NCBI RefSeq assembly: GCF_004122095.1
Contig: NZ_SAWZ01000001.1
Location: 1-64,000 of the forward strand
Source of the DNA: Pseudoxanthomonas composti
GTDB taxonomy: Bacteria > Pseudomonadota > Gammaproteobacteria > Xanthomonadales > Xanthomonadaceae
Reading direction: 5' to 3'
DNA length: 64,000 bases
The translations under genes and the position numbers were made by a program. This document shows, piece after piece, positions 1 to 64,000 of this stretch. The notes beneath the pieces are model-generated. The model ran no database searches. It was not told where the DNA came from and saw only the letters and a program-made list of their open reading frames with translations. How positions within the stretch are numbered: the stretch's first letter is position 1; each line of letters opens with the position of its first letter.

Positions 1-50
1 GCTCTTCCATCCACCCTACGTAGGGTGGATGGCGCTCTTCCATCCACCAT
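1..50. repeat. Interspersed palindromic repeat, copy 1 (one and a half units)
   Basis: The 40-bp unit at 11-50 begins with the perfect palindrome CCACCCTACGTAGGGTGG. It continues into a second stem, GGTGGATGG - 7 nt - CCATCCACC. The two stems share the GGGTGGATGG arm, so two alternative hairpins are possible. Bases 1-10 match the tail of a preceding unit, so at least one and a half units are in tandem. The same unit recurs at 127-166 and 18569-18608. No gene lies in it. It behaves like a REP-type intergenic element; the mobilising enzyme is not in the window. Confidence 0.8.
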
Positions 51-126
51 CGCGGCGCATCGAACGAAGCGCGCGCGCCCTCACCTCAGCCGTCGCCAAA
101 GCCCCGGTGGGCAAGCTTCGCGTTGC

Positions 127-166
127 CCACCCTACGTAGGGTGGATGGCGCTCTTCCATCCACCAT
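127..166. repeat. Interspersed palindromic repeat, copy 2
   Basis: This is a full 40-bp copy of the unit at 11-50, identical over the palindrome and the second stem-loop. With copy 1 it fills most of the sequence downstream of sdhD. Bases 167-232 hold nothing I recognise. Confidence 0.8.
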
Positions 167-232
167 CACCACAATCGACCGCCGGAGCACCGATATGCAT
201 GGCCCACGTGTCAACCCCACCCAACCGAGCCG

Positions 233-619
233 CTAAGACGTGGAAAACGCCATGCGAAGCACCGAGACCATGCTCACGGCCGCGCACGCGAAGAAGATCG
301 CCCTGTTGGCGATCTGCAGCAGCAGCGACAGCCACTGCATGTGCACGTAATCCTCCAGGATGACCTGAATGCCGAGCATGCTGTGCCAATAGGTGAGCCC
401 AAGGAACAGCAGCAAAAGGATGGTGTTGACCGGCGCGCCCACCGCCTGGACCACCTCGCCAGGGCTGGCAGCGGCCAGGCCGATGACGAACACCGCGAAC
501 CAGATCGTAAGCACGCACAGCCCCAGTGCGGTGAGCCGCTGGATGACCCAGTGGTCCAGCCCGGATTTGGCCGAACCCAGCCCCGAGGCGTTCTTCAGCG
601 GCGTCCTCAACCGTGTCAT
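233..619 (-). CDS. sdhD: Succinate dehydrogenase membrane anchor subunit SdhD
   Basis: A 128-residue protein with three hydrophobic membrane segments (about residues 28-52, 60-83 and 97-122). It carries the SdhD-like stretch HSMLGIQVILEDYV before the last helix. With SdhC it anchors the flavoprotein and iron-sulfur subunits in the inner membrane and forms the quinone and haem b site. Its ATG overlaps the end of sdhC by 4 bp (ATGA), as expected for a translationally coupled operon. sdhA and sdhB would be expected next, but the remaining 232 bp hold only repeats, so sdhAB must begin outside the window or lie elsewhere. Confidence 0.9.
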   Translation of the reverse strand: MTRLRTPLKNASGLGSAKSGLDHWVIQRLTALGLCVLTIWFAVFVIGLAAASPGEVVQAVGAPVNTILLLLFLGLTYWHSMLGIQVILEDYVHMQWLSLLLQIANRAIFFACAAVSMVSVLRMAFSTS

Positions 620-1002
620 GCCCCTGCCCTCCCCCACGGAACCAGCATCAACAGGGCGGTCAGGGCGAGGCTGCCGATCACCGTGGTCCAGGCCGTGGCC
701 TTGAACGCGTCGATGGAGCAAAACCAGCCCGCGTCCTGCAGCAGGTGCCGCAGCCCGGCCAGCGAATGGAACACCAGACACCAGGTCCAACCAGCCATGA
801 GGACCAGGCCGTACCAGCTGGACAGATGCTGCTGGATCGCCGTCCAACGCAGCGCGTCGCCCTGCAGCGCGAACAGGACGCCTGCGATGGCCACGGCGCC
901 GACGGCCAATACCGCGCCGGTTGCCCGGTTCAAGATCGAGACGACCATCTGGATCTGCCACCGATAGACCTGCAGATGGGGCGAGATCGGGCGTGGCCGC
1001 AT
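616..1002 (-). CDS. sdhC: Succinate dehydrogenase cytochrome b556 subunit SdhC
   Basis: A 128-residue protein with the family N-terminal signature RPISPHLQVYR, three membrane helices and the helix-II motif HSLAGLRHLLQD. His79 in this motif aligns with the axial haem ligand of E. coli SdhC (His84). AAGGGA lies about 6 nt upstream of the ATG, which supports the start. It is the first gene of a leftward sdhCD unit. The 257 bp between it and the rightward lipoprotein gene at 1260 must hold divergent promoters; I see no clear operator there. Confidence 0.92.
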   Translation of the reverse strand: MRPRPISPHLQVYRWQIQMVVSILNRATGAVLAVGAVAIAGVLFALQGDALRWTAIQQHLSSWYGLVLMAGWTWCLVFHSLAGLRHLLQDAGWFCSIDAFKATAWTTVIGSLALTALLMLVPWGRAGA

Positions 1003-1259
1003 GGAAAGTCCCTTCAGGTGAGGCGGCGACGGTGCCGGGCCAGGCGCAAGACGCGGATGAAGATCGACAGCGCCGCGGGCGATCGCCGGAAATAATTGCC
1101 GCCGCCAACGCGTAAGGCGGCCGCTTGCAGCCGCGCAGGTGCCGGCACTTCTTGCACGCTCACGCGATACGGCCAGACATCGGCCCGGCGCGCCATCGCA
1201 TTTGCGCTAACACCTTGCGGCCTAGCGTGCCGCTTCCACCTCAGCCAAGGATCTCCATC

Positions 1260-1862
1260 GTGCGCACGCTCCTCTTCAGCAGCCTCGCCCTGCTTGCCCT
1301 GTCCGCCTGCTCGGACAACGCACCGCCCCAGGACAGCACGGGCCCGGCGATGGACCAGCCCTCCAACAATGCGCCCGACCAAGGCAAACCAGGCCCTGCC
1401 GCCGGCATGCGCGAGGCGCCGGAGACCACGCTGGCACCAGCCGATGCCGAGGCGCTGGGGCTGGTCTCGGCGATCAACCAGCACGAGGTCAAGACGGCCC
1501 AGCAGGCCCAGGGCCGCCAGCTGCCTGCCAAGGTCAACGACTACGCGGCGATGATGATCAAGGACCACACCGAAAACGACCGCGTCATCCACCGGCTGGG
1601 CACGCCCGCCCAGAGCGAAGCGGTGCAGGCGCAGAAGGAGAAGGGCGAGGCGGAGCTGGCCGCGCTGGGAACGCGCCAGGACGACTACGCCAAGGCCTAC
1701 GTGGAAGCGATGATCAAGGGCCACACCGAGGCGTTGAAGACGCTGGACGAGAAGCTGCTGCCCTCGGCGCAGGCGACGGAGGTCAAGCAGCACCTGCAGA
1801 TGACGCGGGAAGCGGTGGCCCACCACCTGGAAGAAGCCAAGGCGCTGCCGACATTGCCCTGA
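1260..1862 (+). CDS. DUF4142-type lipoprotein
   Basis: A 200-residue protein. The GTG start gives a compact lipoprotein signal (hydrophobic residues 4-16, lipobox L-S-A-C with Cys17). A Pro/Gln/Asn-rich linker follows. The rest, from about residue 60, is helical, with paired motifs typical of DUF4142 ferritin-like four-helix bundles (MMIKDHTEND; AMIKGHTEALKTLD). Members are predicted periplasmic or outer-membrane proteins, often linked to stress; no enzymatic role is established. An upstream in-frame ATG at 1125 would add about 45 residues ahead of the signal, so I reject it. Confidence 0.8.
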   Translation: MRTLLFSSLALLALSACSDNAPPQDSTGPAMDQPSNNAPDQGKPGPAAGMREAPETTLAPADAEALGLVSAINQHEVKTAQQAQGRQLPAKVNDYAAMMIKDHTENDRVIHRLGTPAQSEAVQAQKEKGEAELAALGTRQDDYAKAYVEAMIKGHTEALKTLDEKLLPSAQATEVKQHLQMTREAVAHHLEEAKALPTLP

Positions 1863-2016
1863 GCGCCGGCTGCTCCCAGTGCCGTGCACGACGCGATACG
1901 GCGCCGTGAGAGCTTCCCCGACCCGCTTGCCCGCAGGGAACATGCGCGGGCGGTGGACGGCCCCCGTCGCCGGACGCCAGCGCACACAGAATCGCGTCAG
2001 CCAGGCCCGCCGGCGC

Positions 2017-4473
2017 TCACTCCGCTGGCGTCGCTGGCGCCTGCTCCAGTCGCAGGTTGAAGTCGTCGGGCGGTTCCTGCCCAAGCAGATGCTCGACAAA
2101 GTAGTCCCACATGCGCTGGGTGTAATACGCATCGGTGCGATAGAAGCCATGCGCGCGATTGGGCAGGTACATCAGGTCGTAGCGCTTGTTGGCCTTGGTC
2201 AGCGCGTCGATCAGCTGCAGCGTCACCGCCGGCAGCGCGTTCTCGTCCAGATCGCCGTAGACCAGCATCAGCTTGCCCTTCAGCCGGCCGGCCAGGGGCG
2301 ACATGTCCAGCGCGGCATAGTTGTCCGGCACCGCCGTTGGATCGGGCGCGCTGCTGCGTCCCTTGCCGTAGTCGGGGATGGGGAACACCGCTTCCACCGG
2401 ATAAAAGCCCTGGAAGTTCTGCGGACCGGCCGAGGACACGGCCACCTTGAAGAACTCCGGATAGGTCAGGATGGCACGCGCGGAGGTGTAGCCGCCGAAG
2501 GAATGGCCATAGATGCCGACCCGCTCCAGATCGAAGCTGCCATAGCGCTGCGCCAGCTGGCGCAGGCCGGCGACGTGGTCGGCCAGCTGCGGCTCGGCGA
2601 AGGCCGCGTAGCTGGCCTCGTTGAACGCCTTGGAGCGGCCGGGCGTGCCTCGCCCATCGATCGTCACCACGATGAAGCCCAGCTCGGCCAGGCTGGCGCG
2701 CGAGCGCGGGTTCATGGCCAGCACCGCCTCGGGATAGCTGGCCGGTGCGCTGGTCACCTGTGGCCCGCCGTAGATCGCGTCGATCACCGGGTAGCGCTTG
2801 CCGGCCTGCATATCCGGCGGAAAGTACACCGTGCCCCAGATGGGGGTGCGGCCATCGGCCGAGAGGAGCTTCACCCGCGTGGGCGCACGCCAGCCGGCGG
2901 CGGCCAGCGCGGACACGTCGGCGGTTTCCAGCGTGTGCAGGATGCGGCCGTCGATCGCCGAGCGCAGCACCGTCACTGGCGGTTGCTCCAGCGAGGAGTA
3001 GCTGTCGATCAGCACCTGCCCGTCCGGCGACAGGCCTGCGTTCTGCGCCGAGCCGGCCACGGCGTTGCCCATCGGTCGTGCGCGCACCACGTGCACGCCA
3101 GGCTCCGGCGTCAGCAGCGTCTCTCTGCCGCCATCGAGCGGGACGCTGTACACACGCACGTGGTAGGCGTCGGCATCTTCATCGGTGCCGCCGGCGGTGA
3201 AGAACAGGCGCCGGGCCTGCTCGTCGACGCCAATGACATCGCGCACGGTCCGCTCGCCGCTGGTCAGCTTGCGCTTGAGCGCACCGCTGCGCAGATCGTA
3301 GAGGTAGAGCTGGCCCCAGCCATCGCGCTCGGAAAACCAGACCACCTCGTTGCTGCGCTCCAGCACGCGCACGTTCGGCGGGTTGTAGATGAAGGCGTTG
3401 AAGCGGCCCAGGATCGGCGTGGCCTCGCGCACCGCCAGCCGGGTACGGCCGCTGGCCAGGTCGATCTCCACCAGCGCACGCTCGCGCTGCCCGCGCGTCA
3501 CCGCCAGGCCCCAGGCCCGGCGCAGGTCGCCGGACCAGGCGAACACCGTGTCCATGAAGCTCCAGCCCTCGGGCAAGTCCAGCACGGTCTTGCGCTTGCG
3601 GGCGATATCGAACAGCGCCACCTCCTGGCGACCGCGCTCGGCATCGCCCAGCAGCGGGATGCGCGGCTGCCACAGCTTCGGACGGAAGCTGCCATCCTGC
3701 GGCACCGACTCCAGAAACGGGTACGGACGCACGGCGCGCTCATCCACGCGCTCACTCAGCAAATAGCGGCTGTCCGGCGACCAGTCCAGCCCCACCGGCG
3801 GCAGGGGCTGGCGCGCCCGCATGCGCGGAATGGCGAACAACGAGGTGCCTGGTGCTGTGCCGTAGGCGAAATGCGCCACGCCGTCATCGGTCAGCGCCAG
3901 CGGTTCGGCATCGCCCTGCTGCAGCCACAGGTTGTGGCCGCGGACGAGAACGCCCTGCTGCCCGTCCGGCGCGCTCAGCACGCCCGGCCGCTCAGGCGTG
4001 CCGGCGCTACTGCTGCAGCGGCCATCGGCGCGTTGGCAACGCAGGACGCGGTCGGCCAGGGTGACGGTGACATCCTTGGCACTGATCGCGGTCACCGGCA
4101 GCGGCTGCGGCAGCTCGGCCTCGCCCAGGCGCTGCTGCAGCCCCTGCCGCAGCAGGCGCGGGTCGATGGCCGGCTCGCGTTTGCCGGACGCGGTCTCGAC
4201 GATCACCCATTCGGGGCCATCACGTCCGTCGCGCTGGTACCAGAAGCGCTTTCCCCCTTCGATCCAGTGCGGCACCACGGTCGCGTTCTCGATCGCCCCT
4301 GCCAGGTTGGCATCGAGCACCCGCTCGGCCCGTGCGTAGGCCCCGGACATCTGGTCCTGTGCACGGGCCGTGTGCGGCAGCGCTACCGCCAGCAACAGGC
4401 CTCCGGCAATACGCGCCCACCGCCAGGATCCGCTTGCAGCCAACATCATCGCGTCTGAGTCCTTCATCGGCAC
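2017..4473 (-). CDS. Exported S9 family prolyl oligopeptidase / dipeptidyl peptidase IV-like
   Basis: An 818-residue protein with an N-terminal signal peptide ending about residue 38 (A-R-A). A beta-propeller region follows (about 40-540), with a DPP-IV-like N-terminal part (WSPDSRYLL). The alpha/beta hydrolase domain is at about 550-800. The triad is visible: Ser658 in GHSFGGY, Asp743 in GDLDEN and His775 in NRAHG. It should act in the periplasm or outside the cell, removing dipeptides or cleaving oligopeptides. It is convergent with the DUF4142 gene (154-bp gap). About 550 bp upstream of its start contain a possible small gene and a response-regulator box. DPP-IV-like is more likely than acylaminoacyl peptidase because of the D-x-D-E-N motif. 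Confidence 0.88.
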   Translation of the reverse strand: MPMKDSDAMMLAASGSWRWARIAGGLLLAVALPHTARAQDQMSGAYARAERVLDANLAGAIENATVVPHWIEGGKRFWYQRDGRDGPEWVIVETASGKREPAIDPRLLRQGLQQRLGEAELPQPLPVTAISAKDVTVTLADRVLRCQRADGRCSSSAGTPERPGVLSAPDGQQGVLVRGHNLWLQQGDAEPLALTDDGVAHFAYGTAPGTSLFAIPRMRARQPLPPVGLDWSPDSRYLLSERVDERAVRPYPFLESVPQDGSFRPKLWQPRIPLLGDAERGRQEVALFDIARKRKTVLDLPEGWSFMDTVFAWSGDLRRAWGLAVTRGQRERALVEIDLASGRTRLAVREATPILGRFNAFIYNPPNVRVLERSNEVVWFSERDGWGQLYLYDLRSGALKRKLTSGERTVRDVIGVDEQARRLFFTAGGTDEDADAYHVRVYSVPLDGGRETLLTPEPGVHVVRARPMGNAVAGSAQNAGLSPDGQVLIDSYSSLEQPPVTVLRSAIDGRILHTLETADVSALAAAGWRAPTRVKLLSADGRTPIWGTVYFPPDMQAGKRYPVIDAIYGGPQVTSAPASYPEAVLAMNPRSRASLAELGFIVVTIDGRGTPGRSKAFNEASYAAFAEPQLADHVAGLRQLAQRYGSFDLERVGIYGHSFGGYTSARAILTYPEFFKVAVSSAGPQNFQGFYPVEAVFPIPDYGKGRSSAPDPTAVPDNYAALDMSPLAGRLKGKLMLVYGDLDENALPAVTLQLIDALTKANKRYDLMYLPNRAHGFYRTDAYYTQRMWDYFVEHLLGQEPPDDFNLRLEQAPATPAE

Positions 4474-4539
4474 CCGTCATGGGCAGACATTGCAGGCTGC
4501 ACCATGCTGCGCAGCCATGGCGGGCCGCTGCTGGATCCA

Positions 4540-4556
4540 GGGGCCTGGAAGGCCCC
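4540..4556 (-). terminator. GC-rich hairpin after the candidate small gene
   Basis: A 7-bp perfect stem with a 3-nt loop (GGGGCCT-GGA-AGGCCCC) lies immediately after the stop codon of the possible small gene at 4558-4776. It lacks a U-tract, so it may only stabilise a 3' end or attenuate. Confidence 0.4.
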
Positions 4557-4557
4557 C

Positions 4558-4776
4558 TTAGCCCGGGCGCAGCTTGATCGCCTGCATCCAGCCTAGACCG
4601 ATACCCAGCGAAAGGGAAAGCGCAAGCGCGCGATCTCCACGTCCGCCGCAGCTGCAGGGCGCGGCAGGCGCGGCGTGGATCGCACGGTTTCCTCGCGCCG
4701 CGCATGCGCTGCAGGTCCGATTCTCCAACGCCCGCGGCGCCGTGCGCGTGGTTTGCATCGAAGGCTTTCTGTGCAT
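4558..4776 (-). CDS. Possible small protein of unknown function (72 aa)
   Basis: A candidate rather than an established gene. The ATG at 4776 has GAGGAG 8 nt upstream, a near-ideal ribosome site. The 72-residue product has four cysteines (TCSAC and PCSCGG) and a hydrophobic C-terminal stretch (ALALSLSLGIGLGW) that could be a membrane helix. Third-position GC looks lower than in neighbouring genes, which argues against it. A CTTAAA-N5-CTTAAA box sits 114 bp upstream and a hairpin follows the stop codon. Together these suggest a small response-regulator-controlled transcription unit. I recognise no homologue. Confidence 0.35.
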   Translation of the reverse strand: MHRKPSMQTTRTAPRALENRTCSACAARGNRAIHAAPAAPCSCGGRGDRALALSLSLGIGLGWMQAIKLRPG

Positions 4777-4890
4777 GCCCATTGCTCCTCATGCCGTGGG
4801 GTCGATCGCCCGGACCCAAGTGAGCGGCCCGGCGCCGGCACGCACCGCCGATGTGGTGTTGCCGTCGCAGGGACATTGAACCTGCGCCGT

Positions 4891-4907
4891 TTTAAGCCAG
4901 CTTTAAG
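4891..4907 (-). promoter_or_regulatory. PmrA-like response regulator box (CTTAAA-N5-CTTAAA)
   Basis: The minus strand reads CTTAAA, five bases, CTTAAA. This fits the known PmrA-type direct repeat (Y-TTAA-K, N5, Y-TTAA). The arrangement matches the boxes at 8129 and 8215 next to the response regulator gene and the dehydrogenase cluster. Likely targets are the candidate small gene (4776) or the exported peptidase (4473). Confidence 0.5.
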
Positions 4908-5022
4908 CGCCGACTGGGTGGCGCGCTTTCATGCCGCCATGGTCTTTCCACGCAGGCCTGGGATCGAAGTCTCCAGGCGACGTGCGTGCTCGGCTGGCGC
5001 AGAAACCCAAGGCGCCGCGGCG

Positions 5023-5946
5023 CTAGGCATCCAGGTGCCGGGAGAAGAACGCGGCCAGGCGAGCGACCGCGGGCTCGACATACTGCGGCACGTGGTACAG
5101 GTCGTAGTGTCCGGCACCCTCGACCACATAGAGGTCCTTGTCCGTTGCCGGTGAGCGCTCATACAGGCGCCGACCGGCTTCGTACTGGCCGGTATTGCCG
5201 CGCTTGCCGCCGACCACGACCTGCAGCGGCTGGGTCAGCAGGTCCGGCACCAGGTCGAAGGCATTGAAGCTGAGCAGCTGCGCATAGCTGGAGAACAGCA
5301 GGCGGTTGGTCGACCCGGGGTGCCGATAAGACGACTCGCGATAGAAGCCCACCGCCTCGAGCAGCTCCGGGTCGCTCACGCCTTCGGCCTGCGCCTGCTG
5401 CAGGCTGTCGGGAATCCACGCATTGCGCCTGTGCGCGCCGCCACGAGCCTCGTGGGTGCGCTGCCAGCCCACGGCGCGCAGCGTGTCGGCCATGCCCTTG
5501 GCCGCGGACATGTCGCGAAAGGCCTGGCCGATATCGTTGGCCACCACCGTGCCGACCGCCTTGACACGATGCTCGGTGAGCGCGGCCTTGATCGCATAGC
5601 CGCCACCGGCGCAGATACCGAGCAGGCCGACCCGCTCCTCGGCCACGAACGGCCGCGTCATCAGGTAGTCCACCGCGCAGCGGATGTCCTCCACGCGCAC
5701 GGCTGGGTCCTCCAGGTCCCTGGGCTGGCCACCGCTGGCACCCTGGTAGGAAGGATCGAAAGTGAGGGCGATGAAGCCCGCTCGCGCCAGCCGGCTGGCG
5801 TAGACCGCGCCGATCTGCTCCTTGACGCTGCTGCCCGGGGTGGCGATGACGAGCGCGGGATAGGATCCGGCGGCATCGAAGCCGGTCGGCAGATGCAGAT
5901 CCGCGGCGACCGTGATGCCTCTGTTGCTGAAGGACACGTGTTCCAT
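5023..5946 (-). CDS. Alpha/beta hydrolase (dienelactone hydrolase / YcjY-like)
   Basis: A 307-residue soluble protein starting MEHVSFSNRG, the usual N-terminus of this group. The nucleophile elbow reads G-I-C-A-G-G-G, with Cys112 where serine hydrolases have Ser; this is typical of dienelactone hydrolase relatives. A histidine in EGAGHYDLY near the C-terminus is the likely catalytic His. An oxyanion-region PGSSVKEQ motif is present. The substrate is unknown. It lies 76 bp beyond the end of the sensor kinase gene on the same strand, so it may be read through from the two-component operon. The reading frame extends upstream, but that part overlaps the kinase and is not convincing protein. Confidence 0.8.
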   Translation of the reverse strand: MEHVSFSNRGITVAADLHLPTGFDAAGSYPALVIATPGSSVKEQIGAVYASRLARAGFIALTFDPSYQGASGGQPRDLEDPAVRVEDIRCAVDYLMTRPFVAEERVGLLGICAGGGYAIKAALTEHRVKAVGTVVANDIGQAFRDMSAAKGMADTLRAVGWQRTHEARGGAHRRNAWIPDSLQQAQAEGVSDPELLEAVGFYRESSYRHPGSTNRLLFSSYAQLLSFNAFDLVPDLLTQPLQVVVGGKRGNTGQYEAGRRLYERSPATDKDLYVVEGAGHYDLYHVPQYVEPAVARLAAFFSRHLDA

Positions 5947-6022
5947 GACCACTCCTCCGCCTGTGTCGGTTGCCTGCAATGACGTCACGCACGTGCGAAC
6001 CCGCTGACGGTCCTGGCCCGCG

Positions 6023-7420
6023 TTACCGAGCCCGGCTGGCCTGCGCAGTGCGCTCGCCCGCCGGGAACTGGATCTCCACGCCGAAGCCCCGCCCACCCAG
6101 GCCGGAGCCGCAGCGCAACTGGCCCCGGTGCGAGGCCACCACGCGCTCGACCAGCGACAAGCCCATGCCGATGCCGTGCGCACGCCCGGCCGCGCCAGCG
6201 CGATAGAAGCGCTCGAACACCCGTTGCCGGTCCGCCTCGGCGATGCCCGGCCCGTCATCGGCCACGATCAGCACCGCCTGGCGCTGGTCCTGTGCTTCCA
6301 CCAGCTGGGTCTGCAGCTTGACCCGCGTGCCGGGACCGCCGTGGCGCAGCGCGTTGTCCAGCAGGTTGCGCACCAGGATGCCCAGGTCGTCGATGTCGCC
6401 CTGCACCGGCACGCTGACCACGTCCACGTCGATGCGCTGGCCCGAGCGCTGCGCCAACAGGTGGAACTCATCGGAGACCATGCTGACCACCAGGCCGAGG
6501 TCCACATCCTGCGCGCGCGCCGGTGCGCTGCCGGCCTCCACCCTGGCGCTGTCCAGCAACTGCTGGGCCAGGCGCGAGGTGCGCTCGATCCCGGTGATGA
6601 GATGGTCCAAGGCTTCCTTGGACTCCTGCTTGCTGCCCGCATGCTCCAGCACCTGCGCCTGGGCCAGCAGCGCGGCCAGCGGCGTGCGCAGCTCGTGCGC
6701 GGCCTCGCTCAGGAACGCGCGCTCGCGCTGCATGGCATGGCCCAGGCGCTGCATCAGTCCGTTGAAGGCGCCCACCAGCGGCGCGAATTCGCTGGGCAGG
6801 CCCTGCTGCGGCACCGGCGCAAGATCCAGCTCGGCGCGCCTGGCCAGCTTGCTGCTGAGCCTGCCCACCGGCCGCAGCGACCAGTGGATCACCAGCCAGA
6901 TGGCGATCCCGATCACCAGCAGCAATGCTACCGCGGTCACCAGGCTCAGGCGCAGCCAGCGTTGCAGCTCGGCCTGCAAGGCCGCCTGCGGCAAGCCGAC
7001 CTGCACCTGCACGCGCCCGTCGTCGTCGCTGACGGAAAACACCCGCCAGGCCGCGCCTGCGATGGTCGTGTCCGCGTAGCCGTCCTTGAAGTCGCTGGAC
7101 ATCGGGTGCGGCGGCGCCGGCTTGGACGAGAGCAGCCGGCGCCCGGTGCCGCGCTCCCACACCTGAAAGCCCAGCGCGCCGAACTTGCCGCCGGTCGGGG
7201 CCATCTGGTCCTGCAGCGAGAACTGCCGCTGCTGGCCGGCGGTGCCGATGTCCGCCGGCATGGACAGCAGGATCTGCTCGGCCACATTGCGCAGCATGCC
7301 GTCGATCTCGCCGCATTGCCGCGTGGTCATCTGCACGAACTGGATGACGAACCAGCTGGCCCAGGCGGCCAGCAGCACGCCGGCCAGCGTGATCAGCAGG
7401 CGACTGCGCAGCGAGCGCAT
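6023..7420 (-). CDS. Two-component sensor histidine kinase (PmrB/QseC-like)
   Basis: A 465-residue inner-membrane kinase. It has an N-terminal membrane helix (about 8-28), a roughly 135-residue periplasmic sensor region and a second helix at about 163-187. A HAMP-like segment (WSLRPVGRLSSKLARR) follows, then the dimerisation box with His242 in AAHELRTPLAALL. The ATPase motifs are N-box NLLDNALRHG, G1 DDGPGIAEADR and G2 GMGLSLVERV. It should autophosphorylate and pass phosphate to the adjacent response regulator, whose stop codon overlaps its ATG by one base (TGATG). The sensed signal is not evident; no metal-binding E-x-x-E cluster stands out in the periplasmic part. Confidence 0.9.
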   Translation of the reverse strand: MRSLRSRLLITLAGVLLAAWASWFVIQFVQMTTRQCGEIDGMLRNVAEQILLSMPADIGTAGQQRQFSLQDQMAPTGGKFGALGFQVWERGTGRRLLSSKPAPPHPMSSDFKDGYADTTIAGAAWRVFSVSDDDGRVQVQVGLPQAALQAELQRWLRLSLVTAVALLLVIGIAIWLVIHWSLRPVGRLSSKLARRAELDLAPVPQQGLPSEFAPLVGAFNGLMQRLGHAMQRERAFLSEAAHELRTPLAALLAQAQVLEHAGSKQESKEALDHLITGIERTSRLAQQLLDSARVEAGSAPARAQDVDLGLVVSMVSDEFHLLAQRSGQRIDVDVVSVPVQGDIDDLGILVRNLLDNALRHGGPGTRVKLQTQLVEAQDQRQAVLIVADDGPGIAEADRQRVFERFYRAGAAGRAHGIGMGLSLVERVVASHRGQLRCGSGLGGRGFGVEIQFPAGERTAQASRAR

Positions 7421-8085
7421 CACCTCTCGTCCCCGACGCGATAACCGAAGCCCAGCTCGGTGACCACCACATCCTCGCCAAGCTTGCGGCGCAGCTGATG
7501 CACATAGACCGCCACGGTGTTGCTGCCGACCTCGGCATCGCCACCGTACAGGCGGTCCTGCAGCTGGTCCCGGCTCAGCACCCGGCCCTTGGCCTCGAAC
7601 AGGGTCAACAGGATGCGGAATTCGTTGGCGGCCAGGCCCACGCGCGCGCCGCGACGGCTCACCGTGCGCGCGGCCGGGTCGATCTCCAGGTCGCGCCAAC
7701 GCAGCAGCGGGGTGACATTGCCGGTGCTTCGCCGCAGCACCGCGCGCAGCCGCGCCAGCATCTCATCGCGCTGGAAAGGTTTGACGATGTAGTCGTCGGC
7801 GCCGGCATCCAGGCCGCGCACGCGGTCGCTGAGCTGGTCGCGCGCGGTGATGATCATCACCGGCGTGGGGTCGTAACGCTGGCGCATGGTGGACAGCACC
7901 TCCAGTCCCGATGCGCCGGGCAAGCCCAGGTCCAGCAGCACCGCGATGAAGGCATGGTCCACCAGTGCGGTCCTGGCGCATTCGGCATCCATGCAATGCA
8001 CCACGCGCCAGCCCTCCTGGCCAAGCGCGGAGGTCAGCGCGCGACCCAGCATCGGATCGTCTTCGACCAGCAGGATGGATTCCAT
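7420..8085 (-). CDS. OmpR/PhoB-family response regulator (PmrA/QseB-like)
   Basis: A 221-residue regulator. The receiver domain (1-115) has the acidic pocket E8/D9/D10, phosphoacceptor Asp52, Thr80 and Lys102. A winged-helix DNA-binding domain (about 125-218) contains the recognition-helix motif SNTVAVYVHQLRRKLG. It is the first gene of the operon with the histidine kinase. A direct repeat CTTAAT-N5-CTTAAT lies 43 bp upstream of its ATG in its own promoter, consistent with autoregulation by a PmrA-type regulator. That the regulon includes the dehydrogenase/transporter cluster on the other side is inferred from a second box. Confidence 0.92.
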   Translation of the reverse strand: MESILLVEDDPMLGRALTSALGQEGWRVVHCMDAECARTALVDHAFIAVLLDLGLPGASGLEVLSTMRQRYDPTPVMIITARDQLSDRVRGLDAGADDYIVKPFQRDEMLARLRAVLRRSTGNVTPLLRWRDLEIDPAARTVSRRGARVGLAANEFRILLTLFEAKGRVLSRDQLQDRLYGGDAEVGSNTVAVYVHQLRRKLGEDVVVTELGFGYRVGDER

Positions 8086-8128
8086 GGAACGGCTTCCCAG
8101 CGACGGACGCCGAGTGTGATCGGCCCGA

Positions 8129-8145
8129 ATTAAGAACCGATTAAG
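8129..8145 (-). promoter_or_regulatory. PmrA-like box in the response regulator promoter
   Basis: The minus strand reads CTTAAT, five bases (CGGTT), CTTAAT: a perfect direct repeat with the 11-bp centre spacing used by PmrA-family dimers. It sits 43 bp upstream of the response regulator start, suggesting autoregulation. Confidence 0.65.
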
Positions 8146-8214
8146 TGCGGCGCAACAAGAAGATCCGCGCGCGTTCCCTTTGCTGGAAATTCTCGATTGG
8201 CGCCAGTGCGAGGC

Positions 8215-8231
8215 CTTAAACCCGACTTAAT
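8215..8231 (+). promoter_or_regulatory. PmrA-like box upstream of the dehydrogenase/transporter cluster
   Basis: The plus strand reads CTTAAA, CCCGA, CTTAAT. Spacing and sequence match the box at 8129 in the opposite orientation. It points at the first dehydrogenase gene, 76 bp downstream, so the divergent region 8086-8307 probably serves both transcription units under the same regulator. Confidence 0.6.
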
Positions 8232-8307
8232 TCCATCGGCAAAAACTCCGGCTCGAGCACGGGGCAACACCGCGTGCTTTCTCCCATCCACTCGACGAGC
8301 CAAGCAC

Positions 8308-9429
8308 ATGATCCAGTCCTCGAACATCAACGCAACACCGCACCTACGCAGCGATCGCCGCGCCGCTGGCATGGCCCGGCGCGATGGCGTGGTGGCCATG
8401 CTCCAGCGCATCGGTCTGATGGCGTTGAGCGCCGTCGGTCTTGTGGCCTGCTCCACCGGTGGATCGGTCGCCGCCGATCAGCCCAATGCGGACTGGGGCG
8501 TCAAGGACATCCCTTCGCAGCAGGGGCGCGTGTTCCTGGTCACCGGCGGCACCAGCGGCATCGGCTACGAAAGCGCCAAGGCGCTGGCGGCGGCCGGCGC
8601 GCAGGTGGTGATCGCCGCGCGCGGTGCCGAGCGCGGCGCGCAGGCCATCGCCAACATCCGCCAGGCAACGCCCGACGCCCGGGTGCAGTTCCAGGAGCTG
8701 GACCTGGGCGACCTGGATTCGGTGCATGCGCTGGCCGCGCGGCTGAACCAGACGCTTCCGCGCCTGGATGGGCTGATCAACAACGCCGGCCTGATGGAGC
8801 CGCCGCAGCGCCTGGTGTCGGCCGATGGCCTGGAGATGCAGTTCGCGGTGAACTATCTCGGCCACTTCGCCCTCACTGCGGACCTGCTGCCGCTGTTGCG
8901 CAAGTCGCAGGCGCGGGTGGTCACCTTGTCCAGCATCGCTGCCGCGCACGGCGGGCAGATCCACCTGCAGGACCTGCAGTTCGAGCGCGAGTACGACGCC
9001 GCGCAGGCCTACAGCCAGTCCAAGCTGGCCTGCCTGATGTTCGCGCTTGAACTGCAGCGCCGCAGCGATGCGGCCGGCTGGGGCATTCAGAGCATTGCCA
9101 CGCACCCGGGTGTGTCGCGGACCAACCTGCTGGCCGAACGCGGCGGCATGTCCGGCTTCGTGCGCCGCAACCTGCCCTTCCTGTTCCAGCCCGCGCCCGC
9201 CGGGGCCGTGCCCACGCTTTACGCGGCCACCGCGACACAAGCGCGCGGCGGCCAGTACTACGGCCCCACCGGGCTGATGGAAACGCGCGGCCCGCTGGGT
9301 CTTGCGCAAGTCCCGGAGGCGGCCAGGGACGCGCGGGTGTCCAACCAGCTGTGGCTGATCAGCGAACGCTTGAGCGGCACCGGCTTTCCGTCCTTGAGCA
9401 GCGACGGCGCGCGCGCCGGCATGCACTAA
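8308..9429 (+). CDS. Short-chain dehydrogenase/reductase with lipoprotein-type signal
   Basis: A 373-residue NAD(P)-dependent oxidoreductase of the classical SDR type. It has the dinucleotide motif TGGTSGIG (79-86), NNAG, a catalytic serine in LSSIA and the active-site Y-S-Q-S-K (Tyr235, Lys239). It resembles retinol-dehydrogenase/WW-oxidoreductase-like SDRs. Unusually, a hydrophobic segment followed by L-V-A-C-S-T-G precedes the domain, a good lipobox, so the enzyme may be exported and lipid-anchored. The start is uncertain: ATGs at 8308, 8371 and 8398 are in frame, and 8398 gives the most typical lipoprotein signal. It heads a rightward cluster behind a response-regulator box. Confidence 0.82.
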   Translation: MIQSSNINATPHLRSDRRAAGMARRDGVVAMLQRIGLMALSAVGLVACSTGGSVAADQPNADWGVKDIPSQQGRVFLVTGGTSGIGYESAKALAAAGAQVVIAARGAERGAQAIANIRQATPDARVQFQELDLGDLDSVHALAARLNQTLPRLDGLINNAGLMEPPQRLVSADGLEMQFAVNYLGHFALTADLLPLLRKSQARVVTLSSIAAAHGGQIHLQDLQFEREYDAAQAYSQSKLACLMFALELQRRSDAAGWGIQSIATHPGVSRTNLLAERGGMSGFVRRNLPFLFQPAPAGAVPTLYAATATQARGGQYYGPTGLMETRGPLGLAQVPEAARDARVSNQLWLISERLSGTGFPSLSSDGARAGMH

Positions 9430-9509
9430 AGCCCGCCCTCTCCCTCGCCGCGACAGCCCCACGTCAATGCCGATGCGCGCACTGGCGTGCCCGCACAGGA
9501 ACCTGCCAC

Positions 9510-10925
9510 ATGTCTTCCATCCAAGCCAATGGTGCCCCCCGCCCGGGGCGCCTGCAGCGCCTGCTCAACCTGCGCGCCGGCGAGACCGGTCCGGTGCTGG
9601 TCGCCACCTTGCTGTTCTTCCTGGTGTTGACCGCGCTGATGCTGCTGCGGCCGGCGCGCGATGCGCTGGGCATGGAACGCGGCATCGAGAACATCCGCTG
9701 GCTGTTCCTCGGCACGGCCCTGGTCACCCTGGCGGTCAATCCGCTGTTCGGCTGGCTGGCCAGCCGCCTGCGGCGCCTGTCGCTGGTGGCGGCGACCTAC
9801 GGGTTCTTCGTGGTCAGCCTGGTGGGTTTCTGGGTGCTGTTGATGTTCGCGCCGCAGGCGGTGGGCCAGCGCAGCGGCCAGGTGTTCTACGTCTGGTTCA
9901 GCGTGTTCAACCTGTTCGTGACCATGGTGTTCTGGGCGCTGCTGGCCGATCGCTTCAGCCGCGACCAGGCCAAGCGCCTGTTCGCGCTGATTTCGGTGGG
10001 CGGCACGCTGGGCGCCATCGCCGGTCCGTGGCTGACCTCGCAGCTGGCCCAACCGCTGGGCACGGCCAGCCTGCTGATCATCGCCGGCGCCCTGCTGGTG
10101 CTGGCCGTGGCCGCGGCGTGGTGGCTGTTCCACCTCTCCTCCGACCGCGCATACCAGGACCTGGCCGGCAACGCAGCCGCGCCCTCCACTCGAATCGGTG
10201 GCCACGCCTGGGCCGGCCTGCGTCAGGTCTTCCGGTCGCGTTATCTGATGGGAATCGCCGGCTACATCCTGCTGATGACGCTGCTGGCCACGTTGATCTA
10301 CTTCACGCGCCTGCAGATGGTCGCGGCGGCCGCCGAGGACATGGACGCGCGCGCGGCGATGCTGGGCAACATCGACATGTGGACCCAGGTCGCGGTGCTG
10401 GTGCTGCAGCTCACCCTGACCGGCAAGATCATCGGCAGGTTCGGCCTGGGCGTGGCGCTGGCCCTGCTGCCCGCGGCCACGGCCATCGGCTTCATCGGCC
10501 TGGCCGTGTACGGCTCCTTCGCCGTGCTGATCCTGCTGGAGGCAAGCAATCGCGCCGTCCAGCGCGGCATCACCCGGCCGGCACGCGAGGCGCTGTTCAC
10601 CGTGTTGCCGCGGGAAGACAAATACAAGGCCAAGGCCTTCCTGGACACCTTCGTCTATCGCAGCGGCGATGTCATCGGCGCGCAGGCCGAAGGCCTGCTG
10701 GGTCGCCTGGGCATGGCCATGGGCAGCCTGATCGGCGTGGTCATTCCGCTGTCCCTGCTCTGGGCCGCGCTCGGCCTGTGGCTGGGTCGCGCGCAAACGC
10801 GCACGAGCGCCGCAAGCGAAGCACCCCCGCTCCCATCGCGTCGCACCGCCGCGCCACACGAGCGCCAACCGCTCCACCCCGCATCCCCCCGCCGCCCCAC
10901 CCCCGTCCCCGGAGAACACCCATGA
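9510..10925 (+). CDS. Npt1/Npt2-family nucleotide transporter (ATP:ADP antiporter-like)
   Basis: A 471-residue integral membrane protein with about 12 hydrophobic segments. It shows family features: [31 protein letters not shown] at the start and [19 protein letters not shown] followed by FVYRSGDVIGAQ near residue 365. This family includes nucleotide translocators of Chlamydia and Rickettsia. Free-living members have uncertain substrates, so transport of ATP/ADP here is not shown. The last 40 residues are a Pro/Arg-rich tail. Its stop codon overlaps the ATG of the next gene (ATGA), implying translational coupling to the outer-membrane protein. Confidence 0.75.
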   Translation: MSSIQANGAPRPGRLQRLLNLRAGETGPVLVATLLFFLVLTALMLLRPARDALGMERGIENIRWLFLGTALVTLAVNPLFGWLASRLRRLSLVAATYGFFVVSLVGFWVLLMFAPQAVGQRSGQVFYVWFSVFNLFVTMVFWALLADRFSRDQAKRLFALISVGGTLGAIAGPWLTSQLAQPLGTASLLIIAGALLVLAVAAAWWLFHLSSDRAYQDLAGNAAAPSTRIGGHAWAGLRQVFRSRYLMGIAGYILLMTLLATLIYFTRLQMVAAAAEDMDARAAMLGNIDMWTQVAVLVLQLTLTGKIIGRFGLGVALALLPAATAIGFIGLAVYGSFAVLILLEASNRAVQRGITRPAREALFTVLPREDKYKAKAFLDTFVYRSGDVIGAQAEGLLGRLGMAMGSLIGVVIPLSLLWAALGLWLGRAQTRTSAASEAPPLPSRRTAAPHERQPLHPASPRRPTPVPGEHP

Positions 10926-11713
10926 AGATCACCATCGCCGCCACATTCGCCAGCCTGGCCCTGTCCACCCTGCCGCTGGCGGCCATTGCCCAGCAGGCGC
11001 CGCGCAGCCAGGGCCAATGGTCCATCGGCGCCGCTGCCGCGCTCATCGACAGCCCCTACGCCGGCGAAGGCACGCGTGTGCGCCCCTTCCCGCTGGTCAG
11101 CTACGAGGGGGAGCGCTTCTTCCTGCGCGGCATCTCCGGAGGCATGCATCTGTACCGCAACGAGGGTTTCCGGCTCGACGCGCTGCTCTCGGCCCGCCTG
11201 TACGGCTTCGACATCGACGACCTGGGCCGCCGCGAGCTGGCGGCCAACGGCCTGGATGCCGACCTGCTGAGCGATCGCGACGACGGCATCGATGCCGGCT
11301 TTCGCGCGGTCTACGGCGCCACCTGGGGCTCGCTCACCCTGGATGCGCTGCACGACATCTCCGATACCCACCGGGGCTACGAGCTGGCCCTGGACTATCG
11401 CTACACCTGGCTGCTGGACCGCACCGCGCTGACCGTCAACGCGGGCAACAGCTGGATGTCGGCGAACCTCTCCGACTACTACTTCGGCACGCTGGACGAG
11501 GAAGTGGCGCGCGGCGTCACCGCCTACCGCCCGGGCTCGGTACGGATCCCACGCGTGGGCCTGACGGTCATGCACCCGCTCGGCGCCAAGTGGCAGCTGA
11601 TGGCCTCGGCCGAGTACCAGTTCCTGCCCAACGACCTGCAGGACAGCCCGCTGCTGGAAGCGGACCGCAACGGCATGGGGCGCCTGGTCCTGGGCCTGAG
11701 CCGGAGCTTCTGA
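10922..11713 (+). CDS. MipA/OmpV family outer-membrane protein
   Basis: A 263-residue protein with a signal peptide (cleavage after about A23 in AIA-QQ). The rest is an alternating beta-strand pattern of the MipA/OmpV barrel family (W-S-I-G-A-A, YEGERFFLRG, GGMHLYRN) ending in the outer-membrane terminal phenylalanine L-S-R-S-F. Family members include the MltA-interacting scaffold MipA and small-molecule or osmotic porins. GGAG precedes the ATG, which overlaps the transporter stop codon. Its position suggests a cell-surface role in the same pathway as the exported dehydrogenases. Confidence 0.82.
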   Translation: MKITIAATFASLALSTLPLAAIAQQAPRSQGQWSIGAAAALIDSPYAGEGTRVRPFPLVSYEGERFFLRGISGGMHLYRNEGFRLDALLSARLYGFDIDDLGRRELAANGLDADLLSDRDDGIDAGFRAVYGATWGSLTLDALHDISDTHRGYELALDYRYTWLLDRTALTVNAGNSWMSANLSDYYFGTLDEEVARGVTAYRPGSVRIPRVGLTVMHPLGAKWQLMASAEYQFLPNDLQDSPLLEADRNGMGRLVLGLSRSF

Positions 11714-11820
11714 GGCGCCCGCCCCCTGGCCGCCACCACCACACCCACGCCCACCCAGCGCGCCCAGGCCAGGCGCTGGATCGGCGTGCACCCCGATCTT
11801 CACTCACCAGGAGTCAACCC

Positions 11821-12903
11821 ATGGAGTCCCAGACCACACCCCAGCCTTTACACCGCGGCGGCCTTCGCATGCGCCGTCGTTCCCTGCTCGCGCTGGCGCT
11901 GTCCCTCGGCAGCGTGCTCGCGGCCGGCCAGGCCATTGCGCAGTCGGCGCCCTCGCCGCAGTGGAGCGTGCGCGACATGCCCTCGCAGCAGGGACGCACT
12001 TTCCTGGTCACCGGCGGCACCAGCGGCATGGGCTACGAAGACGCCAAGGCCCTGGCCGCGGCGGGCGGCACGGTGATCATCGCCGCGCGCAACCCAGAAC
12101 GCGGCCGCGAGGCGATCGAGCAGATCAGGCAGGACGTTCCCGAAGCCCAGGTCCGCTTCGCCACGCTGGACCTGTCCGACCTGGCCTCGGTGCGCGCCCT
12201 GTCCACCCAGTTGAAGGCCTCGCTGCCGCGGCTGGATGGGCTGATCAACAACGCCGCCATCATGGCGCCGCCGCAGCGCGGGGTGAGCGCCGACGGCCTG
12301 GAGCTGCAGTTTGCGACCAACTATGCCGGCCATTTCCTGCTGACCGCCGAACTGCTGCCGCTGTTGCGCAAGTCCAGCGCCGCGCGCGTGGTGACCGTGT
12401 CCAGCATCGCCGTCCACCAGGGCCGCATCGACTTTGAGGACCTGCAGTCGGGCAAGGCCTATCAGGCCTTTCCCGCCTACGCGCAATCCAAGCTGGCCTG
12501 CCTGATGTTCGCGCTGGAACTGCAGCGGCGCAGCCAGGCCGGCCACTGGGGCATCACCAGCCTCGCCGCGCACCCGGGCGTGGCGGTGACCGAACTGGTG
12601 GCGCGTGGGCCCGGCCTGGAAAGCGACCAAGGCCGCCAGTGGTCGGCCAACCGCGCGCACTTCCAGAGCGCCGCGCAAGGTGCAGTGCCCACCCTGTACG
12701 CCATGACCTCGCCCCAGGCGCAGGGCGGGGCCTACTACGGCCCCACCGGCCCGCGGGAGATCGCCGGGCCGCTGGGCCTGGCCAGTGTGCCCGCCGCGGC
12801 GGGCGATACCGCGGCGGCCGCGCGCCTGTGGACGGTCAGCGAGCAACTCACCGGCGCGCGCTTTCCAGACGCGGGCGCTGCCGCCACGCCTGCCGGCCGC
12901 TGA
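11821..12903 (+). CDS. Short-chain dehydrogenase/reductase with Tat-like signal peptide
   Basis: A 360-residue paralogue of the SDR at 8308. It has TGGTSGMG (64-71), NNAA instead of the usual NNAG, a serine in VSSIA and Y-A-Q-S-K (Tyr220, Lys224). The N-terminus carries MRRRSLLALALSLGSVLAAG ending A-I-A-Q. The arginine pair before a moderately hydrophobic stretch resembles a twin-arginine signal, which would suit export of a folded cofactor-bound enzyme. AGGAG lies 7 nt before the ATG. It is downstream of the MipA gene and upstream of the second Npt transporter, so the SDR-transporter pair is duplicated in tandem. Confidence 0.85.
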   Translation: MESQTTPQPLHRGGLRMRRRSLLALALSLGSVLAAGQAIAQSAPSPQWSVRDMPSQQGRTFLVTGGTSGMGYEDAKALAAAGGTVIIAARNPERGREAIEQIRQDVPEAQVRFATLDLSDLASVRALSTQLKASLPRLDGLINNAAIMAPPQRGVSADGLELQFATNYAGHFLLTAELLPLLRKSSAARVVTVSSIAVHQGRIDFEDLQSGKAYQAFPAYAQSKLACLMFALELQRRSQAGHWGITSLAAHPGVAVTELVARGPGLESDQGRQWSANRAHFQSAAQGAVPTLYAMTSPQAQGGAYYGPTGPREIAGPLGLASVPAAAGDTAAAARLWTVSEQLTGARFPDAGAAATPAGR

Positions 12904-12921
12904 GCCAGACACGCCCATGAC

Positions 12922-14520
12922 ATGCCTGCAGGTCCACGCATGATCCGATTCGTACGCCAACCCGCCGCGGCACTGCGCAGGCTCATCGGTCTGGAGCGTG
13001 GCGAGACCGGCCCGACGCTGACGGCCGCGGGCCTGTTCTTCTGCGTACTGACCGCGCTGATGCTGCTCAGGCCGGTACGCGATGCAATGGGGCTGGAACG
13101 CGGCATCGAAAGCGTGCGCTGGCTGTTCCTCGGGACCGCGCTGGTGACCCTGGCGGTCAACCCGGTGTTCGGCTGGCTGGTCAGCCGACTCCGGCGGGCG
13201 CACTTCATCGGCGTGACCTACGGCTTCTTCGCCTTGAGCCTGTGCGCCTTCTGGAGCTTGCTGGCCTTCGCGCCAGGCGCGGTGGGCCGCGCCAGCGGCC
13301 TGGTGTTCTACGTCTGGTTCAGCGTTTTCAACCTGTTCGCCACCACGGTGGTCTGGTCATTGCTGGCCGAACGTTTCAGCAGCGCGCAGGCCAGGCGCCT
13401 GTTCGCGCTTATCGCCATGGGCGGAACGCTCGGCGCCATCACCGGGCCCTGGCTGACCTCGCAGCTGGCCGGACCGCTGGGCATCCCGGGGCTGCTGCTG
13501 GTCGCTGCCGGCTTCCTCGGCCTGGCCATGCTCGCTGCGACCCGGCTGATGCGCGGTGGGTCGGGCCTGCACCCGGCGCATGGATCGGACCGCGCCGCCT
13601 CGCCGCACGATCCTGCCGCGCGCATCGGCGGCAGCGCCTGGGCCGGCCTGCGCGCCATCTCCGGCTCGCCGTATCTGGCCGGGATCGCCGGCTACGTGCT
13701 GCTGGTCGCGGTGATGACCACCTTCGTGTACTTCACGCGTCTGCAGATGGTCGCCGAGGTGGCCGCGGACATGGCCTCGCGTGCGGCGCTGCTGGGCCGC
13801 ATCGACATGTGGACGCAGATCGTCGTGCTGGGGCTGCAGCTCACCCTGACCGGCAGGATCATGCGCCGCTTTGGCGCCGGCGTGGCGCTGGCGGCACTCC
13901 CGCTGGCCACGGTCGCCGGCTTTATCGGCCTTGCCGTCTCCGGCTCGTTCCTGGCCCTGGTGTTGCTGGAAGCGTCCCACCGGGCGGTGGAACGCGGAAT
14001 CGCAAGGCCAGCACGCGAAAGCCTGTTCACCGTGGTGTCCCGCGAGGACAAGTACAAGGCCAAGGCCCTGATCGACACCTTCATCTACCGCGGCGGCGAT
14101 GTCCTGGGCGCGCAGAGCGAGGGCCTCATTGCCCGCCTGGGCATGGCCGGCGGCGCGCTCTTGGCGGTGACCGCGCCGCTGGCGCTGCTCTGGGCCGCGC
14201 TGGGGCTGTGGCTGGGGCGTGCCCATGCCAGGGCGAGTGCGTCGACGCCACGGCATGCGCCTGCACCGACGTCCAGCGCGACGCACATCGACCCTTCCGA
14301 TGCCACGACGCATTCGCCCACACCACCGCGCGGCCAATCCGCTGCGCTGATCCCGACCGCAGGCCAGGCCAGTGCCACGCCGACCGGACCTGCGCGTCGA
14401 ACAGCCTTCCCATTCCAACGACCAACGAGCCATACCCATGAGCAACTGGAACGCCTCCGCCATCCCCTCGCTGCAGGGCAAGACCGCCGTGGTCACCGGT
14501 ACCGGTGGACTGGGGCTTGA
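12922..14520 (+). CDS. Npt1/Npt2-family nucleotide transporter, second copy
   Basis: A 532-residue paralogue of the transporter at 9510. It has the same landmarks ([48 protein letters not shown]) and about 12 membrane segments. The start may be the ATG at 12940 instead. The membrane part ends near residue 435. A polar Pro/Thr/Ala-rich tail of nearly 100 residues follows and runs 83 bp into the next gene in another frame. That tail resembles read-through rather than conserved protein, so the stop codon may have been lost to an older frameshift; this is inference. Confidence 0.72.
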
Positions 14521-15415
14521 GTGCGCCATCGCGCTGGCACGTGCCGGCGCGCACGTCATCCTGGCCGGGCGCAACGCCGCCAGGGGCGCGGCCGCCAGCA
14601 GCCACATCCGCCAGGCCATTCCCGATGCGAAGGTCGGCTTCGAGGCGCTGGACCTGGCCAGCCTGGACTCGGTCGAAGCCTTCGCCGCGCGGCTGCACCT
14701 GGGAGTTGCGCTGTCCGCCTCCGGGGGCAAGCTGGACCTGCTGATCAACAACGCTGGGGTGATGACGCCGCCCCAGCGCAGGCAGACAGCCAACGGCTTC
14801 GAACTGCAGCTGGGCACCAACTATCTGGGGCATTTCGCCCTGACCGCGCAGCTGCTGCCCTTGCTCAGACGCGCCAGCGAGCCACGCGTGGTGACCGTCT
14901 CCAGCGTCGCCGCGCGCGCCGGAGCGCTCAATTTCGAGGACCTGCAGTCCAGGCGTGCGTACAAGCCGATGGTGGCCTACAGCCAGTCCAAGCTGGCCTG
15001 CCTGATGTTCGCGCTGGAACTGCAGCGGCGCAGCGATGCTGGCCACTGGGGCGTGCGCAGCATCGCCGCCCATCCGGGCGTGTCCCGCACCGACCTGCTC
15101 ACCAACGGCGCCGGGCCCTGGAGCGCGGCGGGCCTGGCCCGGCGCCTGCTGTGGTTCCTGTTCCAGCCCACGGCGCAAGGCGCCTTGCCGACCCTGTATG
15201 CGGCCACAGCGGCGGCCGCGCGGGGCGGCGGCTACTACGGTCCGGACAGGCTCGGCGAAACGCGGGGTCACCCCACCGAGGCCAGGGTCCCCACGCAGGC
15301 CCTGGATCGGGCCCAGGCCGAGCGGCTGTGGCGTACCTCCGAACAACTCACCGACAGCTTCTTTCCCGCCACGCCGGCAGCGCAGGCGGCGGGCGCGGAC
15401 ACGGTGCGCCCCTGA
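14438..15415 (+). CDS. Short-chain dehydrogenase/reductase, cytoplasmic paralogue
   Basis: A 325-residue third SDR of the cluster, without a signal peptide (starts [15 protein letters not shown]). It has NNAG, a serine in VSSVA and Y-S-Q-S-K (Tyr181, Lys185). The dinucleotide-binding loop reads TGTGGLG at residues 20-26, one residue shorter than the canonical TGxxxGxG seen in its paralogues; loss of a single glycine codon would explain this. Cofactor binding may be altered. Its start lies inside the tail of the second transporter gene. The C-terminal part ([12 protein letters not shown]) matches the other two copies, so all three arose by duplication. Confidence 0.82.
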
Positions 15416-15439
15416 GCGCGCCGTGCACTGTCGCCGGGA

Positions 15440-17389
15440 TCACTTCCGGGCGGCGGAAGCCGGCCCGGTATCGACGCCGGCCAGCAACTGGGAAAGCCGA
15501 TCGGGCGTTCCAGGCCTCCTTTCCAGCCGCGGATATCGCAGGCCACCGCGATAGCGCAGCGTGGCCGTCGAACGCGTGGCTTCCAGTAAATAGTCCAAGG
15601 CCAGGGCGCGCCCGTCGTCCTCTGCGATGCGCGCGTGCAGCCTGGCCAGCGAGAAAGGCGCGCCATCCAGCGACAACAGCCTGGCGCCCGGCGCCAGGCC
15701 AGCTTCGAAGGCAGGCGAATCCCACAGCACCGAGCGGACCACGCCCTCGGCCGTGACCACCATGCCCACCGAGTAGGTCAGGTCGCTGGCGGCAAGCTCG
15801 CGCTCGTGCTGGCGGAAGACCTCGCTTGGCTGCGGGCCGAACGCGAGCGACCAACCGGCCCTGGCCAGCCCGTCCAGCACCACCGGCGTATGCGCATCCA
15901 GGCGGGCATCCAGGTAGGCGGACCAGTCCAGGGGCATCACCGCATCCAAGGTCCGGCAGACCTCATCGAAGCCGTACAGGCGCGGACGCTCCGCGGCCTG
16001 GACCGCGAAGAACCGGCGCGCGAAGTCGTCCAGGCCCAGGCGCCCGTTGGAGCGCTCGCGCAGGGTCATGTCGACATCCAGCCACAGCAGCACGCCCTCG
16101 GTGTAGTAGTCCTTCCTGCGCTGCCATTCCGGCCAGATGGTGGCGCGGCCGGTGACGTAACGCGGGTCGTGGACGGTATCGCGCAGGCTCTTCCAGGCGC
16201 GGCCGTTGGCCACCTGTACTTGCGCCGCATCCAGCGCGAGCCGGTCCAGCGCATCCTGGCGGCCACGCAGGCCGCTCCTGGCCGCCAGCACCCGGCCCCA
16301 GAACTCGGTCTGCCCCTCGTAGACCCACAGCAGGTCGTTGCGGATCGGCAGGTTGGGGGTGGGCGTCCATTGCCCATCGGGCACCCGCGCACGCCCGTTC
16401 CAGGCATGCACGTGCTCGTGCGCGATCAGATCCAGGTTGTTGAGCTGCGCGGCGTGGTCGCGAAAGAAATCCGCGGGCAGGTAGATCTCGGCCGAGTCGG
16501 CGTGTTCGATACCCCCGCTGGCAAACGCGTCGCTCAGCACCACCATCGCATCGAAATGCCGATACGGCGCCGGGCCGAACACCGCATGGGTTTGCCCGAC
16601 CAGGCCACGCAGGCGCGCGATGTCCTGCGGCGTGGTCTCCACCGCTTGCCTGCTCTCGGCCAGCAGCTGAAGGCGCAGCGGCGGCTGCCCCGCCTGGCCC
16701 AGCTCCAGGGAGCGCAGGTGCCGCGCCGCGATCAGCGGCGCATCCAGCAGCGTCTCCAGCGAGGTGGCAGCCACATCGAGCCGGTCCTCGCCGGCCACCT
16801 TGGTCTGCAGTGAGGTCACCGGCTTCAACCCGGGCGGCAGGCTTAGTTGCGCGTGCACCGCGATGTTGCGGGCGAACCAGCCGGCCGGATAGACCAGCAG
16901 CCGCTGCCACTGCACGACCACCAGATCCGCACGCAGCAAGGCATCGCCGGCCCGGGTCACGTACTGGAATTCGACCTCCAGGGTATCCACGCCCGCGGGC
17001 ACCTGGACGTGGAAGGCGTGCATGTCCAGCACGTCGCGTCGCCACTCGAGGCGTTGCGGCCCGGCACGCACCACCAGCCCGGCCAGCTGGGCCACCGACA
17101 CGCTGGGGCCATGGCTGGAGGGCTCCCATTCCGGATAGAGCAGGGTCAGCGGCCCGGGGCCCTGCACCGGCAGGGTCTGCCGGACGCGGAACAGTCGATG
17201 CCGGATATCGCGGGCATCGACTTCCAGTTCGATCGTGCCCGCGAAGGGGCGGTCTGCGGGTGCGGCGATCGGCGACGCGTCGGCTGCCGCGTGCGCTGGC
17301 ACCGGCAGCGTTGCGCTCGCCAGGGCCAGCATCGACACCAGCCCCAGCAGAAGCCGGTGCCACGCCATGTCGTCCCTGCCCTGCTTCAT
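15440..17389 (-). CDS. Exported M61-family (glycyl aminopeptidase-like) metallopeptidase with PDZ domain
   Basis: A protein of about 649 residues. It has a signal peptide (HRLLLGLVSMLALASA, ending A-H-A), an N-terminal beta domain and the M61 zinc site H-E-H-V-H near residue 324 followed by AWNG. The downstream glutamate motif is VYEGQTEFWG. A C-terminal PDZ-like domain (about 535-620; LWDSPAFEAGLAPGARLLSLDG) follows. The family cleaves N-terminal Gly or Ala from peptides. The start could also be the ATG at 17368 or a TTG at 17428. It is convergent with the dehydrogenase cluster (24-bp gap) and divergent from the YheO-like regulator. Confidence 0.87.
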   Translation of the reverse strand: MKQGRDDMAWHRLLLGLVSMLALASATLPVPAHAAADASPIAAPADRPFAGTIELEVDARDIRHRLFRVRQTLPVQGPGPLTLLYPEWEPSSHGPSVSVAQLAGLVVRAGPQRLEWRRDVLDMHAFHVQVPAGVDTLEVEFQYVTRAGDALLRADLVVVQWQRLLVYPAGWFARNIAVHAQLSLPPGLKPVTSLQTKVAGEDRLDVAATSLETLLDAPLIAARHLRSLELGQAGQPPLRLQLLAESRQAVETTPQDIARLRGLVGQTHAVFGPAPYRHFDAMVVLSDAFASGGIEHADSAEIYLPADFFRDHAAQLNNLDLIAHEHVHAWNGRARVPDGQWTPTPNLPIRNDLLWVYEGQTEFWGRVLAARSGLRGRQDALDRLALDAAQVQVANGRAWKSLRDTVHDPRYVTGRATIWPEWQRRKDYYTEGVLLWLDVDMTLRERSNGRLGLDDFARRFFAVQAAERPRLYGFDEVCRTLDAVMPLDWSAYLDARLDAHTPVVLDGLARAGWSLAFGPQPSEVFRQHERELAASDLTYSVGMVVTAEGVVRSVLWDSPAFEAGLAPGARLLSLDGAPFSLARLHARIAEDDGRALALDYLLEATRSTATLRYRGGLRYPRLERRPGTPDRLSQLLAGVDTGPASAARK

Positions 17390-17525
17390 CGCCGCCTCGA
17401 AGATCGCGCCGATCATCCGGCGAAGCAAAGGCTAACGAGCGCATTTACATTCTGTCAATTGGATACACTTTGTAAAATCCGAACGCCAGCGCTACGCTGT
17501 AGCGGCCTTCACCACGGCCCGCCCG

Positions 17526-18152
17526 ATGCCTGCAACGCGCAAGCCCGACCCTCCCCTGGCCGCTTATTTCGCGGTCGCCGATGCCATCGCCCTGCTGTTC
17601 AAGCCGCATGTGGAGGTCGTGGTGCACGACCTGCGCAGCATGACCATCGCCCATATCGCCAATCCCTTCGGCAAGCGCAAGGCCGGCGACAGTTCCCGCG
17701 ACGAGCGCTTCCCGGACAAGACCCTGGAGCAGCCCGTCATCGGCCCTTACCGGGCGCGCGGCGCCGACGGACGCAACATGCGCTCGGTGACCGCGGCGCT
17801 GCGCCAGGGGCGCTCCCCTGCGCACGGCATGCTGTGCATCAACTTCGACGTCGCGCTGCTGGAGCGCGTGCAGGACAGCCTGGCCGCGCTCGCGTTCCTG
17901 CCCGCGCCGCCGGAGCCGCAGACCTTCTTCCACGACAGCTGGCGCCAGGCCCTGGAGCAGATCGTCGCTCGCCACGAGGCGGCCACGGGCATGTCGGCGA
18001 TGGCGCTGGACGCCGCCGGCCGCCGGGCGCTGATCGTGCAGATCCACCAGGCCAGGATCCTGGACGTGCGCAACGCCGCCCCGGCCGTGGCCGGCCGCCT
18101 GGGTATCTCGCGCGCCTCGCTCTACAAGTACCTCAGGGAGCTGCGCGACTGA
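17526..18152 (+). CDS. YheO/DauR-like PAS and HTH transcriptional regulator
   Basis: A 208-residue protein. The N-terminal two thirds match the YheO PAS-like domain (YFAVADAIALLFKPHVEVVVHDL; IANPFGKRKAGD). The C-terminus holds a helix-turn-helix typical of the DauR group (NAAPAVAGRLGISRASLYKYLREL). DauR itself represses D-arginine catabolism; the ligand here is unknown. It is divergent from the M61 peptidase, with a 136-bp intergenic region that is AT-rich near 17445-17475. It may therefore control that peptidase, which is inference. Confidence 0.85.
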   Translation: MPATRKPDPPLAAYFAVADAIALLFKPHVEVVVHDLRSMTIAHIANPFGKRKAGDSSRDERFPDKTLEQPVIGPYRARGADGRNMRSVTAALRQGRSPAHGMLCINFDVALLERVQDSLAALAFLPAPPEPQTFFHDSWRQALEQIVARHEAATGMSAMALDAAGRRALIVQIHQARILDVRNAAPAVAGRLGISRASLYKYLRELRD

Positions 18153-18180
18153 TCTGAATGTCCAGCAAGCCCAAGGGATT

Positions 18181-18209
18181 CTGTGGGAGCGGCTTCAGCC
18201 GCGAAGGGG
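18181..18209. repeat. REP-like repeat (GGGAGCGGCTTCAGCCGCGA type)
   Basis: TGTGGGAGCGGCTTCAGCCGCGA contains the inverted repeat GCGGCT-TC-AGCCGC. It is a well-known intergenic REP-type element in Xanthomonas, Stenotrophomonas and Pseudomonas. It lies just after the YheO-like gene and could act in mRNA 3'-end stabilisation. Confidence 0.65.
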
Positions 18210-18568
18210 CTTTCCCGGAGAGCCCTTCCGCGGCTTTTGGACCCAGGCCCCAGAGTGGCGCCCACCCCGCAACAGGTAATCGCTCGCTTGTCTCGGAAGT
18301 AGCAAGCCCATGGCGTTCGCGTAGACCTGATGCCGGGCATCAGCTCCCGTGCCCGGGTGTCGGAGATGGCCCGCAATGGATTGCCATCGCAGCCTCCGTG
18401 AAATCCCGCACCGCCTTATCTCGGTGAAACGTGCAGGCGCTCGGCGACCCGTCGCGCATTGGTGATGAATCTTCACTGCCCCATGCGGCTCCCGGGCGCT
18501 TCTGGCGACAGCCTTCGATGCCTAGAGTGGATCGCAGCCGGACACATGGCCACACCGGAAGGTGTTGT
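18210..18568. other. Gene-poor intergenic segment
   Basis: About 360 bp between the REP-like element and the third copy of the 40-bp palindromic repeat. Short open frames exist on both strands, but none has a ribosome site, conserved motif or believable composition. I see no gene here. Confidence 0.5.
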
Positions 18569-18608
18569 CCACCCTACGTAGGGTGGATGGCGCTCTTCCA
18601 TCCACCAT
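18569..18608. repeat. Interspersed palindromic repeat, copy 3
   Basis: A 40-bp copy identical to the units at 11-50 and 127-166, in the same orientation, 18 kb away. It lies 87 bp upstream of the lipocalin-like gene. Confidence 0.8.
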
Positions 18609-18695
18609 CGCCGCGGAACAGAAGGCGCAGGCATGGTCCCACCGCCTCGCTGCAGGTCTCACGGCAGATCCGCCTCGCACAGGAGCATCCGCAGC

Positions 18696-19220
18696 ATGCG
18701 CTTTCGTTCCGTTTTTCTCGCAATGGCGTTTGCCGTATCGACCGCGCTCAGCGCGCAGCCGCCCGCACACAACCAGCTCGTCGGCACCTGGAGGATGCTG
18801 TCTGCCACCCTCGAGGCCGACGGCCAAACGCGCCCCGCCTACGGGCAGTCACCCCAGGGCCTGCTGGTGTTCACCCCCGACCTGCACTTCGTGGAAGTGC
18901 TGACCGATGGCGACCTGCCCCGCTTCGCCTCCGATGCGCGCGGCCAGGGAACCGATGCTGAAAACCGCAGGGCCATGGCCGGCAGCATCGGTTTCTTCGG
19001 CAGCTACACGGTCGATGCGCGTGGCGCCTTCAGCGGCAACCGGGTGGAAGGGGCCACCTTTCCGAACTGGGTGGGCAGCGTGCGCACCGTCAAGGAGCTG
19101 AGCCTGACGGTGGTGGGCGACCGCATGACCGAACGCTTCCGGCGACCGGAAGGCACCGAGATCCGGATCGAGTGGCAGCGCGTGAGCATCGGCGAGCAGC
19201 GCACCGGCGGGACACGCTGA
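18696..19220 (+). CDS. Exported lipocalin-like domain protein
   Basis: A 174-residue protein with a signal peptide (MRFRSVFLAMAFAVSTALSA, cleaved before QPP). It is then a lipocalin-like beta-barrel domain beginning HNQLVGTWRMLSATLEADG and containing GLLVFTPDLHFVEVL. Such domains bind small hydrophobic ligands or are of unknown role. AGGAG 10 nt before the ATG supports this start. It is convergent with the YdcF gene across a strong hairpin. Confidence 0.78.
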   Translation: MRFRSVFLAMAFAVSTALSAQPPAHNQLVGTWRMLSATLEADGQTRPAYGQSPQGLLVFTPDLHFVEVLTDGDLPRFASDARGQGTDAENRRAMAGSIGFFGSYTVDARGAFSGNRVEGATFPNWVGSVRTVKELSLTVVGDRMTERFRRPEGTEIRIEWQRVSIGEQRTGGTR

Positions 19221-19303
19221 GCGCCCGCCGCGTGCACCCTGGTCGGGGCACGCACTGGTCCAACTCCGCGGCGTTGGAAGGCAGAAAAGAGCGCAGAGGA
19301 ACG

Positions 19304-19362
19304 AGGAACGAGGAACGAGTGGCGACCTGCGCATTGCCGCGATTCACTCGTTCCTCGTTCCT
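19304..19362. terminator. Long hairpin between convergent genes, built of GGAACGAG repeats
   Basis: An 18-bp perfect inverted repeat (AGGAACGAGGAACGAGTG at 19304-19321 and its complement at 19345-19362) flanks a 23-nt loop. The left arm is extended by a further GGAACGA unit, and another complement copy follows at 19366-19380. Without a U-tract, its placement between converging genes still suggests a bidirectional transcription stop or 3'-end stabiliser. Confidence 0.55.
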
Positions 19363-19389
19363 CTGCACTCGTTCCTCGCTTCAAACCCC

Positions 19390-20160
19390 TCAATCCGCAG
19401 CGCGCGCCGGCATCGGCTCCCACCAGGTCAGGAACCAGTACCAGACGATGCCGATCAGCTCGTGCAGGGCCGCCTCGGTCCCGGCCACGCCGGTCCTGGA
19501 CGGGATGAACATGGTGGGAAAGCGCAGCGGCACGCGCATGCTGTCCGAGGGCAGCATGCAGCTGGCAAAGCCCGCCTGCGTCATGGCGTAGCGCGCGCGC
19601 GGCACGTGCACGGCCGAGGTGATCACCACCACCTGGCGCGGCACGGCCGGCTTCATCTGCAGCATGTTCAACGCGTTGTCCCAGGTGTTCTGCGACTCGG
19701 TCTCGGTGCGGATCGCCTCGGCCGGCACGCCCAGCCGCCCCAGGTAGACCTTCATCAGCGCGCTTTCCGAAGGCGCTTGCGGGGTCCAGCCGCCGCCGGC
19801 CACGACCAGGGTGCGCCCTGCCCAGGCGTGCCACCACTCGGCGGCGCGCTCGGCACGCTGGCGGCCGCTCATGCTGATCACCGAGATGTCCTGGGCATCG
19901 CGCGGTTCGCGGTCCAGCCCGCCGGAGAGCACCACCGCGGTCGGCCGATCGGTGCAGGCCGGCACCTGCAGCGGGGCTTCGATCAGCGCCAGCAGTGCAT
20001 CGGCCGTGACCGGCATCATCGCCACGGTGGAGATGCCGATGCCGGCCACGGCCAGGCGCCCCAGCCAGCGGCGCGCGCGCTTCCACAGCAGAGCCACCGC
20101 GCCCACCAGCACGCTGGCCAGCAACCAGGCCAGCGGCGACAACCAGAACCACCACCACAT
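19390..20160 (-). CDS. YdcF/DUF218 family membrane protein (ElyC-like)
   Basis: A 256-residue protein with two N-terminal membrane segments (about 5-25 and 37-60) and a DUF218 domain. Visible motifs are AVVLSGGLDREPRD, LVVAGGGW, SQNTWDNALNM and ITSAVHVPRARYAM. Members such as ElyC and SanA act in envelope biogenesis, including undecaprenyl-linked precursor metabolism; the biochemistry is unsettled. It lies 16 bp after the flippase gene and ends the leftward operon NRPS-flippase-YdcF, which suggests a step in handling a lipid-linked or exported product. Confidence 0.82.
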   Translation of the reverse strand: MWWWFWLSPLAWLLASVLVGAVALLWKRARRWLGRLAVAGIGISTVAMMPVTADALLALIEAPLQVPACTDRPTAVVLSGGLDREPRDAQDISVISMSGRQRAERAAEWWHAWAGRTLVVAGGGWTPQAPSESALMKVYLGRLGVPAEAIRTETESQNTWDNALNMLQMKPAVPRQVVVITSAVHVPRARYAMTQAGFASCMLPSDSMRVPLRFPTMFIPSRTGVAGTEAALHELIGIVWYWFLTWWEPMPARAAD

Positions 20161-20176
20161 GCGATGACCTCCCGTC

Positions 20177-21658
20177 TCAGCCGCGATGACGCAGCTGCAC
20201 GACCCAGCGGCGCATGCGCGGATCGCTCAACACGCTGCCGCCATACAGCAGCGCCCACAGCCCACCGGCGGCGAACAGCCGCAGCCACACGTTGTCCCAA
20301 CCGCTGATACCACTGGTCCGCAGCGCCACCCAGAACAGGCCCGCACCCAGCACGGCGGTGACCACCGCGCGCAGGTCCGGCCAGGCGCGCAGCTCGCGCG
20401 GGCACAGCCACCAGCCCGACAGGCCAAGGAAGGCGTAACAGACCGTGGTGGCGTAGACCGCGCCCATCAGTCCCAGGCTCGGCACCCACCACAGGTTCAA
20501 CAGGATGTTGCCGATGGCGGCGATCAAGGTCAGCGCCAGCACCGTCATCGAGCGCTTGTGCAGCAGCAAGCCGTAGCCGGCGATATCGAACAGCGGATAC
20601 AGCGCGTACTGCGCGCCGATCCAGGCGAACACCGGACCAGACATGGCCTTGTCCGGCCCGCTGACCGCCACGATGGCATCGGTGGCCACGCAGGCGATGG
20701 CCACCGCCACGCCGATGGCCGCATAGGTCATCGGGAACAGCACCTGGCGCTTGAGCGCGCGCACCGCCGCCGGGCCTTGGGTCTCGAAGCGACGGTTGGC
20801 CACCGGTACGAAGGATTCGGACAGCGTGGCATGCATCAGCATGCTGACCTGCAGCGCCAGCGAGTAGCCGATGGTGTAGATGCCCACGGCCGCGTAGTCG
20901 CCGGTCAGCGACTTGAGCATGACCCGGTCGATGGAGATCAGCAGCACGGTGGCGATCTCGTTGATCACCAGCGGCATGCCATAGCGCACCGACTGGGCGA
21001 AGGCGCGCATGTCCAGCTCGCTGCGAGCGAACTGCAGATGACGCAGCACCCAGCGCAGGTAGAAAGCCACCACCAGCCCGGCGGCCAGCAGCTTGCCGCC
21101 ATAGGCGGCCAGGGCCGAGCGTTCCAGCAGCAGCACCGCGCCGACCATGCCGGCCAGCTCCATCCAGCGCCAGATCACGCGCGTGCCGCTGAGCAGGTCC
21201 GAGCGTTCCCCGGCGCGCAGCACCATCTGCACCAGGCTGATGAACACGTTCAGCGGGATGGCCAGCAGCGCGCACCACAGGATCGGCGAAAGCGTCAGCG
21301 CGCGCGCCCAGGCCACCCCGCCGACCACGGCGATGCCGACCGCCCACACCCCACCGGACACCAGCAGCGGCAGCAGGAACAGGTTGGTGGAGAAGCGGCG
21401 CATCGCCTGCGCATCGCCGCCGTAGGGATAGAAGCGCACGATGGCGTGCTGGGCGCCCAGCTTGGCCACGGCGATGGCGATCATCACCCAGGTCTCGTAG
21501 TAACCCAGGATGCCGTACTGGGTGTTGTCCAGCAGCCGCGTGAGCAGCGGGAAGGACACCAGCCCGGCCAGCATGACCAGCAACCCGCTGCTGGCATAGC
21601 GCAGGAAATGGGTACCGACGCCGACGCGGGCCGGCGCGCGCTGGGCGGCCATGGTCAT
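20177..21658 (-). CDS. MOP-superfamily polysaccharide/lipid-linked product flippase (Wzx-like)
   Basis: A 493-residue integral membrane protein with about 12-14 helices in the order typical of the Polysacc_synt/MATE-like MOP family (FLRYASSGLLVMLAGLVSFPLLTRLL at the start; GIYTIGYSLALQVSML mid-protein). It should move a lipid-linked or amphipathic product across the inner membrane. Its ATG overlaps the NRPS stop codon by 4 bp (ATGA), so the two are translationally coupled. That makes it the natural candidate exporter of the NRPS product. A second ATG lies two codons downstream. Confidence 0.85.
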   Translation of the reverse strand: MTMAAQRAPARVGVGTHFLRYASSGLLVMLAGLVSFPLLTRLLDNTQYGILGYYETWVMIAIAVAKLGAQHAIVRFYPYGGDAQAMRRFSTNLFLLPLLVSGGVWAVGIAVVGGVAWARALTLSPILWCALLAIPLNVFISLVQMVLRAGERSDLLSGTRVIWRWMELAGMVGAVLLLERSALAAYGGKLLAAGLVVAFYLRWVLRHLQFARSELDMRAFAQSVRYGMPLVINEIATVLLISIDRVMLKSLTGDYAAVGIYTIGYSLALQVSMLMHATLSESFVPVANRRFETQGPAAVRALKRQVLFPMTYAAIGVAVAIACVATDAIVAVSGPDKAMSGPVFAWIGAQYALYPLFDIAGYGLLLHKRSMTVLALTLIAAIGNILLNLWWVPSLGLMGAVYATTVCYAFLGLSGWWLCPRELRAWPDLRAVVTAVLGAGLFWVALRTSGISGWDNVWLRLFAAGGLWALLYGGSVLSDPRMRRWVVQLRHRG

Positions 21659-24600
21659 GCGCGCGTGGAGGACCGCAGTGCCGCGTCCAGGCAGGCGCGC
21701 AGGCTGCGCGCCGCCTCCGGTTGCTCGATGAAGTCCTCGTGCGTGCCGGGCAGGCGGTGGACCAGGACTTCGCCATCGACCCAGCCCTGCCAGCCCAGCG
21801 TCGCGTCCCACGATGCCCCCTCGCCGCTGCGCAGCAGGGTCACCCCACCGGCATAGCGACGCGGCCTGTAGTCGCGCAAGGCCCGGCGGTGGGCCTGTTC
21901 CACGCGGCGCAGGCGCAGCTCGGTTTCCGGCGCGGTGCTGGCAGAGCGCCAGCGCCGCAGGGCCTGCCAGGCCGCGCGCAGGCGGAAGCGCAGGCGCAGC
22001 GCCAGGCGATCGGGATGCCGCAGGGCCGAGGCCAGCGCATGCCAGTGCAGCGAAGCGGGCAGCACCCCCGGAGCGCGCGTGTCGAGCATCACCAGCAGGC
22101 CCACTTCATTGCCCGCCGCGCGCAGCCTGCGGGCGATTTCCAGGGCGATGATCCCACCCATGGAACCACCGCCGAGCAGGTACGGGCCCTGCGGCTGCAG
22201 CAGGCGGATATCGCGCATGTAGAGATCGGCCATGTCATCGATGGAAGACAACGGCAGCTCCGGCCCCTGCAGGCCACGCGCCTGCAGGCCGTACACCGGC
22301 TGGTCAGGCGGCAGACCGTTCAGCAGCGGCAGATAGTTGAGGACATTGCCGCCCACCGCATGCACCAGGAACAGCGCCGGACGGCGCATGCCGGCGCGCA
22401 GCGGCACCGCCAGCCGTGGCGGCTGACCGGGCGCGGCGGACGTGGCGGCCTGCTGCAGCGCCTGGGCCAGGCCGGCGATGGTCGGGTGCGCGATCAGCGC
22501 CGCCAGCGGAAGCTCCACGCCGTAGTCGCGCGCCAGGTCGGCGAACAGCCGCACCGCCAGCAGGGAGTGCCCGCCCAGCGTGAAGAAATCCTCGTCGCGA
22601 CCGGGCAGCGCACCGCCGAGCAGCCGCGACCAGCGCTGCTGCAGGTCCGCTTCCAGCGCCGAGCGCGGCGCCTGGTCGGCAGCGGCTGCCGCGGGCGGTG
22701 GCGCCGGCAGCGCGCCGGGTGCCGGCAGCGCGCGGCGGTCGATCTTGCCGTTGGGGGTCTTGGGCAGCGCCTCCAGGACCCGCACGTGGTGCGGGCGCAT
22801 GTAGGCCGGCAGGGCCACGCCCAGCGCCTTGCGCAGGGTGTCGGCCAGCGTTGCCTCGGCGCCCTGGCGCGCGGCGGCGTACAGCACCAGCACCTCGTCA
22901 TCGCCGGGATCGCGACGCACCACCGCCACGCATTCGCGCACCCCGGCCACCTGCAGCGCCGCTGCCTCGATCTCGCCCGGCTCGATGCGATAGCCACGCA
23001 GCTTGATCTGGTCGTCGGCCCGCCCCTGGAACAGCAGCGCATCGCCCACCCGCCGCCCCAGGTCGCCGGTGCGGTACATGCGCGCCTGGCCACCGGCGAA
23101 GGGATCGGGCAGGAAGCGCTCGGCAGTGAGTTCGGGCGCATCCAGGTAGCCATCGGCCACGCCGGCCCCGCCGATCCAGATCTCGCCGATGGCGCCGGGC
23201 AGCAGCGGCTGGCGCAGCGCGTCCAGCAGGTACAGCCGGGTCTGCGCGATCGGCCGCCCCAGCGGCACCTGCGCCTGGCCCGGCCGTACCGGGTGCAGGC
23301 TGGACCACACCGTGGTCTCGGTGGGCCCGTAGAGATTCCACAGGTCGCAGCCCAGCGCGCACACGCGCTGGGCCAGCGCCGCCGGCAGGGCCTCGCCACC
23401 CACCAGCATGCGCAGGCCCTCGAACACCTCCAGCTGCCCCACGTCGGCCATCAGCGCCAGCATCGAGGGCGTGGTCTGGAACACCGTGCATTGGTGGCGC
23501 GTGATCAGCCGGCACAGCGCGGCCGGGTCGCGATGCTCGGCATCGTCGGCGATCACCAGCTGCCCGCCGCTGATCAGCGGCAGGTACAGCTCCAGCGCGG
23601 CAATGTCGAAGGACAGCGTGGTGGCCGCGCACAGCACGTCCGCCGCCGCGAACCCGGGCTGGTCGCGCATGCTGCACAGGAAATTGGCCAGGTTGCCATG
23701 GGTGATGCGCACGCCCTTGGGGCGCCCGGTGGAGCCGGAGGTGTACAGGACATAAGCCAGCGCCTCGGGCGAGGGGTGCGGCAAGGCGCCCGCCGGCTCC
23801 GGCCCGTCCAGCAACGCGGCCACGTCCAGCAGGGTGCGGCCCTGGGCCAGCGCCGCCGGCAGCGGCGCCTGGGTGTCCATGAGGATGCGGCTGAGCCCGG
23901 CGTGGTCGGCCATGTACACCAGCCGGCTCTCGGGAAAGGCCGGGTCCAGCGGCACGTAGGCCGCCCCGGCGCGCAGGATGCCCAGCACCGCCAGCAGCAT
24001 GTCCACCCCGCGCGGCAGGCTGACGCCGATGCGCTCGCCGCGGCGCACCCCGGCCCGCAGCAGGGCGCCGGCCAGCTGCCGGCTGCGCAGCTCCAGCGCG
24101 CGGTAGTCCAGCGCCCCCGCGCCGCTGCGCACGGCGATGGACCCGGCATGGCGCTGGCAGGCCGCTTCCAGCATCTGCGTCAGCGTCCACCCTGGCTGCT
24201 CGTCGGCCAGGCAGGGCGGCGGCGCATCGTTGACCCAGGCGAAGTCCGCCAGCGCGCGCGGGCCCACCAGTTGGACGCTGGCCGGCGTGGCCTGTGCGTC
24301 ATCGACCAGTGCGTCCAGGATGCGCAGGTAGGCCTGCCCCCAGCGCTGCACCGTGGCCTGGCTGTACAGCGGGACGGCGTGGTGGATGTTGAGCGTGACC
24401 CCATCCGGGCCCGGGTTCCACAGGAACACCAGCTCCCAGGCGCTGTGCTGGCGCGGCGGGGCTTCCAGTCTTGCCTGCACCGGCCCGAACGCCAGGCGCC
24501 GCATCGCCGGGGCCAGGTTGACCAGGTTCTCCACCAGCAGCATGCGGCCGGGCTCGCGGCGCAGCGGCAGGTGCTGGACGATGCGTCCCAGCGAAATATG

Positions 24601-25653
24601 CTGGTGCGCGGCGGCTTCCTGCATGGCCTGGTGCACCTGGGCCACCAGCGCCTGCAAGGGCTGGCCCGGCTGCAGGCGGATGCGCAGGGGCAAGGTGTTG
24701 TCGGTATCGCCGACCACGCGAGCATGGCCGCCCGCGGCCGCGGCGCCGGCGAACGGCACGCCGCAGACCAGGTCGGTCTGGCCGCTGAGCCGTTGCATCA
24801 GCACGCAATAGGCACTGAGCAGCAGGCTGAAGCGGGTGGTGCCGGCGCGCCGGGCGGCGCCACGCAGGGCGTCCCAGCGCTCGGCGGCAAGTTCCAGCTG
24901 CACATGCCCGCTGCGAAAGTCCAGCTCGGCGCCGCGCGGTGCATCCACCGGCAAGCGCAGCGGCTCGGGGAGCTCGGCGTACACGGACTGCCAATAAGCC
25001 AGGCAACGGCGACCCTCCTCGCCATCGCGGATGCCGCGCTCGCGGGCGACATAATCGGCCCACGGCATGGCCGGCAGCGGCGCGCGGGCGTCCTGCCCGA
25101 TCCGCAGCGCGTACTCGGCCGACAGCTCCTGCAGGGTCAGCCGCAGCGACCAGCCATCCAGGATCAGGTGATGGGCCACCAGCAGCAGCCGCGCATGCTG
25201 CGGCGAAAATACGAACAAGGTCGCCCGCAGCAGCGGCGGCTCGGCGGGATCGAAAGGGGCCAGCATGCGCAGCGTGCGCTGCTGCAGCCAGTCCGGCTCC
25301 GGGTCCGGGGAATCGGAGAGGTCCAGGCATTCCAAGCGGGCCTGGCAGGGCGGCTGGTAACGCTGGTGCAGCCCGTCCTCGGTGAAGGCCATGGCCAGCA
25401 CCTGGTGTCGCGCCACGACGGTGTCGAAGGCCTGCGCCAGCGCCTGCGCCTGCAGGGGCCCGTCCAGGACCAGCTCGACCGACTCGCCGAAGGCCTGCCC
25501 CGCCTGCACGGCATAGCGCGTGCCCAGCCATTTTTCCGCCTGCGCATCGGTCAACGGAATGCAGTCCCCCGCATTCAGCTGGCTGCCGCCCGGCTGTGTC
25601 CCCTGATCCAACCGCCATCCCCTGTTGCTGTTCGCCTGGTGACTCCCAGTCAC
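21655..25653 (-). CDS. Single-module NRPS, C-A-PCP-TE
   Basis: A 1332-residue protein. Condensation domain about 30-440 with intact H-H-L-I-L-D-G (near 159). Adenylation domain about 490-960 with YTSGSTGRPKG near 636 and NLYGPTETT. Carrier domain with the phosphopantetheine serine in GGHSLLAV near 1029. Type I thioesterase about 1060-1320 with G-G-S-M-G-G near 1163 and a late histidine in PGTHEDF. My hand alignment to GrsA gives pocket residues D-I-L-Q-L-G-L-V-W-K, one change from the published glycine code. The start codon is GTG; a TTG at 25611 preceded by GGATGG is an alternative. It would condense an upstream acyl donor with glycine and release it. It is coupled to a flippase. Confidence 0.9.
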   Translation of the reverse strand: MTGSHQANSNRGWRLDQGTQPGGSQLNAGDCIPLTDAQAEKWLGTRYAVQAGQAFGESVELVLDGPLQAQALAQAFDTVVARHQVLAMAFTEDGLHQRYQPPCQARLECLDLSDSPDPEPDWLQQRTLRMLAPFDPAEPPLLRATLFVFSPQHARLLLVAHHLILDGWSLRLTLQELSAEYALRIGQDARAPLPAMPWADYVARERGIRDGEEGRRCLAYWQSVYAELPEPLRLPVDAPRGAELDFRSGHVQLELAAERWDALRGAARRAGTTRFSLLLSAYCVLMQRLSGQTDLVCGVPFAGAAAAGGHARVVGDTDNTLPLRIRLQPGQPLQALVAQVHQAMQEAAAHQHISLGRIVQHLPLRREPGRMLLVENLVNLAPAMRRLAFGPVQARLEAPPRQHSAWELVFLWNPGPDGVTLNIHHAVPLYSQATVQRWGQAYLRILDALVDDAQATPASVQLVGPRALADFAWVNDAPPPCLADEQPGWTLTQMLEAACQRHAGSIAVRSGAGALDYRALELRSRQLAGALLRAGVRRGERIGVSLPRGVDMLLAVLGILRAGAAYVPLDPAFPESRLVYMADHAGLSRILMDTQAPLPAALAQGRTLLDVAALLDGPEPAGALPHPSPEALAYVLYTSGSTGRPKGVRITHGNLANFLCSMRDQPGFAAADVLCAATTLSFDIAALELYLPLISGGQLVIADDAEHRDPAALCRLITRHQCTVFQTTPSMLALMADVGQLEVFEGLRMLVGGEALPAALAQRVCALGCDLWNLYGPTETTVWSSLHPVRPGQAQVPLGRPIAQTRLYLLDALRQPLLPGAIGEIWIGGAGVADGYLDAPELTAERFLPDPFAGGQARMYRTGDLGRRVGDALLFQGRADDQIKLRGYRIEPGEIEAAALQVAGVRECVAVVRRDPGDDEVLVLYAAARQGAEATLADTLRKALGVALPAYMRPHHVRVLEALPKTPNGKIDRRALPAPGALPAPPPAAAAADQAPRSALEADLQQRWSRLLGGALPGRDEDFFTLGGHSLLAVRLFADLARDYGVELPLAALIAHPTIAGLAQALQQAATSAAPGQPPRLAVPLRAGMRRPALFLVHAVGGNVLNYLPLLNGLPPDQPVYGLQARGLQGPELPLSSIDDMADLYMRDIRLLQPQGPYLLGGGSMGGIIALEIARRLRAAGNEVGLLVMLDTRAPGVLPASLHWHALASALRHPDRLALRLRFRLRAAWQALRRWRSASTAPETELRLRRVEQAHRRALRDYRPRRYAGGVTLLRSGEGASWDATLGWQGWVDGEVLVHRLPGTHEDFIEQPEAARSLRACLDAALRSSTRA

Positions 25654-25778
25654 CCTTCACAGGCCCTTATCGGCGCCAGGCGCTTACGGTCCTGTTCGAC
25701 GACATTTCCCCGTTCAAGCCACAATGAACGCAAGTCGTGGTCGTCACCGGACGCCACAGACACTTCCCGGGAGGCTCC

Positions 25779-27251
25779 ATGCAATCGTTGCAACATTCCA
25801 CGTACCGCAGGGCGGTGCGTTTCCTGTCCCCGTTGTCGCTGACCCTGTTCGCAGCCGCCTGTTCGGGCTCGGGGTCCAACGCCTCCGTCGCCCCGGCCCA
25901 GCCGACCCAGCCGGCCCCGCCCAGCCAACCCACCCCGACGCCCACGCCAACCCCCACGCCGGCCGCAGCGGTGTGCGATGGCTTCTACCAGAGCGGCTTC
26001 GTCCTCGCCGAGGGCAAGACCACCGTGGCCATGAAGGCGCTGGCCAAGCCGGCCAAGGGCGTGCGCTTTGCCGAGCCGAACTTCGGCACCTGCGAGGTCC
26101 GCGCCACCGCCCACGACAACGAGCCGCCGCGCGGCTTCGCCCGCAACGATTACTCGCGCCGGCAGGCCTTCAACGCCGACAACACCTATTTCATCGTCAA
26201 TGCCTCCGATGGCTGGTGGCACCTGTACGACGCGCGCACGCTCAAGTACATCTCGGCGCTCTCGCCCAAGGTCGCCAACCCGAGCGTGGCCGCCGAGTTC
26301 CACCTGGCCGGCGATGCCGAACCGCAGTGGGACGCGCGCGACCCCAACATCCTGTACTACGTGACCACCAATGGCGGCACCAAGCTGCTGAAGCTGGACG
26401 TGCGCACCAATAGCTACTCGGTGGCCGCCGACTTCCGCGGCAAGCTGCCGGCGTGGGGCGCCAACGTGGCGCACATCTGGACCAAATCCGAAGGCTCGCC
26501 TTCTGCCGATTCGCGCTACTGGGGTTTCCAGGCCGAAAACGCCAGCTTCGGCCTGCTGGGCTACTTCGTGTGGGACCTGCAGGCCAACAGGCTGGTCGGC
26601 AGCTACGCCAGCACCGATCGCCCCGACCACGTCAGCATGTCCGCCTCGGGGCGCTGGTTCGTCACCTCTTCCGACACGGCCGGCACCTGGGCCTGGGCGC
26701 CGGACTTCAAGACCAAGAAGCTGCTGCATCGCAAGAGCGAGCACTCGGACCTCGCACTGGGCGAGGACAAGCACGACCTGTATGTGTCCATCGACTACCA
26801 GAGCAACGACGGCGACGTGTTCTACGTGGATGTGGACAACTGCCCGGCCGTGGACGCCAGCGCCACCCTGGCCAGCGCCACGCTGTGCCCGCGCACGGTG
26901 CTGTTCCCCACCTATCTCAACGGTGCGGCCGCGGCGATGCACTTCTCCGGCAAGGCCTTTTCGCGCCCGGGCTGGGTGGTGCTGAGCACCTATGCCACCA
27001 CCGCCTCGCGCGACGGCGCCCTGCCCTGGTACACCGACAAGGTGCAGGTGGTGGAACTGAAGGCCAATCCCCGCATCTACCCGGTGGCCTTCACCCACCG
27101 CAACGAGTCGCTCAGCGGCTACTGGTCCGAACCGCAGGCCTCGGTCAGCCGCGACCTGACCCGCATCGCCTTCAACAGCAACTGGGGCGGCAGCAGCAAC
27201 GAAGACATCGACACCTACATCGTCTCGCTGCCGACCACGGCGGTGCCGTAA
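25779..27251 (+). CDS. Beta-propeller-like lipoprotein of unknown function
   Basis: A 490-residue protein. It has a lipoprotein signal (lipobox A-A-A-C) and then a Pro/Thr/Gln-rich linker of about 35 residues. The roughly 430-residue body has recurring W- and D-containing strands (NADNTYFIVNASDGWWHLYDA; RYWGFQAEN; GRWFVTSSDTAGTWAWAPDF) that look like blades of a TolB/WD40-type propeller. I cannot assign a family. GGGAGG precedes the ATG. It is transcribed away from the NRPS at 25653, with 125 bp between the starts. A close paralogue lies at 28331. Embedded between NRPS units, it may be a surface or periplasmic accessory, which is inference. Confidence 0.75.
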   Translation: MQSLQHSTYRRAVRFLSPLSLTLFAAACSGSGSNASVAPAQPTQPAPPSQPTPTPTPTPTPAAAVCDGFYQSGFVLAEGKTTVAMKALAKPAKGVRFAEPNFGTCEVRATAHDNEPPRGFARNDYSRRQAFNADNTYFIVNASDGWWHLYDARTLKYISALSPKVANPSVAAEFHLAGDAEPQWDARDPNILYYVTTNGGTKLLKLDVRTNSYSVAADFRGKLPAWGANVAHIWTKSEGSPSADSRYWGFQAENASFGLLGYFVWDLQANRLVGSYASTDRPDHVSMSASGRWFVTSSDTAGTWAWAPDFKTKKLLHRKSEHSDLALGEDKHDLYVSIDYQSNDGDVFYVDVDNCPAVDASATLASATLCPRTVLFPTYLNGAAAAMHFSGKAFSRPGWVVLSTYATTASRDGALPWYTDKVQVVELKANPRIYPVAFTHRNESLSGYWSEPQASVSRDLTRIAFNSNWGGSSNEDIDTYIVSLPTTAVP

Positions 27252-27274
27252 GTTTCCTGGGCTGCGAACCACAA

Positions 27275-27293
27275 CGGGGCGCCAAGCGCCCCG
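27275..27293 (+). terminator. Hairpin after the propeller lipoprotein gene
   Basis: CGGGGCGC-CAA-GCGCCCCG forms an 8-bp stem with a 3-nt loop, 23 bp after the stop codon. No U-tract follows, so termination may be weak. It resembles the stronger hairpin after the paralogue. Confidence 0.5.
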
Positions 27294-28330
27294 ATCGCCG
27301 TCCGGCCGTTGCGCAGCGCGCCTGATCGAACGGCAAGGCAGCTCCGCCCAGCAAGCACGGAAGGCACATGGCGTGCCCGCCGACGACGCCGATGCAGGCC
27401 TGGGCTATCCGCCAGGCGGCGTCGGCCCAGCCAGGCGGCGTCGTAGCGCACGCACGTCGTCGGTGAACCTTCGGCGCGGCAGGCAGTCCAGGCCAAAAGC
27501 GGCCGGCTTTCCAAGACGCACCACCGTTTCGGTTCGGCCTCACGACCGGGCGCATGCCGGCCGCGCCAAGGCCCGCCACCACGCGTCTAACGCGCGACGC
27601 GCCATCCACTCGCTCAGCAGCGTGCCGGACACGTCCGCCCACTGCGGGCGCCATGGCAGACAAGCGCGCATGTGCTCGGTTTACCAAGCAGGCCCACGCA
27701 GGCCGGAAGCGCGGCTTCCAGCATGGCGGCGCGGACCGTCTCCATTCTGCCGAGACCGACGCGTCGTGCCCGCGCCCGGCCCAGAAGCAAGCCAGGCACT
27801 CCGCCGCACGCGCTCACGCGCGTGGTCGAACCCGCTGCGATCGGCGCGCCTGCCTTGCAGACAGTCGCGTCAGCCGCATGCTCCCCGCCCCTCGGATGCA
27901 GGCCAACCCCAGGCCTGCGGAGCAGAACGGCAACAGCGCCGGCGCCTGTCCTCGCACCTGCGACCAGCGGTCCATCAGATGCGGATTACGCACAGTTGGA
28001 CGGCGCTCGAATCCAGCGCAAGTCACTGAATTCATTGAATTCCTAAGCATCTCTGTACTAAAACTGAATGTCATATGAAGCATTCAGCTATCGTCCTCCA
28101 GACTATGGCCGGTTTTCCAGCCGTCCGCGTTACCCCCGTTCCTCCCGTTCCACACATCCCCCCTGCTCACGCCACGCAACGACACACGGTCATCCGCCAA
28201 GGACATCGTGCGCGTCGAGCGTCCCCCTGGTGTGTCCAGACCATAGATCCACCTGACCGATTCAACATTCAGCGACTCATTCCAAGCTTTGACCGCGGCG
28301 TCAGGCGCTGCGGGCACTACCGGAGGTTTC
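27294..28330. other. About 1 kb without a recognisable gene
   Basis: Several open frames cross this segment, up to about 218 codons on the plus strand at 27373-28029. They are rich in Arg, Ala, Pro and His, lack ribosome sites and carry no motif I recognise. Composition becomes AT-richer at 28010-28080, including GAATTCATTGAATTC, which probably belongs to the promoter region of the gene at 28331. It may be the decayed remnant between two duplicated propeller genes. Confidence 0.45.
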
Positions 28331-29728
28331 ATGCAACCACTGCAACACCGTAAGCCGCGCAAGGCGCTGCGTACCTTGTCCCTGTCCTCGCTGGTCCTGC
28401 TGGGCCTGGGCGCGGCGTATTCAGCGCAGGCCGCTACCCCGCTTGGGGTCTGCGACGGCTTCTACAAGGACGGTTACCTGGTCAAGGAAGGCAAGAACAC
28501 GGCCGCCATGAAGGCGCTGGCCAAGCCGGCCAAGGGCAAGCGCTTTTCCGAGCCGAACTTCGGCACCTGCGAGGTCCGCGCCACGGTGCACGACGGCGAA
28601 CCGCCCAGCCGCTTCGCGCGCAACGATTACTCGCGCCGGCAGGCCTTCAATGCCGACAACACCTATTTCATCGTCAATGCCGCCGATGGCTGGTGGCACC
28701 TGTACAACGCCCGCACCCTCAAGTACGTGTCGGCGCTCTCGCCCAAGGTCGCCAACCCCAGCGTGCCGGCCGAGTTCCACCTGGCCGGCGACGCCGAGCC
28801 GCACTGGGACCCGAGCAATCCCAACATCCTCTACTACGTGACCACCAACGGCGGCACCAAGCTGCTGAAGCTGGACGTGCGCACCAACAGCTACTCGGTG
28901 GCCGCCGACTTCCGCGGCAAGCTGCCGTCCTGGGGCGCCAGCGCCGCGCACATCTGGACCAAGTCCGAAGGCTCGCCCTCGGCCGATGGCCGCTACTGGG
29001 GTTTCCAGGCCGAGAACGGCAGCTTCGGCCTGCTGGGCTACTTCGTGTGGGATCTGAAGTCCAACAAGCTGGTCGGCAGCTACCAGAGCAAGGACCGGCC
29101 CGACCACGTCAGCATGTCCGCTTCCGGGCGCTGGTTCGTGACCTCCTCCGACACGGCCGGCACCTGGGCCTGGGCGCCGGACTTCAAGACCAAGAAGCTG
29201 CTGCACCACAAGAGCGAGCACTCGGACATGGCCCTGGGCAAGGACAAGCACGACCTGTACGTGTCCGTGGACTACCAGAGCAGCGCCGGCGATGTGTTCT
29301 ACGTGGACGTGGACAAGTGCCCGGCCGTGGCCGCCAGCGCCACGCTGAAGAACACCAAGCCCTGCCCGCGCACGGTGCTGTTCCCCACCTACGTCAACGG
29401 CGCGGCCGCGGCGATGCATTTCTCGGGCAAGTCCTTCTCCAAGCCGGGCTGGGTGGTGATGAGCACCTACGCCACCTCGGCCTCGCGTGACGGCAAGCTG
29501 CCCTGGTACGCCAACAAGGTGCAGGTGGTGGAACTGAAGGCCAACCCGCGCGTGTACCAGGTCGCCTACACCCACCGCAACGAATCCATCAGCGGCTACT
29601 GGTCCGAGCCGCAGGCCTCGGTCAGCCGCGATCTGACCCGCATCGCCTACAACAGCAACTGGGGCGGCAAGAGCGCCGAGGACATCGACACCTACCTGGT
29701 GACGCTGCCGCCGACTGCCATCCCGTAA
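28331..29728 (+). CDS. Beta-propeller-like secreted protein, paralogue of the gene at 25779
   Basis: A 465-residue protein. It has a Sec signal peptide (LSLSSLVLLGLGAAYSAQA, cleaved before ATPLG) instead of a lipobox and lacks the Pro/Thr linker. From CDGFYKDGYL onward it aligns without large gaps to the lipoprotein at 25779, including DGWWHLYNARTLKY, HIWTKSEGSPSAD and SSDTAGTWAWAPDFKTKKLL. CGGAGG lies about 4 nt before the ATG. The product is probably soluble in the periplasm or secreted. Function is unknown. A strong terminator follows, just before the convergent end of the large NRPS gene. Confidence 0.78.
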   Translation: MQPLQHRKPRKALRTLSLSSLVLLGLGAAYSAQAATPLGVCDGFYKDGYLVKEGKNTAAMKALAKPAKGKRFSEPNFGTCEVRATVHDGEPPSRFARNDYSRRQAFNADNTYFIVNAADGWWHLYNARTLKYVSALSPKVANPSVPAEFHLAGDAEPHWDPSNPNILYYVTTNGGTKLLKLDVRTNSYSVAADFRGKLPSWGASAAHIWTKSEGSPSADGRYWGFQAENGSFGLLGYFVWDLKSNKLVGSYQSKDRPDHVSMSASGRWFVTSSDTAGTWAWAPDFKTKKLLHHKSEHSDMALGKDKHDLYVSVDYQSSAGDVFYVDVDKCPAVAASATLKNTKPCPRTVLFPTYVNGAAAAMHFSGKSFSKPGWVVMSTYATSASRDGKLPWYANKVQVVELKANPRVYQVAYTHRNESISGYWSEPQASVSRDLTRIAYNSNWGGKSAEDIDTYLVTLPPTAIP

Positions 29729-29747
29729 GCTCGCATGATTGGCATGG

Positions 29748-29772
29748 AAACGGGGCGCCTGGCGCCCCGTTT
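29748..29772. terminator. Strong intrinsic terminator, probably bidirectional
   Basis: AAACGGGGCGCC-T-GGCGCCCCGTTT is a perfect 12-bp inverted repeat ending in a T run on the plus strand and an A run at the other end. It stops transcription of the propeller gene. It lies 45 bp past the end of the convergent NRPS gene, so it may serve both. Confidence 0.8.
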
Positions 29773-29816
29773 TCGTGTCCGCCCGGCATGCGCCCCCCGG
29801 CCACCGCCTGCGTGCG

Positions 29817-32800
29817 CTAAAGGAAGGACGAGCCTGCCAACGGCCACAGGTAGCAGAGCAGGCGCATGGCGCGTCCACCGATGGCGCCGGCACGGGCACC
29901 GAAGCCTGCGCCATCGGCCGCGGCATCGCGCTGGGACGGCTCGGCCGCGGCCGTCATCGCCGGGCGCGAGGCACTTCCCGACAACGCCCGCGCCAGCGCC
30001 GCTGGCAGCTCGGGCGATTCCATCAACGTGGCGTGTCGGCCGCGGATGGACACCACCTCCACCCGCGGCGACATGGCATCCCAGCCCAGCGATGGCCGTG
30101 GATCGCCCTGCTCGCTGGCACGGAACAGCACGATCGGCACATCCATCGGCTGCGGCCGATAGCGCAGGTACGCCTCGTAATGCGCCGCCTCCACGTAGGC
30201 GTAGCGCAGGCTGTGCGGTAGGGCGATCTGCAGGTGCCGGCACACCGATGCGTAGGCGCGGACGCTGCGGCTGCGCAGCCCCTCGCCCAGCCAACGCCAC
30301 AGGCCACCGGCGCGCTGGCGGCGGCTGGGCGCCTGGGCAGGCTGTCCGGGGCCTTCCGGACCAGTTGGATCGTGCGCGGTGTCCGGCTCCAGCGAGGCCA
30401 GGGTGTCGAACAGTCCCAGGAACGCGACCTGCTCGCCCGCCTGTTGCAGCTGGCAGGCGATCTCGTAGGCAATGGCGCCGCCCATCGAGCCGCCGGCCAG
30501 CAGATACGGGCCGGCCGGCTGGACCCGGCGGATCTCCAGCAGATAGCGCCGGGCCATGGACTCGATCCGGCGCAGCGGCGGGGTCTTGCCATCCAGGCCC
30601 ACGGCCTGCAGGCCGTAGATCGCCCGCCCCGGCGGCAGCACTTCGGCCAGGGGCTTGTAGTTCAGGACATTGCCGCCGACAGCGTGGACGAAGAACAGCG
30701 CCGGCTGCCCCGGCGTGCCGGCCCGCATCGGCACCAGCGGCGCCCACGGATCGTCCTGCGGCACCGGGTCGGCCTCATCCACCGCGCCCGCGTCGCGATA
30801 GGCCTGGGCCAGGCCTTGCACCGTCGGCGCGCTCAACAGCGTGGCCAGCGGCAGGTTCACCCCGGTGCGCTGGTTGATCTGGTGGAACAGCTTGACCGCC
30901 GGCAGCGAGTGCCCGCCAAGCCCGAAGAAGTCCTCGTGCCGCCCCACGCTGGGGGTGTCCTCCAGCACGTGCGACATGGTCCGCGCGATGAAGCGCTCCA
31001 GCTGCGTGGCCGGCGCTTCGGCCGGCGTCGGCGCATACAAGGCGTCCGCCGCCTGCGAGGCCAGGGCCGGCATCGCCCCAACGCCCACCAGTTCGGCCGT
31101 CAGCGCATCGGGAAGATCCGGCGACTGCAGCAGGGCGGCGTGGCTGCCGCTGAGGTCGACCACCTTCAGCCGCGGCGACATCGCCTCCCAGCCCAGGCCC
31201 GGGCGCGCATCGCGCTGCTTGCTGGCGCGGAACAGCACCAGCGGCAGGTCCGTCGGCTCCGGGGTATGGCGCAGATACGCCTGGTAGTGCGCGCCTTCCA
31301 CCAGGGTGTAACGCAAGGCATGGGGAAGCTCGCGCCCCAGCACCCGGTACAGCGCCGCACGGGTGTGGCGCTGGCGGCGGTGCACGCCATCGCGCAACCA
31401 GCTCCAGGCCCCGTCCAGCCACGAGGCGCGCGAGTCCATGCGCAGGCGCAGGCGCGACCAGACCCGGCCCACGCCCGGCTGCATGGCCTGCTCCACCCCG
31501 CGCATGTCCGCCTGCAGGGTCGCCAGCGAATCCACCAGGCCCACGAACGCCACCTGCTCGCCGTCGCGGTGCAGCTGGCGGCCGATCTCGTAAGCGATCA
31601 CCCCGCCCATCGACCAGCCCGCCAGGTGATACGGGCCCCTGGGCTGCACGCGGCGGATCTCCTGCGCATACAACCGCGCCATCTCGCGCACGCTGCGCAG
31701 CGGGGCGGTCTTGCCATCCAGGCCGAGTGCCTGCAGCCCGTACACCGGCAGGGCGGCCGGCAAGGCGTCGACCAGTCCCTTGTAGCTCAGCACGTTGCCG
31801 CCGACGGCGTGTACCAGGAACAGCGGGCTGGCCGCTGGCGAGCCCGGCTGCATGCTCACCAGCGGCGCCCAGGGCCCGGCCACGGCGACCACCGCACCGG
31901 GCTGGGAGACCTCGTCCACCGCCCCCGCCGCGCGATAGGCCTGGGCCAGGCCGCGCACGCTCGGCGCATTGAACAACGTGGCCAGCGGCAGGTTCACCCC
32001 GGTCTGCCGGGTGATGCGGTGGAACAGCTTCACCGCCAGCAGCGAGTAGCCGCCCAGCTCGAAGAAGTCCTCGTCCAGGCCGACCGCCGGCAGGCCCAGC
32101 ACCTCGGCCATGATGGTGCCGATGCGCCGCTCCAGTGGCGTGCCCGCCTCGATCTCGGCCGGACGCCGCGGCGCCAGGTCCGTGCGATCGTCCGCTGCGG
32201 CCGTCGCCGGATCGGCTTGCAGAATCTGCGCGGTCGGTTCGGGCAGCGCGCCCAGTTGCTCGAGCTGGCCGTTGAGCCGCAGGCGCGCATGCATGCCGGT
32301 GGGCACCGCCTGGCCATCGCTGGCATCGCGCGGGACGGCCCAGAGCTGCCCGGCCACACCCACCGGGCATGGCTGCCCGAGCGCATCGCGCACATCGCCG
32401 CCCAGTCCGGCGGCGGTCCACTGCGCCAGCCAGGCGCGCTCCTTGTCGCAGCGCAGGTCCACCTCGCCCACCGCCACCGCCGGGTTATCGGCGATGGCCT
32501 TGAGCAAGGTCACGAAACGCTGGTTGATCAGCGCCGCATTGGCCTCGGACAGGATGTCGGTGCTGTAGCCCAGGGCGCCGGACAGGCCGTGTTCGTGCTC
32601 CAGAAACCACAGCCCGATATCGGTATGCATGCCCTTCTGGAAGGTCAGCAGGTGCTCGTGCTCCAGCGCGCCCCAGCGGGTCTGCCGCGCACGCACGTCC
32701 TGGAAGGAGAACAGCGCCTGATAAACCGGCGAGCGCGACAGATCGCGCGGCAGGCGCAAGGCGCGCACCAGCGCCTCGAACGGCACCTCCTGCCAGGCGA

Positions 32801-35800
32801 AGGCCTCCACCACCGCCTGGCGCACCTGGGCGACGAAGGCGTCGAAGGGCAAGGCCGGATCGACGCGCAGCTTCAGCGGCAGCACGTTGACGAAGAAGCC
32901 CATGATGCGCTCCAGCGCCTCCTCGGCGCGGTTGCGCACCGGCAGGCCCACCACCAGCTGCTGCTGGCCGCCCAGGCGGTGCAGCAGCACGAAGTACGCG
33001 GCCAGCAAAGTCATGAACAAGGTCGCGCCGGTGGCATTGCCCACACGCCGCAGGGCGTCGGCCGTGCTGCGGTCCACCTGCACCCATTCGGTGGCGCCCT
33101 GCCCGCTGGCGTGCTTCGGGCGGATGCGATCCTCCGGCAGGCGCAGCGGCTCCAGGCCGCCGGACAGGTGCCGCGTCCAGTAGGTCAAAGCGGCCTGCGC
33201 CTGTGCCGACCCGGCCTGCTGGTGCCACTGGGCGTAGTCGCCGTAGTCCACCTCCAGCGGCGGCAGCGGCGAAGGCTGGCCCTTGCTGAAGGCCTCGTAC
33301 AAGGCCGCCATCTCGCTGTAGAACACGTCGAAGGACCAGCCATCCCAGATCAGATGGTGGGTCATGAAATACAGCACGTGGTCGTCCTGTCCCAGCCGGA
33401 ACAGCCGCGCGCGGAACAGCGGCCATTGCCCGTCGAGCACGAAGGGCGTGGCGGTCATCTGCTCCATCTGCGCCTGCAGCGCGGCGTCGCGCTCGCCCTC
33501 CGGCAGCTCGGACAGGTCCGTCGGCGGCAGCAGCTGCGAGGGGACGTGGTCGAGCGCGCGCTGGCGGGCGTCCTCGCCGGCCTGCACGATCACCGTGCGC
33601 AGGCTGGGCTGGCGCCGCACCATCTCGTCGAAGGCGGCCTGGAAGGCCAGCAGATTCATGGGCCCGCGCAGGCGGTGCGCGGACGGGGTGTTGTAGGCGA
33701 CCGTGCCCGGCTCGACCTGCTCGTAGATCCACAGCCGCTGCTGCATCGGCGTCAGCGGCGCATGCCGCCGATCCTCACGCGGGGTGATGGGCCTGACCCG
33801 GGCCTGCGCCTCGTCCAGGGAAAGCGCGCGCAGCGCGGCCGTCAGCCTGCGCGCGGTCGGCGCTTCGAACACGCAGCGCAGCGGCACGGGCGTGCCCTGC
33901 AGGCGCGTCAGCTCGGCGACCAGGCGTGCGGCCAGCAGCGAGTGGCCGCCGACTTCGAAGAAATGCTCGTCCGCCGCCAGCGCCGCGCGGCCCAGTACCC
34001 GCGCCATGGTGGCCTGCACCTGGGCCTGCAGGGGGTCATCGCTGTCCGGCGAGGCACTTGCCACCGAGTCGCGCCCGGCCGCCGCCGGACGCGGGGCGGC
34101 CAGCTGCGGCGCCGGCAGCGCCTTGCGGTCGATCTTGCCGTTGGGCAGCAGCGGGATGGCGGCCAGCAGCACCAGGTGCTGCGGCACCATGTACTCGGGG
34201 AGCACGCCGCGCAGCCGGGCGCGCAGCTCGGCCTCGTCCAGGGCCAGGCCCGCCTCGGGCACCACGTAGGCGACCAGGCGCGGGTCGTCGGCCCGGTCCT
34301 CGCGCACCATGCAGACCGCGCGGGCCACGCCGGCACAGGCGGCCAGCTGGCTCTCGATCTCGCCCAGCTCGATGCGATAGCCACGCAACTTGACCTGAAA
34401 GTCCAGGCGGCCCAGGTGTTCGAGCTGGCCATCGGCGCGCCAGCGGCCGCGGTCGCCGGTGCGATACAGGCGCGCGCCGCCACCCAGCGTATCGGCGATG
34501 AAGCGCTCGGCGGTCAGCTCCGGGCGATGCAGGTAGCCCAGCGTCACGCCCTGCCCGCCGATGCACAGCTCACCAGGCACGCCCAGCGGGCACGGCAGGC
34601 CATTGGCGTCCAGCACCCAGACCTGGGTGTTGGCGATGGGGCGACCGATGTGGATGTCCGGCGCGCCGCCATCGGTAGCGGCAACGACGCGCGCGCAGGT
34701 CGACCACACCGTGGTCTCGGTCGGGCCGTAGAGGTTCCACAGCGCGCCGCAGCGCGCCAGCAGCGCGGTGGCCAGATCCGAAGGCAGCGGCTCGCCGCCG
34801 CAGAGCGCGCGGAAGTCCGGATGGCCGCGCCATTCGACTTCCACCAGCATCCGCCAGGTCGAGGGCGTGGCCTGCATGACCGTGGCGCCGTGCCGGGTCA
34901 GTAACGCCGCCAGGGCCATGCCATCCATCGCGGTGGCGCGGTCGGCCAGCACCACGCTGGCACCCACCGACAGCGGCAGCATCAGCTCCAGCACGGCGAT
35001 GTCGAAGGACAGCGTAGTCACCGCCACCAGCACGTCGTGGGCCTCCAGCCCCGGCTCGCGCGCCATGCTGGCCAGGAAATTGGCCACCGCCCCATGCGGC
35101 ACGCATACGCCCTTGGGCTGGCCGGTGGAGCCGGAGGTGTAGATCACGTAGGCGACATCGTCCGGCGCGATCGGCGCGGCGGGCACCACCGCACCCGGGT
35201 CCATGGCCGCGATGCGCTCGGCCTGTGCTTCCAGCACCAGCAGGCGCGCCGGCGCGTTGGCGAAGCGTTCCAGCAGGGACTGCTGGGTCAACAGCGCGGC
35301 AAGCCGGGCGTCCTGGACCATGTAGGCCAGGCGCGAGGATGGAAAGTACGGATCCAGCGGCACGTAGCCGGCGCCGCTCTTGAGGATGCCCAGCAGGGCC
35401 GCCAGCATCTGCGGCCCGCGCTCCAGCGCCAGCCCCACCAGATCGCCCTTGCCGATGCCCTCGGCCAGCAGAAAGCGCGCGATGCGATTGGCCTGGGCCT
35501 CCAGTTGCGCATAGCTCAGCGCATCCTGGCCGCTGTGCACGGCGATGGCCAGCGGCGTGCGCGCGGCCTGCAGCTCGTAGGCCCCGTGCATGGTGGCGGG
35601 CACTTCCAGCGCGGTGGCCTCGGGCTGCAAGGCCTCCAGTTCGGCCTTGTGCGCCGCGCTCATCAGCGGCAGTTTGCCCAGCGCGCACGTCGGCTCGGCC
35701 GCCGCGGCCGCCAGCAAGGTGCCGTAGGCCGCCAGCCAGTGGTGCACGGTGGCGGCCTCGAACAGGTCGGTGTTGTATTGGCATTCCAGCCGCAGCCCGC

Positions 35801-37022
35801 CATCGACCTGCACCGCGTTGACCGACAGCTCGAAGTTCTCGTGCGTGCGCGGATTGGTGGTGAAGCTCCCCTGCAGGCCGGTAAAGCCCAGCTTGGGCAG
35901 GTCCAGCGACTGGTCGATGTTGAACATCACGCTGACCAGCGGCAGGCGCGCCGGATCGCGCGGAACCTGCAAGGTCTTGAGCAGGGTGCCGAAGGTGTGG
36001 CGGCCGTGCTCCAGCGCATCCAGCAAGGTCGTCTGCGCCGCGTCCAGCGCGTGCGCGAACGGCAGCGCCGGGTCCACGTCGAAGCGCAGCGGCAGCAGGT
36101 TGACGCAATGGCCGACCAGGCGCTCGTGTCCATCGAAGGACTGGCCGGCGGCGGGGATGCCGATGACCACATCGCGCTCGCCGCTGATGCGCGAAAGCAA
36201 CGTCGAAAACCCGGCCAGCAAGGTCGCGAACAGGCTGGCGCCGCGGCGCGCGCCGGCCTTGCGCACGGCGCCCAGCAGGGCCGCGTCCAGCAGCAGGTCC
36301 TCGCGCGCGGAGGCGAAGGTGCGGCGCGCAGGCCGTGGGCGATCCAGCGGCAGGTCCAGCACCGGCACCGCGTCGGCGAAGCGCGCGGCCCAGTAGCGAG
36401 CATCGGCCTGGGCCTGCGGCCCGTCGGGTTGCGCGGCCAGGGCCAGGGCGTGGTCGGCGTACCCCTCGGCCGGCTCCAGCGGCGCGCCGCTGCGGGTGCT
36501 GTGCCAGGCGTAGGCCTGGCCCAGCTCGCGCACCATCACCCACCACGACCAGCCGTCGCAGACGATGTGGTGGGCATGCATCAGCAGCAGGTGCGAGCCG
36601 GGCGAGAGCCCCAGCAGCTCGGCGCGGAACAGCTCGCCCTGCTCCAGGACGAACGGCGTCTGCACCCCGGCGCGGCGGCGCTCGTTCACGGCGGCGGCCT
36701 GCGCCTGCGGCGACAGCGCCGACAGGTCCAGGCGCTGCAGCACGAAGCTTGAGCGCTCCGGCACCCAGAAGCTCTCGCCATCCGGGCCGATGCCGGCCCG
36801 CAGCGCGTCGTGCGCACGGACGACATCGCCCAGCGCGGCCGCCAGCGCGTCCGCGTCCAGCGCGCCGTCGAGCTGCAGGGCGACCGATTCGTTGTAGGCC
36901 AGGGTCGCCTCGGCTTCCAGCCGCGTGGCCAGCCACAGCTCGCGCTGCGGCTCGGTGGTGGGCACCACCCGGCTCAGCGCTCCCTGCGCGAACGGGTCGT
37001 AGTCCACCCGCCTCGGCGCCAT
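29817..37022 (-). CDS. NRPS, C-A-PCP-C-(deleted A)-PCP-TE-PCP-TE
   Basis: A 2401-residue protein. Domains by approximate residue: C1 20-440 (H-H-I-V-C-D-G near 152), A 500-960 (YTSGSTGQPKG near 631), PCP1 (GGHSLLAAR near 1027), C2 1090-1510 (H-H-L-I-W-D-G near 1224). A 50-residue adenylation remnant (1544-1596), PCP2 (GGYSLLAVK near 1657), TE1 (G-W-S-M-G-G near 1804), PCP3 (GGHSLPAVK near 2035) and TE2 (G-G-S-M-G-G near 2177) follow. The complete A domain reads D-I-L-Q-L-G-L-V-W-K, glycine-like. Module 2 has no working A domain, so PCP2 must be loaded in trans, skipped or inactive. The two PCP-TE blocks are clearly duplicates. The gene starts 22 bp after the PKS/NRPS gene, with a purine-rich ribosome site in the gap. 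Confidence 0.9.
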   Translation of the reverse strand: MAPRRVDYDPFAQGALSRVVPTTEPQRELWLATRLEAEATLAYNESVALQLDGALDADALAAALGDVVRAHDALRAGIGPDGESFWVPERSSFVLQRLDLSALSPQAQAAAVNERRRAGVQTPFVLEQGELFRAELLGLSPGSHLLLMHAHHIVCDGWSWWVMVRELGQAYAWHSTRSGAPLEPAEGYADHALALAAQPDGPQAQADARYWAARFADAVPVLDLPLDRPRPARRTFASAREDLLLDAALLGAVRKAGARRGASLFATLLAGFSTLLSRISGERDVVIGIPAAGQSFDGHERLVGHCVNLLPLRFDVDPALPFAHALDAAQTTLLDALEHGRHTFGTLLKTLQVPRDPARLPLVSVMFNIDQSLDLPKLGFTGLQGSFTTNPRTHENFELSVNAVQVDGGLRLECQYNTDLFEAATVHHWLAAYGTLLAAAAAEPTCALGKLPLMSAAHKAELEALQPEATALEVPATMHGAYELQAARTPLAIAVHSGQDALSYAQLEAQANRIARFLLAEGIGKGDLVGLALERGPQMLAALLGILKSGAGYVPLDPYFPSSRLAYMVQDARLAALLTQQSLLERFANAPARLLVLEAQAERIAAMDPGAVVPAAPIAPDDVAYVIYTSGSTGQPKGVCVPHGAVANFLASMAREPGLEAHDVLVAVTTLSFDIAVLELMLPLSVGASVVLADRATAMDGMALAALLTRHGATVMQATPSTWRMLVEVEWRGHPDFRALCGGEPLPSDLATALLARCGALWNLYGPTETTVWSTCARVVAATDGGAPDIHIGRPIANTQVWVLDANGLPCPLGVPGELCIGGQGVTLGYLHRPELTAERFIADTLGGGARLYRTGDRGRWRADGQLEHLGRLDFQVKLRGYRIELGEIESQLAACAGVARAVCMVREDRADDPRLVAYVVPEAGLALDEAELRARLRGVLPEYMVPQHLVLLAAIPLLPNGKIDRKALPAPQLAAPRPAAAGRDSVASASPDSDDPLQAQVQATMARVLGRAALAADEHFFEVGGHSLLAARLVAELTRLQGTPVPLRCVFEAPTARRLTAALRALSLDEAQARVRPITPREDRRHAPLTPMQQRLWIYEQVEPGTVAYNTPSAHRLRGPMNLLAFQAAFDEMVRRQPSLRTVIVQAGEDARQRALDHVPSQLLPPTDLSELPEGERDAALQAQMEQMTATPFVLDGQWPLFRARLFRLGQDDHVLYFMTHHLIWDGWSFDVFYSEMAALYEAFSKGQPSPLPPLEVDYGDYAQWHQQAGSAQAQAALTYWTRHLSGGLEPLRLPEDRIRPKHASGQGATEWVQVDRSTADALRRVGNATGATLFMTLLAAYFVLLHRLGGQQQLVVGLPVRNRAEEALERIMGFFVNVLPLKLRVDPALPFDAFVAQVRQAVVEAFAWQEVPFEALVRALRLPRDLSRSPVYQALFSFQDVRARQTRWGALEHEHLLTFQKGMHTDIGLWFLEHEHGLSGALGYSTDILSEANAALINQRFVTLLKAIADNPAVAVGEVDLRCDKERAWLAQWTAAGLGGDVRDALGQPCPVGVAGQLWAVPRDASDGQAVPTGMHARLRLNGQLEQLGALPEPTAQILQADPATAAADDRTDLAPRRPAEIEAGTPLERRIGTIMAEVLGLPAVGLDEDFFELGGYSLLAVKLFHRITRQTGVNLPLATLFNAPSVRGLAQAYRAAGAVDEVSQPGAVVAVAGPWAPLVSMQPGSPAASPLFLVHAVGGNVLSYKGLVDALPAALPVYGLQALGLDGKTAPLRSVREMARLYAQEIRRVQPRGPYHLAGWSMGGVIAYEIGRQLHRDGEQVAFVGLVDSLATLQADMRGVEQAMQPGVGRVWSRLRLRMDSRASWLDGAWSWLRDGVHRRQRHTRAALYRVLGRELPHALRYTLVEGAHYQAYLRHTPEPTDLPLVLFRASKQRDARPGLGWEAMSPRLKVVDLSGSHAALLQSPDLPDALTAELVGVGAMPALASQAADALYAPTPAEAPATQLERFIARTMSHVLEDTPSVGRHEDFFGLGGHSLPAVKLFHQINQRTGVNLPLATLLSAPTVQGLAQAYRDAGAVDEADPVPQDDPWAPLVPMRAGTPGQPALFFVHAVGGNVLNYKPLAEVLPPGRAIYGLQAVGLDGKTPPLRRIESMARRYLLEIRRVQPAGPYLLAGGSMGGAIAYEIACQLQQAGEQVAFLGLFDTLASLEPDTAHDPTGPEGPGQPAQAPSRRQRAGGLWRWLGEGLRSRSVRAYASVCRHLQIALPHSLRYAYVEAAHYEAYLRYRPQPMDVPIVLFRASEQGDPRPSLGWDAMSPRVEVVSIRGRHATLMESPELPAALARALSGSASRPAMTAAAEPSQRDAAADGAGFGARAGAIGGRAMRLLCYLWPLAGSSFL
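29950..32150 (-). repeat. Tandem duplicated PCP-TE cassette inside the NRPS gene
   Basis: Two in-frame blocks of about 1.1 kb each (roughly 31060-32150 and 29950-31020) encode carrier plus thioesterase. Shared stretches include TGVNLPLATL, LAQAYR.AGAVDE, HAVGGNVL, GLDGKT.PLR and EIRRVQP.GPY. Both carrier serines and both GxSMGG nucleophiles are intact, so neither copy is an obvious pseudodomain. Boundaries are approximate. Confidence 0.8.
32235..32388 (-). other. Vestigial adenylation domain fragment in NRPS module 2
   Basis: About 50 residues between C2 and PCP2 read D-A-L-G-Q-P-C-P-V-G-V-A-G-Q-L-W and, a little later, L-N-G-Q-L-E-Q-L-G. They match the linker between motifs A5 and A7/A8 of the intact A domain in the same protein (L-P-C-P-L-G-V-P-G-E-L and A-D-G-Q-L-E-H-L-G). 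All ATP- and substrate-binding motifs are gone. This is what an internal in-frame deletion of an A domain would leave. Confidence 0.7.
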
Positions 37023-37044
37023 GTCCGGCGACGCCTTCTCCACC

Positions 37045-40000
37045 TCAGCCGCCCACCTTGAGGTAGCCGCCGGGCTCGGCCTCGTTCGGCACATACCAGC
37101 CGGGTCGGCCGTCGGGATCGAGGCCCAGCCTGGCCCCCGGCACCGGCGGGCGCTGCGCATCCATGTCCAGCCCGGGCATCGTCGGCCGGGCCACCACGCG
37201 CCGCGGCAGCAGGCCCGCGTCCTGCAGCTCCAGCACCGAAGCCTTCCAGGCATCGGCGATGGCGCGCATGTCCGCCTCGGTATGCGCGCTGGTGAAGAAG
37301 CACGGGAAATTGTCGAGGATATGGATGCCGCGGCTGCGCATCATCGCGAACAGCAGGTCCTGCAGCGGATGGTCTTCCTCGAAATACGTGCGCCACAGCG
37401 AGGCGAAGTGCCGCACCTGCAGCGGCGCGCCGACATCGCGGGCGAAGGCGTTGAGCTCCTCGGCCATGGTGGTGGTCAGCGCATTGATGCCGGCCTGCAG
37501 CTGCGGACCACTGGCGATCATGTGGTCCAGCGAGGCATTGGCCGCGGCCAGGGTCAGCGGATGGCGCACAAAGGTGCCGGCGAAATAGGTCACGCCCACC
37601 TCCGGCACCGAGTCGTCGCCGTACTGCCAGCGCCCGCCGTCCAGCGCATCCATGTAGTCGCGCTTGCCGGCGATCACGCCGATCGGGAAGCCGCCACCGA
37701 CCACCTTGCCGTAGGTCGCCAGGTCCGCCTGGATGCCGAACAGCGCCTGCGCCCCGCCCGGATGCGAGCGGAAGCCAGTGATCACCTCGTCGAAGATCAG
37801 CACCGTGCCGCTGGACTGGGTCAGCGTGCGCACCTGCTGCAGGAACTCCACGGGCTGGAAATCCGGCCGGCGGCTCTGCACCGGCTCGACCAGCACCGCG
37901 GCCAGCTCGTGCGCATGTTCGCGCAGGGTGCGCAGGGCGTCCTCGGTGCCGTAGTCCAGCACCAGCACCTGCTCGGCGGTATTGCGCAGGATGCCCGGCG
38001 CGGCCGGCACCGCCTTGCCCTTGGGCGTGGCGCGCACGATCACTTCGTCGTTGATGCCGTGGTAGGAGCCGGTGAACAGCGCGACCTTGCTGCGTCCGGT
38101 CACCGTGCGCGCGATGCGCAGCGCGCCCAGCACCGCCTCCGAGCCGGTATTGCACAGCGCCGCGCGGTCGTGACCGGTGAGCTGGCAGACCTTGCGCGAG
38201 ACCTCGCCCGCCAGCGGATGCTGCGGGCCGATCTCATAGCCCAGCTCCATTTGCCTGAGCACGGCCTGGGTGACGAACTCGGGCTGCCAACCGAACAGGC
38301 TGGCACCGAAGCCGTTGAGCGCATCGACGTACTCGTTGCCATCGATGTCCCACACGCGCGAGCCGCGCGAGCGCTCGATCACGATCTGGTAGACGATCTC
38401 CTTGGTCAGCGGACGGAAACCGGTGACCACGCGCGGGTCGGCCATGTGCGGACGATGCTCGCCGGTGTAGCGCTTGGAACCTGGCGTGCGCGCCTGGTAG
38501 CGCGCCATGAACGCATCCAGCGCGGCGCGCTGCTGCGTATCCAGCGCGATCCCGCCGGTGCTGTCGATGCGGGCAATGGCACCGAAGGCTTTCTTGACGT
38601 CGTAGCGCGCCGGGCCGGCTTCTTCATCGGTCGACGCCGGCGGCACGGGCGTTGCGCTGACCGCTGCCGGCCGCGGGGCCTGCAAAGGCGTCGGCGAGGG
38701 TTGCGGGGCAGGCATCGGCGTGCCCGACAGCAAGGCCAGCTGCTGGGACATCAGCTGCATCTGCTGCTGAATCAGCGCGCGCAGATCATCGCCCACCGGC
38801 AGCGAGCCGGCCTGCGGCAGCGCTACGGGCGCGGCCTGCACGGGCAGCACCGCCGCGGGCGCCGCCACCGCCGTCGGCGTCGCTTGCGCCACCTCGGCCG
38901 GCAGTTGCGCATCCAGCAGCGCGGCCAGCTTGGTGATGCTCGACTGCTCGGCCATCAGCTGACGGAAACCGATCCGCACGGCGAAGGTCTTCTGCAGCTG
39001 CAGGGCCACCTGGGTCAGCGTCAGGCTATCCAGCCCCAGCTCCATGAAATGGGTGTCGCCCTCCTCCACGCCGATCTCGAAACCGGCCACGTCCTCGAAC
39101 AGCTCGCGCAACTGGGCAGACAGCGCGGGAATGCGCGAGGCGGGGGACACGGCGGCGGGGGCAGAGGACATGAACGACTCCTGGGGGGGCGCGGCGGGCA
39201 CCGGGGCTTCCATGGGCCCGGCGGCAGGGGCTGCCTGGACGGCAGCGGGTGCTTCCACCCAATAACGTCGACGCTGGAAAGAATAGGTCGGCAGGCGCAG
39301 GCGAAGGCGCCGGGCGCGTCGGTCCAGGCGCGCCGGGTGCAGCGCGACCCCGGCGCACCACAGTTGGCCGAAGGCGCCGAGCACGGCGGTGCGTTCGTGG
39401 TCGGCCGCATCGCTCAGGGAGGCGATCGCGCTGGCGCCGCTGGCGCGCACCGCCGGGTGCTGGCGCGCCAGCGCGCACAGCGTGCCGCGCGGGCCGATCT
39501 CCAGCAGCAGCGCCTGCGGGGACTCGGCCAGGGTGGACAGGGCCGAGGCGAAGCGGACAGGCTCGCGCAGGTGCCGTGCCCAGTAATCGGCGGACACCGC
39601 GGTCTGGGCATCCAGCCACTGGCCGGTGGCGCTGGAGACGATGGGCAACGTGGGCGCCTGGCGGGCGACGGCCTCCAGGGCGACGCGGAACGGCGCCACG
39701 ACCGGGTCCATCATCGCCGAATGGAACGCGTGCGAGGTCCGCAGCGGACGGCACGCCACGCCCTGCTCGGTCAGCTGCGCCTGCAGGGCATCCACCTGCG
39801 GCTGCGGCCCGGCCACCACGCAGGCTCCCGGCGCGTTCTCCGCAGCCAGGCACAGGTCTTGGCTGAGCAAAGGCAACAGCCGCTCGGCGTCCATGCGCAC
39901 CGACAACATGCTGCCGGCTGGCTGCGCCTGCATCAGGCGCCCCCGCAAGGCCACCAGTCGCATCGCGTCTTCCAGGGCGAACACCCCGGCCAGGGTGGCC

Positions 40001-43000
40001 GCGACGAACTCGCCCACACTGTGTCCCACCATTGCCGTGGGCTGCAGGCCCTGCGCCATCCACCAGCGCGCCAGCGCGTACTCCAGCGCGAAGATCGCCG
40101 GCTGCATCACCGCCGTGGGAACCAGCGCCTGGGCGTCCTCGCCGAAGGCCAGCGTGCGCAGATCGGCCCCCAGTTCGGCTTCCGCCGCCCGGGCGCAGGC
40201 ATCGAAGGCCTCGCGGAACGCCGGCTCGGCCGCATACAGCGCCCGGCCCATGCCGGCGTACTGCGCCCCCTGGCCCGGGAACATGAACACCAGCGGCCGG
40301 CGCGCCGCATCGTCGGCAGTGCCGGCGGCCTTGCTGACGCGCAGGGCCTGGACCGCGCCCGCCGCGTCCTGCGCCGCCACCGCCAGCCGATACGGAAAGG
40401 CACGACGGCCATCGGCCAGCGTCCACGCCACGTCGGCCAGGTTGAGACCCGGCTGGCGCTCCAGGGCATCGGCCAGCGCCGCAGCCATCTGCTCCAGGGC
40501 CGCCGGCGCGCGCGCGGACAGCACCAGCAGCTGCGGCCCATCGGCCGGGTCCGAAGCGACCTGCTCGGGGGCCTGTTCGATCACCACGTGCGCGTTGGTG
40601 CCGCCGACGCCGAAGGAGCTGACACCGGCCCGGCGCGGCGCGCCATCGGCCTGCGGCCAGGCCTCGGTGCCGGCGCTGACGGTGAACGGCGTGCGCGCAA
40701 AATCGATGGCCGCACTCGGCGCGCGGTAATGCGCCGTACCCGGGAGGCGGCCTTCGGCCACCGACAGGGTGGCCTTGATCAACCCGGCCGCGCCCGCGGC
40801 CATCAGGGTATGGCCGATGTTGCTCTTGACCGAGCCGACCCGGCAGAAGCCCAGATCGGAGGTGCTGGCGGCAAAGGCGCGGGCCAGGCCCTCGATCTCG
40901 ATGGGATCGCCCATCGGCGTGGCCGTGCCATGCGCTTCGACATAGCCGATCTCGCGCGCCTGCACCTGGGCATCGGCGTGCGCCATGGCGATCACCGCCG
41001 CCTGGCCCTCGCTGCTGGGCGCGGTAAAGCTGGCCTTGCCGGCGCCATCGTTGTTCAAGCCGGTGCCACGGATCACCGCCTGGATCGGGTCGCCATCGGC
41101 CAGCGCATCGGCCAGCCGCTTGAGCACCAGCACCGCGGCGCCATCGCTGAACACCGTGCCGCCGGCCGAGGCATCGAAGCTGCGCGTATGGCCATCGGGC
41201 GAGAGCATCGCGTCGGGCTGGTAGAGGTGGCCGCTGTTGACCGGACAGGTGATGGCCACGCCACCGGCCAAGGCCATGTCGCAGCGCCCTGCGCGCAGGC
41301 TGTCCACCGCCTGGCACACGGCCACCAGCGAGGTCGAGCACGCGGTCTGCACCGTGATCGCCGGGCCGGTGAGGTCCAGGCGATGGGCCACGCGCACGGC
41401 CAGGTAATCCTTTTCGTTGCCCAGCATCACCTGGAAGGCGCCCGCGCGCTCGACCTTGTCCGGGTGCGCCAGCACGTTGTGCTGGTAGTAGCTGGCGTTG
41501 TACATGCCGGCGAACACGCCTACCGGCCCCAGCTCGGGCCCTGGCGCATGGCCGGCGCGCTCGATCGCCTCCCAGCACAGTTCCAGGAAGATCCGCTGCT
41601 GCGGGTCCATCAGTTCCGCTTCGCGCGGCGAGATGCCGAAGAAGCCGGCATCGAACAGGTCATGGCCCTCCAGCACGCCCCGCGCCGGAACGTAGGCCGG
41701 GTCATCGCGCAGTGCCGGGGCGATGCTGGGATCGAGCTGGCCAGGCGTGAAGCGCGTAATCGAATCCACGCCCTCGCACAGGTTCCGCCAGAACGTCTCC
41801 ACGTCCTGCGCGCCCGGCACGCGCGCGGCCATGCCCACGATGGCGATCGGCTCGCGCAGGTTGCGCGCCTGCGTCCTGGGCAGGCGGCGGCCGGGGATGG
41901 CCGTGGCCGACCCGTCCAGCTCGACAGCCAAGCCTGCCGGCGTGGGCGAACGGAAGATTGCCGTGGGCGGCAGCGGCCCCAGCCCGGCGGCCTGGATCCG
42001 CTGCAGCAGGCGCATGGCCAGCAGCGAACTGCCGCCCAGCTCGAAGAAGCCATCGTCGCGGCCCAGCCCGTCCAGGCCGAGGACCTCGCCGAACAGCGCG
42101 CACAGCGTGGCTTCCCGCGCATCGCGCGGCGCCGCGTACGGCCCGGCCCAGTCGGGACGGTCACGCGCCGGCGCCGGCAGCGCACTGCGCTCCAGCTTGC
42201 CGTTGGGCGATGTCGGCAGCGCCTGCAGGCGCACGAACGCCGACGGCAGCATGTAGTCCGGCAGCTGCTGGGCCAGCGCGCCGCGCAGTGCATCGACCAC
42301 GCCCTGGGCGCCATCGGCCACCACGTAGGCCACCAGGCGTCGCAGCCCCGGTACGTCCTCGCGCGCGACCACTGCGGCCTGGCGCACGCCCGGCAGGCCC
42401 AGCAGGCAGGCTTCCACCTCGCCCGGCTCGACCCGGTGTCCACGGATCTTGACCTGGAAGTCGGCACGGCCCAGGCACTCCAGCGTGCCATCGGCCTGCC
42501 AGCGCCCCAGGTCGCCGCTGCGATACATGCGCGCACCGGGAGCGTTGGAGAACGGATCGGGCACGAAGCGCTCGCCGGTCAGGTCATCGCGGCCCAGATA
42601 ACCATCGGCCAGCACCGGACCGGCCAGGAACAGCTCGCCGGCCACGCCGTTGGGCACGTGCCGGCCCTGCCGATCCAGCACGTAGACGCGGGCGCGCTGG
42701 ATCGGCGTGCCGATCGCCGGCAGCATCGGCCACAGCGCCGCATCCGGCGCCAGCGTCAGCGCGGTGATGACGTGGGTCTCGGTGGGCCCGTAGTGGTTGT
42801 GCAGTCGCGCGCCGGTGGCCTGGAACAAGCGCCGGATGCGCGGCTCGATCCGAAGCGCCTCGCCCGCGGTGATCACCTGCTTCAGGGCCAGCGCGGGGAG
42901 CGTGTCCACTGCCGCGGCCTCGTAACCTTCGGCCAGCATCTGCAACGCGAAGTACGGCAGGAAGATGCGCTCGATGCGATGGTCAGCCAGGAACGCCAGC

Positions 43001-44322
43001 AACCGCGCACCGCTCAGCCGCGCGTCCTCATCCGGCAGATGCAGCTCACCGCCGCCGCACAGCGTGGTGAAGATCTCCTGGAAGGCCACGTCGAACCCCA
43101 GGGCCGCGAACTGCAGGGTCCGCTGCGACACGTCCAGCCCCGGCTGCCGTTGCTGCCAGTGGATCAGGTTGATCAGCGGGCCATGCGGCATGGCCACGCC
43201 CTTCGGGCGCCCGGTGGAGCCGGAGGTGTAGAGCACGTAGGCCAGCGAGGCCGGCGACGGCTGCGGCAACGCGACTTCGGCCGCCTCCGCCTGCATCAGG
43301 CGGTCCAGTGTGAGCACCGTGCTCTGCACGCCCGCACGCTCAAGCAGCGGTGCGATGTCCTGGAGGCGATCGGCCAGCACCACGCGCGGCGCGCTGTCGA
43401 TCAGCGCGGTCATCCGCCGCTCCTGCGGATAGTCCGGATCCTGCGGCACATAGGCCGCGCCAGCCTTCAGCACCGCCAGCACGGCCACCACCATCTCGAT
43501 GCTGCGGCCGGCATGGATGACCACGCGATCGCCGGGCTGCACGCCCTGCGCCACCAGCATCGACGCGGCGGCCTGCGCATGGCGCTGAAGGCCGGCGTAG
43601 TGCAGCTGGCGCGCGCCATGCACCAGCGCCACGGCCTGCGGCGTCCGCCGCGCCTGGGCCTCGAACAGCGCCGGAACGCTGTCCGCTTCCAGCGCCGGCA
43701 CCGGGCCCGCACGGTGCATGGCTTCGATCAACGCACGCTGCTCGTCCTCGTCCAGCAGACCGACCTCGTCCCAGGGCTGCCCAGGCTGCGCGAGCGAGGA
43801 CGCCAGCTGGAGTTCCCACCACCGCAGCAGACGCTCGGCTGTGGCGGCTTCGTAGTACGCCGCGTCGTACCACAGCGTCGCACCGATGCCGCCTGCGCCG
43901 GCGTCCTGCACGCACAACGCAAGCTCACAGCCGGGTAATACGTCCTCTCGCCTTGTCCACGTGAACCCGGCGCCCGCCGGCGCCAACGCGCTGCCATCGT
44001 CGAACAGCGCAAGCTCGGCGCCCAGCGCCTGGTGCGACACGCCCTCGGGCAGTGCCTGCCGCAGCTGCGCGCCCTGCGACATGCCCCACAGGGCGACCGA
44101 CATCGAGGCCTGATGGCCCAAGCGTCCGAGCAGGGCCGCCCAGGCTGTCGCCCCGGACATGGCCAGATCCATGCCCGGGCTCGCCGGCATCGCAGACACC
44201 TGCCGGCTGACGCTTCTACGCTCGCCGCGATCCCCCTCCGGACCGGCAACCGCTGCGCGGTCTCTTGGTAGGTGACGGAACGATGGGCCCATGCCCAATC
44301 GCCCCGCATCTCCTGTCATCAT
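37045..44322 (-). CDS. Hybrid NRPS-PKS loading/extension protein, A-PCP-KS-AT-ACP-aminotransferase
   Basis: A 2425-residue protein. Domains by approximate residue: truncated C remnant 50-215; A 215-700 (YTSGSTGRPKG near 364, NHYGPTETHV); PCP (GGSSLLAM near 765); KS 820-1250 (Cys in TACSTS near 994, HGTATPMGDP, SNIGH); AT 1350-1650 (GHSVGE near 1434; HAFHS predicts malonyl-CoA); ACP (LGLDSLT near 1765); Pro/Ala linker; class III PLP aminotransferase 1970-2390 (Lys in TYGKVVGGG near 2205). My pocket reading of A is D-V-Q-I-I-A-H-V-I-K, closest to published proline codes. With no KR, the aminotransferase should convert the beta-ketoacyl intermediate to a beta-amine. The MycA-type architecture is similar but there begins with a fatty acyl ligase. 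I chose the ATG at 44322 with GGAG 11 nt upstream. Confidence 0.9.
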   Translation of the reverse strand: MMTGDAGRLGMGPSFRHLPRDRAAVAGPEGDRGERRSVSRQVSAMPASPGMDLAMSGATAWAALLGRLGHQASMSVALWGMSQGAQLRQALPEGVSHQALGAELALFDDGSALAPAGAGFTWTRREDVLPGCELALCVQDAGAGGIGATLWYDAAYYEAATAERLLRWWELQLASSLAQPGQPWDEVGLLDEDEQRALIEAMHRAGPVPALEADSVPALFEAQARRTPQAVALVHGARQLHYAGLQRHAQAAASMLVAQGVQPGDRVVIHAGRSIEMVVAVLAVLKAGAAYVPQDPDYPQERRMTALIDSAPRVVLADRLQDIAPLLERAGVQSTVLTLDRLMQAEAAEVALPQPSPASLAYVLYTSGSTGRPKGVAMPHGPLINLIHWQQRQPGLDVSQRTLQFAALGFDVAFQEIFTTLCGGGELHLPDEDARLSGARLLAFLADHRIERIFLPYFALQMLAEGYEAAAVDTLPALALKQVITAGEALRIEPRIRRLFQATGARLHNHYGPTETHVITALTLAPDAALWPMLPAIGTPIQRARVYVLDRQGRHVPNGVAGELFLAGPVLADGYLGRDDLTGERFVPDPFSNAPGARMYRSGDLGRWQADGTLECLGRADFQVKIRGHRVEPGEVEACLLGLPGVRQAAVVAREDVPGLRRLVAYVVADGAQGVVDALRGALAQQLPDYMLPSAFVRLQALPTSPNGKLERSALPAPARDRPDWAGPYAAPRDAREATLCALFGEVLGLDGLGRDDGFFELGGSSLLAMRLLQRIQAAGLGPLPPTAIFRSPTPAGLAVELDGSATAIPGRRLPRTQARNLREPIAIVGMAARVPGAQDVETFWRNLCEGVDSITRFTPGQLDPSIAPALRDDPAYVPARGVLEGHDLFDAGFFGISPREAELMDPQQRIFLELCWEAIERAGHAPGPELGPVGVFAGMYNASYYQHNVLAHPDKVERAGAFQVMLGNEKDYLAVRVAHRLDLTGPAITVQTACSTSLVAVCQAVDSLRAGRCDMALAGGVAITCPVNSGHLYQPDAMLSPDGHTRSFDASAGGTVFSDGAAVLVLKRLADALADGDPIQAVIRGTGLNNDGAGKASFTAPSSEGQAAVIAMAHADAQVQAREIGYVEAHGTATPMGDPIEIEGLARAFAASTSDLGFCRVGSVKSNIGHTLMAAGAAGLIKATLSVAEGRLPGTAHYRAPSAAIDFARTPFTVSAGTEAWPQADGAPRRAGVSSFGVGGTNAHVVIEQAPEQVASDPADGPQLLVLSARAPAALEQMAAALADALERQPGLNLADVAWTLADGRRAFPYRLAVAAQDAAGAVQALRVSKAAGTADDAARRPLVFMFPGQGAQYAGMGRALYAAEPAFREAFDACARAAEAELGADLRTLAFGEDAQALVPTAVMQPAIFALEYALARWWMAQGLQPTAMVGHSVGEFVAATLAGVFALEDAMRLVALRGRLMQAQPAGSMLSVRMDAERLLPLLSQDLCLAAENAPGACVVAGPQPQVDALQAQLTEQGVACRPLRTSHAFHSAMMDPVVAPFRVALEAVARQAPTLPIVSSATGQWLDAQTAVSADYWARHLREPVRFASALSTLAESPQALLLEIGPRGTLCALARQHPAVRASGASAIASLSDAADHERTAVLGAFGQLWCAGVALHPARLDRRARRLRLRLPTYSFQRRRYWVEAPAAVQAAPAAGPMEAPVPAAPPQESFMSSAPAAVSPASRIPALSAQLRELFEDVAGFEIGVEEGDTHFMELGLDSLTLTQVALQLQKTFAVRIGFRQLMAEQSSITKLAALLDAQLPAEVAQATPTAVAAPAAVLPVQAAPVALPQAGSLPVGDDLRALIQQQMQLMSQQLALLSGTPMPAPQPSPTPLQAPRPAAVSATPVPPASTDEEAGPARYDVKKAFGAIARIDSTGGIALDTQQRAALDAFMARYQARTPGSKRYTGEHRPHMADPRVVTGFRPLTKEIVYQIVIERSRGSRVWDIDGNEYVDALNGFGASLFGWQPEFVTQAVLRQMELGYEIGPQHPLAGEVSRKVCQLTGHDRAALCNTGSEAVLGALRIARTVTGRSKVALFTGSYHGINDEVIVRATPKGKAVPAAPGILRNTAEQVLVLDYGTEDALRTLREHAHELAAVLVEPVQSRRPDFQPVEFLQQVRTLTQSSGTVLIFDEVITGFRSHPGGAQALFGIQADLATYGKVVGGGFPIGVIAGKRDYMDALDGGRWQYGDDSVPEVGVTYFAGTFVRHPLTLAAANASLDHMIASGPQLQAGINALTTTMAEELNAFARDVGAPLQVRHFASLWRTYFEEDHPLQDLLFAMMRSRGIHILDNFPCFFTSAHTEADMRAIADAWKASVLELQDAGLLPRRVVARPTMPGLDMDAQRPPVPGARLGLDPDGRPGWYVPNEAEPGGYLKVGG
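43718..44175 (-). other. Truncated condensation domain remnant at the N-terminus of the hybrid protein
   Basis: About 150 residues before the A domain match only the C-terminal lobe end of a condensation domain (WYDAAYYEAATAERLLRWW..., then VGLLDEDEQRALI). The catalytic HHxxxDG half is absent. This supports a starter module that cannot accept an upstream acyl chain. Confidence 0.65.
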
Positions 44323-44441
44323 CTCGGACGCTCCGAATGTCCTATGTTGCGTCTTGCCCCCGTCCAAGGGAACGCACGACACATCACCAGACGGACACGC
44401 ATCGCAAAATAGCAGGTGCGCCGTGAACGGGCCCAAGTCTG

Positions 44442-44876
44442 ATGGGGAATGTTTTGAAGCTGGATTTCTCGCAGTTGTACGCACAACTCGATATCGAGCC
44501 AGGCTGCAGCCTGGACGAGTTCCGCCGCGCCTACCGGCGCCGGATCGGCACGCTGCATCCTGATCGCAGCACGTTGCCGGAAGAAGCCGATCTGGCTTCG
44601 GAGCTGAACATGCTCTACGAGCATGCCATCGACTTCCACAAGCGCTTCGGCCGCCTGCCGGGGGCGGCGCCTTCGCCCGCGCCCGCTGTGGCCGATGGCC
44701 CGGCCTTGCCGTTGCAGCGCGTGGCGCCCATGGAGTCCGTGCGCGCCGCGCCGGTGCCCGCGCTGCCCGAGCCGCAGCCGCCCTCGCGCTACCGCCGGAC
44801 GCTGTGGCTGCTGATCGTCCTGGCCATCATCGGCAGCATCCTGTGGGACAGCTTCGCCTGGCGCCTGGGCTTGTGA
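44442..44876 (+). CDS. J-domain protein with C-terminal membrane anchor
   Basis: A 144-residue protein. An N-terminal J-like domain (about 6-70) carries the H-P-D tripeptide at 39-41 between two helices. A Pro/Ala-rich linker follows, then one hydrophobic helix (about 120-135) near the C-terminus, a tail-anchored topology. It would recruit DnaK to the inner membrane. It is divergent from the hybrid NRPS-PKS gene with 119 bp between starts and convergent with the glycosyltransferase gene. Whether it assists assembly of the megasynthases is inference. Confidence 0.75.
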   Translation: MGNVLKLDFSQLYAQLDIEPGCSLDEFRRAYRRRIGTLHPDRSTLPEEADLASELNMLYEHAIDFHKRFGRLPGAAPSPAPAVADGPALPLQRVAPMESVRAAPVPALPEPQPPSRYRRTLWLLIVLAIIGSILWDSFAWRLGL

Positions 44877-44908
44877 AGCACCCTAGCGCGTTTGCGCAGC
44901 CGCGGCGC

Positions 44909-46303
44909 TCAACGCGCGCCACGGCCGAACATCACCACTTCCACCGTCTGCAGCAGGATCATCAGGTCGAACACCAGACCGTGGTTCTTGACGTAGAACA
45001 GGTCGAACTTCAGCTTCTCCTCGGCGTCCTTGACCGAGGCGCCGTACGGGTAGCGTAGCTGCGCCCACCCGGTCAGGCCGGGCTTCACGCAGTGGCGCAC
45101 ACCGTAGTAGCGGATCTCGTGGTTGAGCATGTCCACGAACTGCGGACGCTCCGGGCGCGGCCCGACGAAGCTCATGTGACCGCGCAGCACCGCGAACAGC
45201 TGCGGCAGCTCGTCCAGGCGGGTCAGGCGGATGAACTTGCCGACCCGGGTCACCCGGTCGTCGCCGCGGCTGGCCCAGCGCGCCTTGCCATCGCCTTCGG
45301 CATCCACCCGCATGCTGCGGAACTTGGTGAGCTTGAAATGGCGGCCGCCCTCGCCCACGCGCTCCTGGCTGTAGAGCACCGGGCCACCGGACTCGAGCCA
45401 GACCGCCGCGGCGACCAGCAACATGAAGGGCCAGGCGACCAGCAGCAGCAGGAACGCGGCGGCCAGGTCGAAACAGCGCTTGCTCAGGCGACGCGGCGTG
45501 GAGTAGTCGAAGCCGCCGGAAAAGACCAGCCACGACGGGTCGGCGACGTTGAGCTGCACCATCCCCGCCTCGCGCTCGAAGAAGGTGGACAGGTCGATGA
45601 TGGAGATCCCGCGCTGCACGCACTCCAGCATCTGCTCCATCGGCAGGCCGCCGCGGCGCTCGTCCGGCGCGATCAGGATCTCGTCGATCTGCAGCCGGGT
45701 GGCCAGCTCGCCCAACGGCAGCTTGCCCTCCACCAGCAGCGAGCGGTCGACTTCCACCACCTGCCCCTCCACCGGCACGAAGCCGACGATGACGAAGGTG
45801 GCGCGGTCGCTGCGCCGACGCAGGCGGGTATTGAGCAGGTTGGCGTTGGTTCCGGCGCCCACCACCAGAATGCGCTGGCGCAAGGACTCGACCCGGATCA
45901 CGTGCAGGACCAGCAGGCGCAGCAGGGTGATGCCGATGAAGGCCAGCACCAGCGCCATCACCATCACGCCGCGTCCGATATAGACCACCGGGATCAGGTA
46001 ATAGGCCACGGCCAGCGCCACACCGCCGAAGCCGAAGGACAGCGTCAGCCGCAGCAGCAGGTCGTTGATGCTGTGGCGCACATGCGACTGGTACAGCCCC
46101 AGCGCCGCCATCGCACCGGTCACGGCCAGCGACAGCATCAGCGCACGCAGGGGCGCCAGTTCGAAGAAGGCGCGATGCGTCTGCTCATCGTCGTGGAAAC
46201 GGACCCAGGCCGCGACGATCACCGACGTGGTCAGCACAAGCATTTCCGCCAGCCACAGCACGCGCATGGCGCGCGTCTTGCGGCTGTATTGCATCATGTT
46301 CAT
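44909..46303 (-). CDS. Undecaprenyl-phosphate sugar phosphotransferase (TIGR03013/XrtA-type)
   Basis: A 464-residue membrane protein. It has four to five N-terminal helices, a nucleotide-binding-like region (ILVVGAGTNANLLNTRLR near 145) and a further helix. The C-terminal bacterial sugar transferase domain includes KRCFDLAAAFLLLL, SGGPVLYSQERVG, LDELPQLFAVLRGHMSFVGPRPERP and KPGLTGWAQLRY. Such enzymes start exopolysaccharide or glycolipid synthesis by moving a sugar-1-phosphate to undecaprenyl phosphate. No exosortase or polymerase is nearby. It sits 120 bp after the phosphopantetheinyl transferase on the same strand. With the flippase at 20177 it hints at a lipid-linked glycosylated product or a separate polysaccharide. 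Confidence 0.85.
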   Translation of the reverse strand: MNMMQYSRKTRAMRVLWLAEMLVLTTSVIVAAWVRFHDDEQTHRAFFELAPLRALMLSLAVTGAMAALGLYQSHVRHSINDLLLRLTLSFGFGGVALAVAYYLIPVVYIGRGVMVMALVLAFIGITLLRLLVLHVIRVESLRQRILVVGAGTNANLLNTRLRRRSDRATFVIVGFVPVEGQVVEVDRSLLVEGKLPLGELATRLQIDEILIAPDERRGGLPMEQMLECVQRGISIIDLSTFFEREAGMVQLNVADPSWLVFSGGFDYSTPRRLSKRCFDLAAAFLLLLVAWPFMLLVAAAVWLESGGPVLYSQERVGEGGRHFKLTKFRSMRVDAEGDGKARWASRGDDRVTRVGKFIRLTRLDELPQLFAVLRGHMSFVGPRPERPQFVDMLNHEIRYYGVRHCVKPGLTGWAQLRYPYGASVKDAEEKLKFDLFYVKNHGLVFDLMILLQTVEVVMFGRGAR

Positions 46304-46423
46304 TCAGCCTTCCCACCAGTCTGGATGCTGCCAAAGGACCTCGGCAGCCCGCGCATGGAGCGCGATGTGCAGGTCAGAACGCGGACCTGCCAGCGGACCG
46401 GCCACGCGCTGCGCGCAACCGGC

Positions 46424-47206
46424 TCAGGGGCGAAGCCAGTGGGCGGCCGGCGCCATCCCCGGCGCATGCGCCAGCGCCAGGCAGACAGGCGCTTCCAGGG
46501 CCAGTTCGGAGACCTGGACCCAATCGCCCAGGCCCGGCAGGCGGAAGGGCGTATCGCTTGGCGCCACGAAGGTTTTCGGCTCCAGCGACAAGCCCAGCCC
46601 TGCCCGCTTCAGCGCTGCTTCCTTGCGCGTCCACAGACGCAAGAGGCCCATGTGATCGGCCTGGCCGTGCACGACCAGGCTGTCGCGCTCGTGCGGGTGG
46701 CACACGTAGTCCTCCAGGCCTTCCATGCCGGCGGCGCGCTCGCGGCTTTCCAGGTCCACCCCGACCCGGCCCTGCGTGGCCCAGGCGAAGGCGAAGGCGA
46801 ACCACGGGCCTGCATGACTCAGGCTGATGTCGCCCAGCCCGCTGGCCAACAGCGGGCGACCATCCGCATCGCGCGCCACCTCCACCTGCGCGGACGGCAA
46901 CCCGATCGTGCGGGACAGCCACAGCCGCAGCAGCGCGTAACCCATGCAGCGCCACTGCTGCTCGTCGGCGCGGCGCAGGCGCGCCAGCTGCCGCCGATCG
47001 CGCTCGGAAAGGTAATGCGATGCCTGCCGTTGCCAGCATGACCACTGCCTGACGTCCACGACCACCACCGCCGCCTGCGTCGGCACGATGGTCGAGGCGC
47101 CCTCGCGCGCGATGGCGACCCGCAGGGCATCGTCGAGCGCACAGCTTGTCGCATTCAAAGGCATGCGCGAGGTGGCGCTCATTGCGGTAACAGGGGAAGA
47201 ATCCAT
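46424..47206 (-). CDS. Sfp-type 4'-phosphopantetheinyl transferase
   Basis: A 260-residue enzyme with the Sfp signatures V-G-V-D-L-E-S (Asp151 and Glu153 for magnesium) and W-T-R-K-E-A-A-L-K (Trp192, Lys195, Glu196, Lys200). The substrate-side motif SLSHAG is at about 128-133. It attaches the 4'-phosphopantetheine arm from CoA to the serine of carrier domains. Its position at the edge of the locus makes it the likely activator of all carrier domains in the three megasynthases. Alternative starts lie at residues 9 and 15. Confidence 0.9.
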   Translation of the reverse strand: MDSSPVTAMSATSRMPLNATSCALDDALRVAIAREGASTIVPTQAAVVVVDVRQWSCWQRQASHYLSERDRRQLARLRRADEQQWRCMGYALLRLWLSRTIGLPSAQVEVARDADGRPLLASGLGDISLSHAGPWFAFAFAWATQGRVGVDLESRERAAGMEGLEDYVCHPHERDSLVVHGQADHMGLLRLWTRKEAALKRAGLGLSLEPKTFVAPSDTPFRLPGLGDWVQVSELALEAPVCLALAHAPGMAPAAHWLRP

Positions 47207-47324
47207 CGCATCCTCAACGCGTTCGGGAAGCCAGGCAGGCCAGCTTCGAGCCGAAGATGAAAAAATTGATGCCCAAGTGTTGACGAAAGCCTTCCGACCC
47301 CCAATAATCTCGCTCCTCGCAAGG

Positions 47325-47401
47325 GCGCCCGTAGCTCAGCTGGATAGAGTACCTGGCTACGAACCAGGCGGTCGGGAGTTCGAATCTCTCCGGGCGCACC
47401 A
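47325..47401 (+). tRNA. tRNA-Arg (anticodon ACG)
   Basis: A 77-nt cloverleaf. The acceptor GCGCCCG pairs with CGGGCGC. The D-arm is GCTC...GAGT. The anticodon stem-loop CCTGG-CTACGAA-CCAGG contains ACG. The T-loop is TTCGAAT and CCA is encoded. A terminator follows. Confidence 0.95.
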
Positions 47402-47418
47402 CTGCGATGACACGAAAG

Positions 47419-47444
47419 AGCCAGCATTGCATGCTGGCTTTTTT
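47419..47444 (+). terminator. Intrinsic terminator after tRNA-Arg
   Basis: AGCCAGCAT-TGC-ATGCTGGCT is a perfect 9-bp stem with a 3-nt loop followed by a run of six T. Confidence 0.9.
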
Positions 47445-48480
47445 GTTGCCTGTCGTTTGGGAGCCGCATGCTGTTTCTCGATGCGCGCGTGGCGCCGAAG
47501 GAGACCGCCAGCGTTAGGTAGATGGCCGGAAAGCCACAGATGCACGCCGCACGCTGCATTTCATCCATCCGGCCGACTGCAGATGATCGAGTCAGTTGAA
47601 CCCTGCGCCAGGCATGGAACTGGCGGAACGGCTCTATCGCCACAGTCCCGCCAGACGCGCTCGTCGATATCGCCACGCAGGACGATGCGATCAAGCCATG
47701 ACCGTCACTCAGAACATCCGACGCAGGCGCCCTGACTTTGGCCTCCACGTGCACAGCCACGGCAGCGCTGATGGCTCATGACGTGGTCCACGCGCCGCAA
47801 GGACGAGTGTCTTCTCGCCTCGGCGACGAATGATGGAAGCGCGCTCCATGAAGGAAGCGCTCTTCGACAAAGCGTGGCCTTTGGACCTCTCAAGCCCGCA
47901 TCTGCGCTCCTGGTGGATCGGAGTTCGCCCACCAGCCCGGCCCCGACCAGGCGCGACTCCTCGGCCAGGTTAGCCATCCATGCCTCACGCGCCGCCGCAG
48001 CCATCCTGGTCCGCTTTCAGCTGCACCCGGCCGGAGCCAGGCGAGCCGATGGATTGCGACTTCTTTCCACTGGACTGGCAGCCATGACGCGAGCCAATGG
48101 CACGACAGGTACCCATCGATCGTGCGACAGATGACGCCCACTCGCGACCAGGCCGCGCGTTTCCCACTACGCGCGGGACAGGATCATCACAGGCGTGACT
48201 CATGCCAGTGCATGACACCGGCGAAAGCGGCAAACACCCTCAACGCCGCGCTCGGCCAGGGCAGCTCAGTCCCCGATGGACCGCAATAGCGCCAACCCGC
48301 TCCCTACTGCGGTGATGCGCATCAAGACAACGACAGGTAGCCGCCAACAACGACAGAAGCCGCATGCTTGCATTCAAACAGCGAGGCGGTCGCAGGAAAG
48401 ATGGCCACGGTCCGAGCGAAATGCGATCCATCGAAGAGCGAGAGACGCACCGCCGCGCATCGACCGAAACGATGACAAAG
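47445..48480. other. About 1 kb gene-free region between two tRNA genes
   Basis: It lies between tRNA-Arg (plus strand) and tRNA-Ser (minus strand). Open frames on both strands, for example 47778-48134 plus and 47705-48004 minus, are short and lack ribosome sites or recognisable motifs. I see no integrase, direct tRNA-end repeat or RNA gene. Base composition is somewhat lower in GC than in the flanking genes. It may be decayed insertion DNA. Confidence 0.45.
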
Positions 48481-48510
48481 AAAAGCCCGCCGGTTTCGCG
48501 GCGGGCTTTT
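48481..48510 (-). terminator. Intrinsic terminator after tRNA-Ser
   Basis: AAAAGCCCGCC - 8 nt - GGCGGGCTTTT is an 11-bp inverted repeat with A and T flanks. It lies 6 bp beyond the 3' end of tRNA-Ser on the minus strand. Confidence 0.9.
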
Positions 48511-48516
48511 CACGTC

Positions 48517-48609
48517 TGGCGGAGTGAGAGGGATTCGAACCCTCGATAGAGCTTTTGACCCTATACTCCCTTAGCAGGGGAGCCCCTTCGGCCACTCGGG
48601 CATCACTCC
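48517..48609 (-). tRNA. tRNA-Ser (anticodon GCT)
   Basis: A 93-nt class II tRNA with a long variable arm. The acceptor GGAGTGA pairs with TCACTCC; the discriminator is G and CCA is encoded. The anticodon loop CTGCTAA contains GCT. The T-loop is TTCGAAT. It lies 70 bp downstream of csrA, the usual arrangement in this family. Confidence 0.95.
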
Positions 48610-48679
48610 AAATCTGTTCACACCGTGGTGCGGCAGCCCTCAAGGATAACGGCTGACGAACGCGGCGGCAAACAAAATC

Positions 48680-48877
48680 TCAGTTGGAGTTGCCTTCGTA
48701 GGACTGCGGCTCTTCCCCGCGCTGGATGCGCTGGTAGATTTCTTCGCGATGCACGGCAACGTCCTTCGGTGCGGTGATACCGATACGCACCTGGTTGCCC
48801 TTCACGCCGAGGACGGTGACTGAGACCGAATCGCCGATCATCAGGGTTTCGCCGACTCGGCGGGTCAAAATCAACAT
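48680..48877 (-). CDS. csrA: Carbon storage regulator CsrA/RsmA
   Basis: A 65-residue RNA-binding post-transcriptional regulator ([16 protein letters not shown]...[19 protein letters not shown]), collinear with known CsrA/RsmA. It binds GGA motifs in mRNA leaders and controls virulence, biofilm and secondary metabolism in xanthomonads. GGAG lies 8 nt before the ATG. An upstream in-frame extension is not protein-like and is rejected. It follows alaS on the same strand with a 143-bp gap containing its own leader hairpin. Confidence 0.95.
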
Positions 48878-48915
48878 TTTCAATCTCCGTAATCCGACAA
48901 GCGTAGCCTGTCGGA
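48878..48915 (-). promoter_or_regulatory. csrA leader hairpin and GGA motifs
   Basis: TCCGACA - 9 nt - TGTCGGA forms a 7-bp stem upstream of csrA. On the csrA strand the stem ends in GGA. A second GGA lies in the ribosome site a few bases on (CGGATTACGGAGA), an arrangement compatible with CsrA repressing its own translation. Confidence 0.4.
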
Positions 48916-49020
48916 GGCGCACCTGACACCGGGGGGTGCAAACACGCTTCTCAAAAATTTAGGAACGTGAAACATGGTAGCGGGCGGCGCGTTCCGCCCG
49001 CAAGAGACCAATGCAAACAA

Positions 49021-51675
49021 TCAGCCGCCCAGGCGTGCCTGGACCCAGGCTTGAACCCCTTCCAGCGCCAGTACAAGGGCGGGCCCGTCCTCGCCACCAC
49101 CCTGGGCGAGATCCGGGCGACCGCCGCCCTTGCCACCGATCTGACTGGCGACATGGGCCAACAGTTCCCCGGCCTTGACCCGTCCGGTTGGGCTGCCGTT
49201 CACGCCGGCGACCAGGGCTGCCTTGCCGCCGTCGGTGCCCGCCAGAACGATCACCGAGTCCCCGAGCTGCTGCTTCAGCCGGTCGATGGCCTCGCGCAGC
49301 GCCTTGGCATCGAAGCCCTCCAGCCGCGCGGCCAGCACCTTGATGCCTGCCACGTCGTTGGCGGCGCTGGCCAGTGAGGAAGTCGCGCCGCTGGCGGCCT
49401 TGGCCTTGAAGCTCTCCAGCTCGCGCTCGAGTTTCTTCTGTCGCTCGATCACCTGGCGGATCTTGTCCACCACCTCCTGCGCGCTGCCACCCAGCAGGCG
49501 CGATGCCTCGCCCAGGGCCTGTTCCTCATGCGCAATGTGGTCGAGCGCACCCTGCCCGGTCACCGCCTCGATACGACGCACGCCGGCCGAGACGCCGCTT
49601 TCGCTGGTGATCTTGAACACCCCGATATCGCCGGTGCGCTGGACATGCGTGCCGCCGCAGAGCTCGGTGGAGTAGCCACCCATTTTCAGCACCCGCACAC
49701 GCTCGCCGTACTTCTCGCCGAACAGGGCCATCGCGCCGAAATCCAGCGCCTCCTGCATGCCCATGCTGTGCACCTCGGCGGCATGGTTGGCGCGGATCTC
49801 GGCATTGACCCGGCGCTCGATCTCGGCCAATTCCTCGGCCGTGACCGGCTGGAAGTGCGAGAAGTCGAAGCGCAGGCGATCGGGCGCCACCAGCGAACCC
49901 TTCTGCTGCACGTGGGTGCCCAGCAACTCGCGCAAGGCCGCGTGCAGCAGGTGGGTCGCCGAGTGGTTGAGAATGGTCGCACCCCGGCGTGCGGTGTCGA
50001 TGCCACCCTCCAGCTGCATGCCGCGCCGCAGGGCGCCGCTGACCAGACGCCCGCTGTGGCCATGGAACTGGCCGGCCAGCTTCAGGGTGTCATCCACCTC
50101 GAAGCGCACCTGACCTGCGGACAGCACGCCGGTATCGCCGACCTGCCCGCCCGATTCGCCGTAGAACGGGGTCTTGTCGAGCAGGACGATGGCCTCCTCG
50201 CCCGCCTCGATGGCCTCCACCGGACGGCCATCCTTGAGCAGGGCCACCACGGTCAGGCCGGCGGCCTCGTGCTGCTCGTAACCGAGGAACTCGGTGGGCT
50301 TGAGCTGGGCGACCAGATCGGCCGGCAGCGCGGTGCCGCCGGCGAACTTGCCGGCCGCACGCGCGGTCTTGCGCTGGGCTTCCATGGCGGCCTCGAAGCC
50401 GGCCATATCCACCTCGAAACCGCGCTCGCGCGCGATGTCGGCGGTCAGGTCCACGGGAAAACCATAGGTGTCGTACAGCCGGAACGCGTCGACGCCGGCA
50501 ATCTGGCCGCTGGAGCGGGCCACGATCTCCTCGAAGATGCGCATGCCGCTGTCCAGCGTTTCGGCAAAGCGCTCTTCCTCGGCCTTGAGCGCGCGCTCGA
50601 CCAGATCGCGTGCGGCCGGCAGCTCCGGATAGGCCCCGCCCATCAGCTCGACCAGCAGCGGCACCAGCTTGTGGAAGAACGGTTCGCGCACGCCGAGCAT
50701 CCAGCCATGGCGCAGGGCGCGGCGGATGATCCGGCGCAACACGTAGCCCCGGCCTTCATTGGAGGGCAGCACGCCGTCGACGATCAGGAAGGAACAGGCG
50801 CGGATGTGATCGGCGATCACGCGCAGCGACTTGTTCTCAAGGTCCGCGGTGTCGGTCAGGCGCGCGACGTCCTTGATCAGGGCGGCGAACAGATCGATCT
50901 CGTAATTGCTGTGCACGTGCTGTAGCACGGCCACCAGCCGCTCCAGGCCCATGCCGGTATCCACGCAGGGCGCCGGCAGCGGGATCAGCGTGCCGTCGGG
51001 CTGGCGGTCGAACTGCATGAACACCAGGTTCCAGATCTCGATGAAACGGTCGCCGTCCTCGTCCGGCGAGCCCGGCGGGCCACCGGCGATGTGGGCGCCA
51101 TGGTCGTAGAAGATCTCGGTGCAGGGACCGCAGGGACCGGTGTCGGCCATCTGCCAGAAATTGTCCGAGGCGAACGGCGCGCCCTTGTTGTCGCCGATGC
51201 GCACGATGCGCTCGGCCGGCACGCCGATCATGTCGTGCCAGAGCGCGTAGGCCTCGTCGTCGGTGTGATACACCGTGACCAGCAGGCGCTCGGGCGGCAG
51301 CTTCCAGACCTGGGTCAGCAGTTCCCAGGCCCAGGCGATGGCGTCCTTCTTGAAATAGTCGCCGAAGGACCAGTTGCCCAGCATTTCGAAGAAGGTGTGG
51401 TGGCGGGCGGTATAGCCCACCGCATCCAGATCGTTGTGCTTGCCACCGGCGCGCAGGCAGCGCTGGACGTCGGCCGCGCGTACGTAGCTGCGCTTCTCCG
51501 CGCCCAGGAACACGTCCTTGAACTGGACCATGCCCGAGTTGGTGAACAACAGGGTGGGATCGTTGCCCGGCACCAGCGGTGCGGAAGGCACGATGGTGTG
51601 GCCCTTGTCACGGAAGAAATCGAGGAAGTCCTGGCGGACCTGCTGGCTACTGGGGAGCTTGGCTGCGTTGTTCAT
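49021..51675 (-). CDS. alaS: Alanyl-tRNA synthetase
   Basis: An 884-residue enzyme of normal length. It has the class II catalytic core from the N-terminus ([32 protein letters not shown]). The editing-domain zinc motifs are [12 protein letters not shown] and [12 protein letters not shown], followed by the C-terminal DHHA1 domain. It charges tRNA-Ala and clears mischarged Ser and Gly. I chose the ATG at 51675 ([10 protein letters not shown]), not the upstream in-frame ATG. It lies between recX and csrA, the usual order here. Confidence 0.97.
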
Positions 51676-51849
51676 CTGGACCGATGTGGGTTCGGGCACG
51701 TCGTGGGTGCCGCGATACCGTGCAGATGCGGACGCGCGCGCTTTCAGACAACCCTGGGCCGCCAAGGGTAGCAAACACGGCCACCCTAGACCCAGGGGCC
51801 AGGTGGCCGGGGAAGATGCGACGCATCCCATCCTGCTCGACCGCCGGGC

Positions 51850-52377
51850 TCAGACCTCGTCCGGGTCGAACTCGGTCGCCGCGCGGATGCAGTCCCGGTC
51901 GAACCCCCGCCGTGCCAGCAGTTCGGCCGCCTTGCGGTGACTGGCAGGATCCTGCGGCCCCTGCTCGCCGAAGCGGCGCCGGACCAGGTCGCGGGCGATC
52001 TGCCTCCAGTCGTCCGGGAAAGCCTCGAAATGCTGGGCGATCAATTCCGCGTCGATCCCCTGCAGCTTGAGCTCGGCCCGGATATGCAGCGGCCCGTAGC
52101 CCTGCCCCGCGCGACTGTGCAGCAGCATGTCCACGTAGCGGGCATCGTCCTGCCACCCATGCTCACGCATGTACTCCACCGCCTGGCCAGCGTCCTCGCG
52201 GGACACACCCTTGGCCACCAGCTTGCGGGTCAGCTCCTTGCGCGAGTGCTCGCGACGCACCAGCAGGCCCAAGGCACGCTGCTTGGGCGTGGCCTCGGGC
52301 CGCCTACGCTTGGCCGGAGCCGGGTCGTCGAACAACCCGCCCCCGACGACCTGCTCGTTGTCGTCGAACTCGGACAT
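51850..52377 (-). CDS. recX: Regulatory protein RecX
   Basis: A 175-residue protein with three repeated three-helix units (about 30-75, 80-120 and 125-170), including ALGLLVRREHSRKELTRKLVAKG and QGIDAELI. It caps RecA filaments and inhibits recombinase activity. It lies 73 bp after recA on the same strand. GGAAGG precedes the chosen ATG. Confidence 0.93.
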   Translation of the reverse strand: MSEFDDNEQVVGGGLFDDPAPAKRRRPEATPKQRALGLLVRREHSRKELTRKLVAKGVSREDAGQAVEYMREHGWQDDARYVDMLLHSRAGQGYGPLHIRAELKLQGIDAELIAQHFEAFPDDWRQIARDLVRRRFGEQGPQDPASHRKAAELLARRGFDRDCIRAATEFDPDEV

Positions 52378-52450
52378 CCATCCTTCCAGCAAAAGACACC
52401 CATCGGCCGGCAACCACTGACAGCGGCCGGCCGACGGGCCTCAACCAGAA

Positions 52451-53482
52451 TCAATCGTCGTCGCCTTCGCCCTCGGCCGGGGTGACCTCGGTGGGCTGGA
52501 ACTTCTCGCGCAGCTCTGATTCCAGCTTGGCGGCCACGGCCGGGTTCTCGCGCAGGTAGGTGCGGGAGTTGTCCTTGCCCTGGCCGATGCGCTCGGAACC
52601 ATAGCTGTACCAGGCGCCGGCCTTGTCCACCAGCTTGGCGTCCACGCCCATGTCGATCAGCTCGCCCTCGCGGCTGATGCCCTCGCCGTAGAGGATCTCG
52701 GTGACCACCTGCTTGAACGGAGGCGCCAGCTTGTTCTTGACCACTTTGATCTTGGTCTGATTGCCGATGATCTCGTCGCCCTTCTTGATCGCACCGATGC
52801 GGCGGATGTCCAGGCGCACCGAGGCATAGAACTTCAGCGCGTTGCCGCCGGTGGTGGTTTCTGGGCTCTGGCCCGGCATCATCACGCCGATCTTCATGCG
52901 CAGCTGGTTGATGAAGATCACCAGGGTGTTGGAGCGCTTGATGTTGCCGGTCAGCTTGCGCAGGGCCTGGCTCATCAGGCGTGCCTGCAGGCCCGGGAGC
53001 TGGTCGCCCATCTCGCCTTCGATTTCGGCCTTGGGCGTCAGCGCCGCCACCGAGTCGATGACCACGATGTCGATGGAGCCCGAGCGCACCAGCATGTCGG
53101 CGATTTCCAGCGCCTGCTCACCGGTGTCCGGCTGGGACAGCAGCAGGTCGTCCACGTTCACGCCCAGCTTGGCGGCGTAGACCGGATCCAGGGCGTGCTC
53201 GGCGTCGATGAAGGCCGCGGTGCCGCCCTGCTTCTGGCATTCGGCGATGGCCTGCAGGGTCAGGGTAGTCTTGCCCGAGGACTCCGGCCCGTAGATCTCG
53301 ACCACGCGGCCCTTGGGCAGGCCGCCGATGCCCAGGGCGATGTCCAGCATCAGCGAGCCGGTCGGGATCACCTCGGTGGCCTCGATCACGCGATCGCCCA
53401 TGCGCATCACCGAGCCCTTGCCGAACTGGCGCTCGATCTGGGTCAGGGCCGCCGACAGCGCGCGCTTCTTGTTCTCGTCCAT
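52451..53482 (-). CDS. recA: Recombinase RecA
   Basis: A 343-residue protein. It has Walker [10 protein letters not shown] (65-73), Walker B region VIDSVAAL and an acidic C-terminal tail ending EGEGDDD. It catalyses homologous strand exchange and triggers LexA self-cleavage in the SOS response. No copy of the lexA-type operator is visible in the 171-bp gap upstream, so it may be transcribed from the lexA promoter or a different site. Confidence 0.98.
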
Positions 53483-53653
53483 TGCAGGTGTCCTCAAGGT
53501 GATGTGATGTCGTTGGAAGAAAGCTTAGGGGGCGCAGATCGCACAGGCTGAGACGTCGCGCTCCGGGATCAGGATATTTTCGTCATCGCGGCGCCTGGAT
53601 CGGCGCAGGCGCCACCGGCCGGTCGGAAAACGCCCTGCCCCGGACCGGAAAGC

Positions 53654-54301
53654 TCATCGGCTGGGCCGCACCAGCCCGCAGTAGAGGCCTTCGATGGCAA
53701 AGTCCTGGTCCGGCTTGACGTCGATGGGGAGGTAGTCGGGATTGCGCGGCAGCAGGCGGATGCGGTCCTTGCCGATCTTCAGCAGCTTGACGGTGATCTC
53801 ATCGTCTACCCGCGCCACCACGATCTGGCCACTGCGGGCGTCGGAGGTGCGGTGCACGCCGATCAGGTCGCCATCGAAGATGCCCTCGTCCTGCATCGAA
53901 TCGCCCTTGACCTTGAGCAGGTAATCCGGCGACGGCGAAAAAAACACCCGGTCCAGCACCACGTAATCGTGGTGTCCGGCATCGGCCCCGATGGGCGCAC
54001 CAGCCGCGACCCGTCCCAGCACCGGCAGGCGCAGGGCATCGTCGTTGGCGGACGCAACGCCAGGTTTCGACTGGGCCTGCGGAGAACCGACCGGATGCAG
54101 CAGGCGGATGCCGCGGGCGCGCCCGGGGATGCGTTCGATCGCTCCGGCCGCTTCCAGCGCTTCCAGGTGGTATTGCGCGGCGCGCACGCCCTTGAACCCG
54201 AGCGCGCGGGCGATTTCCGTCTGCGAGGGCGGCATGCCGTCGGCTTCGAGCCGTTCGGCGATCATGGCCAGGATGGTCTGCTGGGTCGGGGTCAGGTCCA
54301 T
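53654..54301 (-). CDS. lexA: SOS repressor LexA
   Basis: A 215-residue protein. The N-terminal winged helix (about 1-65) includes PPSQTEIARALGFKGVRAAQYHLEAL. The self-cleavage bond is Ala100-Gly101 and the catalytic pair Ser135 and Lys172. It represses SOS genes until RecA-stimulated autocleavage. The ATG lies two bases from a perfect operator palindrome, leaving no room for a normal ribosome site, so the mRNA may be leaderless. Confidence 0.96.
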   Translation of the reverse strand: MDLTPTQQTILAMIAERLEADGMPPSQTEIARALGFKGVRAAQYHLEALEAAGAIERIPGRARGIRLLHPVGSPQAQSKPGVASANDDALRLPVLGRVAAGAPIGADAGHHDYVVLDRVFFSPSPDYLLKVKGDSMQDEGIFDGDLIGVHRTSDARSGQIVVARVDDEITVKLLKIGKDRIRLLPRNPDYLPIDVKPDQDFAIEGLYCGLVRPSR

Positions 54302-54303
54302 GG

Positions 54304-54322
54304 TTAGTAGTATTACTACTAA
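54304..54322. promoter_or_regulatory. LexA operator
   Basis: TTAGTAGTATTACTACTAA is a perfect 19-bp palindrome containing TTAG-N6-TACTA, the LexA site described for Xanthomonas and Xylella. It directly adjoins the lexA start codon, so LexA represses its own gene. Confidence 0.9.
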
Positions 54323-54382
54323 CGCGGCGGCGTGCAATCCCCGCGAAGGTCGCGCGGTAGAGCGGCCGGTGGGCGGCGCACC

Positions 54383-54895
54383 CTAGCGCGGGAGCAGCCC
54401 CTTGAGCGCGGCGTCCACGGTCTGCCGGCGGATGGCATCGCGATCGCCGTCGAACTGGAAGACCTCGGCCCGGGCGTAGCCGCCGCGCTGCTTCCAGCCG
54501 ATCCACACCGTGCCCACCGGCTTGTCGGGACTGCCGCCGCCCGGGCCGGCGATGCCAGTGACCGCCACGGCCACGCTGGCGCCGGAATTGACCAGGGCGC
54601 CGGACACCATCTCGATCACGGTCTCGCGGCTGACCGCCCCGAAGGTCTCCAGCGTCTGCGGGCGCACGCCCAGCAGCGCCTGCTTGGCCTCGTAGCTGTA
54701 GGCGGCCATGCCGCAATCGAACCAGGCCGAGGAACCGGCGATATCGGTCATGGCCTTGGCGATCCAGCCACCGGTGCAGCTCTCGGCGGTGACCAGCCGC
54801 TCGCGGTGGGCGTGCAGGTGCCGGCCCACCGTGGCGGCCAGCTGGGTCAAATCGGCATCGGAAAGCGGCACGGAAGATCCTGGATCGAAGGGCAC
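54383..54895 (-). CDS. pncC: Nicotinamide-nucleotide amidohydrolase PncC (CinA C-terminal domain)
   Basis: A 170-residue stand-alone CinA C-terminal domain with VTAESCTGGWIAKAMTDIAGSS, a deamidase active-site region, and VAVTGIAGPGGGSPDKPVGTVWIG. It converts NMN to nicotinate mononucleotide in the pyridine nucleotide cycle. The N-terminal CinA domain is absent, as usual in proteobacteria. The start is GTG. It precedes lexA on the same strand, matching the conserved cinA-lexA-recA-recX order. Confidence 0.92.
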   Translation of the reverse strand: MPFDPGSSVPLSDADLTQLAATVGRHLHAHRERLVTAESCTGGWIAKAMTDIAGSSAWFDCGMAAYSYEAKQALLGVRPQTLETFGAVSRETVIEMVSGALVNSGASVAVAVTGIAGPGGGSPDKPVGTVWIGWKQRGGYARAEVFQFDGDRDAIRRQTVDAALKGLLPR

Positions 54896-55011
54896 CCGGT
54901 CAGTATCCCAGATCGACCGACCCGGACGCGGAGGCGAAGCCCCGGATCAGTCCGCACTGCTGCCGCAGCCTGGCCGGCACCGCGCCCGGACCTGGTTCGG
55001 CCGTCGAATCG

Positions 55012-55845
55012 TCAAAGCATCTCCAGCGCGCGCTTGCCGCCAGGCGGCGGGAAGGCACGATCCAGCTCGGCCAGATCATCTCCGGTCAGTGTGAGCGACA
55101 GCGCAGCTGCGTTTTCCTCGACATGCCTGCGGCTGCCCGCCTTGGGGATGGCGATGACGCCCTCGCGGCGGAGCACCCAGGCCAGCGCCACCTGGAGATC
55201 GCTGGCGCCGTGGCGCTGGGCGATGCTGGCCAGGGTCTTGTGGCCCTTCAGCCGCCCCTGCTCCACCGGGCTGTAGGCCATCGCCGCGATGTCGCGCTGC
55301 TCCAGCCACGGCAGCAGGTCGTGCTCGGGCCCGCGCCGGGTCAGGTTGTAGAGGATCTGGTCGGTCGCGCAGTGCGTACCGCCTGCGTCGAGCAGTTCCT
55401 CCATGTCCTCCACGTCCAGATTGCTCACGCCCCAGTGACGGATCTTGCCGGCCTGGCGCAGGGCCTGCATCGCCTCGACGGTCTCGGCCAATGGCACCGC
55501 ACCGCGCCAGTGCAGCAGGTAGAGATCGATGCAATCGATGCCCAGGTTGCGCAGGCTGCGCTCGCAGGCCTGCGGCAGGCGGCCGCGCGAAGCGTTTTGC
55601 GGATAAGCCTTGCTGACGATGAACGCCGCCTCGCGCCGTCCCTTGATCGCCTCGCCGACCAGACGCTCGGAAGCGCCCTCGCCGTACATCTCGGCCGTAT
55701 CGATCAGGCTCAGGCCCAGGTCGATGCCGCTTTGCAGGGCTTCGATCTCGGCCTTGCGACGCGCAGGGTCGTCGCCCATGTTCCAGGTGCCTTGGCCGAG
55801 AACCGCGACGTCTTGGCCGCCGAGGCGTGTGGTGGGCGTGGGCAC
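55012..55845 (-). CDS. Aldo/keto reductase
   Basis: A 277-residue TIM-barrel NADPH-dependent oxidoreductase with the full catalytic tetrad: Asp49, Tyr54 (DTAEMYGEG), Lys79 (IVSKAYP) and His112 (YLLHW). GVSNLD and the cofactor segment IPKAGSRRHVEENA are also present. It resembles the YeaE-type aldehyde/methylglyoxal reductases. The start is GTG with GGGA upstream. It appears monocistronic; 115 bp separate it from the pncC start. Confidence 0.9.
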   Translation of the reverse strand: MPTPTTRLGGQDVAVLGQGTWNMGDDPARRKAEIEALQSGIDLGLSLIDTAEMYGEGASERLVGEAIKGRREAAFIVSKAYPQNASRGRLPQACERSLRNLGIDCIDLYLLHWRGAVPLAETVEAMQALRQAGKIRHWGVSNLDVEDMEELLDAGGTHCATDQILYNLTRRGPEHDLLPWLEQRDIAAMAYSPVEQGRLKGHKTLASIAQRHGASDLQVALAWVLRREGVIAIPKAGSRRHVEENAAALSLTLTGDDLAELDRAFPPPGGKRALEML

Positions 55846-56045
55846 GATGGAATCCCTTTGGCTGCGCGAAGCGGAGGGCCGCGCGCACCAACGTAGACCT
55901 CAAGTGCTCAGCGATGCGTGAGCGACTGGCCGATCGCGAATGCGCGGCGTTGCCGCGGCGCTCAGGCGCCGCGAAGCGGGCGCTGAAAGGCCGCAACCGC
56001 GCCTCACCCAAGCGTTGCAGCTGTGGACACTCACCGTGATCCCGC

Positions 56046-56843
56046 TCAGGGGCGGACCTCGATCACAGGCCAGCCCAGGTCGCGGTTGACCGGCGACTCG
56101 CCCGCGCCGATGAACTCGAACACCCGATCCAGCGCCAGGGGCCCAGCCTGGCGCGGGAGCAAGCGGATACGCACCTGGGTCTGGTCGGGGCTCAGCCAGC
56201 GCACATCGGTGCCCGGCGGATCCTGGCCACCCACCAGCGCCGCGGCGTCGGCGCGCAGGCGCAAGCCACCGAGCCCATGGCCGGCGAAGGTAAACACCCG
56301 ATCCTCTCCCAGGCGTGCGCGCTCGCTGGCCTCGGCCTGACGCGGGTTGAGGAATCCATGGCTGGCGAGGATGCGCAAGGGCAGGACCGCATCGGCCCGG
56401 GGCAGGCCGAAGACCGCCGAGCGGTGGAGCACCAGGGTGTAGTCGCCGGGCTGGTCGATCGCCGGCAGGTGAACGGCCACATAAGGCAATGGTGCGTCCG
56501 GCACACAGTGCGTGGCCGGCGCGGGACCACCGCTCCCGCTGGACAGCAGCCGCGCGCCGATCACCATCCGCTGCCCACGCGCCACGGCGCTGGCGGCGAC
56601 GACGCCCTCCAGCGCATCGCCACGCAAACCGACCACGCAGGGCACCCCGGCATAGCAGATAGAAGGAAGCAAGTGCCCGGGACGCGGCTCGATCTGCGGA
56701 CACAGCCGGTGTGCCTCGATGCCCGCCGCGGCCATCGCCACCGGCGCAGCGCAGACCAGGACTAGCGCGCAGGGTGATACGGACAGCAGGACCGCCGTCG
56801 CGGCGCCGTGCCGCGCACGGATCAACAAGGTGTTTAGCGGCAT
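56046..56843 (-). CDS. Exported protein of unknown function, end of secretin operon
   Basis: A 265-residue protein with a long hydrophobic N-terminal signal (about 13-38, A-M-A-A-A). Four cysteines (C48, C63, C69 and C113) lie in the first half of the mature part. The predicted structure is mainly beta (YVAVHLPAIDQPGDYTLVLHRS; DVRWLSPDQTQVRIRLLP), suggesting two Ig-like sandwich domains. I recognise no family. It lies 50 bp after the gene at 56894 and is probably the last gene of the operon begun by the secretin-like gene. Confidence 0.7.
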   Translation of the reverse strand: MPLNTLLIRARHGAATAVLLSVSPCALVLVCAAPVAMAAAGIEAHRLCPQIEPRPGHLLPSICYAGVPCVVGLRGDALEGVVAASAVARGQRMVIGARLLSSGSGGPAPATHCVPDAPLPYVAVHLPAIDQPGDYTLVLHRSAVFGLPRADAVLPLRILASHGFLNPRQAEASERARLGEDRVFTFAGHGLGGLRLRADAAALVGGQDPPGTDVRWLSPDQTQVRIRLLPRQAGPLALDRVFEFIGAGESPVNRDLGWPVIEVRP

Positions 56844-56893
56844 GCACGGTCCTCCTGGCCTCCGGCTCGAGCGGCGGCGGTGGATGGCGAGGA

Positions 56894-57865
56894 TCAGCGG
56901 CCCTGTGGACCGCGCAGCTTTTCGATGGACAGCCGAACGATTTCCCGGAGGTCCCCCTCGGACACGTAGCCGGCGCCAAGGCGGGATTCGGTGTACAGGC
57001 CGCGCGCGCCGGTGGGATCGGTGCGCCCGGTGTCTACCGGGCCGCCGTTCCCGCTTTCATCCCCGGTCGGCTGGCGATGCTGGTTTATCAGTGCGCCAAC
57101 GCGCTTCACATCGGCAGCGGTGAAACCACCGGAGCCCTGCTCGCTGTCAGGCGCCGGCTCCTTGGCGTTTCCACTCTCGTCGACCAAGCGCTGGTCGCTG
57201 TTGACGTACTCGATACGACCCGAACTCATCCTGATGATGCTGGCGCTGCCGTCCTTGTAGATCTTGATGACGTCACGGTTGCCGGCATCGATGCGCCGCG
57301 GCTGATCGGACGCTGAGTTCGAGTTGTCTTTCGCCATCCCAGCGCCGTTGCGCTGCGTGTTCCCCATGAAAGACGCGTCTTCCGGACAGGCTTGGCAAGT
57401 CGACAGCTGTCCTCGCGTGTCGCGCATCCCGGGCCGCATCGCGCGCTCGACGCCGCGCTGCGAGGCGGACGTGCCACCGCCCGCGCTGCCACCGACGCGA
57501 CCGGTCAGTTCCCCGGCGCGGTCGCGCACGGAACCGCTGGCGCCCTCCACCAGCCGGCCTGCGCCGGTGGCTGCGGTACCCCCAAAGCCGGCCAGCGCCT
57601 CCAGCTCGGACATGTCCAGCTGCGAGAGGTTGGCCACGATACGCTCGACGTTGGGCGCGGCAATGTTGCGGCTCTTGAGCGCACGCGCCACTTCGGCCAA
57701 CAGGGCCGCACGGCTGGCGGTCGCCGGCTGCGTCGCTGGTTTTTCCTGCGCTGGCGCAGCAGGCGGCAACATGCCCGCGGCAAGGGCGGTTGCAAGCACC
57801 GCCGCCAGATGCGCGCGGTGCCGCGGATGGCGGGGCTGTGAAAGGATCATGGGTCGGGTGGTCAT
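56894..57865 (-). CDS. Exported protein of unknown function
   Basis: A 323-residue protein. It has a signal peptide (VLATALAAGMLPPAAPAQ), an Ala-rich helical N-terminal part (about 45-95) and a Gly/Ser/Thr-rich disordered middle with a C-x-x-C (TCQACPE). The C-terminal segment has a short beta-like motif VIKIYKDGSASIIRMSSGRI. Not recognised. The disorder and placement beside a secretin suggest a secreted or periplasmic partner. It lies 84 bp downstream of the Cys-rich gene on the same strand. Confidence 0.68.
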   Translation of the reverse strand: MTTRPMILSQPRHPRHRAHLAAVLATALAAGMLPPAAPAQEKPATQPATASRAALLAEVARALKSRNIAAPNVERIVANLSQLDMSELEALAGFGGTAATGAGRLVEGASGSVRDRAGELTGRVGGSAGGGTSASQRGVERAMRPGMRDTRGQLSTCQACPEDASFMGNTQRNGAGMAKDNSNSASDQPRRIDAGNRDVIKIYKDGSASIIRMSSGRIEYVNSDQRLVDESGNAKEPAPDSEQGSGGFTAADVKRVGALINQHRQPTGDESGNGGPVDTGRTDPTGARGLYTESRLGAGYVSEGDLREIVRLSIEKLRGPQGR

Positions 57866-57949
57866 GAGCGTGAATCTCCTAAGGGTCAGTGATTGCCGGC
57901 ACGGCGCGCGGCGCGGCGCGGCATGGCTGTGATGAGCGATGGAAGGCGG

Positions 57950-58528
57950 TCAGAGACACACGTTGAGATTCGGTCGGCCCACGCGCTCCCACCACTTGGC
58001 AGGCCGCGCGCTGCCACTGCAGCAGAACGCTTCGTCGTTCTTATGCACCCCCCTGCCTGGGCGCGCGCAGTAAAGCGGGCGTTCGACCACGCCGCTGTCG
58101 TTCACGCGGGTGACATCAAGCACGCGTTTCCAGTTGTAGCCCCACAACGTGCGGCTCACCGCGCGGTTCCACTCGACCTTGCACGCATTGCGCCCGCTGC
58201 TGCCGTTACCGCCGCACATTTCTCCGTTGGGGCTGGCCGCGCAGCAGGGGTCGTGGGCCATGCTGCCGCCGTTGATCAGGCAGACGCCCTGGTGGGTGCC
58301 GATGCCGTTGGTGTGCACGCAGAAGGCCATCGAGGGCATTGCGCTGTTGTTGGTCCAGGCGCCGCAGGCCTGGCCAACGGCGCCGAAGCAGCGCTCGCCC
58401 GCCTGTGCCAAGGTCAGCGCGCCTGGCGCCAACACGCCGCAGAGGCAGGCTAGCGCCAGCAGCATGCAGGTGCGCAGGGCGCGATGGATGGATGCGGTGC
58501 CGTGGAAACGGATGTGCTGGGCATGCAT
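57950..58528 (-). CDS. Cysteine-rich secreted protein of unknown function
   Basis: A 192-residue protein. It has a signal peptide (MLLALACLCGVLAPGALTLAQA) and a mature part of about 148 residues with 12 cysteines, including two adjacent pairs (DPCCAA and AFCCSG) and several Asn/Gly-rich turns (GGNGSSGRN). An even number of cysteines suggests up to six disulfides, as in a small extracellular or envelope protein. No family recognised. It is separated by only 10 bp from the gene at 58539. The ATG at 58528 has GAGG upstream; an internal ATG before the hydrophobic stretch is possible. Confidence 0.72.
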   Translation of the reverse strand: MHAQHIRFHGTASIHRALRTCMLLALACLCGVLAPGALTLAQAGERCFGAVGQACGAWTNNSAMPSMAFCVHTNGIGTHQGVCLINGGSMAHDPCCAASPNGEMCGGNGSSGRNACKVEWNRAVSRTLWGYNWKRVLDVTRVNDSGVVERPLYCARPGRGVHKNDEAFCCSGSARPAKWWERVGRPNLNVCL

Positions 58529-58538
58529 GGTCGCGTCC

Positions 58539-59000
58539 TCACTTGATCCGGGTGGCCACGGAACCGTCGTCCGCGCGCAGGTGGTCCTCGTCGATGCGCA
58601 CCAGGCGCATCTTGCTCACGGGGTCGGTCTTGTCCTCGGGGTCGCCGGGATCGCGTGCGAGCGTCAGCGTCATGCTACCCTTGTCCACTTCGCCCACGCG
58701 GTAGCGCCCCTGCGCGAGCGCGCGCTTGTCCTGGTCCGGGAAAAGCGTGCTGCGCACGGTGGTGACATAGCGGCCATCGGGCAGGAACTCGACCACGGTG
58801 GTCTCGACCTCGCCGGTTTCCTTATCGGCCGGCGCGGCATGGCCCCAGCGACCGATCAGCGGCTTGGCTTCGGCCGGGTCGAACTTCTCCTGGGCCGATA
58901 CCCAAGCCGGCAGCGCGGGCAAGGCGAGCAGCAACACCAGCAGCCTGCGTACGGTTGTGGAACGGCGCGCGCGTGGCGCGTTGGCGGGGATGCGTGTCAT
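58539..59000 (-). CDS. Small exported lipocalin-like protein
   Basis: A 153-residue protein with a signal peptide (RRLLVLLLALPALPAWVSA, cleaved before QEKF). The mature part starts PLIGRWGHAA and continues FLPDGRYVTTVRSTLF...GRYRVGEVDKGSMTLTL, a calycin/lipocalin-like beta-barrel pattern. Its ATG overlaps the stop codon of the secretin-like gene by 4 bp (ATGA), so the two are co-translated. The role is unknown; it may be a small periplasmic partner of the secretin. Confidence 0.75.
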   Translation of the reverse strand: MTRIPANAPRARRSTTVRRLLVLLLALPALPAWVSAQEKFDPAEAKPLIGRWGHAAPADKETGEVETTVVEFLPDGRYVTTVRSTLFPDQDKRALAQGRYRVGEVDKGSMTLTLARDPGDPEDKTDPVSKMRLVRIDEDHLRADDGSVATRIK

Positions 59001-60721
59001 GGGGCATGGACTCCAGCGTGGTTGGGCAACGAGGCGCCGGCATCGGCAGCGCCGTTGCTGGCCAGGAACTGCTCGAGCAGCTGCGGATCGCGCAGGTCGC
59101 GCGCCTGCACATCTCCGGCCGAGGCGCGCGAGAAGAAAGGACGTTGCTGGATGCGTGTCGCCAGTGCGCCCAGGCCGTGCTCGGGCTGGGCCAGCGTGTC
59201 CCACAGGCGCATCAGCGCGCGCACCGAGCCGCCGGTGGTGTCTCCGGTCTGCAGTCCCACCGGCGCGGAGGGCGTGACCAGGATGATCACCGAGCGCTGG
59301 CGACGCAGATCGGTCTTGCGATTGAACAGCAGGTTCAATCCCGGCACGTCGCCCACGATCGGAACCCCGGATTCATTGCCATCGCTGACCGATTCGGAAA
59401 GCCCGCTCAGCACCAGGGTCTCGCCGAAGCGCACGTCGGCGGTGGCGGCCACGTTCTGCCGGAAAGTCGCCAATTGCTGGGAGAAACTGCCCACGCCCTG
59501 GTCGCTGAAGAAGCTGCGGTCGGCCTCGACGCGGAAGCGCGCGCCATCGGCGCGGATCTCGGCCGGGGTGATCTTCAGCCCCACGCCGACATCGATGCGT
59601 TCGAGCTGGGCGAAGTTGACGCCGGTGACGGCCACGTTGAGCTGCTCGCCAACGAAGAAGGTGGACTGCTCTCCGAGGAATGCGCTCAGGCTGGGCCGGG
59701 CGATCACTTCGTAGTGGCGGTTGCCGCGATTGAGCACGTTGAGGTTGTAGGTGACATCCGGGATGCGGATCAGCCGGGTGATGGAGCTGGTGAGCGAATC
59801 GCTGCTGTCGCTGGTCACGCGCTCGCGGCTGTAGGTCTTGCCGAACTGCAGTTGCAGCGACTCCAGCAGGTTCACGCCGTAGCCGCGGGAGCGTCGCAAA
59901 TCGCCCAGGATCAGGGTCACGTCGACGCTGAGCTGGTTGGGCGCGACCGGCGCGAGGGTAGACGGCCCCGCTTCAGCAGCAAGATCGACCGGCGCCTGGT
60001 CCGCGTCGATCGCCGCCGTACGCAGCAGCGCATTGGCACGGGTGGCGACCCAGCTGCGGTCATTCGCTGAGACCCGGTCCGGCGCGGCCGCCAGCAGCCG
60101 GCGGGTCGCGTCGGGATCGTTGCGGCCTGCCGCGCCGAGCACCGCAGTGCGCCAGGCACCGGGCGACTGTGGATCCAGCCCGCGCGCTCGCGTGGCCGCC
60201 GCCTCGGCCAGGCCGAGGTCGCCCGTCAGGTAGGCGGCCGCGGCCATGCCCTCATAGGCCCAGGCCGCCGACGGCTCGGCCATCACCGCGCGGGCGAAGG
60301 CATCGGCCGCGGCGTGATAACGCTGCTGACGCATCAGGGCGACGCCGGCCAGGTAGTGCGGCCACGGGCCGGCGTCGCCGAAGCGGGTCGCCGAGGCGAA
60401 ACCCGACACGGCCAGGTCGGCCACGGCCGGATCGTCCCGCAGCTGGTGCGCGGCGCCCAGCAACAGGTGCGAGCGTGGCGCGCGCAGATTGCGCATCAGC
60501 AATAGCTCGGCGGCGCGGCGCGCGGCGTCGGCATCACCGGCACGCAGGGCACGCGCGGCCTGTGCCTGGAGCACGATCGGGTCGGCCGGCGCCGGCGTGC
60601 GCCGGGCCGCCCCTGGCAGCGTGCCGCAGCCGGCGACCAGCAGCGTGGCCATCGCCACCAGCGCCACCGTGGCCGCTGGTCGTCCCCGCCGACGCCCCGT
60701 TTGCGTTCTCCTTGCCTGCAT
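58997..60721 (-). CDS. Secretin-like outer-membrane lipoprotein with TPR-type repeats
   Basis: A 574-residue protein. It has a lipoprotein signal (ATLLVAGC, Cys32), then helical TPR-like repeats (about 45-260), then a secretin region from about 295. Near its end is the secretin signature VPIVGDVPGLNLLF (about 455) followed by RQRSVIILVTPS. In type II/III secretion systems this domain forms the multimeric outer-membrane gate. No ATPase, pilin or inner-membrane platform gene is present, so this may be a stand-alone secretin or use another system. GGAAGG just before the ATG at 60721 supports the start. It heads a five-gene operon of exported proteins and is divergent from the kinase fusion. Confidence 0.82.
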   Translation of the reverse strand: MQARRTQTGRRRGRPAATVALVAMATLLVAGCGTLPGAARRTPAPADPIVLQAQAARALRAGDADAARRAAELLLMRNLRAPRSHLLLGAAHQLRDDPAVADLAVSGFASATRFGDAGPWPHYLAGVALMRQQRYHAAADAFARAVMAEPSAAWAYEGMAAAAYLTGDLGLAEAAATRARGLDPQSPGAWRTAVLGAAGRNDPDATRRLLAAAPDRVSANDRSWVATRANALLRTAAIDADQAPVDLAAEAGPSTLAPVAPNQLSVDVTLILGDLRRSRGYGVNLLESLQLQFGKTYSRERVTSDSSDSLTSSITRLIRIPDVTYNLNVLNRGNRHYEVIARPSLSAFLGEQSTFFVGEQLNVAVTGVNFAQLERIDVGVGLKITPAEIRADGARFRVEADRSFFSDQGVGSFSQQLATFRQNVAATADVRFGETLVLSGLSESVSDGNESGVPIVGDVPGLNLLFNRKTDLRRQRSVIILVTPSAPVGLQTGDTTGGSVRALMRLWDTLAQPEHGLGALATRIQQRPFFSRASAGDVQARDLRDPQLLEQFLASNGAADAGASLPNHAGVHAP

Positions 60722-60845
60722 CCTGCCTTCCCCCATGTTGGTGACGGCGCCACACTGGGGCGGGGAGCTGCGGGAGTCCTGACGGATTTCCGACCATTTG
60801 CCTACTTGTTTGTCTACGCGCGTTTTTCCTACTGGAATCAGCCAC
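60722..60845. promoter_or_regulatory. Divergent promoter region between secretin operon and kinase fusion
   Basis: These 124 bp must hold promoters for both directions and possibly the operator of the winged-helix/kinase protein. It is locally AT-richer around 60790-60840 (TTGTTTGTCTACGCG). No clear repeat stands out. Confidence 0.4.
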
Positions 60846-63620
60846 ATGCAGACTTCGGATCAGGCAGGGCCGACCGCATCTCCTCGTCGCGAGCTGCGCT
60901 TCCGGTTCGGCGACTGCGTCGTGGACGGCCGCAGCCTGGTGCTCAGCGTCGGCGGCGAGGCGGTGAAACTGGAGAAGAAGCCGCTCGAGGTCCTGCTGTA
61001 CCTGCTCGAGCATGCCGGCGAAGTGGTGACCAAGCAGGAACTGCTGGATGAGGTCTGGTCCGGGCGCATCCTGAGCGAGTCGGTGCTGACCAAGACCATG
61101 GCGCGGCTGCGCCAGGCGCTGAGCGACGAGGCGCAGGCGCTGATCCGCACCGTCCACGGCTTCGGGTACCGGCTGGTGGCGCCAGTGCAGGTCGAGGCTG
61201 GCCCGGCCACCGCGTTGCCCCGCCTGCCCGAACTGGCAGTGGGGGACGCGCCCCCACTGCGGCCGTTGTGGCGCCTGCAGCGGCGGCTCGGCAGTGGCGC
61301 GGTCGGCGAGGCCTGGCTTGGTGTGCACACCAAGACCGGCGAGCCGCGGGTGTTCAAGTTCGGCGTCGACGCCGGAAGCCTGACCTCGCTCAAGCGCGAG
61401 ATCACCCTCTCGCGGGTGCTGCACGAGGGCCTGGGCCCGCGCCAGGACCTGGTGCGGCTGCTCGACTGGAACCTGGAGGAGGCCCCGTTCTACCTGGAGA
61501 CCGAGTACGTGGCCGGCCGCGCCCTGCCCGACTGGGCCGAGGCCCGTGGCGGCTTGGCACAGCTTGCGCTGTCCCTGCGGCTGGAACTGCTGGCTCAGGT
61601 GGCCGACGCACTTTCGGCAGCGCATTCGGTCGGGGTGCTGCACAAGGACCTGAAGCCTTCGAACGTGCTGGTCGACGATCGCCCGGGCGCCGAGCCTCGG
61701 ATCCGGCTGGCCGACTTCGGCAGCGGCCGGCTGGTGGACCTGGCTAGGCTGGAGGCGTTGGAGATCACCCGCCTGGGCTTCACCGGCACCCAGATCGACG
61801 CCGATTCCGGCGGCACTCCACTCTATCTGGCTCCGGAAATCCTTGGCGGCCGTGCGCCGACGGTGCGCTCGGACATCTATGCGCTGGGCGTGATGCTCTA
61901 CCAGTGCCTGGTCGGCGACACTCGTCGGCCGCTGGCCCCTGGCTGGGAACGTGATATCGACGATCCCCTGTTGCGCGAGGACATCGCGCTGGCCGCCGCC
62001 GGCGATCCAGCCGAGCGACTGGCCGATGCCGCCCTGCTGTCCAACCGTTTGCGCACGCTGGAATCGCGCCGGGCCACGCGTGCGGCCGAAGACGCGGCGC
62101 GGGTCGAGGCCGATCGACTGCGCGCCTCGCTTACCCGCACCCGGCTGCGGCGGCGCCAGTTCGCCATCGCCAGCGCTACCCTCGCCGTGGTCCTGTGCGT
62201 GGTCGGCGTGGCATTGCTGCAGGTGCGCGAGGCCCAACAACGCGCGCGGCACGAGGCCGACGTGGCCGGCGCCGTCAATCGCTTCCTCACCGAAGACCTG
62301 CTCGCCCAGGCCAATCCGCTGGTGTCCGGGCGCAGCGACGTGCAGGTGCGCGACCTGCTGGACTCGGCCGCGGACAGCGTGGGCGAGCGCTTTGCGAACC
62401 AGCCGGCGACCGAGGCCTCGGTGCGCATGGCGCTGGGCAACGCGTACCTCAATCTCGGCGAATTCGGCAAGGCGCGCGCCCAGCTCGACGGCGCGCTACG
62501 CCTGTCCGAGCGCGAGGGCGGCGAGGAGCGCATCGCCACCAGCGCACGCATGGATCTTGCCAAGCTGCTCACGCGCAGCGGCGATCACGCCGCCTCGCGC
62601 GCCATGCTGGCGCCGCTGCTCGGACACGCCAATCCGCAGGTGCAGGCCAGGGCCGGCATGGAAACGGCCTTCGCGCAGATGCACGAAGGCGACCTGGACG
62701 GCGCGCTGGCGCGACTGCAGGCATTGGTTCCGCGGGCGAGCACCTTGTTCGGCGAGGGCGCTTCGGAAACGCTGACCGCCACCGTCTACCAGGCCAGCGC
62801 GCTACGCGAGCTCGGTCGGTACGACGAGGCCATCGCGCTCTATCGCAAGGCGCTGGCCGGACGCGAGGCGCTGCATGGCAAAGGCCACATCGCCACTCTG
62901 GAGGCCATGCGCGGCCTGGGGGGCGCGCTGTTTCTGAAGGAAGCCCACGCGCAGGCGCTGCCGGTCCTGCGCGCCGCCCACACCTTGTCCAGCGACATCT
63001 ATGGCCCCCGCCACGACCATACGTTGAGCATCGCGTCGGACCTTGCGCTGGTCATGCAGGCACTGAAGGACTACGCAGGCGCCGAGAAGCTCATGTTGGC
63101 CACCCTCGAGGCGCGCGGTACCGACTACGGCCAGGCCTCCGGCGAGTACCGCAGCCTGCTCAACAACCTGGGCGTGCTCTATGGGGAAACCGGCGACCTG
63201 CAGCGCCAGTACGAGTACCTGCAGCGCAGTTGCCAGGCCGAGCATGCGGCGTCCGGCGCATCGCATCCGAACACGCTGATCTGCGACCACAACCTGGCGC
63301 GCGCACTGGTGGACTTGGCCCGCTACCCGGAGGCCGAGGCGCTGGAGCGCCGCACGCTAGAGCGCGCGCTGCCGGTGTTCGGTGCCGAGCATATGCTCAT
63401 GGGCGTAGCCGGTTACACGTATGCAGGCATCCTGGGCCACCTGGGCCGCAGCACCGAGTCCGAGGCGCGTTTCGCCGAAGCGATCGCCCTGCTCGACCGC
63501 GCCCTGGGCCCAGGCAACGAGCGCAGCGCCAAGGCCATCGCCCTGCGCGATGCCCTGCGCGCCGACCGCGCCGTGCCGGTGGTCGCGGCCCAGGGCAGGC
63601 TTGGGTCATCACAGCGATAA
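60846..63620 (+). CDS. Winged-helix / Ser-Thr protein kinase / membrane / TPR fusion regulator
   Basis: A 924-residue protein. Residues about 15-105 form an OmpR/CadC-type winged helix (VLLYLLEHAGEVVTKQELLDEVW; IRTVHGFGYRLV). Residues about 143-410 form a Hanks-type kinase: GSGAVGEAW near 148, Lys171, H266-K267-D268 in the catalytic loop (HKD instead of HRD), Asp290 in DFG and a LAPEI site. A single membrane helix is at about 439-460. A long TPR region (about 500-900; e.g. ALRELGRYDEAIALYRKAL, NLGVLYGETGDLQRQYEYL) follows. Predicted topology puts DNA binding and kinase in the cytoplasm and TPRs in the periplasm. This resembles CadC/ToxR with an added kinase. It is divergent from the secretin operon, its most likely target. 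Confidence 0.88.
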   Translation: MQTSDQAGPTASPRRELRFRFGDCVVDGRSLVLSVGGEAVKLEKKPLEVLLYLLEHAGEVVTKQELLDEVWSGRILSESVLTKTMARLRQALSDEAQALIRTVHGFGYRLVAPVQVEAGPATALPRLPELAVGDAPPLRPLWRLQRRLGSGAVGEAWLGVHTKTGEPRVFKFGVDAGSLTSLKREITLSRVLHEGLGPRQDLVRLLDWNLEEAPFYLETEYVAGRALPDWAEARGGLAQLALSLRLELLAQVADALSAAHSVGVLHKDLKPSNVLVDDRPGAEPRIRLADFGSGRLVDLARLEALEITRLGFTGTQIDADSGGTPLYLAPEILGGRAPTVRSDIYALGVMLYQCLVGDTRRPLAPGWERDIDDPLLREDIALAAAGDPAERLADAALLSNRLRTLESRRATRAAEDAARVEADRLRASLTRTRLRRRQFAIASATLAVVLCVVGVALLQVREAQQRARHEADVAGAVNRFLTEDLLAQANPLVSGRSDVQVRDLLDSAADSVGERFANQPATEASVRMALGNAYLNLGEFGKARAQLDGALRLSEREGGEERIATSARMDLAKLLTRSGDHAASRAMLAPLLGHANPQVQARAGMETAFAQMHEGDLDGALARLQALVPRASTLFGEGASETLTATVYQASALRELGRYDEAIALYRKALAGREALHGKGHIATLEAMRGLGGALFLKEAHAQALPVLRAAHTLSSDIYGPRHDHTLSIASDLALVMQALKDYAGAEKLMLATLEARGTDYGQASGEYRSLLNNLGVLYGETGDLQRQYEYLQRSCQAEHAASGASHPNTLICDHNLARALVDLARYPEAEALERRTLERALPVFGAEHMLMGVAGYTYAGILGHLGRSTESEARFAEAIALLDRALGPGNERSAKAIALRDALRADRAVPVVAAQGRLGSSQR

Positions 63621-64000
63621 GGCGAGCGACCACTTCCGCTCCAGCAGGGACCGGGCGCGAAAGCATCCTAACAGCGCACACCTCACGCAGCTCCCATTGA
63701 CGGTCCTGACGGAGGCGGCGGGGCTTTGGAGCCTGTCGGCCGTGCGGCATCCGGCGCCACGCCGGCGGGCGCGCAGTGTCCATTCCTTCGGCGCCTGAAG
63801 CTGGATGCTTATTGCGCTGCGCCACCTTGCGCGAGAGCCCGGGCCGGGGACGGGGGCCTGAGTTCACCGATCCTTGGCAAGTGAGCGCGTTGGGCAGCGA
63901 CCCCTCGGTGCGCACACCGCGCATGCCTGACAGCAGGCATACCGCCGGCGTCTTCCCGAGCGTCTTCTTTCATCCGGGACCAAGGTCTGGCGCATGTGCG
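63621..64000. other. Non-coding tail of the window
   Basis: I see no convincing gene start in the last 380 bp. A small hairpin ATGCCTG-ACAG-CAGGCAT lies at 63923-63940. A minus-strand open frame overlapping the end of the kinase gene lacks a ribosome site and is not believable protein. Confidence 0.45.

What the first reader, a model, noticed from the sequence alone, without database searches (positions are those of the whole stretch)
29950..32150. NRPS ending in two consecutive carrier-thioesterase cassettes (PCP-TE-PCP-TE)
Tandem TE-TE ends are known in some lipopeptide synthetases, but here a whole PCP-TE block is repeated in frame, with both carrier serines and both GxSMGG nucleophiles intact. 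The first TE is therefore internal and the second PCP has no condensation or adenylation domain before it. This could mean chain transfer from TE1 to PCP3, parallel release, oligomerisation of two chains as in iterative depsipeptide synthetases, or a recent duplication with no new role.
Basis: partly seen in the sequence, partly recalled or inferred. Interest (0 to 1): 0.8.

Follow-up and report, generated by a model that had tools for sequence, protein, structure and literature searches.

The report
Peptide synthetase with doubled carrier-release end
A bacterial peptide-making enzyme ends in two intact, long-diverged copies of its carrier-and-release unit behind a module that has lost its own loading domain, an arrangement we did not find in the other genomes searched and whose purpose still has to be tested.

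Summary
One open frame (29817-37043, minus strand) reads C-A-PCP-C-PCP-TE-PCP-TE; both carrier serines and both Ser-Asp-His triads align as intact, and each PCP-TE half models confidently. The duplication is not recent: copies are 58% identical and close to synonymous saturation. They are each other's closest kin, within a TE clade from related A-less modules. In one genus, 11 of 12 genomes read C-PCP-TE-PCP, so a carrier behind an internal TE is a stable design. TE2 keeps the family pattern; the PCP2-TE1 block departs at 7 of 57 otherwise invariant columns, one beside the nucleophile. The copies' proteins diverged fast for their synonymous distance, which fits a changed role or relaxed constraint. 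The genome's only clear NRPS A domains and strong TE domains lie in this cluster. Most likely the orphan carriers are charged in trans, TE2 releases the product, and TE1 has a diverged side role (editing or shuttling). The mechanism is untested. New variant of a known kind.

The parts
29817..37043 (-). NRPS gene, C-A-PCP-C-[A trace]-PCP2-TE1-PCP3-TE2, 2408 aa from GTG
   Evidence: translation and Pfam
35619..36944 (-). C1 domain
   Evidence: Pfam PF00668; boundaries from script
34119..35576 (-). A1 domain, pocket DILQLGLVW (Gly-like, recalled)
   Evidence: Pfam, TIGR01733 440 bits
33804..34013 (-). PCP1
   Evidence: Pfam PF00550, phmmer
32433..33767 (-). C2 domain, HHLIWDG present; in the clade of C2 domains that are followed by an A domain
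32250..32393 (-). weak trace of an A domain (A6-A8 region, motif names recalled) where the module-2 A domain is missing
   Evidence: two colinear matches; profile score 6.4 bits, passed by 1 of 2000 shuffles
31929..32153 (-). PCP2, carrier Ser in GGYS
31104..31865 (-). TE1, GWSMGG, triad S1881/D1908/H2038; 6 of the 7 departures of its PCP2-TE1 block from 57 family-invariant columns lie here
30804..31013 (-). PCP3, carrier Ser in GGHS
30009..30740 (-). TE2, GGSMGG, triad S2256/D2283/H2407; keeps the family pattern
37045..44484 (-). upstream hybrid synthetase A-PCP-KS-AT-ACP-aminotransferase (start not settled)
   Evidence: Pfam
21655..25653 (-). separate C-A-PCP-TE protein with the same A pocket as A1; its TE is from another clade
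46424..47206 (-). 4'-phosphopantetheinyl transferase superfamily gene
   Evidence: PF01648
44909..46303 (-). XrtA/EPS-type sugar-phosphate transferase beside the cluster
   Evidence: TIGR03013 535 bits
20177..21811 (-). polysaccharide flippase-like protein next to the C-A-PCP-TE gene (start as listed overlaps that gene, so probably later)
   Evidence: PF01943; synteny

Best explanation
It is the terminal module of an A-PCP-KS-AT-ACP-AMT / C-A-PCP-C-PCP assembly line. The module lost its own A domain, and its usual last carrier was replaced by a PCP-TE cassette that was then doubled. Inferred working: the peptidyl chain comes from PCP1; glycine (predicted) is put on PCP2, PCP3 or both in trans by A1 or by the A domain of the C-A-PCP-TE protein at 21655; C2 makes the last bond. 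TE2, which keeps the family pattern, releases the product. TE1, with an intact triad but altered around it, has a separate job, most likely clearing or moving acyl groups on the neighbouring carriers (an in-line version of a type II TE). Shown: architecture, intact residues, kinship and long divergence of the copies, missing A. Inferred: trans charging and division of labour.
For: Both copies open, with triads and carrier serines intact after long divergence. PCP2-TE1 departs from 7 of 57 columns invariant in 21 other sequences (6 of them in TE1), PCP3-TE2 from 1 of 57, other rows from 0-3 of 57-60. Both halves model as PCP-TE didomains, mean pLDDT 82.8 and 83.9; best PDB matches are 4zxh and 3tej, the latter listed as enterobactin synthase component F. 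Only three A domains over the TIGR01733 cut-off exist in the genome, all in this cluster. All 11 module-2 A domains read from relatives have DILQLG[LM]VW; A1 and A3 have DILQLGLVW. The three strong PF00975 matches of the genome (91-103 bits) are all in this cluster; three more pass the cut-off weakly (27-32 bits) and were not examined, so no clear free-standing type II TE was seen. Of 19 loci whose module 2 lacks A, 15 carry a TE and 3 a hydrolase-like domain in the same chain; of 11 loci with A, none does.
Against: No biochemical data. The tandem is in one genome only, so conservation of the arrangement itself cannot be shown. For their synonymous difference (0.41) the copies' proteins diverged fast: pN/pS 0.65, against 0.28-0.38 for the three g45 species pairs (synonymous difference 0.35-0.49) and 0.38 for the G638 pair; this fits a changed role but equally relaxed constraint. 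The invariant-column count is unbalanced: 10 of the 21 comparison rows are close relatives from g45. The A/TE association is not phylogenetically independent (17 of the A-less C2 domains form one clade). The pocket reading is recalled, not computed against a reference structure.
Confidence: 0.4

Rival explanations
1. Parallel redundant release: C2 serves either PCP2 or PCP3, each with its own TE, and both TEs do the same reaction, raising throughput.
For: Both carriers and both triads intact; a review passage says both teixobactin tandem TEs can cyclise.
Against: TE1 and TE2 diverged unequally; 45% of TE positions differ.
Confidence: 0.19
2. Duplication without a role: TE1 or TE2 is tolerated and slowly decaying.
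For: Single genome; the PCP2-TE1 block lost 7 family-invariant residues; pN/pS of the copies is 0.65, well above that of g45 species pairs at similar synonymous difference.
Against: Synonymous sites near saturation while triads, carrier serines and frame stay intact; TE1 still models confidently.
Confidence: 0.19
3. Oligomerising end: TE1 holds a first chain or passes it to PCP3, and TE2 joins two chains.
For: Order PCP-TE-PCP-TE gives two waiting stations; TE-catalysed cyclo-dimerisation is known (passage).
Against: Known oligomerising TEs manage with one PCP-TE (recalled); no product known.
Confidence: 0.1
4. In-line shuttle: TE1 moves aminoacyl groups from the A-bearing modules onto the A-less carriers, as SyrC and LgnA do as separate proteins.
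For: A-less module; no clear free-standing type II TE in the genome; TE-catalysed carrier-to-carrier transfer reported for LgnA; SyrE/SyrB1/SyrC precedent.
Against: A1 could charge the carriers directly; TE1 is kin to release-type TEs behind carriers.
Confidence: 0.12

Closest known systems
Syringomycin synthetase SyrE module 9 (C-T-TE without A; SyrB1, SyrC)
   Same: last module is C-T-TE and has no A domain; loading must come in trans
   Different: one PCP-TE only; the partner is a stand-alone A-T plus separate shuttle, while here the candidates are A1 and a C-A-PCP-TE protein
Tandem TE-TE ends (lysobactin, arthrofactin, teixobactin, many Pseudomonas lipopeptides)
   Same: two TE domains at the end of one NRPS; division of labour reported for some
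   Different: there the TEs are in tandem behind one carrier; here each TE has its own carrier
C-A-PCP-C-PCP-TE-PCP synthetases of the related genus g45 (this work)
   Same: A-less module 2, internal TE of the same clade, carrier after the TE, mostly the same neighbours
   Different: the last carrier is another PCP type and has no TE behind it
G638 cluster (other family, this work)
   Same: A-less C-PCP-TE and a second, sister PCP-TE in the same cluster
   Different: the second copy is on a separate A-PCP-TE protein; independent duplication
LgnA type II TE of legonmycin biosynthesis
   Same: TE-type enzyme moving aminoacyl groups between carriers
   Different: free-standing protein; function of TE1 here unknown

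Membership tests
Type I thioesterase domain (PF00975) | GxSxG nucleophile, Asp and His of the triad | tested here: met
   both copies in invariant columns of 23 sequences and aligned to 4zxh
Type I thioesterase domain (PF00975) | alpha/beta-hydrolase fold behind a carrier domain | tested here: met
   models pLDDT 82.8/83.9; match 4zxh and 3tej, TM-score 0.53-0.59 over the whole didomain
Tandem TE-TE termination module | two TEs in one terminal protein | tested here: met
Tandem TE-TE termination module | TEs adjacent, one shared carrier | tested here: not met
   PCP3 lies between TE1 and TE2
A-less C-T-TE module charged in trans (SyrE type) | C-T-TE without A | tested here: met
   no AMP-binding match between C2 and PCP2
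A-less C-T-TE module charged in trans (SyrE type) | stand-alone A-T partner | tested here: not met
   the A domains over the cut-off are in the three synthetases of this cluster; none is a free A-T
A-less C-T-TE module charged in trans (SyrE type) | carrier actually charged in trans | not testable with these tools
   needs in vitro loading
Oligomerising TE | joins two or more chains | not testable with these tools
   product unknown

The most novel reading that the evidence does not exclude
TE1 is an in-line acyl or aminoacyl transferase, not a release enzyme: it moves building blocks or chains between the A-less carriers PCP2 and PCP3 (and perhaps from the A-bearing carriers), so that one polypeptide contains both a built-in shuttle and the true release TE.
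Probability: 0.13. Interest if true: 0.75.

Novelty: new variant of a known kind. Interest (0 to 1): 0.5.

Why it matters
It gives a natural, covalently linked system in which carrier-to-TE pairing, trans charging of A-less carriers and the role of internal TEs can be tested with small didomain proteins. It also sits in a cluster family whose last module was rebuilt repeatedly (A-PCP, PCP-hydrolase, PCP-TE, PCP-TE-PCP, PCP-TE-PCP-TE), which is useful for synthetase engineering.

Tried and rejected
Assembly artefact: rejected, since the copies are only 69% identical at DNA level. Recent duplication: rejected on synonymous divergence. Cassette copied from the TE protein at 21655: rejected by the TE tree. 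PCP3 as the relatives' usual last carrier: rejected, mean identity 0.29 to that class (27 sequences) against 0.48 to other PCP-TE carriers (21 sequences) and 0.67 to PCP2. Exosortase A link: TIGR03109 found in 0 of 38 genus genomes, although the neighbouring transferase is of the XrtA-associated family. An A-domain-like match elsewhere in the genome (C1:680292, 189 bits, below the cut-off) looked by eye like an acyl-CoA or acetate ligase; the eight weaker matches were not examined. dN/dS gave no clean age because codon bias caps synonymous differences. The A-domain trace is weak: single phmmer matches were not significant, and 1 of 2000 shuffles scored above it.

Literature: the notation was not found and 90 of the open PMC library (one search's one paper is about nucleosomes); subscription papers were not covered. 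One search returned nothing; some searches served for precedents.

Limits of the search for other tandems: the genus search scored all candidates in 38 genomes; the family, order, class and phylum searches (395, 398, 369 and 398 genomes, overlapping) scored at most 2-3 candidates per genome at strict E-values. Of 235 plasmid records with matches (20 listed), 8 have one place covering 80% or more of the query; the 7 of these that were listed span about 1 kb, too short for a tandem. Of 56 genome-contig loci, my script saw a TE in 24; 5 rows were flagged with two TEs, of which three (L034, L036, L048) look like adjacent TE-TE and two (L046, L055) like one TE found in pieces; none shows PCP-TE-PCP-TE.

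Rows left out: of 18 other genus genomes with a match, G014 and G026 were not read. G097, G124, G469 and G482 were fetched and annotated but not counted, because no A-PCP-KS-AT-ACP-AMT synthetase was seen in the stretch read. The C tree used 71 of 103 C domains (those over 300 residues, genome-contig loci left out). The TE tree used 58 TEs; its named loci are 24 of the 56. One g45 row identical to another was left out of the alignments.

Full report
OBSERVATION. The frame 29817-37253 on the minus strand is open; the likely start is GTG at 37043, one base after the stop of the upstream gene. Pfam gives two Condensation, one AMP-binding, three PP-binding and two Thioesterase stretches. The order is C-A-PCP-C-PCP2-TE1-PCP3-TE2. 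GC by codon position is alike in both copies. DNA repeats of 175 nt at 84% and 178 nt at 76% link the copies; the aligned blocks share 203 of 351 residues and 69% of DNA positions.

CATALYTIC RESIDUES. In an alignment of 23 PCP-TE blocks (3 from the window, 20 from related loci) the carrier serine and the TE Ser, Asp and His columns are invariant. In the alignments with 4zxh, an NRPS of four domains, the Asp and His match and the nucleophile position is a Cys there. Both halves give confident models (mean pLDDT 82.8 and 83.9; a stretch under 50 at model residues 220-255 and 215-249, where TE lids usually lie, recalled). Their best PDB matches are 4zxh and 3tej, TM-score 0.53-0.59 over the didomain.

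No AMP-binding match lies between C2 and PCP2. The gap from C2 to the next PCP is 94 residues here, 531-581 in the 11 related chains with an A domain, and 37-67 in the 18 related chains without one. The window's stretch holds two colinear weak matches to the A6-A8 region of A domains (motif names recalled). It scores 6.4 bits against an A-domain profile. Of 2000 shuffles, 1285 returned a score, the best 6.5. Of 79 control stretches of the same protein, 45 returned a score, the best -0.5. Of 8 linkers of A-less relatives, 5 returned a score, the best 1.8. I take it as a probable, not certain, remnant.

SURROUNDINGS. Upstream is an A-PCP-KS-AT-ACP-aminotransferase synthetase, downstream a C-A-PCP-TE protein. 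A phosphopantetheinyl transferase, an XrtA/EPS-type sugar transferase and a flippase-like gene flank the cluster. The sugar transferase lies within about 8 kb of the synthetases in 15 of the 17 genus loci read, counting the window (with coordinates from 17 and 18); in G013 and G029 it is on another contig.

COMPARISON. Loci counted: the window, 16 of the 18 other genus genomes with a match, 11 of a second genus (g45), G134 and G638. Module 2 has an A domain in 11 loci (G002, G006, G007, G013, G017, G025, G028, G029, G031, G036, G037), none with a TE found in that chain (phmmer with the window's domains). It lacks A in 19 (window, G003, G004, G012, G018, G023, 11 of g45, G134, G638). Of these, 15 carry a TE, 3 (G004, G012, G023) an exosortase-associated-hydrolase-like domain below the family cut-off, and G018 neither. 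In g45, 11 of 12 genomes read C-A-PCP-C-PCP-TE-PCP; the twelfth (G113) had no match at 1e-12. G638 has an A-less C-PCP-TE plus a separate A-PCP-TE.

HISTORY. TE tree (58 rows): TE1 and TE2 are sisters (100/99), joined to the TEs of G003 and g45 (98/85); the TE of 21655 groups with C-A-PCP-TE proteins of the genus (99/95); the two PCP-TE TEs of G638 are sisters (100/97), an independent duplication. C tree (71 rows): window C2 lies among C2 domains followed by an A domain (99/98), not in the A-less clade of 17 rows (100/99); the A-less C2 of G134 lies outside both on a long branch. The two trees disagree, so the simplest story is that an A-bearing module lost its A and received a PCP-TE cassette of the A-less type, which was doubled.

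AGE AND CONSTRAINT. Synonymous difference between the copies is 0.41; 50 draws of synonymous codons from this gene's usage give 0.43-0.54, mean 0.48. The doubling is therefore not recent, though not fully saturated. Against a simple reading of strong constraint: three g45 species pairs with synonymous difference 0.35, 0.44 and 0.49 keep 85, 75 and 78% protein identity (pN/pS 0.28-0.38), whereas the copies keep 58% (pN/pS 0.65). So the proteins diverged fast, by a change of role, by relaxed constraint, or both.

DIVISION OF LABOUR. PCP3-TE2 departs from 1 of 57 columns invariant in the 21 other sequences, PCP2-TE1 from 7. One of these, in the carrier, is shared by both copies; six are in TE1, including Gly to Trp beside the nucleophile and Thr to Ser beside the catalytic Asp. 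Other rows depart at 0-3 of 57-60, but ten of them are close g45 relatives; the lone rows G003, G134, G638 (two) and the TE of 21655 show 1-3. A Trp at that place also occurs in other NRPS TEs (7crn and 4zxh, alignments), so it does not imply loss of activity.

CHARGING. Three A domains of the genome pass the TIGR01733 cut-off, all in this cluster; nine further matches are below it. A1 and A3 read DILQLGLVW and all 11 module-2 A domains read from relatives DILQLG[LM]VW at nine pocket positions that I picked by motif; that this means glycine, and DVQFIAHV in the first module proline, is recalled. So the lost A had a substitute with nearly the same predicted pocket. Three strong PF00975 matches exist in the genome, all here; three more pass the cut-off at 27-32 bits and were not examined. 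No clear free-standing type II TE was seen.

KNOWN PRECEDENTS. SyrE ends in C-T-TE without A and is served by SyrB1 and the shuttle SyrC (PMC8949500, section 4.1 read). Lysobactin, arthrofactin and teixobactin have tandem TEs whose roles differ between systems (PMC8949500 and PMC11735501, passages). LgnA shows TE-catalysed transfer between carriers (PMC8748450, abstract and passages). Enduracidin has one type I TE domain and two type II TEs (PMC13320435, abstract and passages). Xanthomonas albilineans holds single-module C-A-PCP-TE genes overlapping glycosyltransferase genes (PMC3849588, passages). PCP-TE-PCP-TE was not found by name.

VERDICT. A real, intact and long-diverged PCP-TE-PCP-TE end on an A-less module, known to us from this one genome. 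Mechanism committed to: trans-charged carriers, TE2 releases, TE1 has a diverged side role; confidence 0.40.

Noticed in passing
L138-L147, L155 (genus g45): Eleven of twelve genomes end the homologous synthetase in PCP-TE-PCP, a carrier behind an internal TE.
   Followed up: partly
25737-27251 and 28289-29728 (+): Two tandem paralogues, 382 of 468 aligned residues identical, no Pfam match at 1e-5; G002 also has two copies in its cluster.
   Followed up: partly
L105:2560-3768, L106:14571-15782, L109:5095-6291: NRPS proteins ending in a carrier fused to a domain resembling exosortase-A-associated hydrolase 2, below the family cut-off; the usual nucleophile motif is not evident by eye.
   Followed up: partly
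L151-L152 (G638): A-less C-PCP-TE protein with a separate A-PCP-TE protein in one cluster; the two TEs are sisters.
   Followed up: partly
44909-46303: XrtA/PEP-CTERM-type sugar transferase present over the cut-off in 32 of 38 genus genomes although exosortase XrtA was found in 0 of 38.
   Followed up: partly
29817-29960: The C-terminal tail after TE2 looks by eye unlike the short basic tail that follows the last carrier in several relatives.
   Followed up: no
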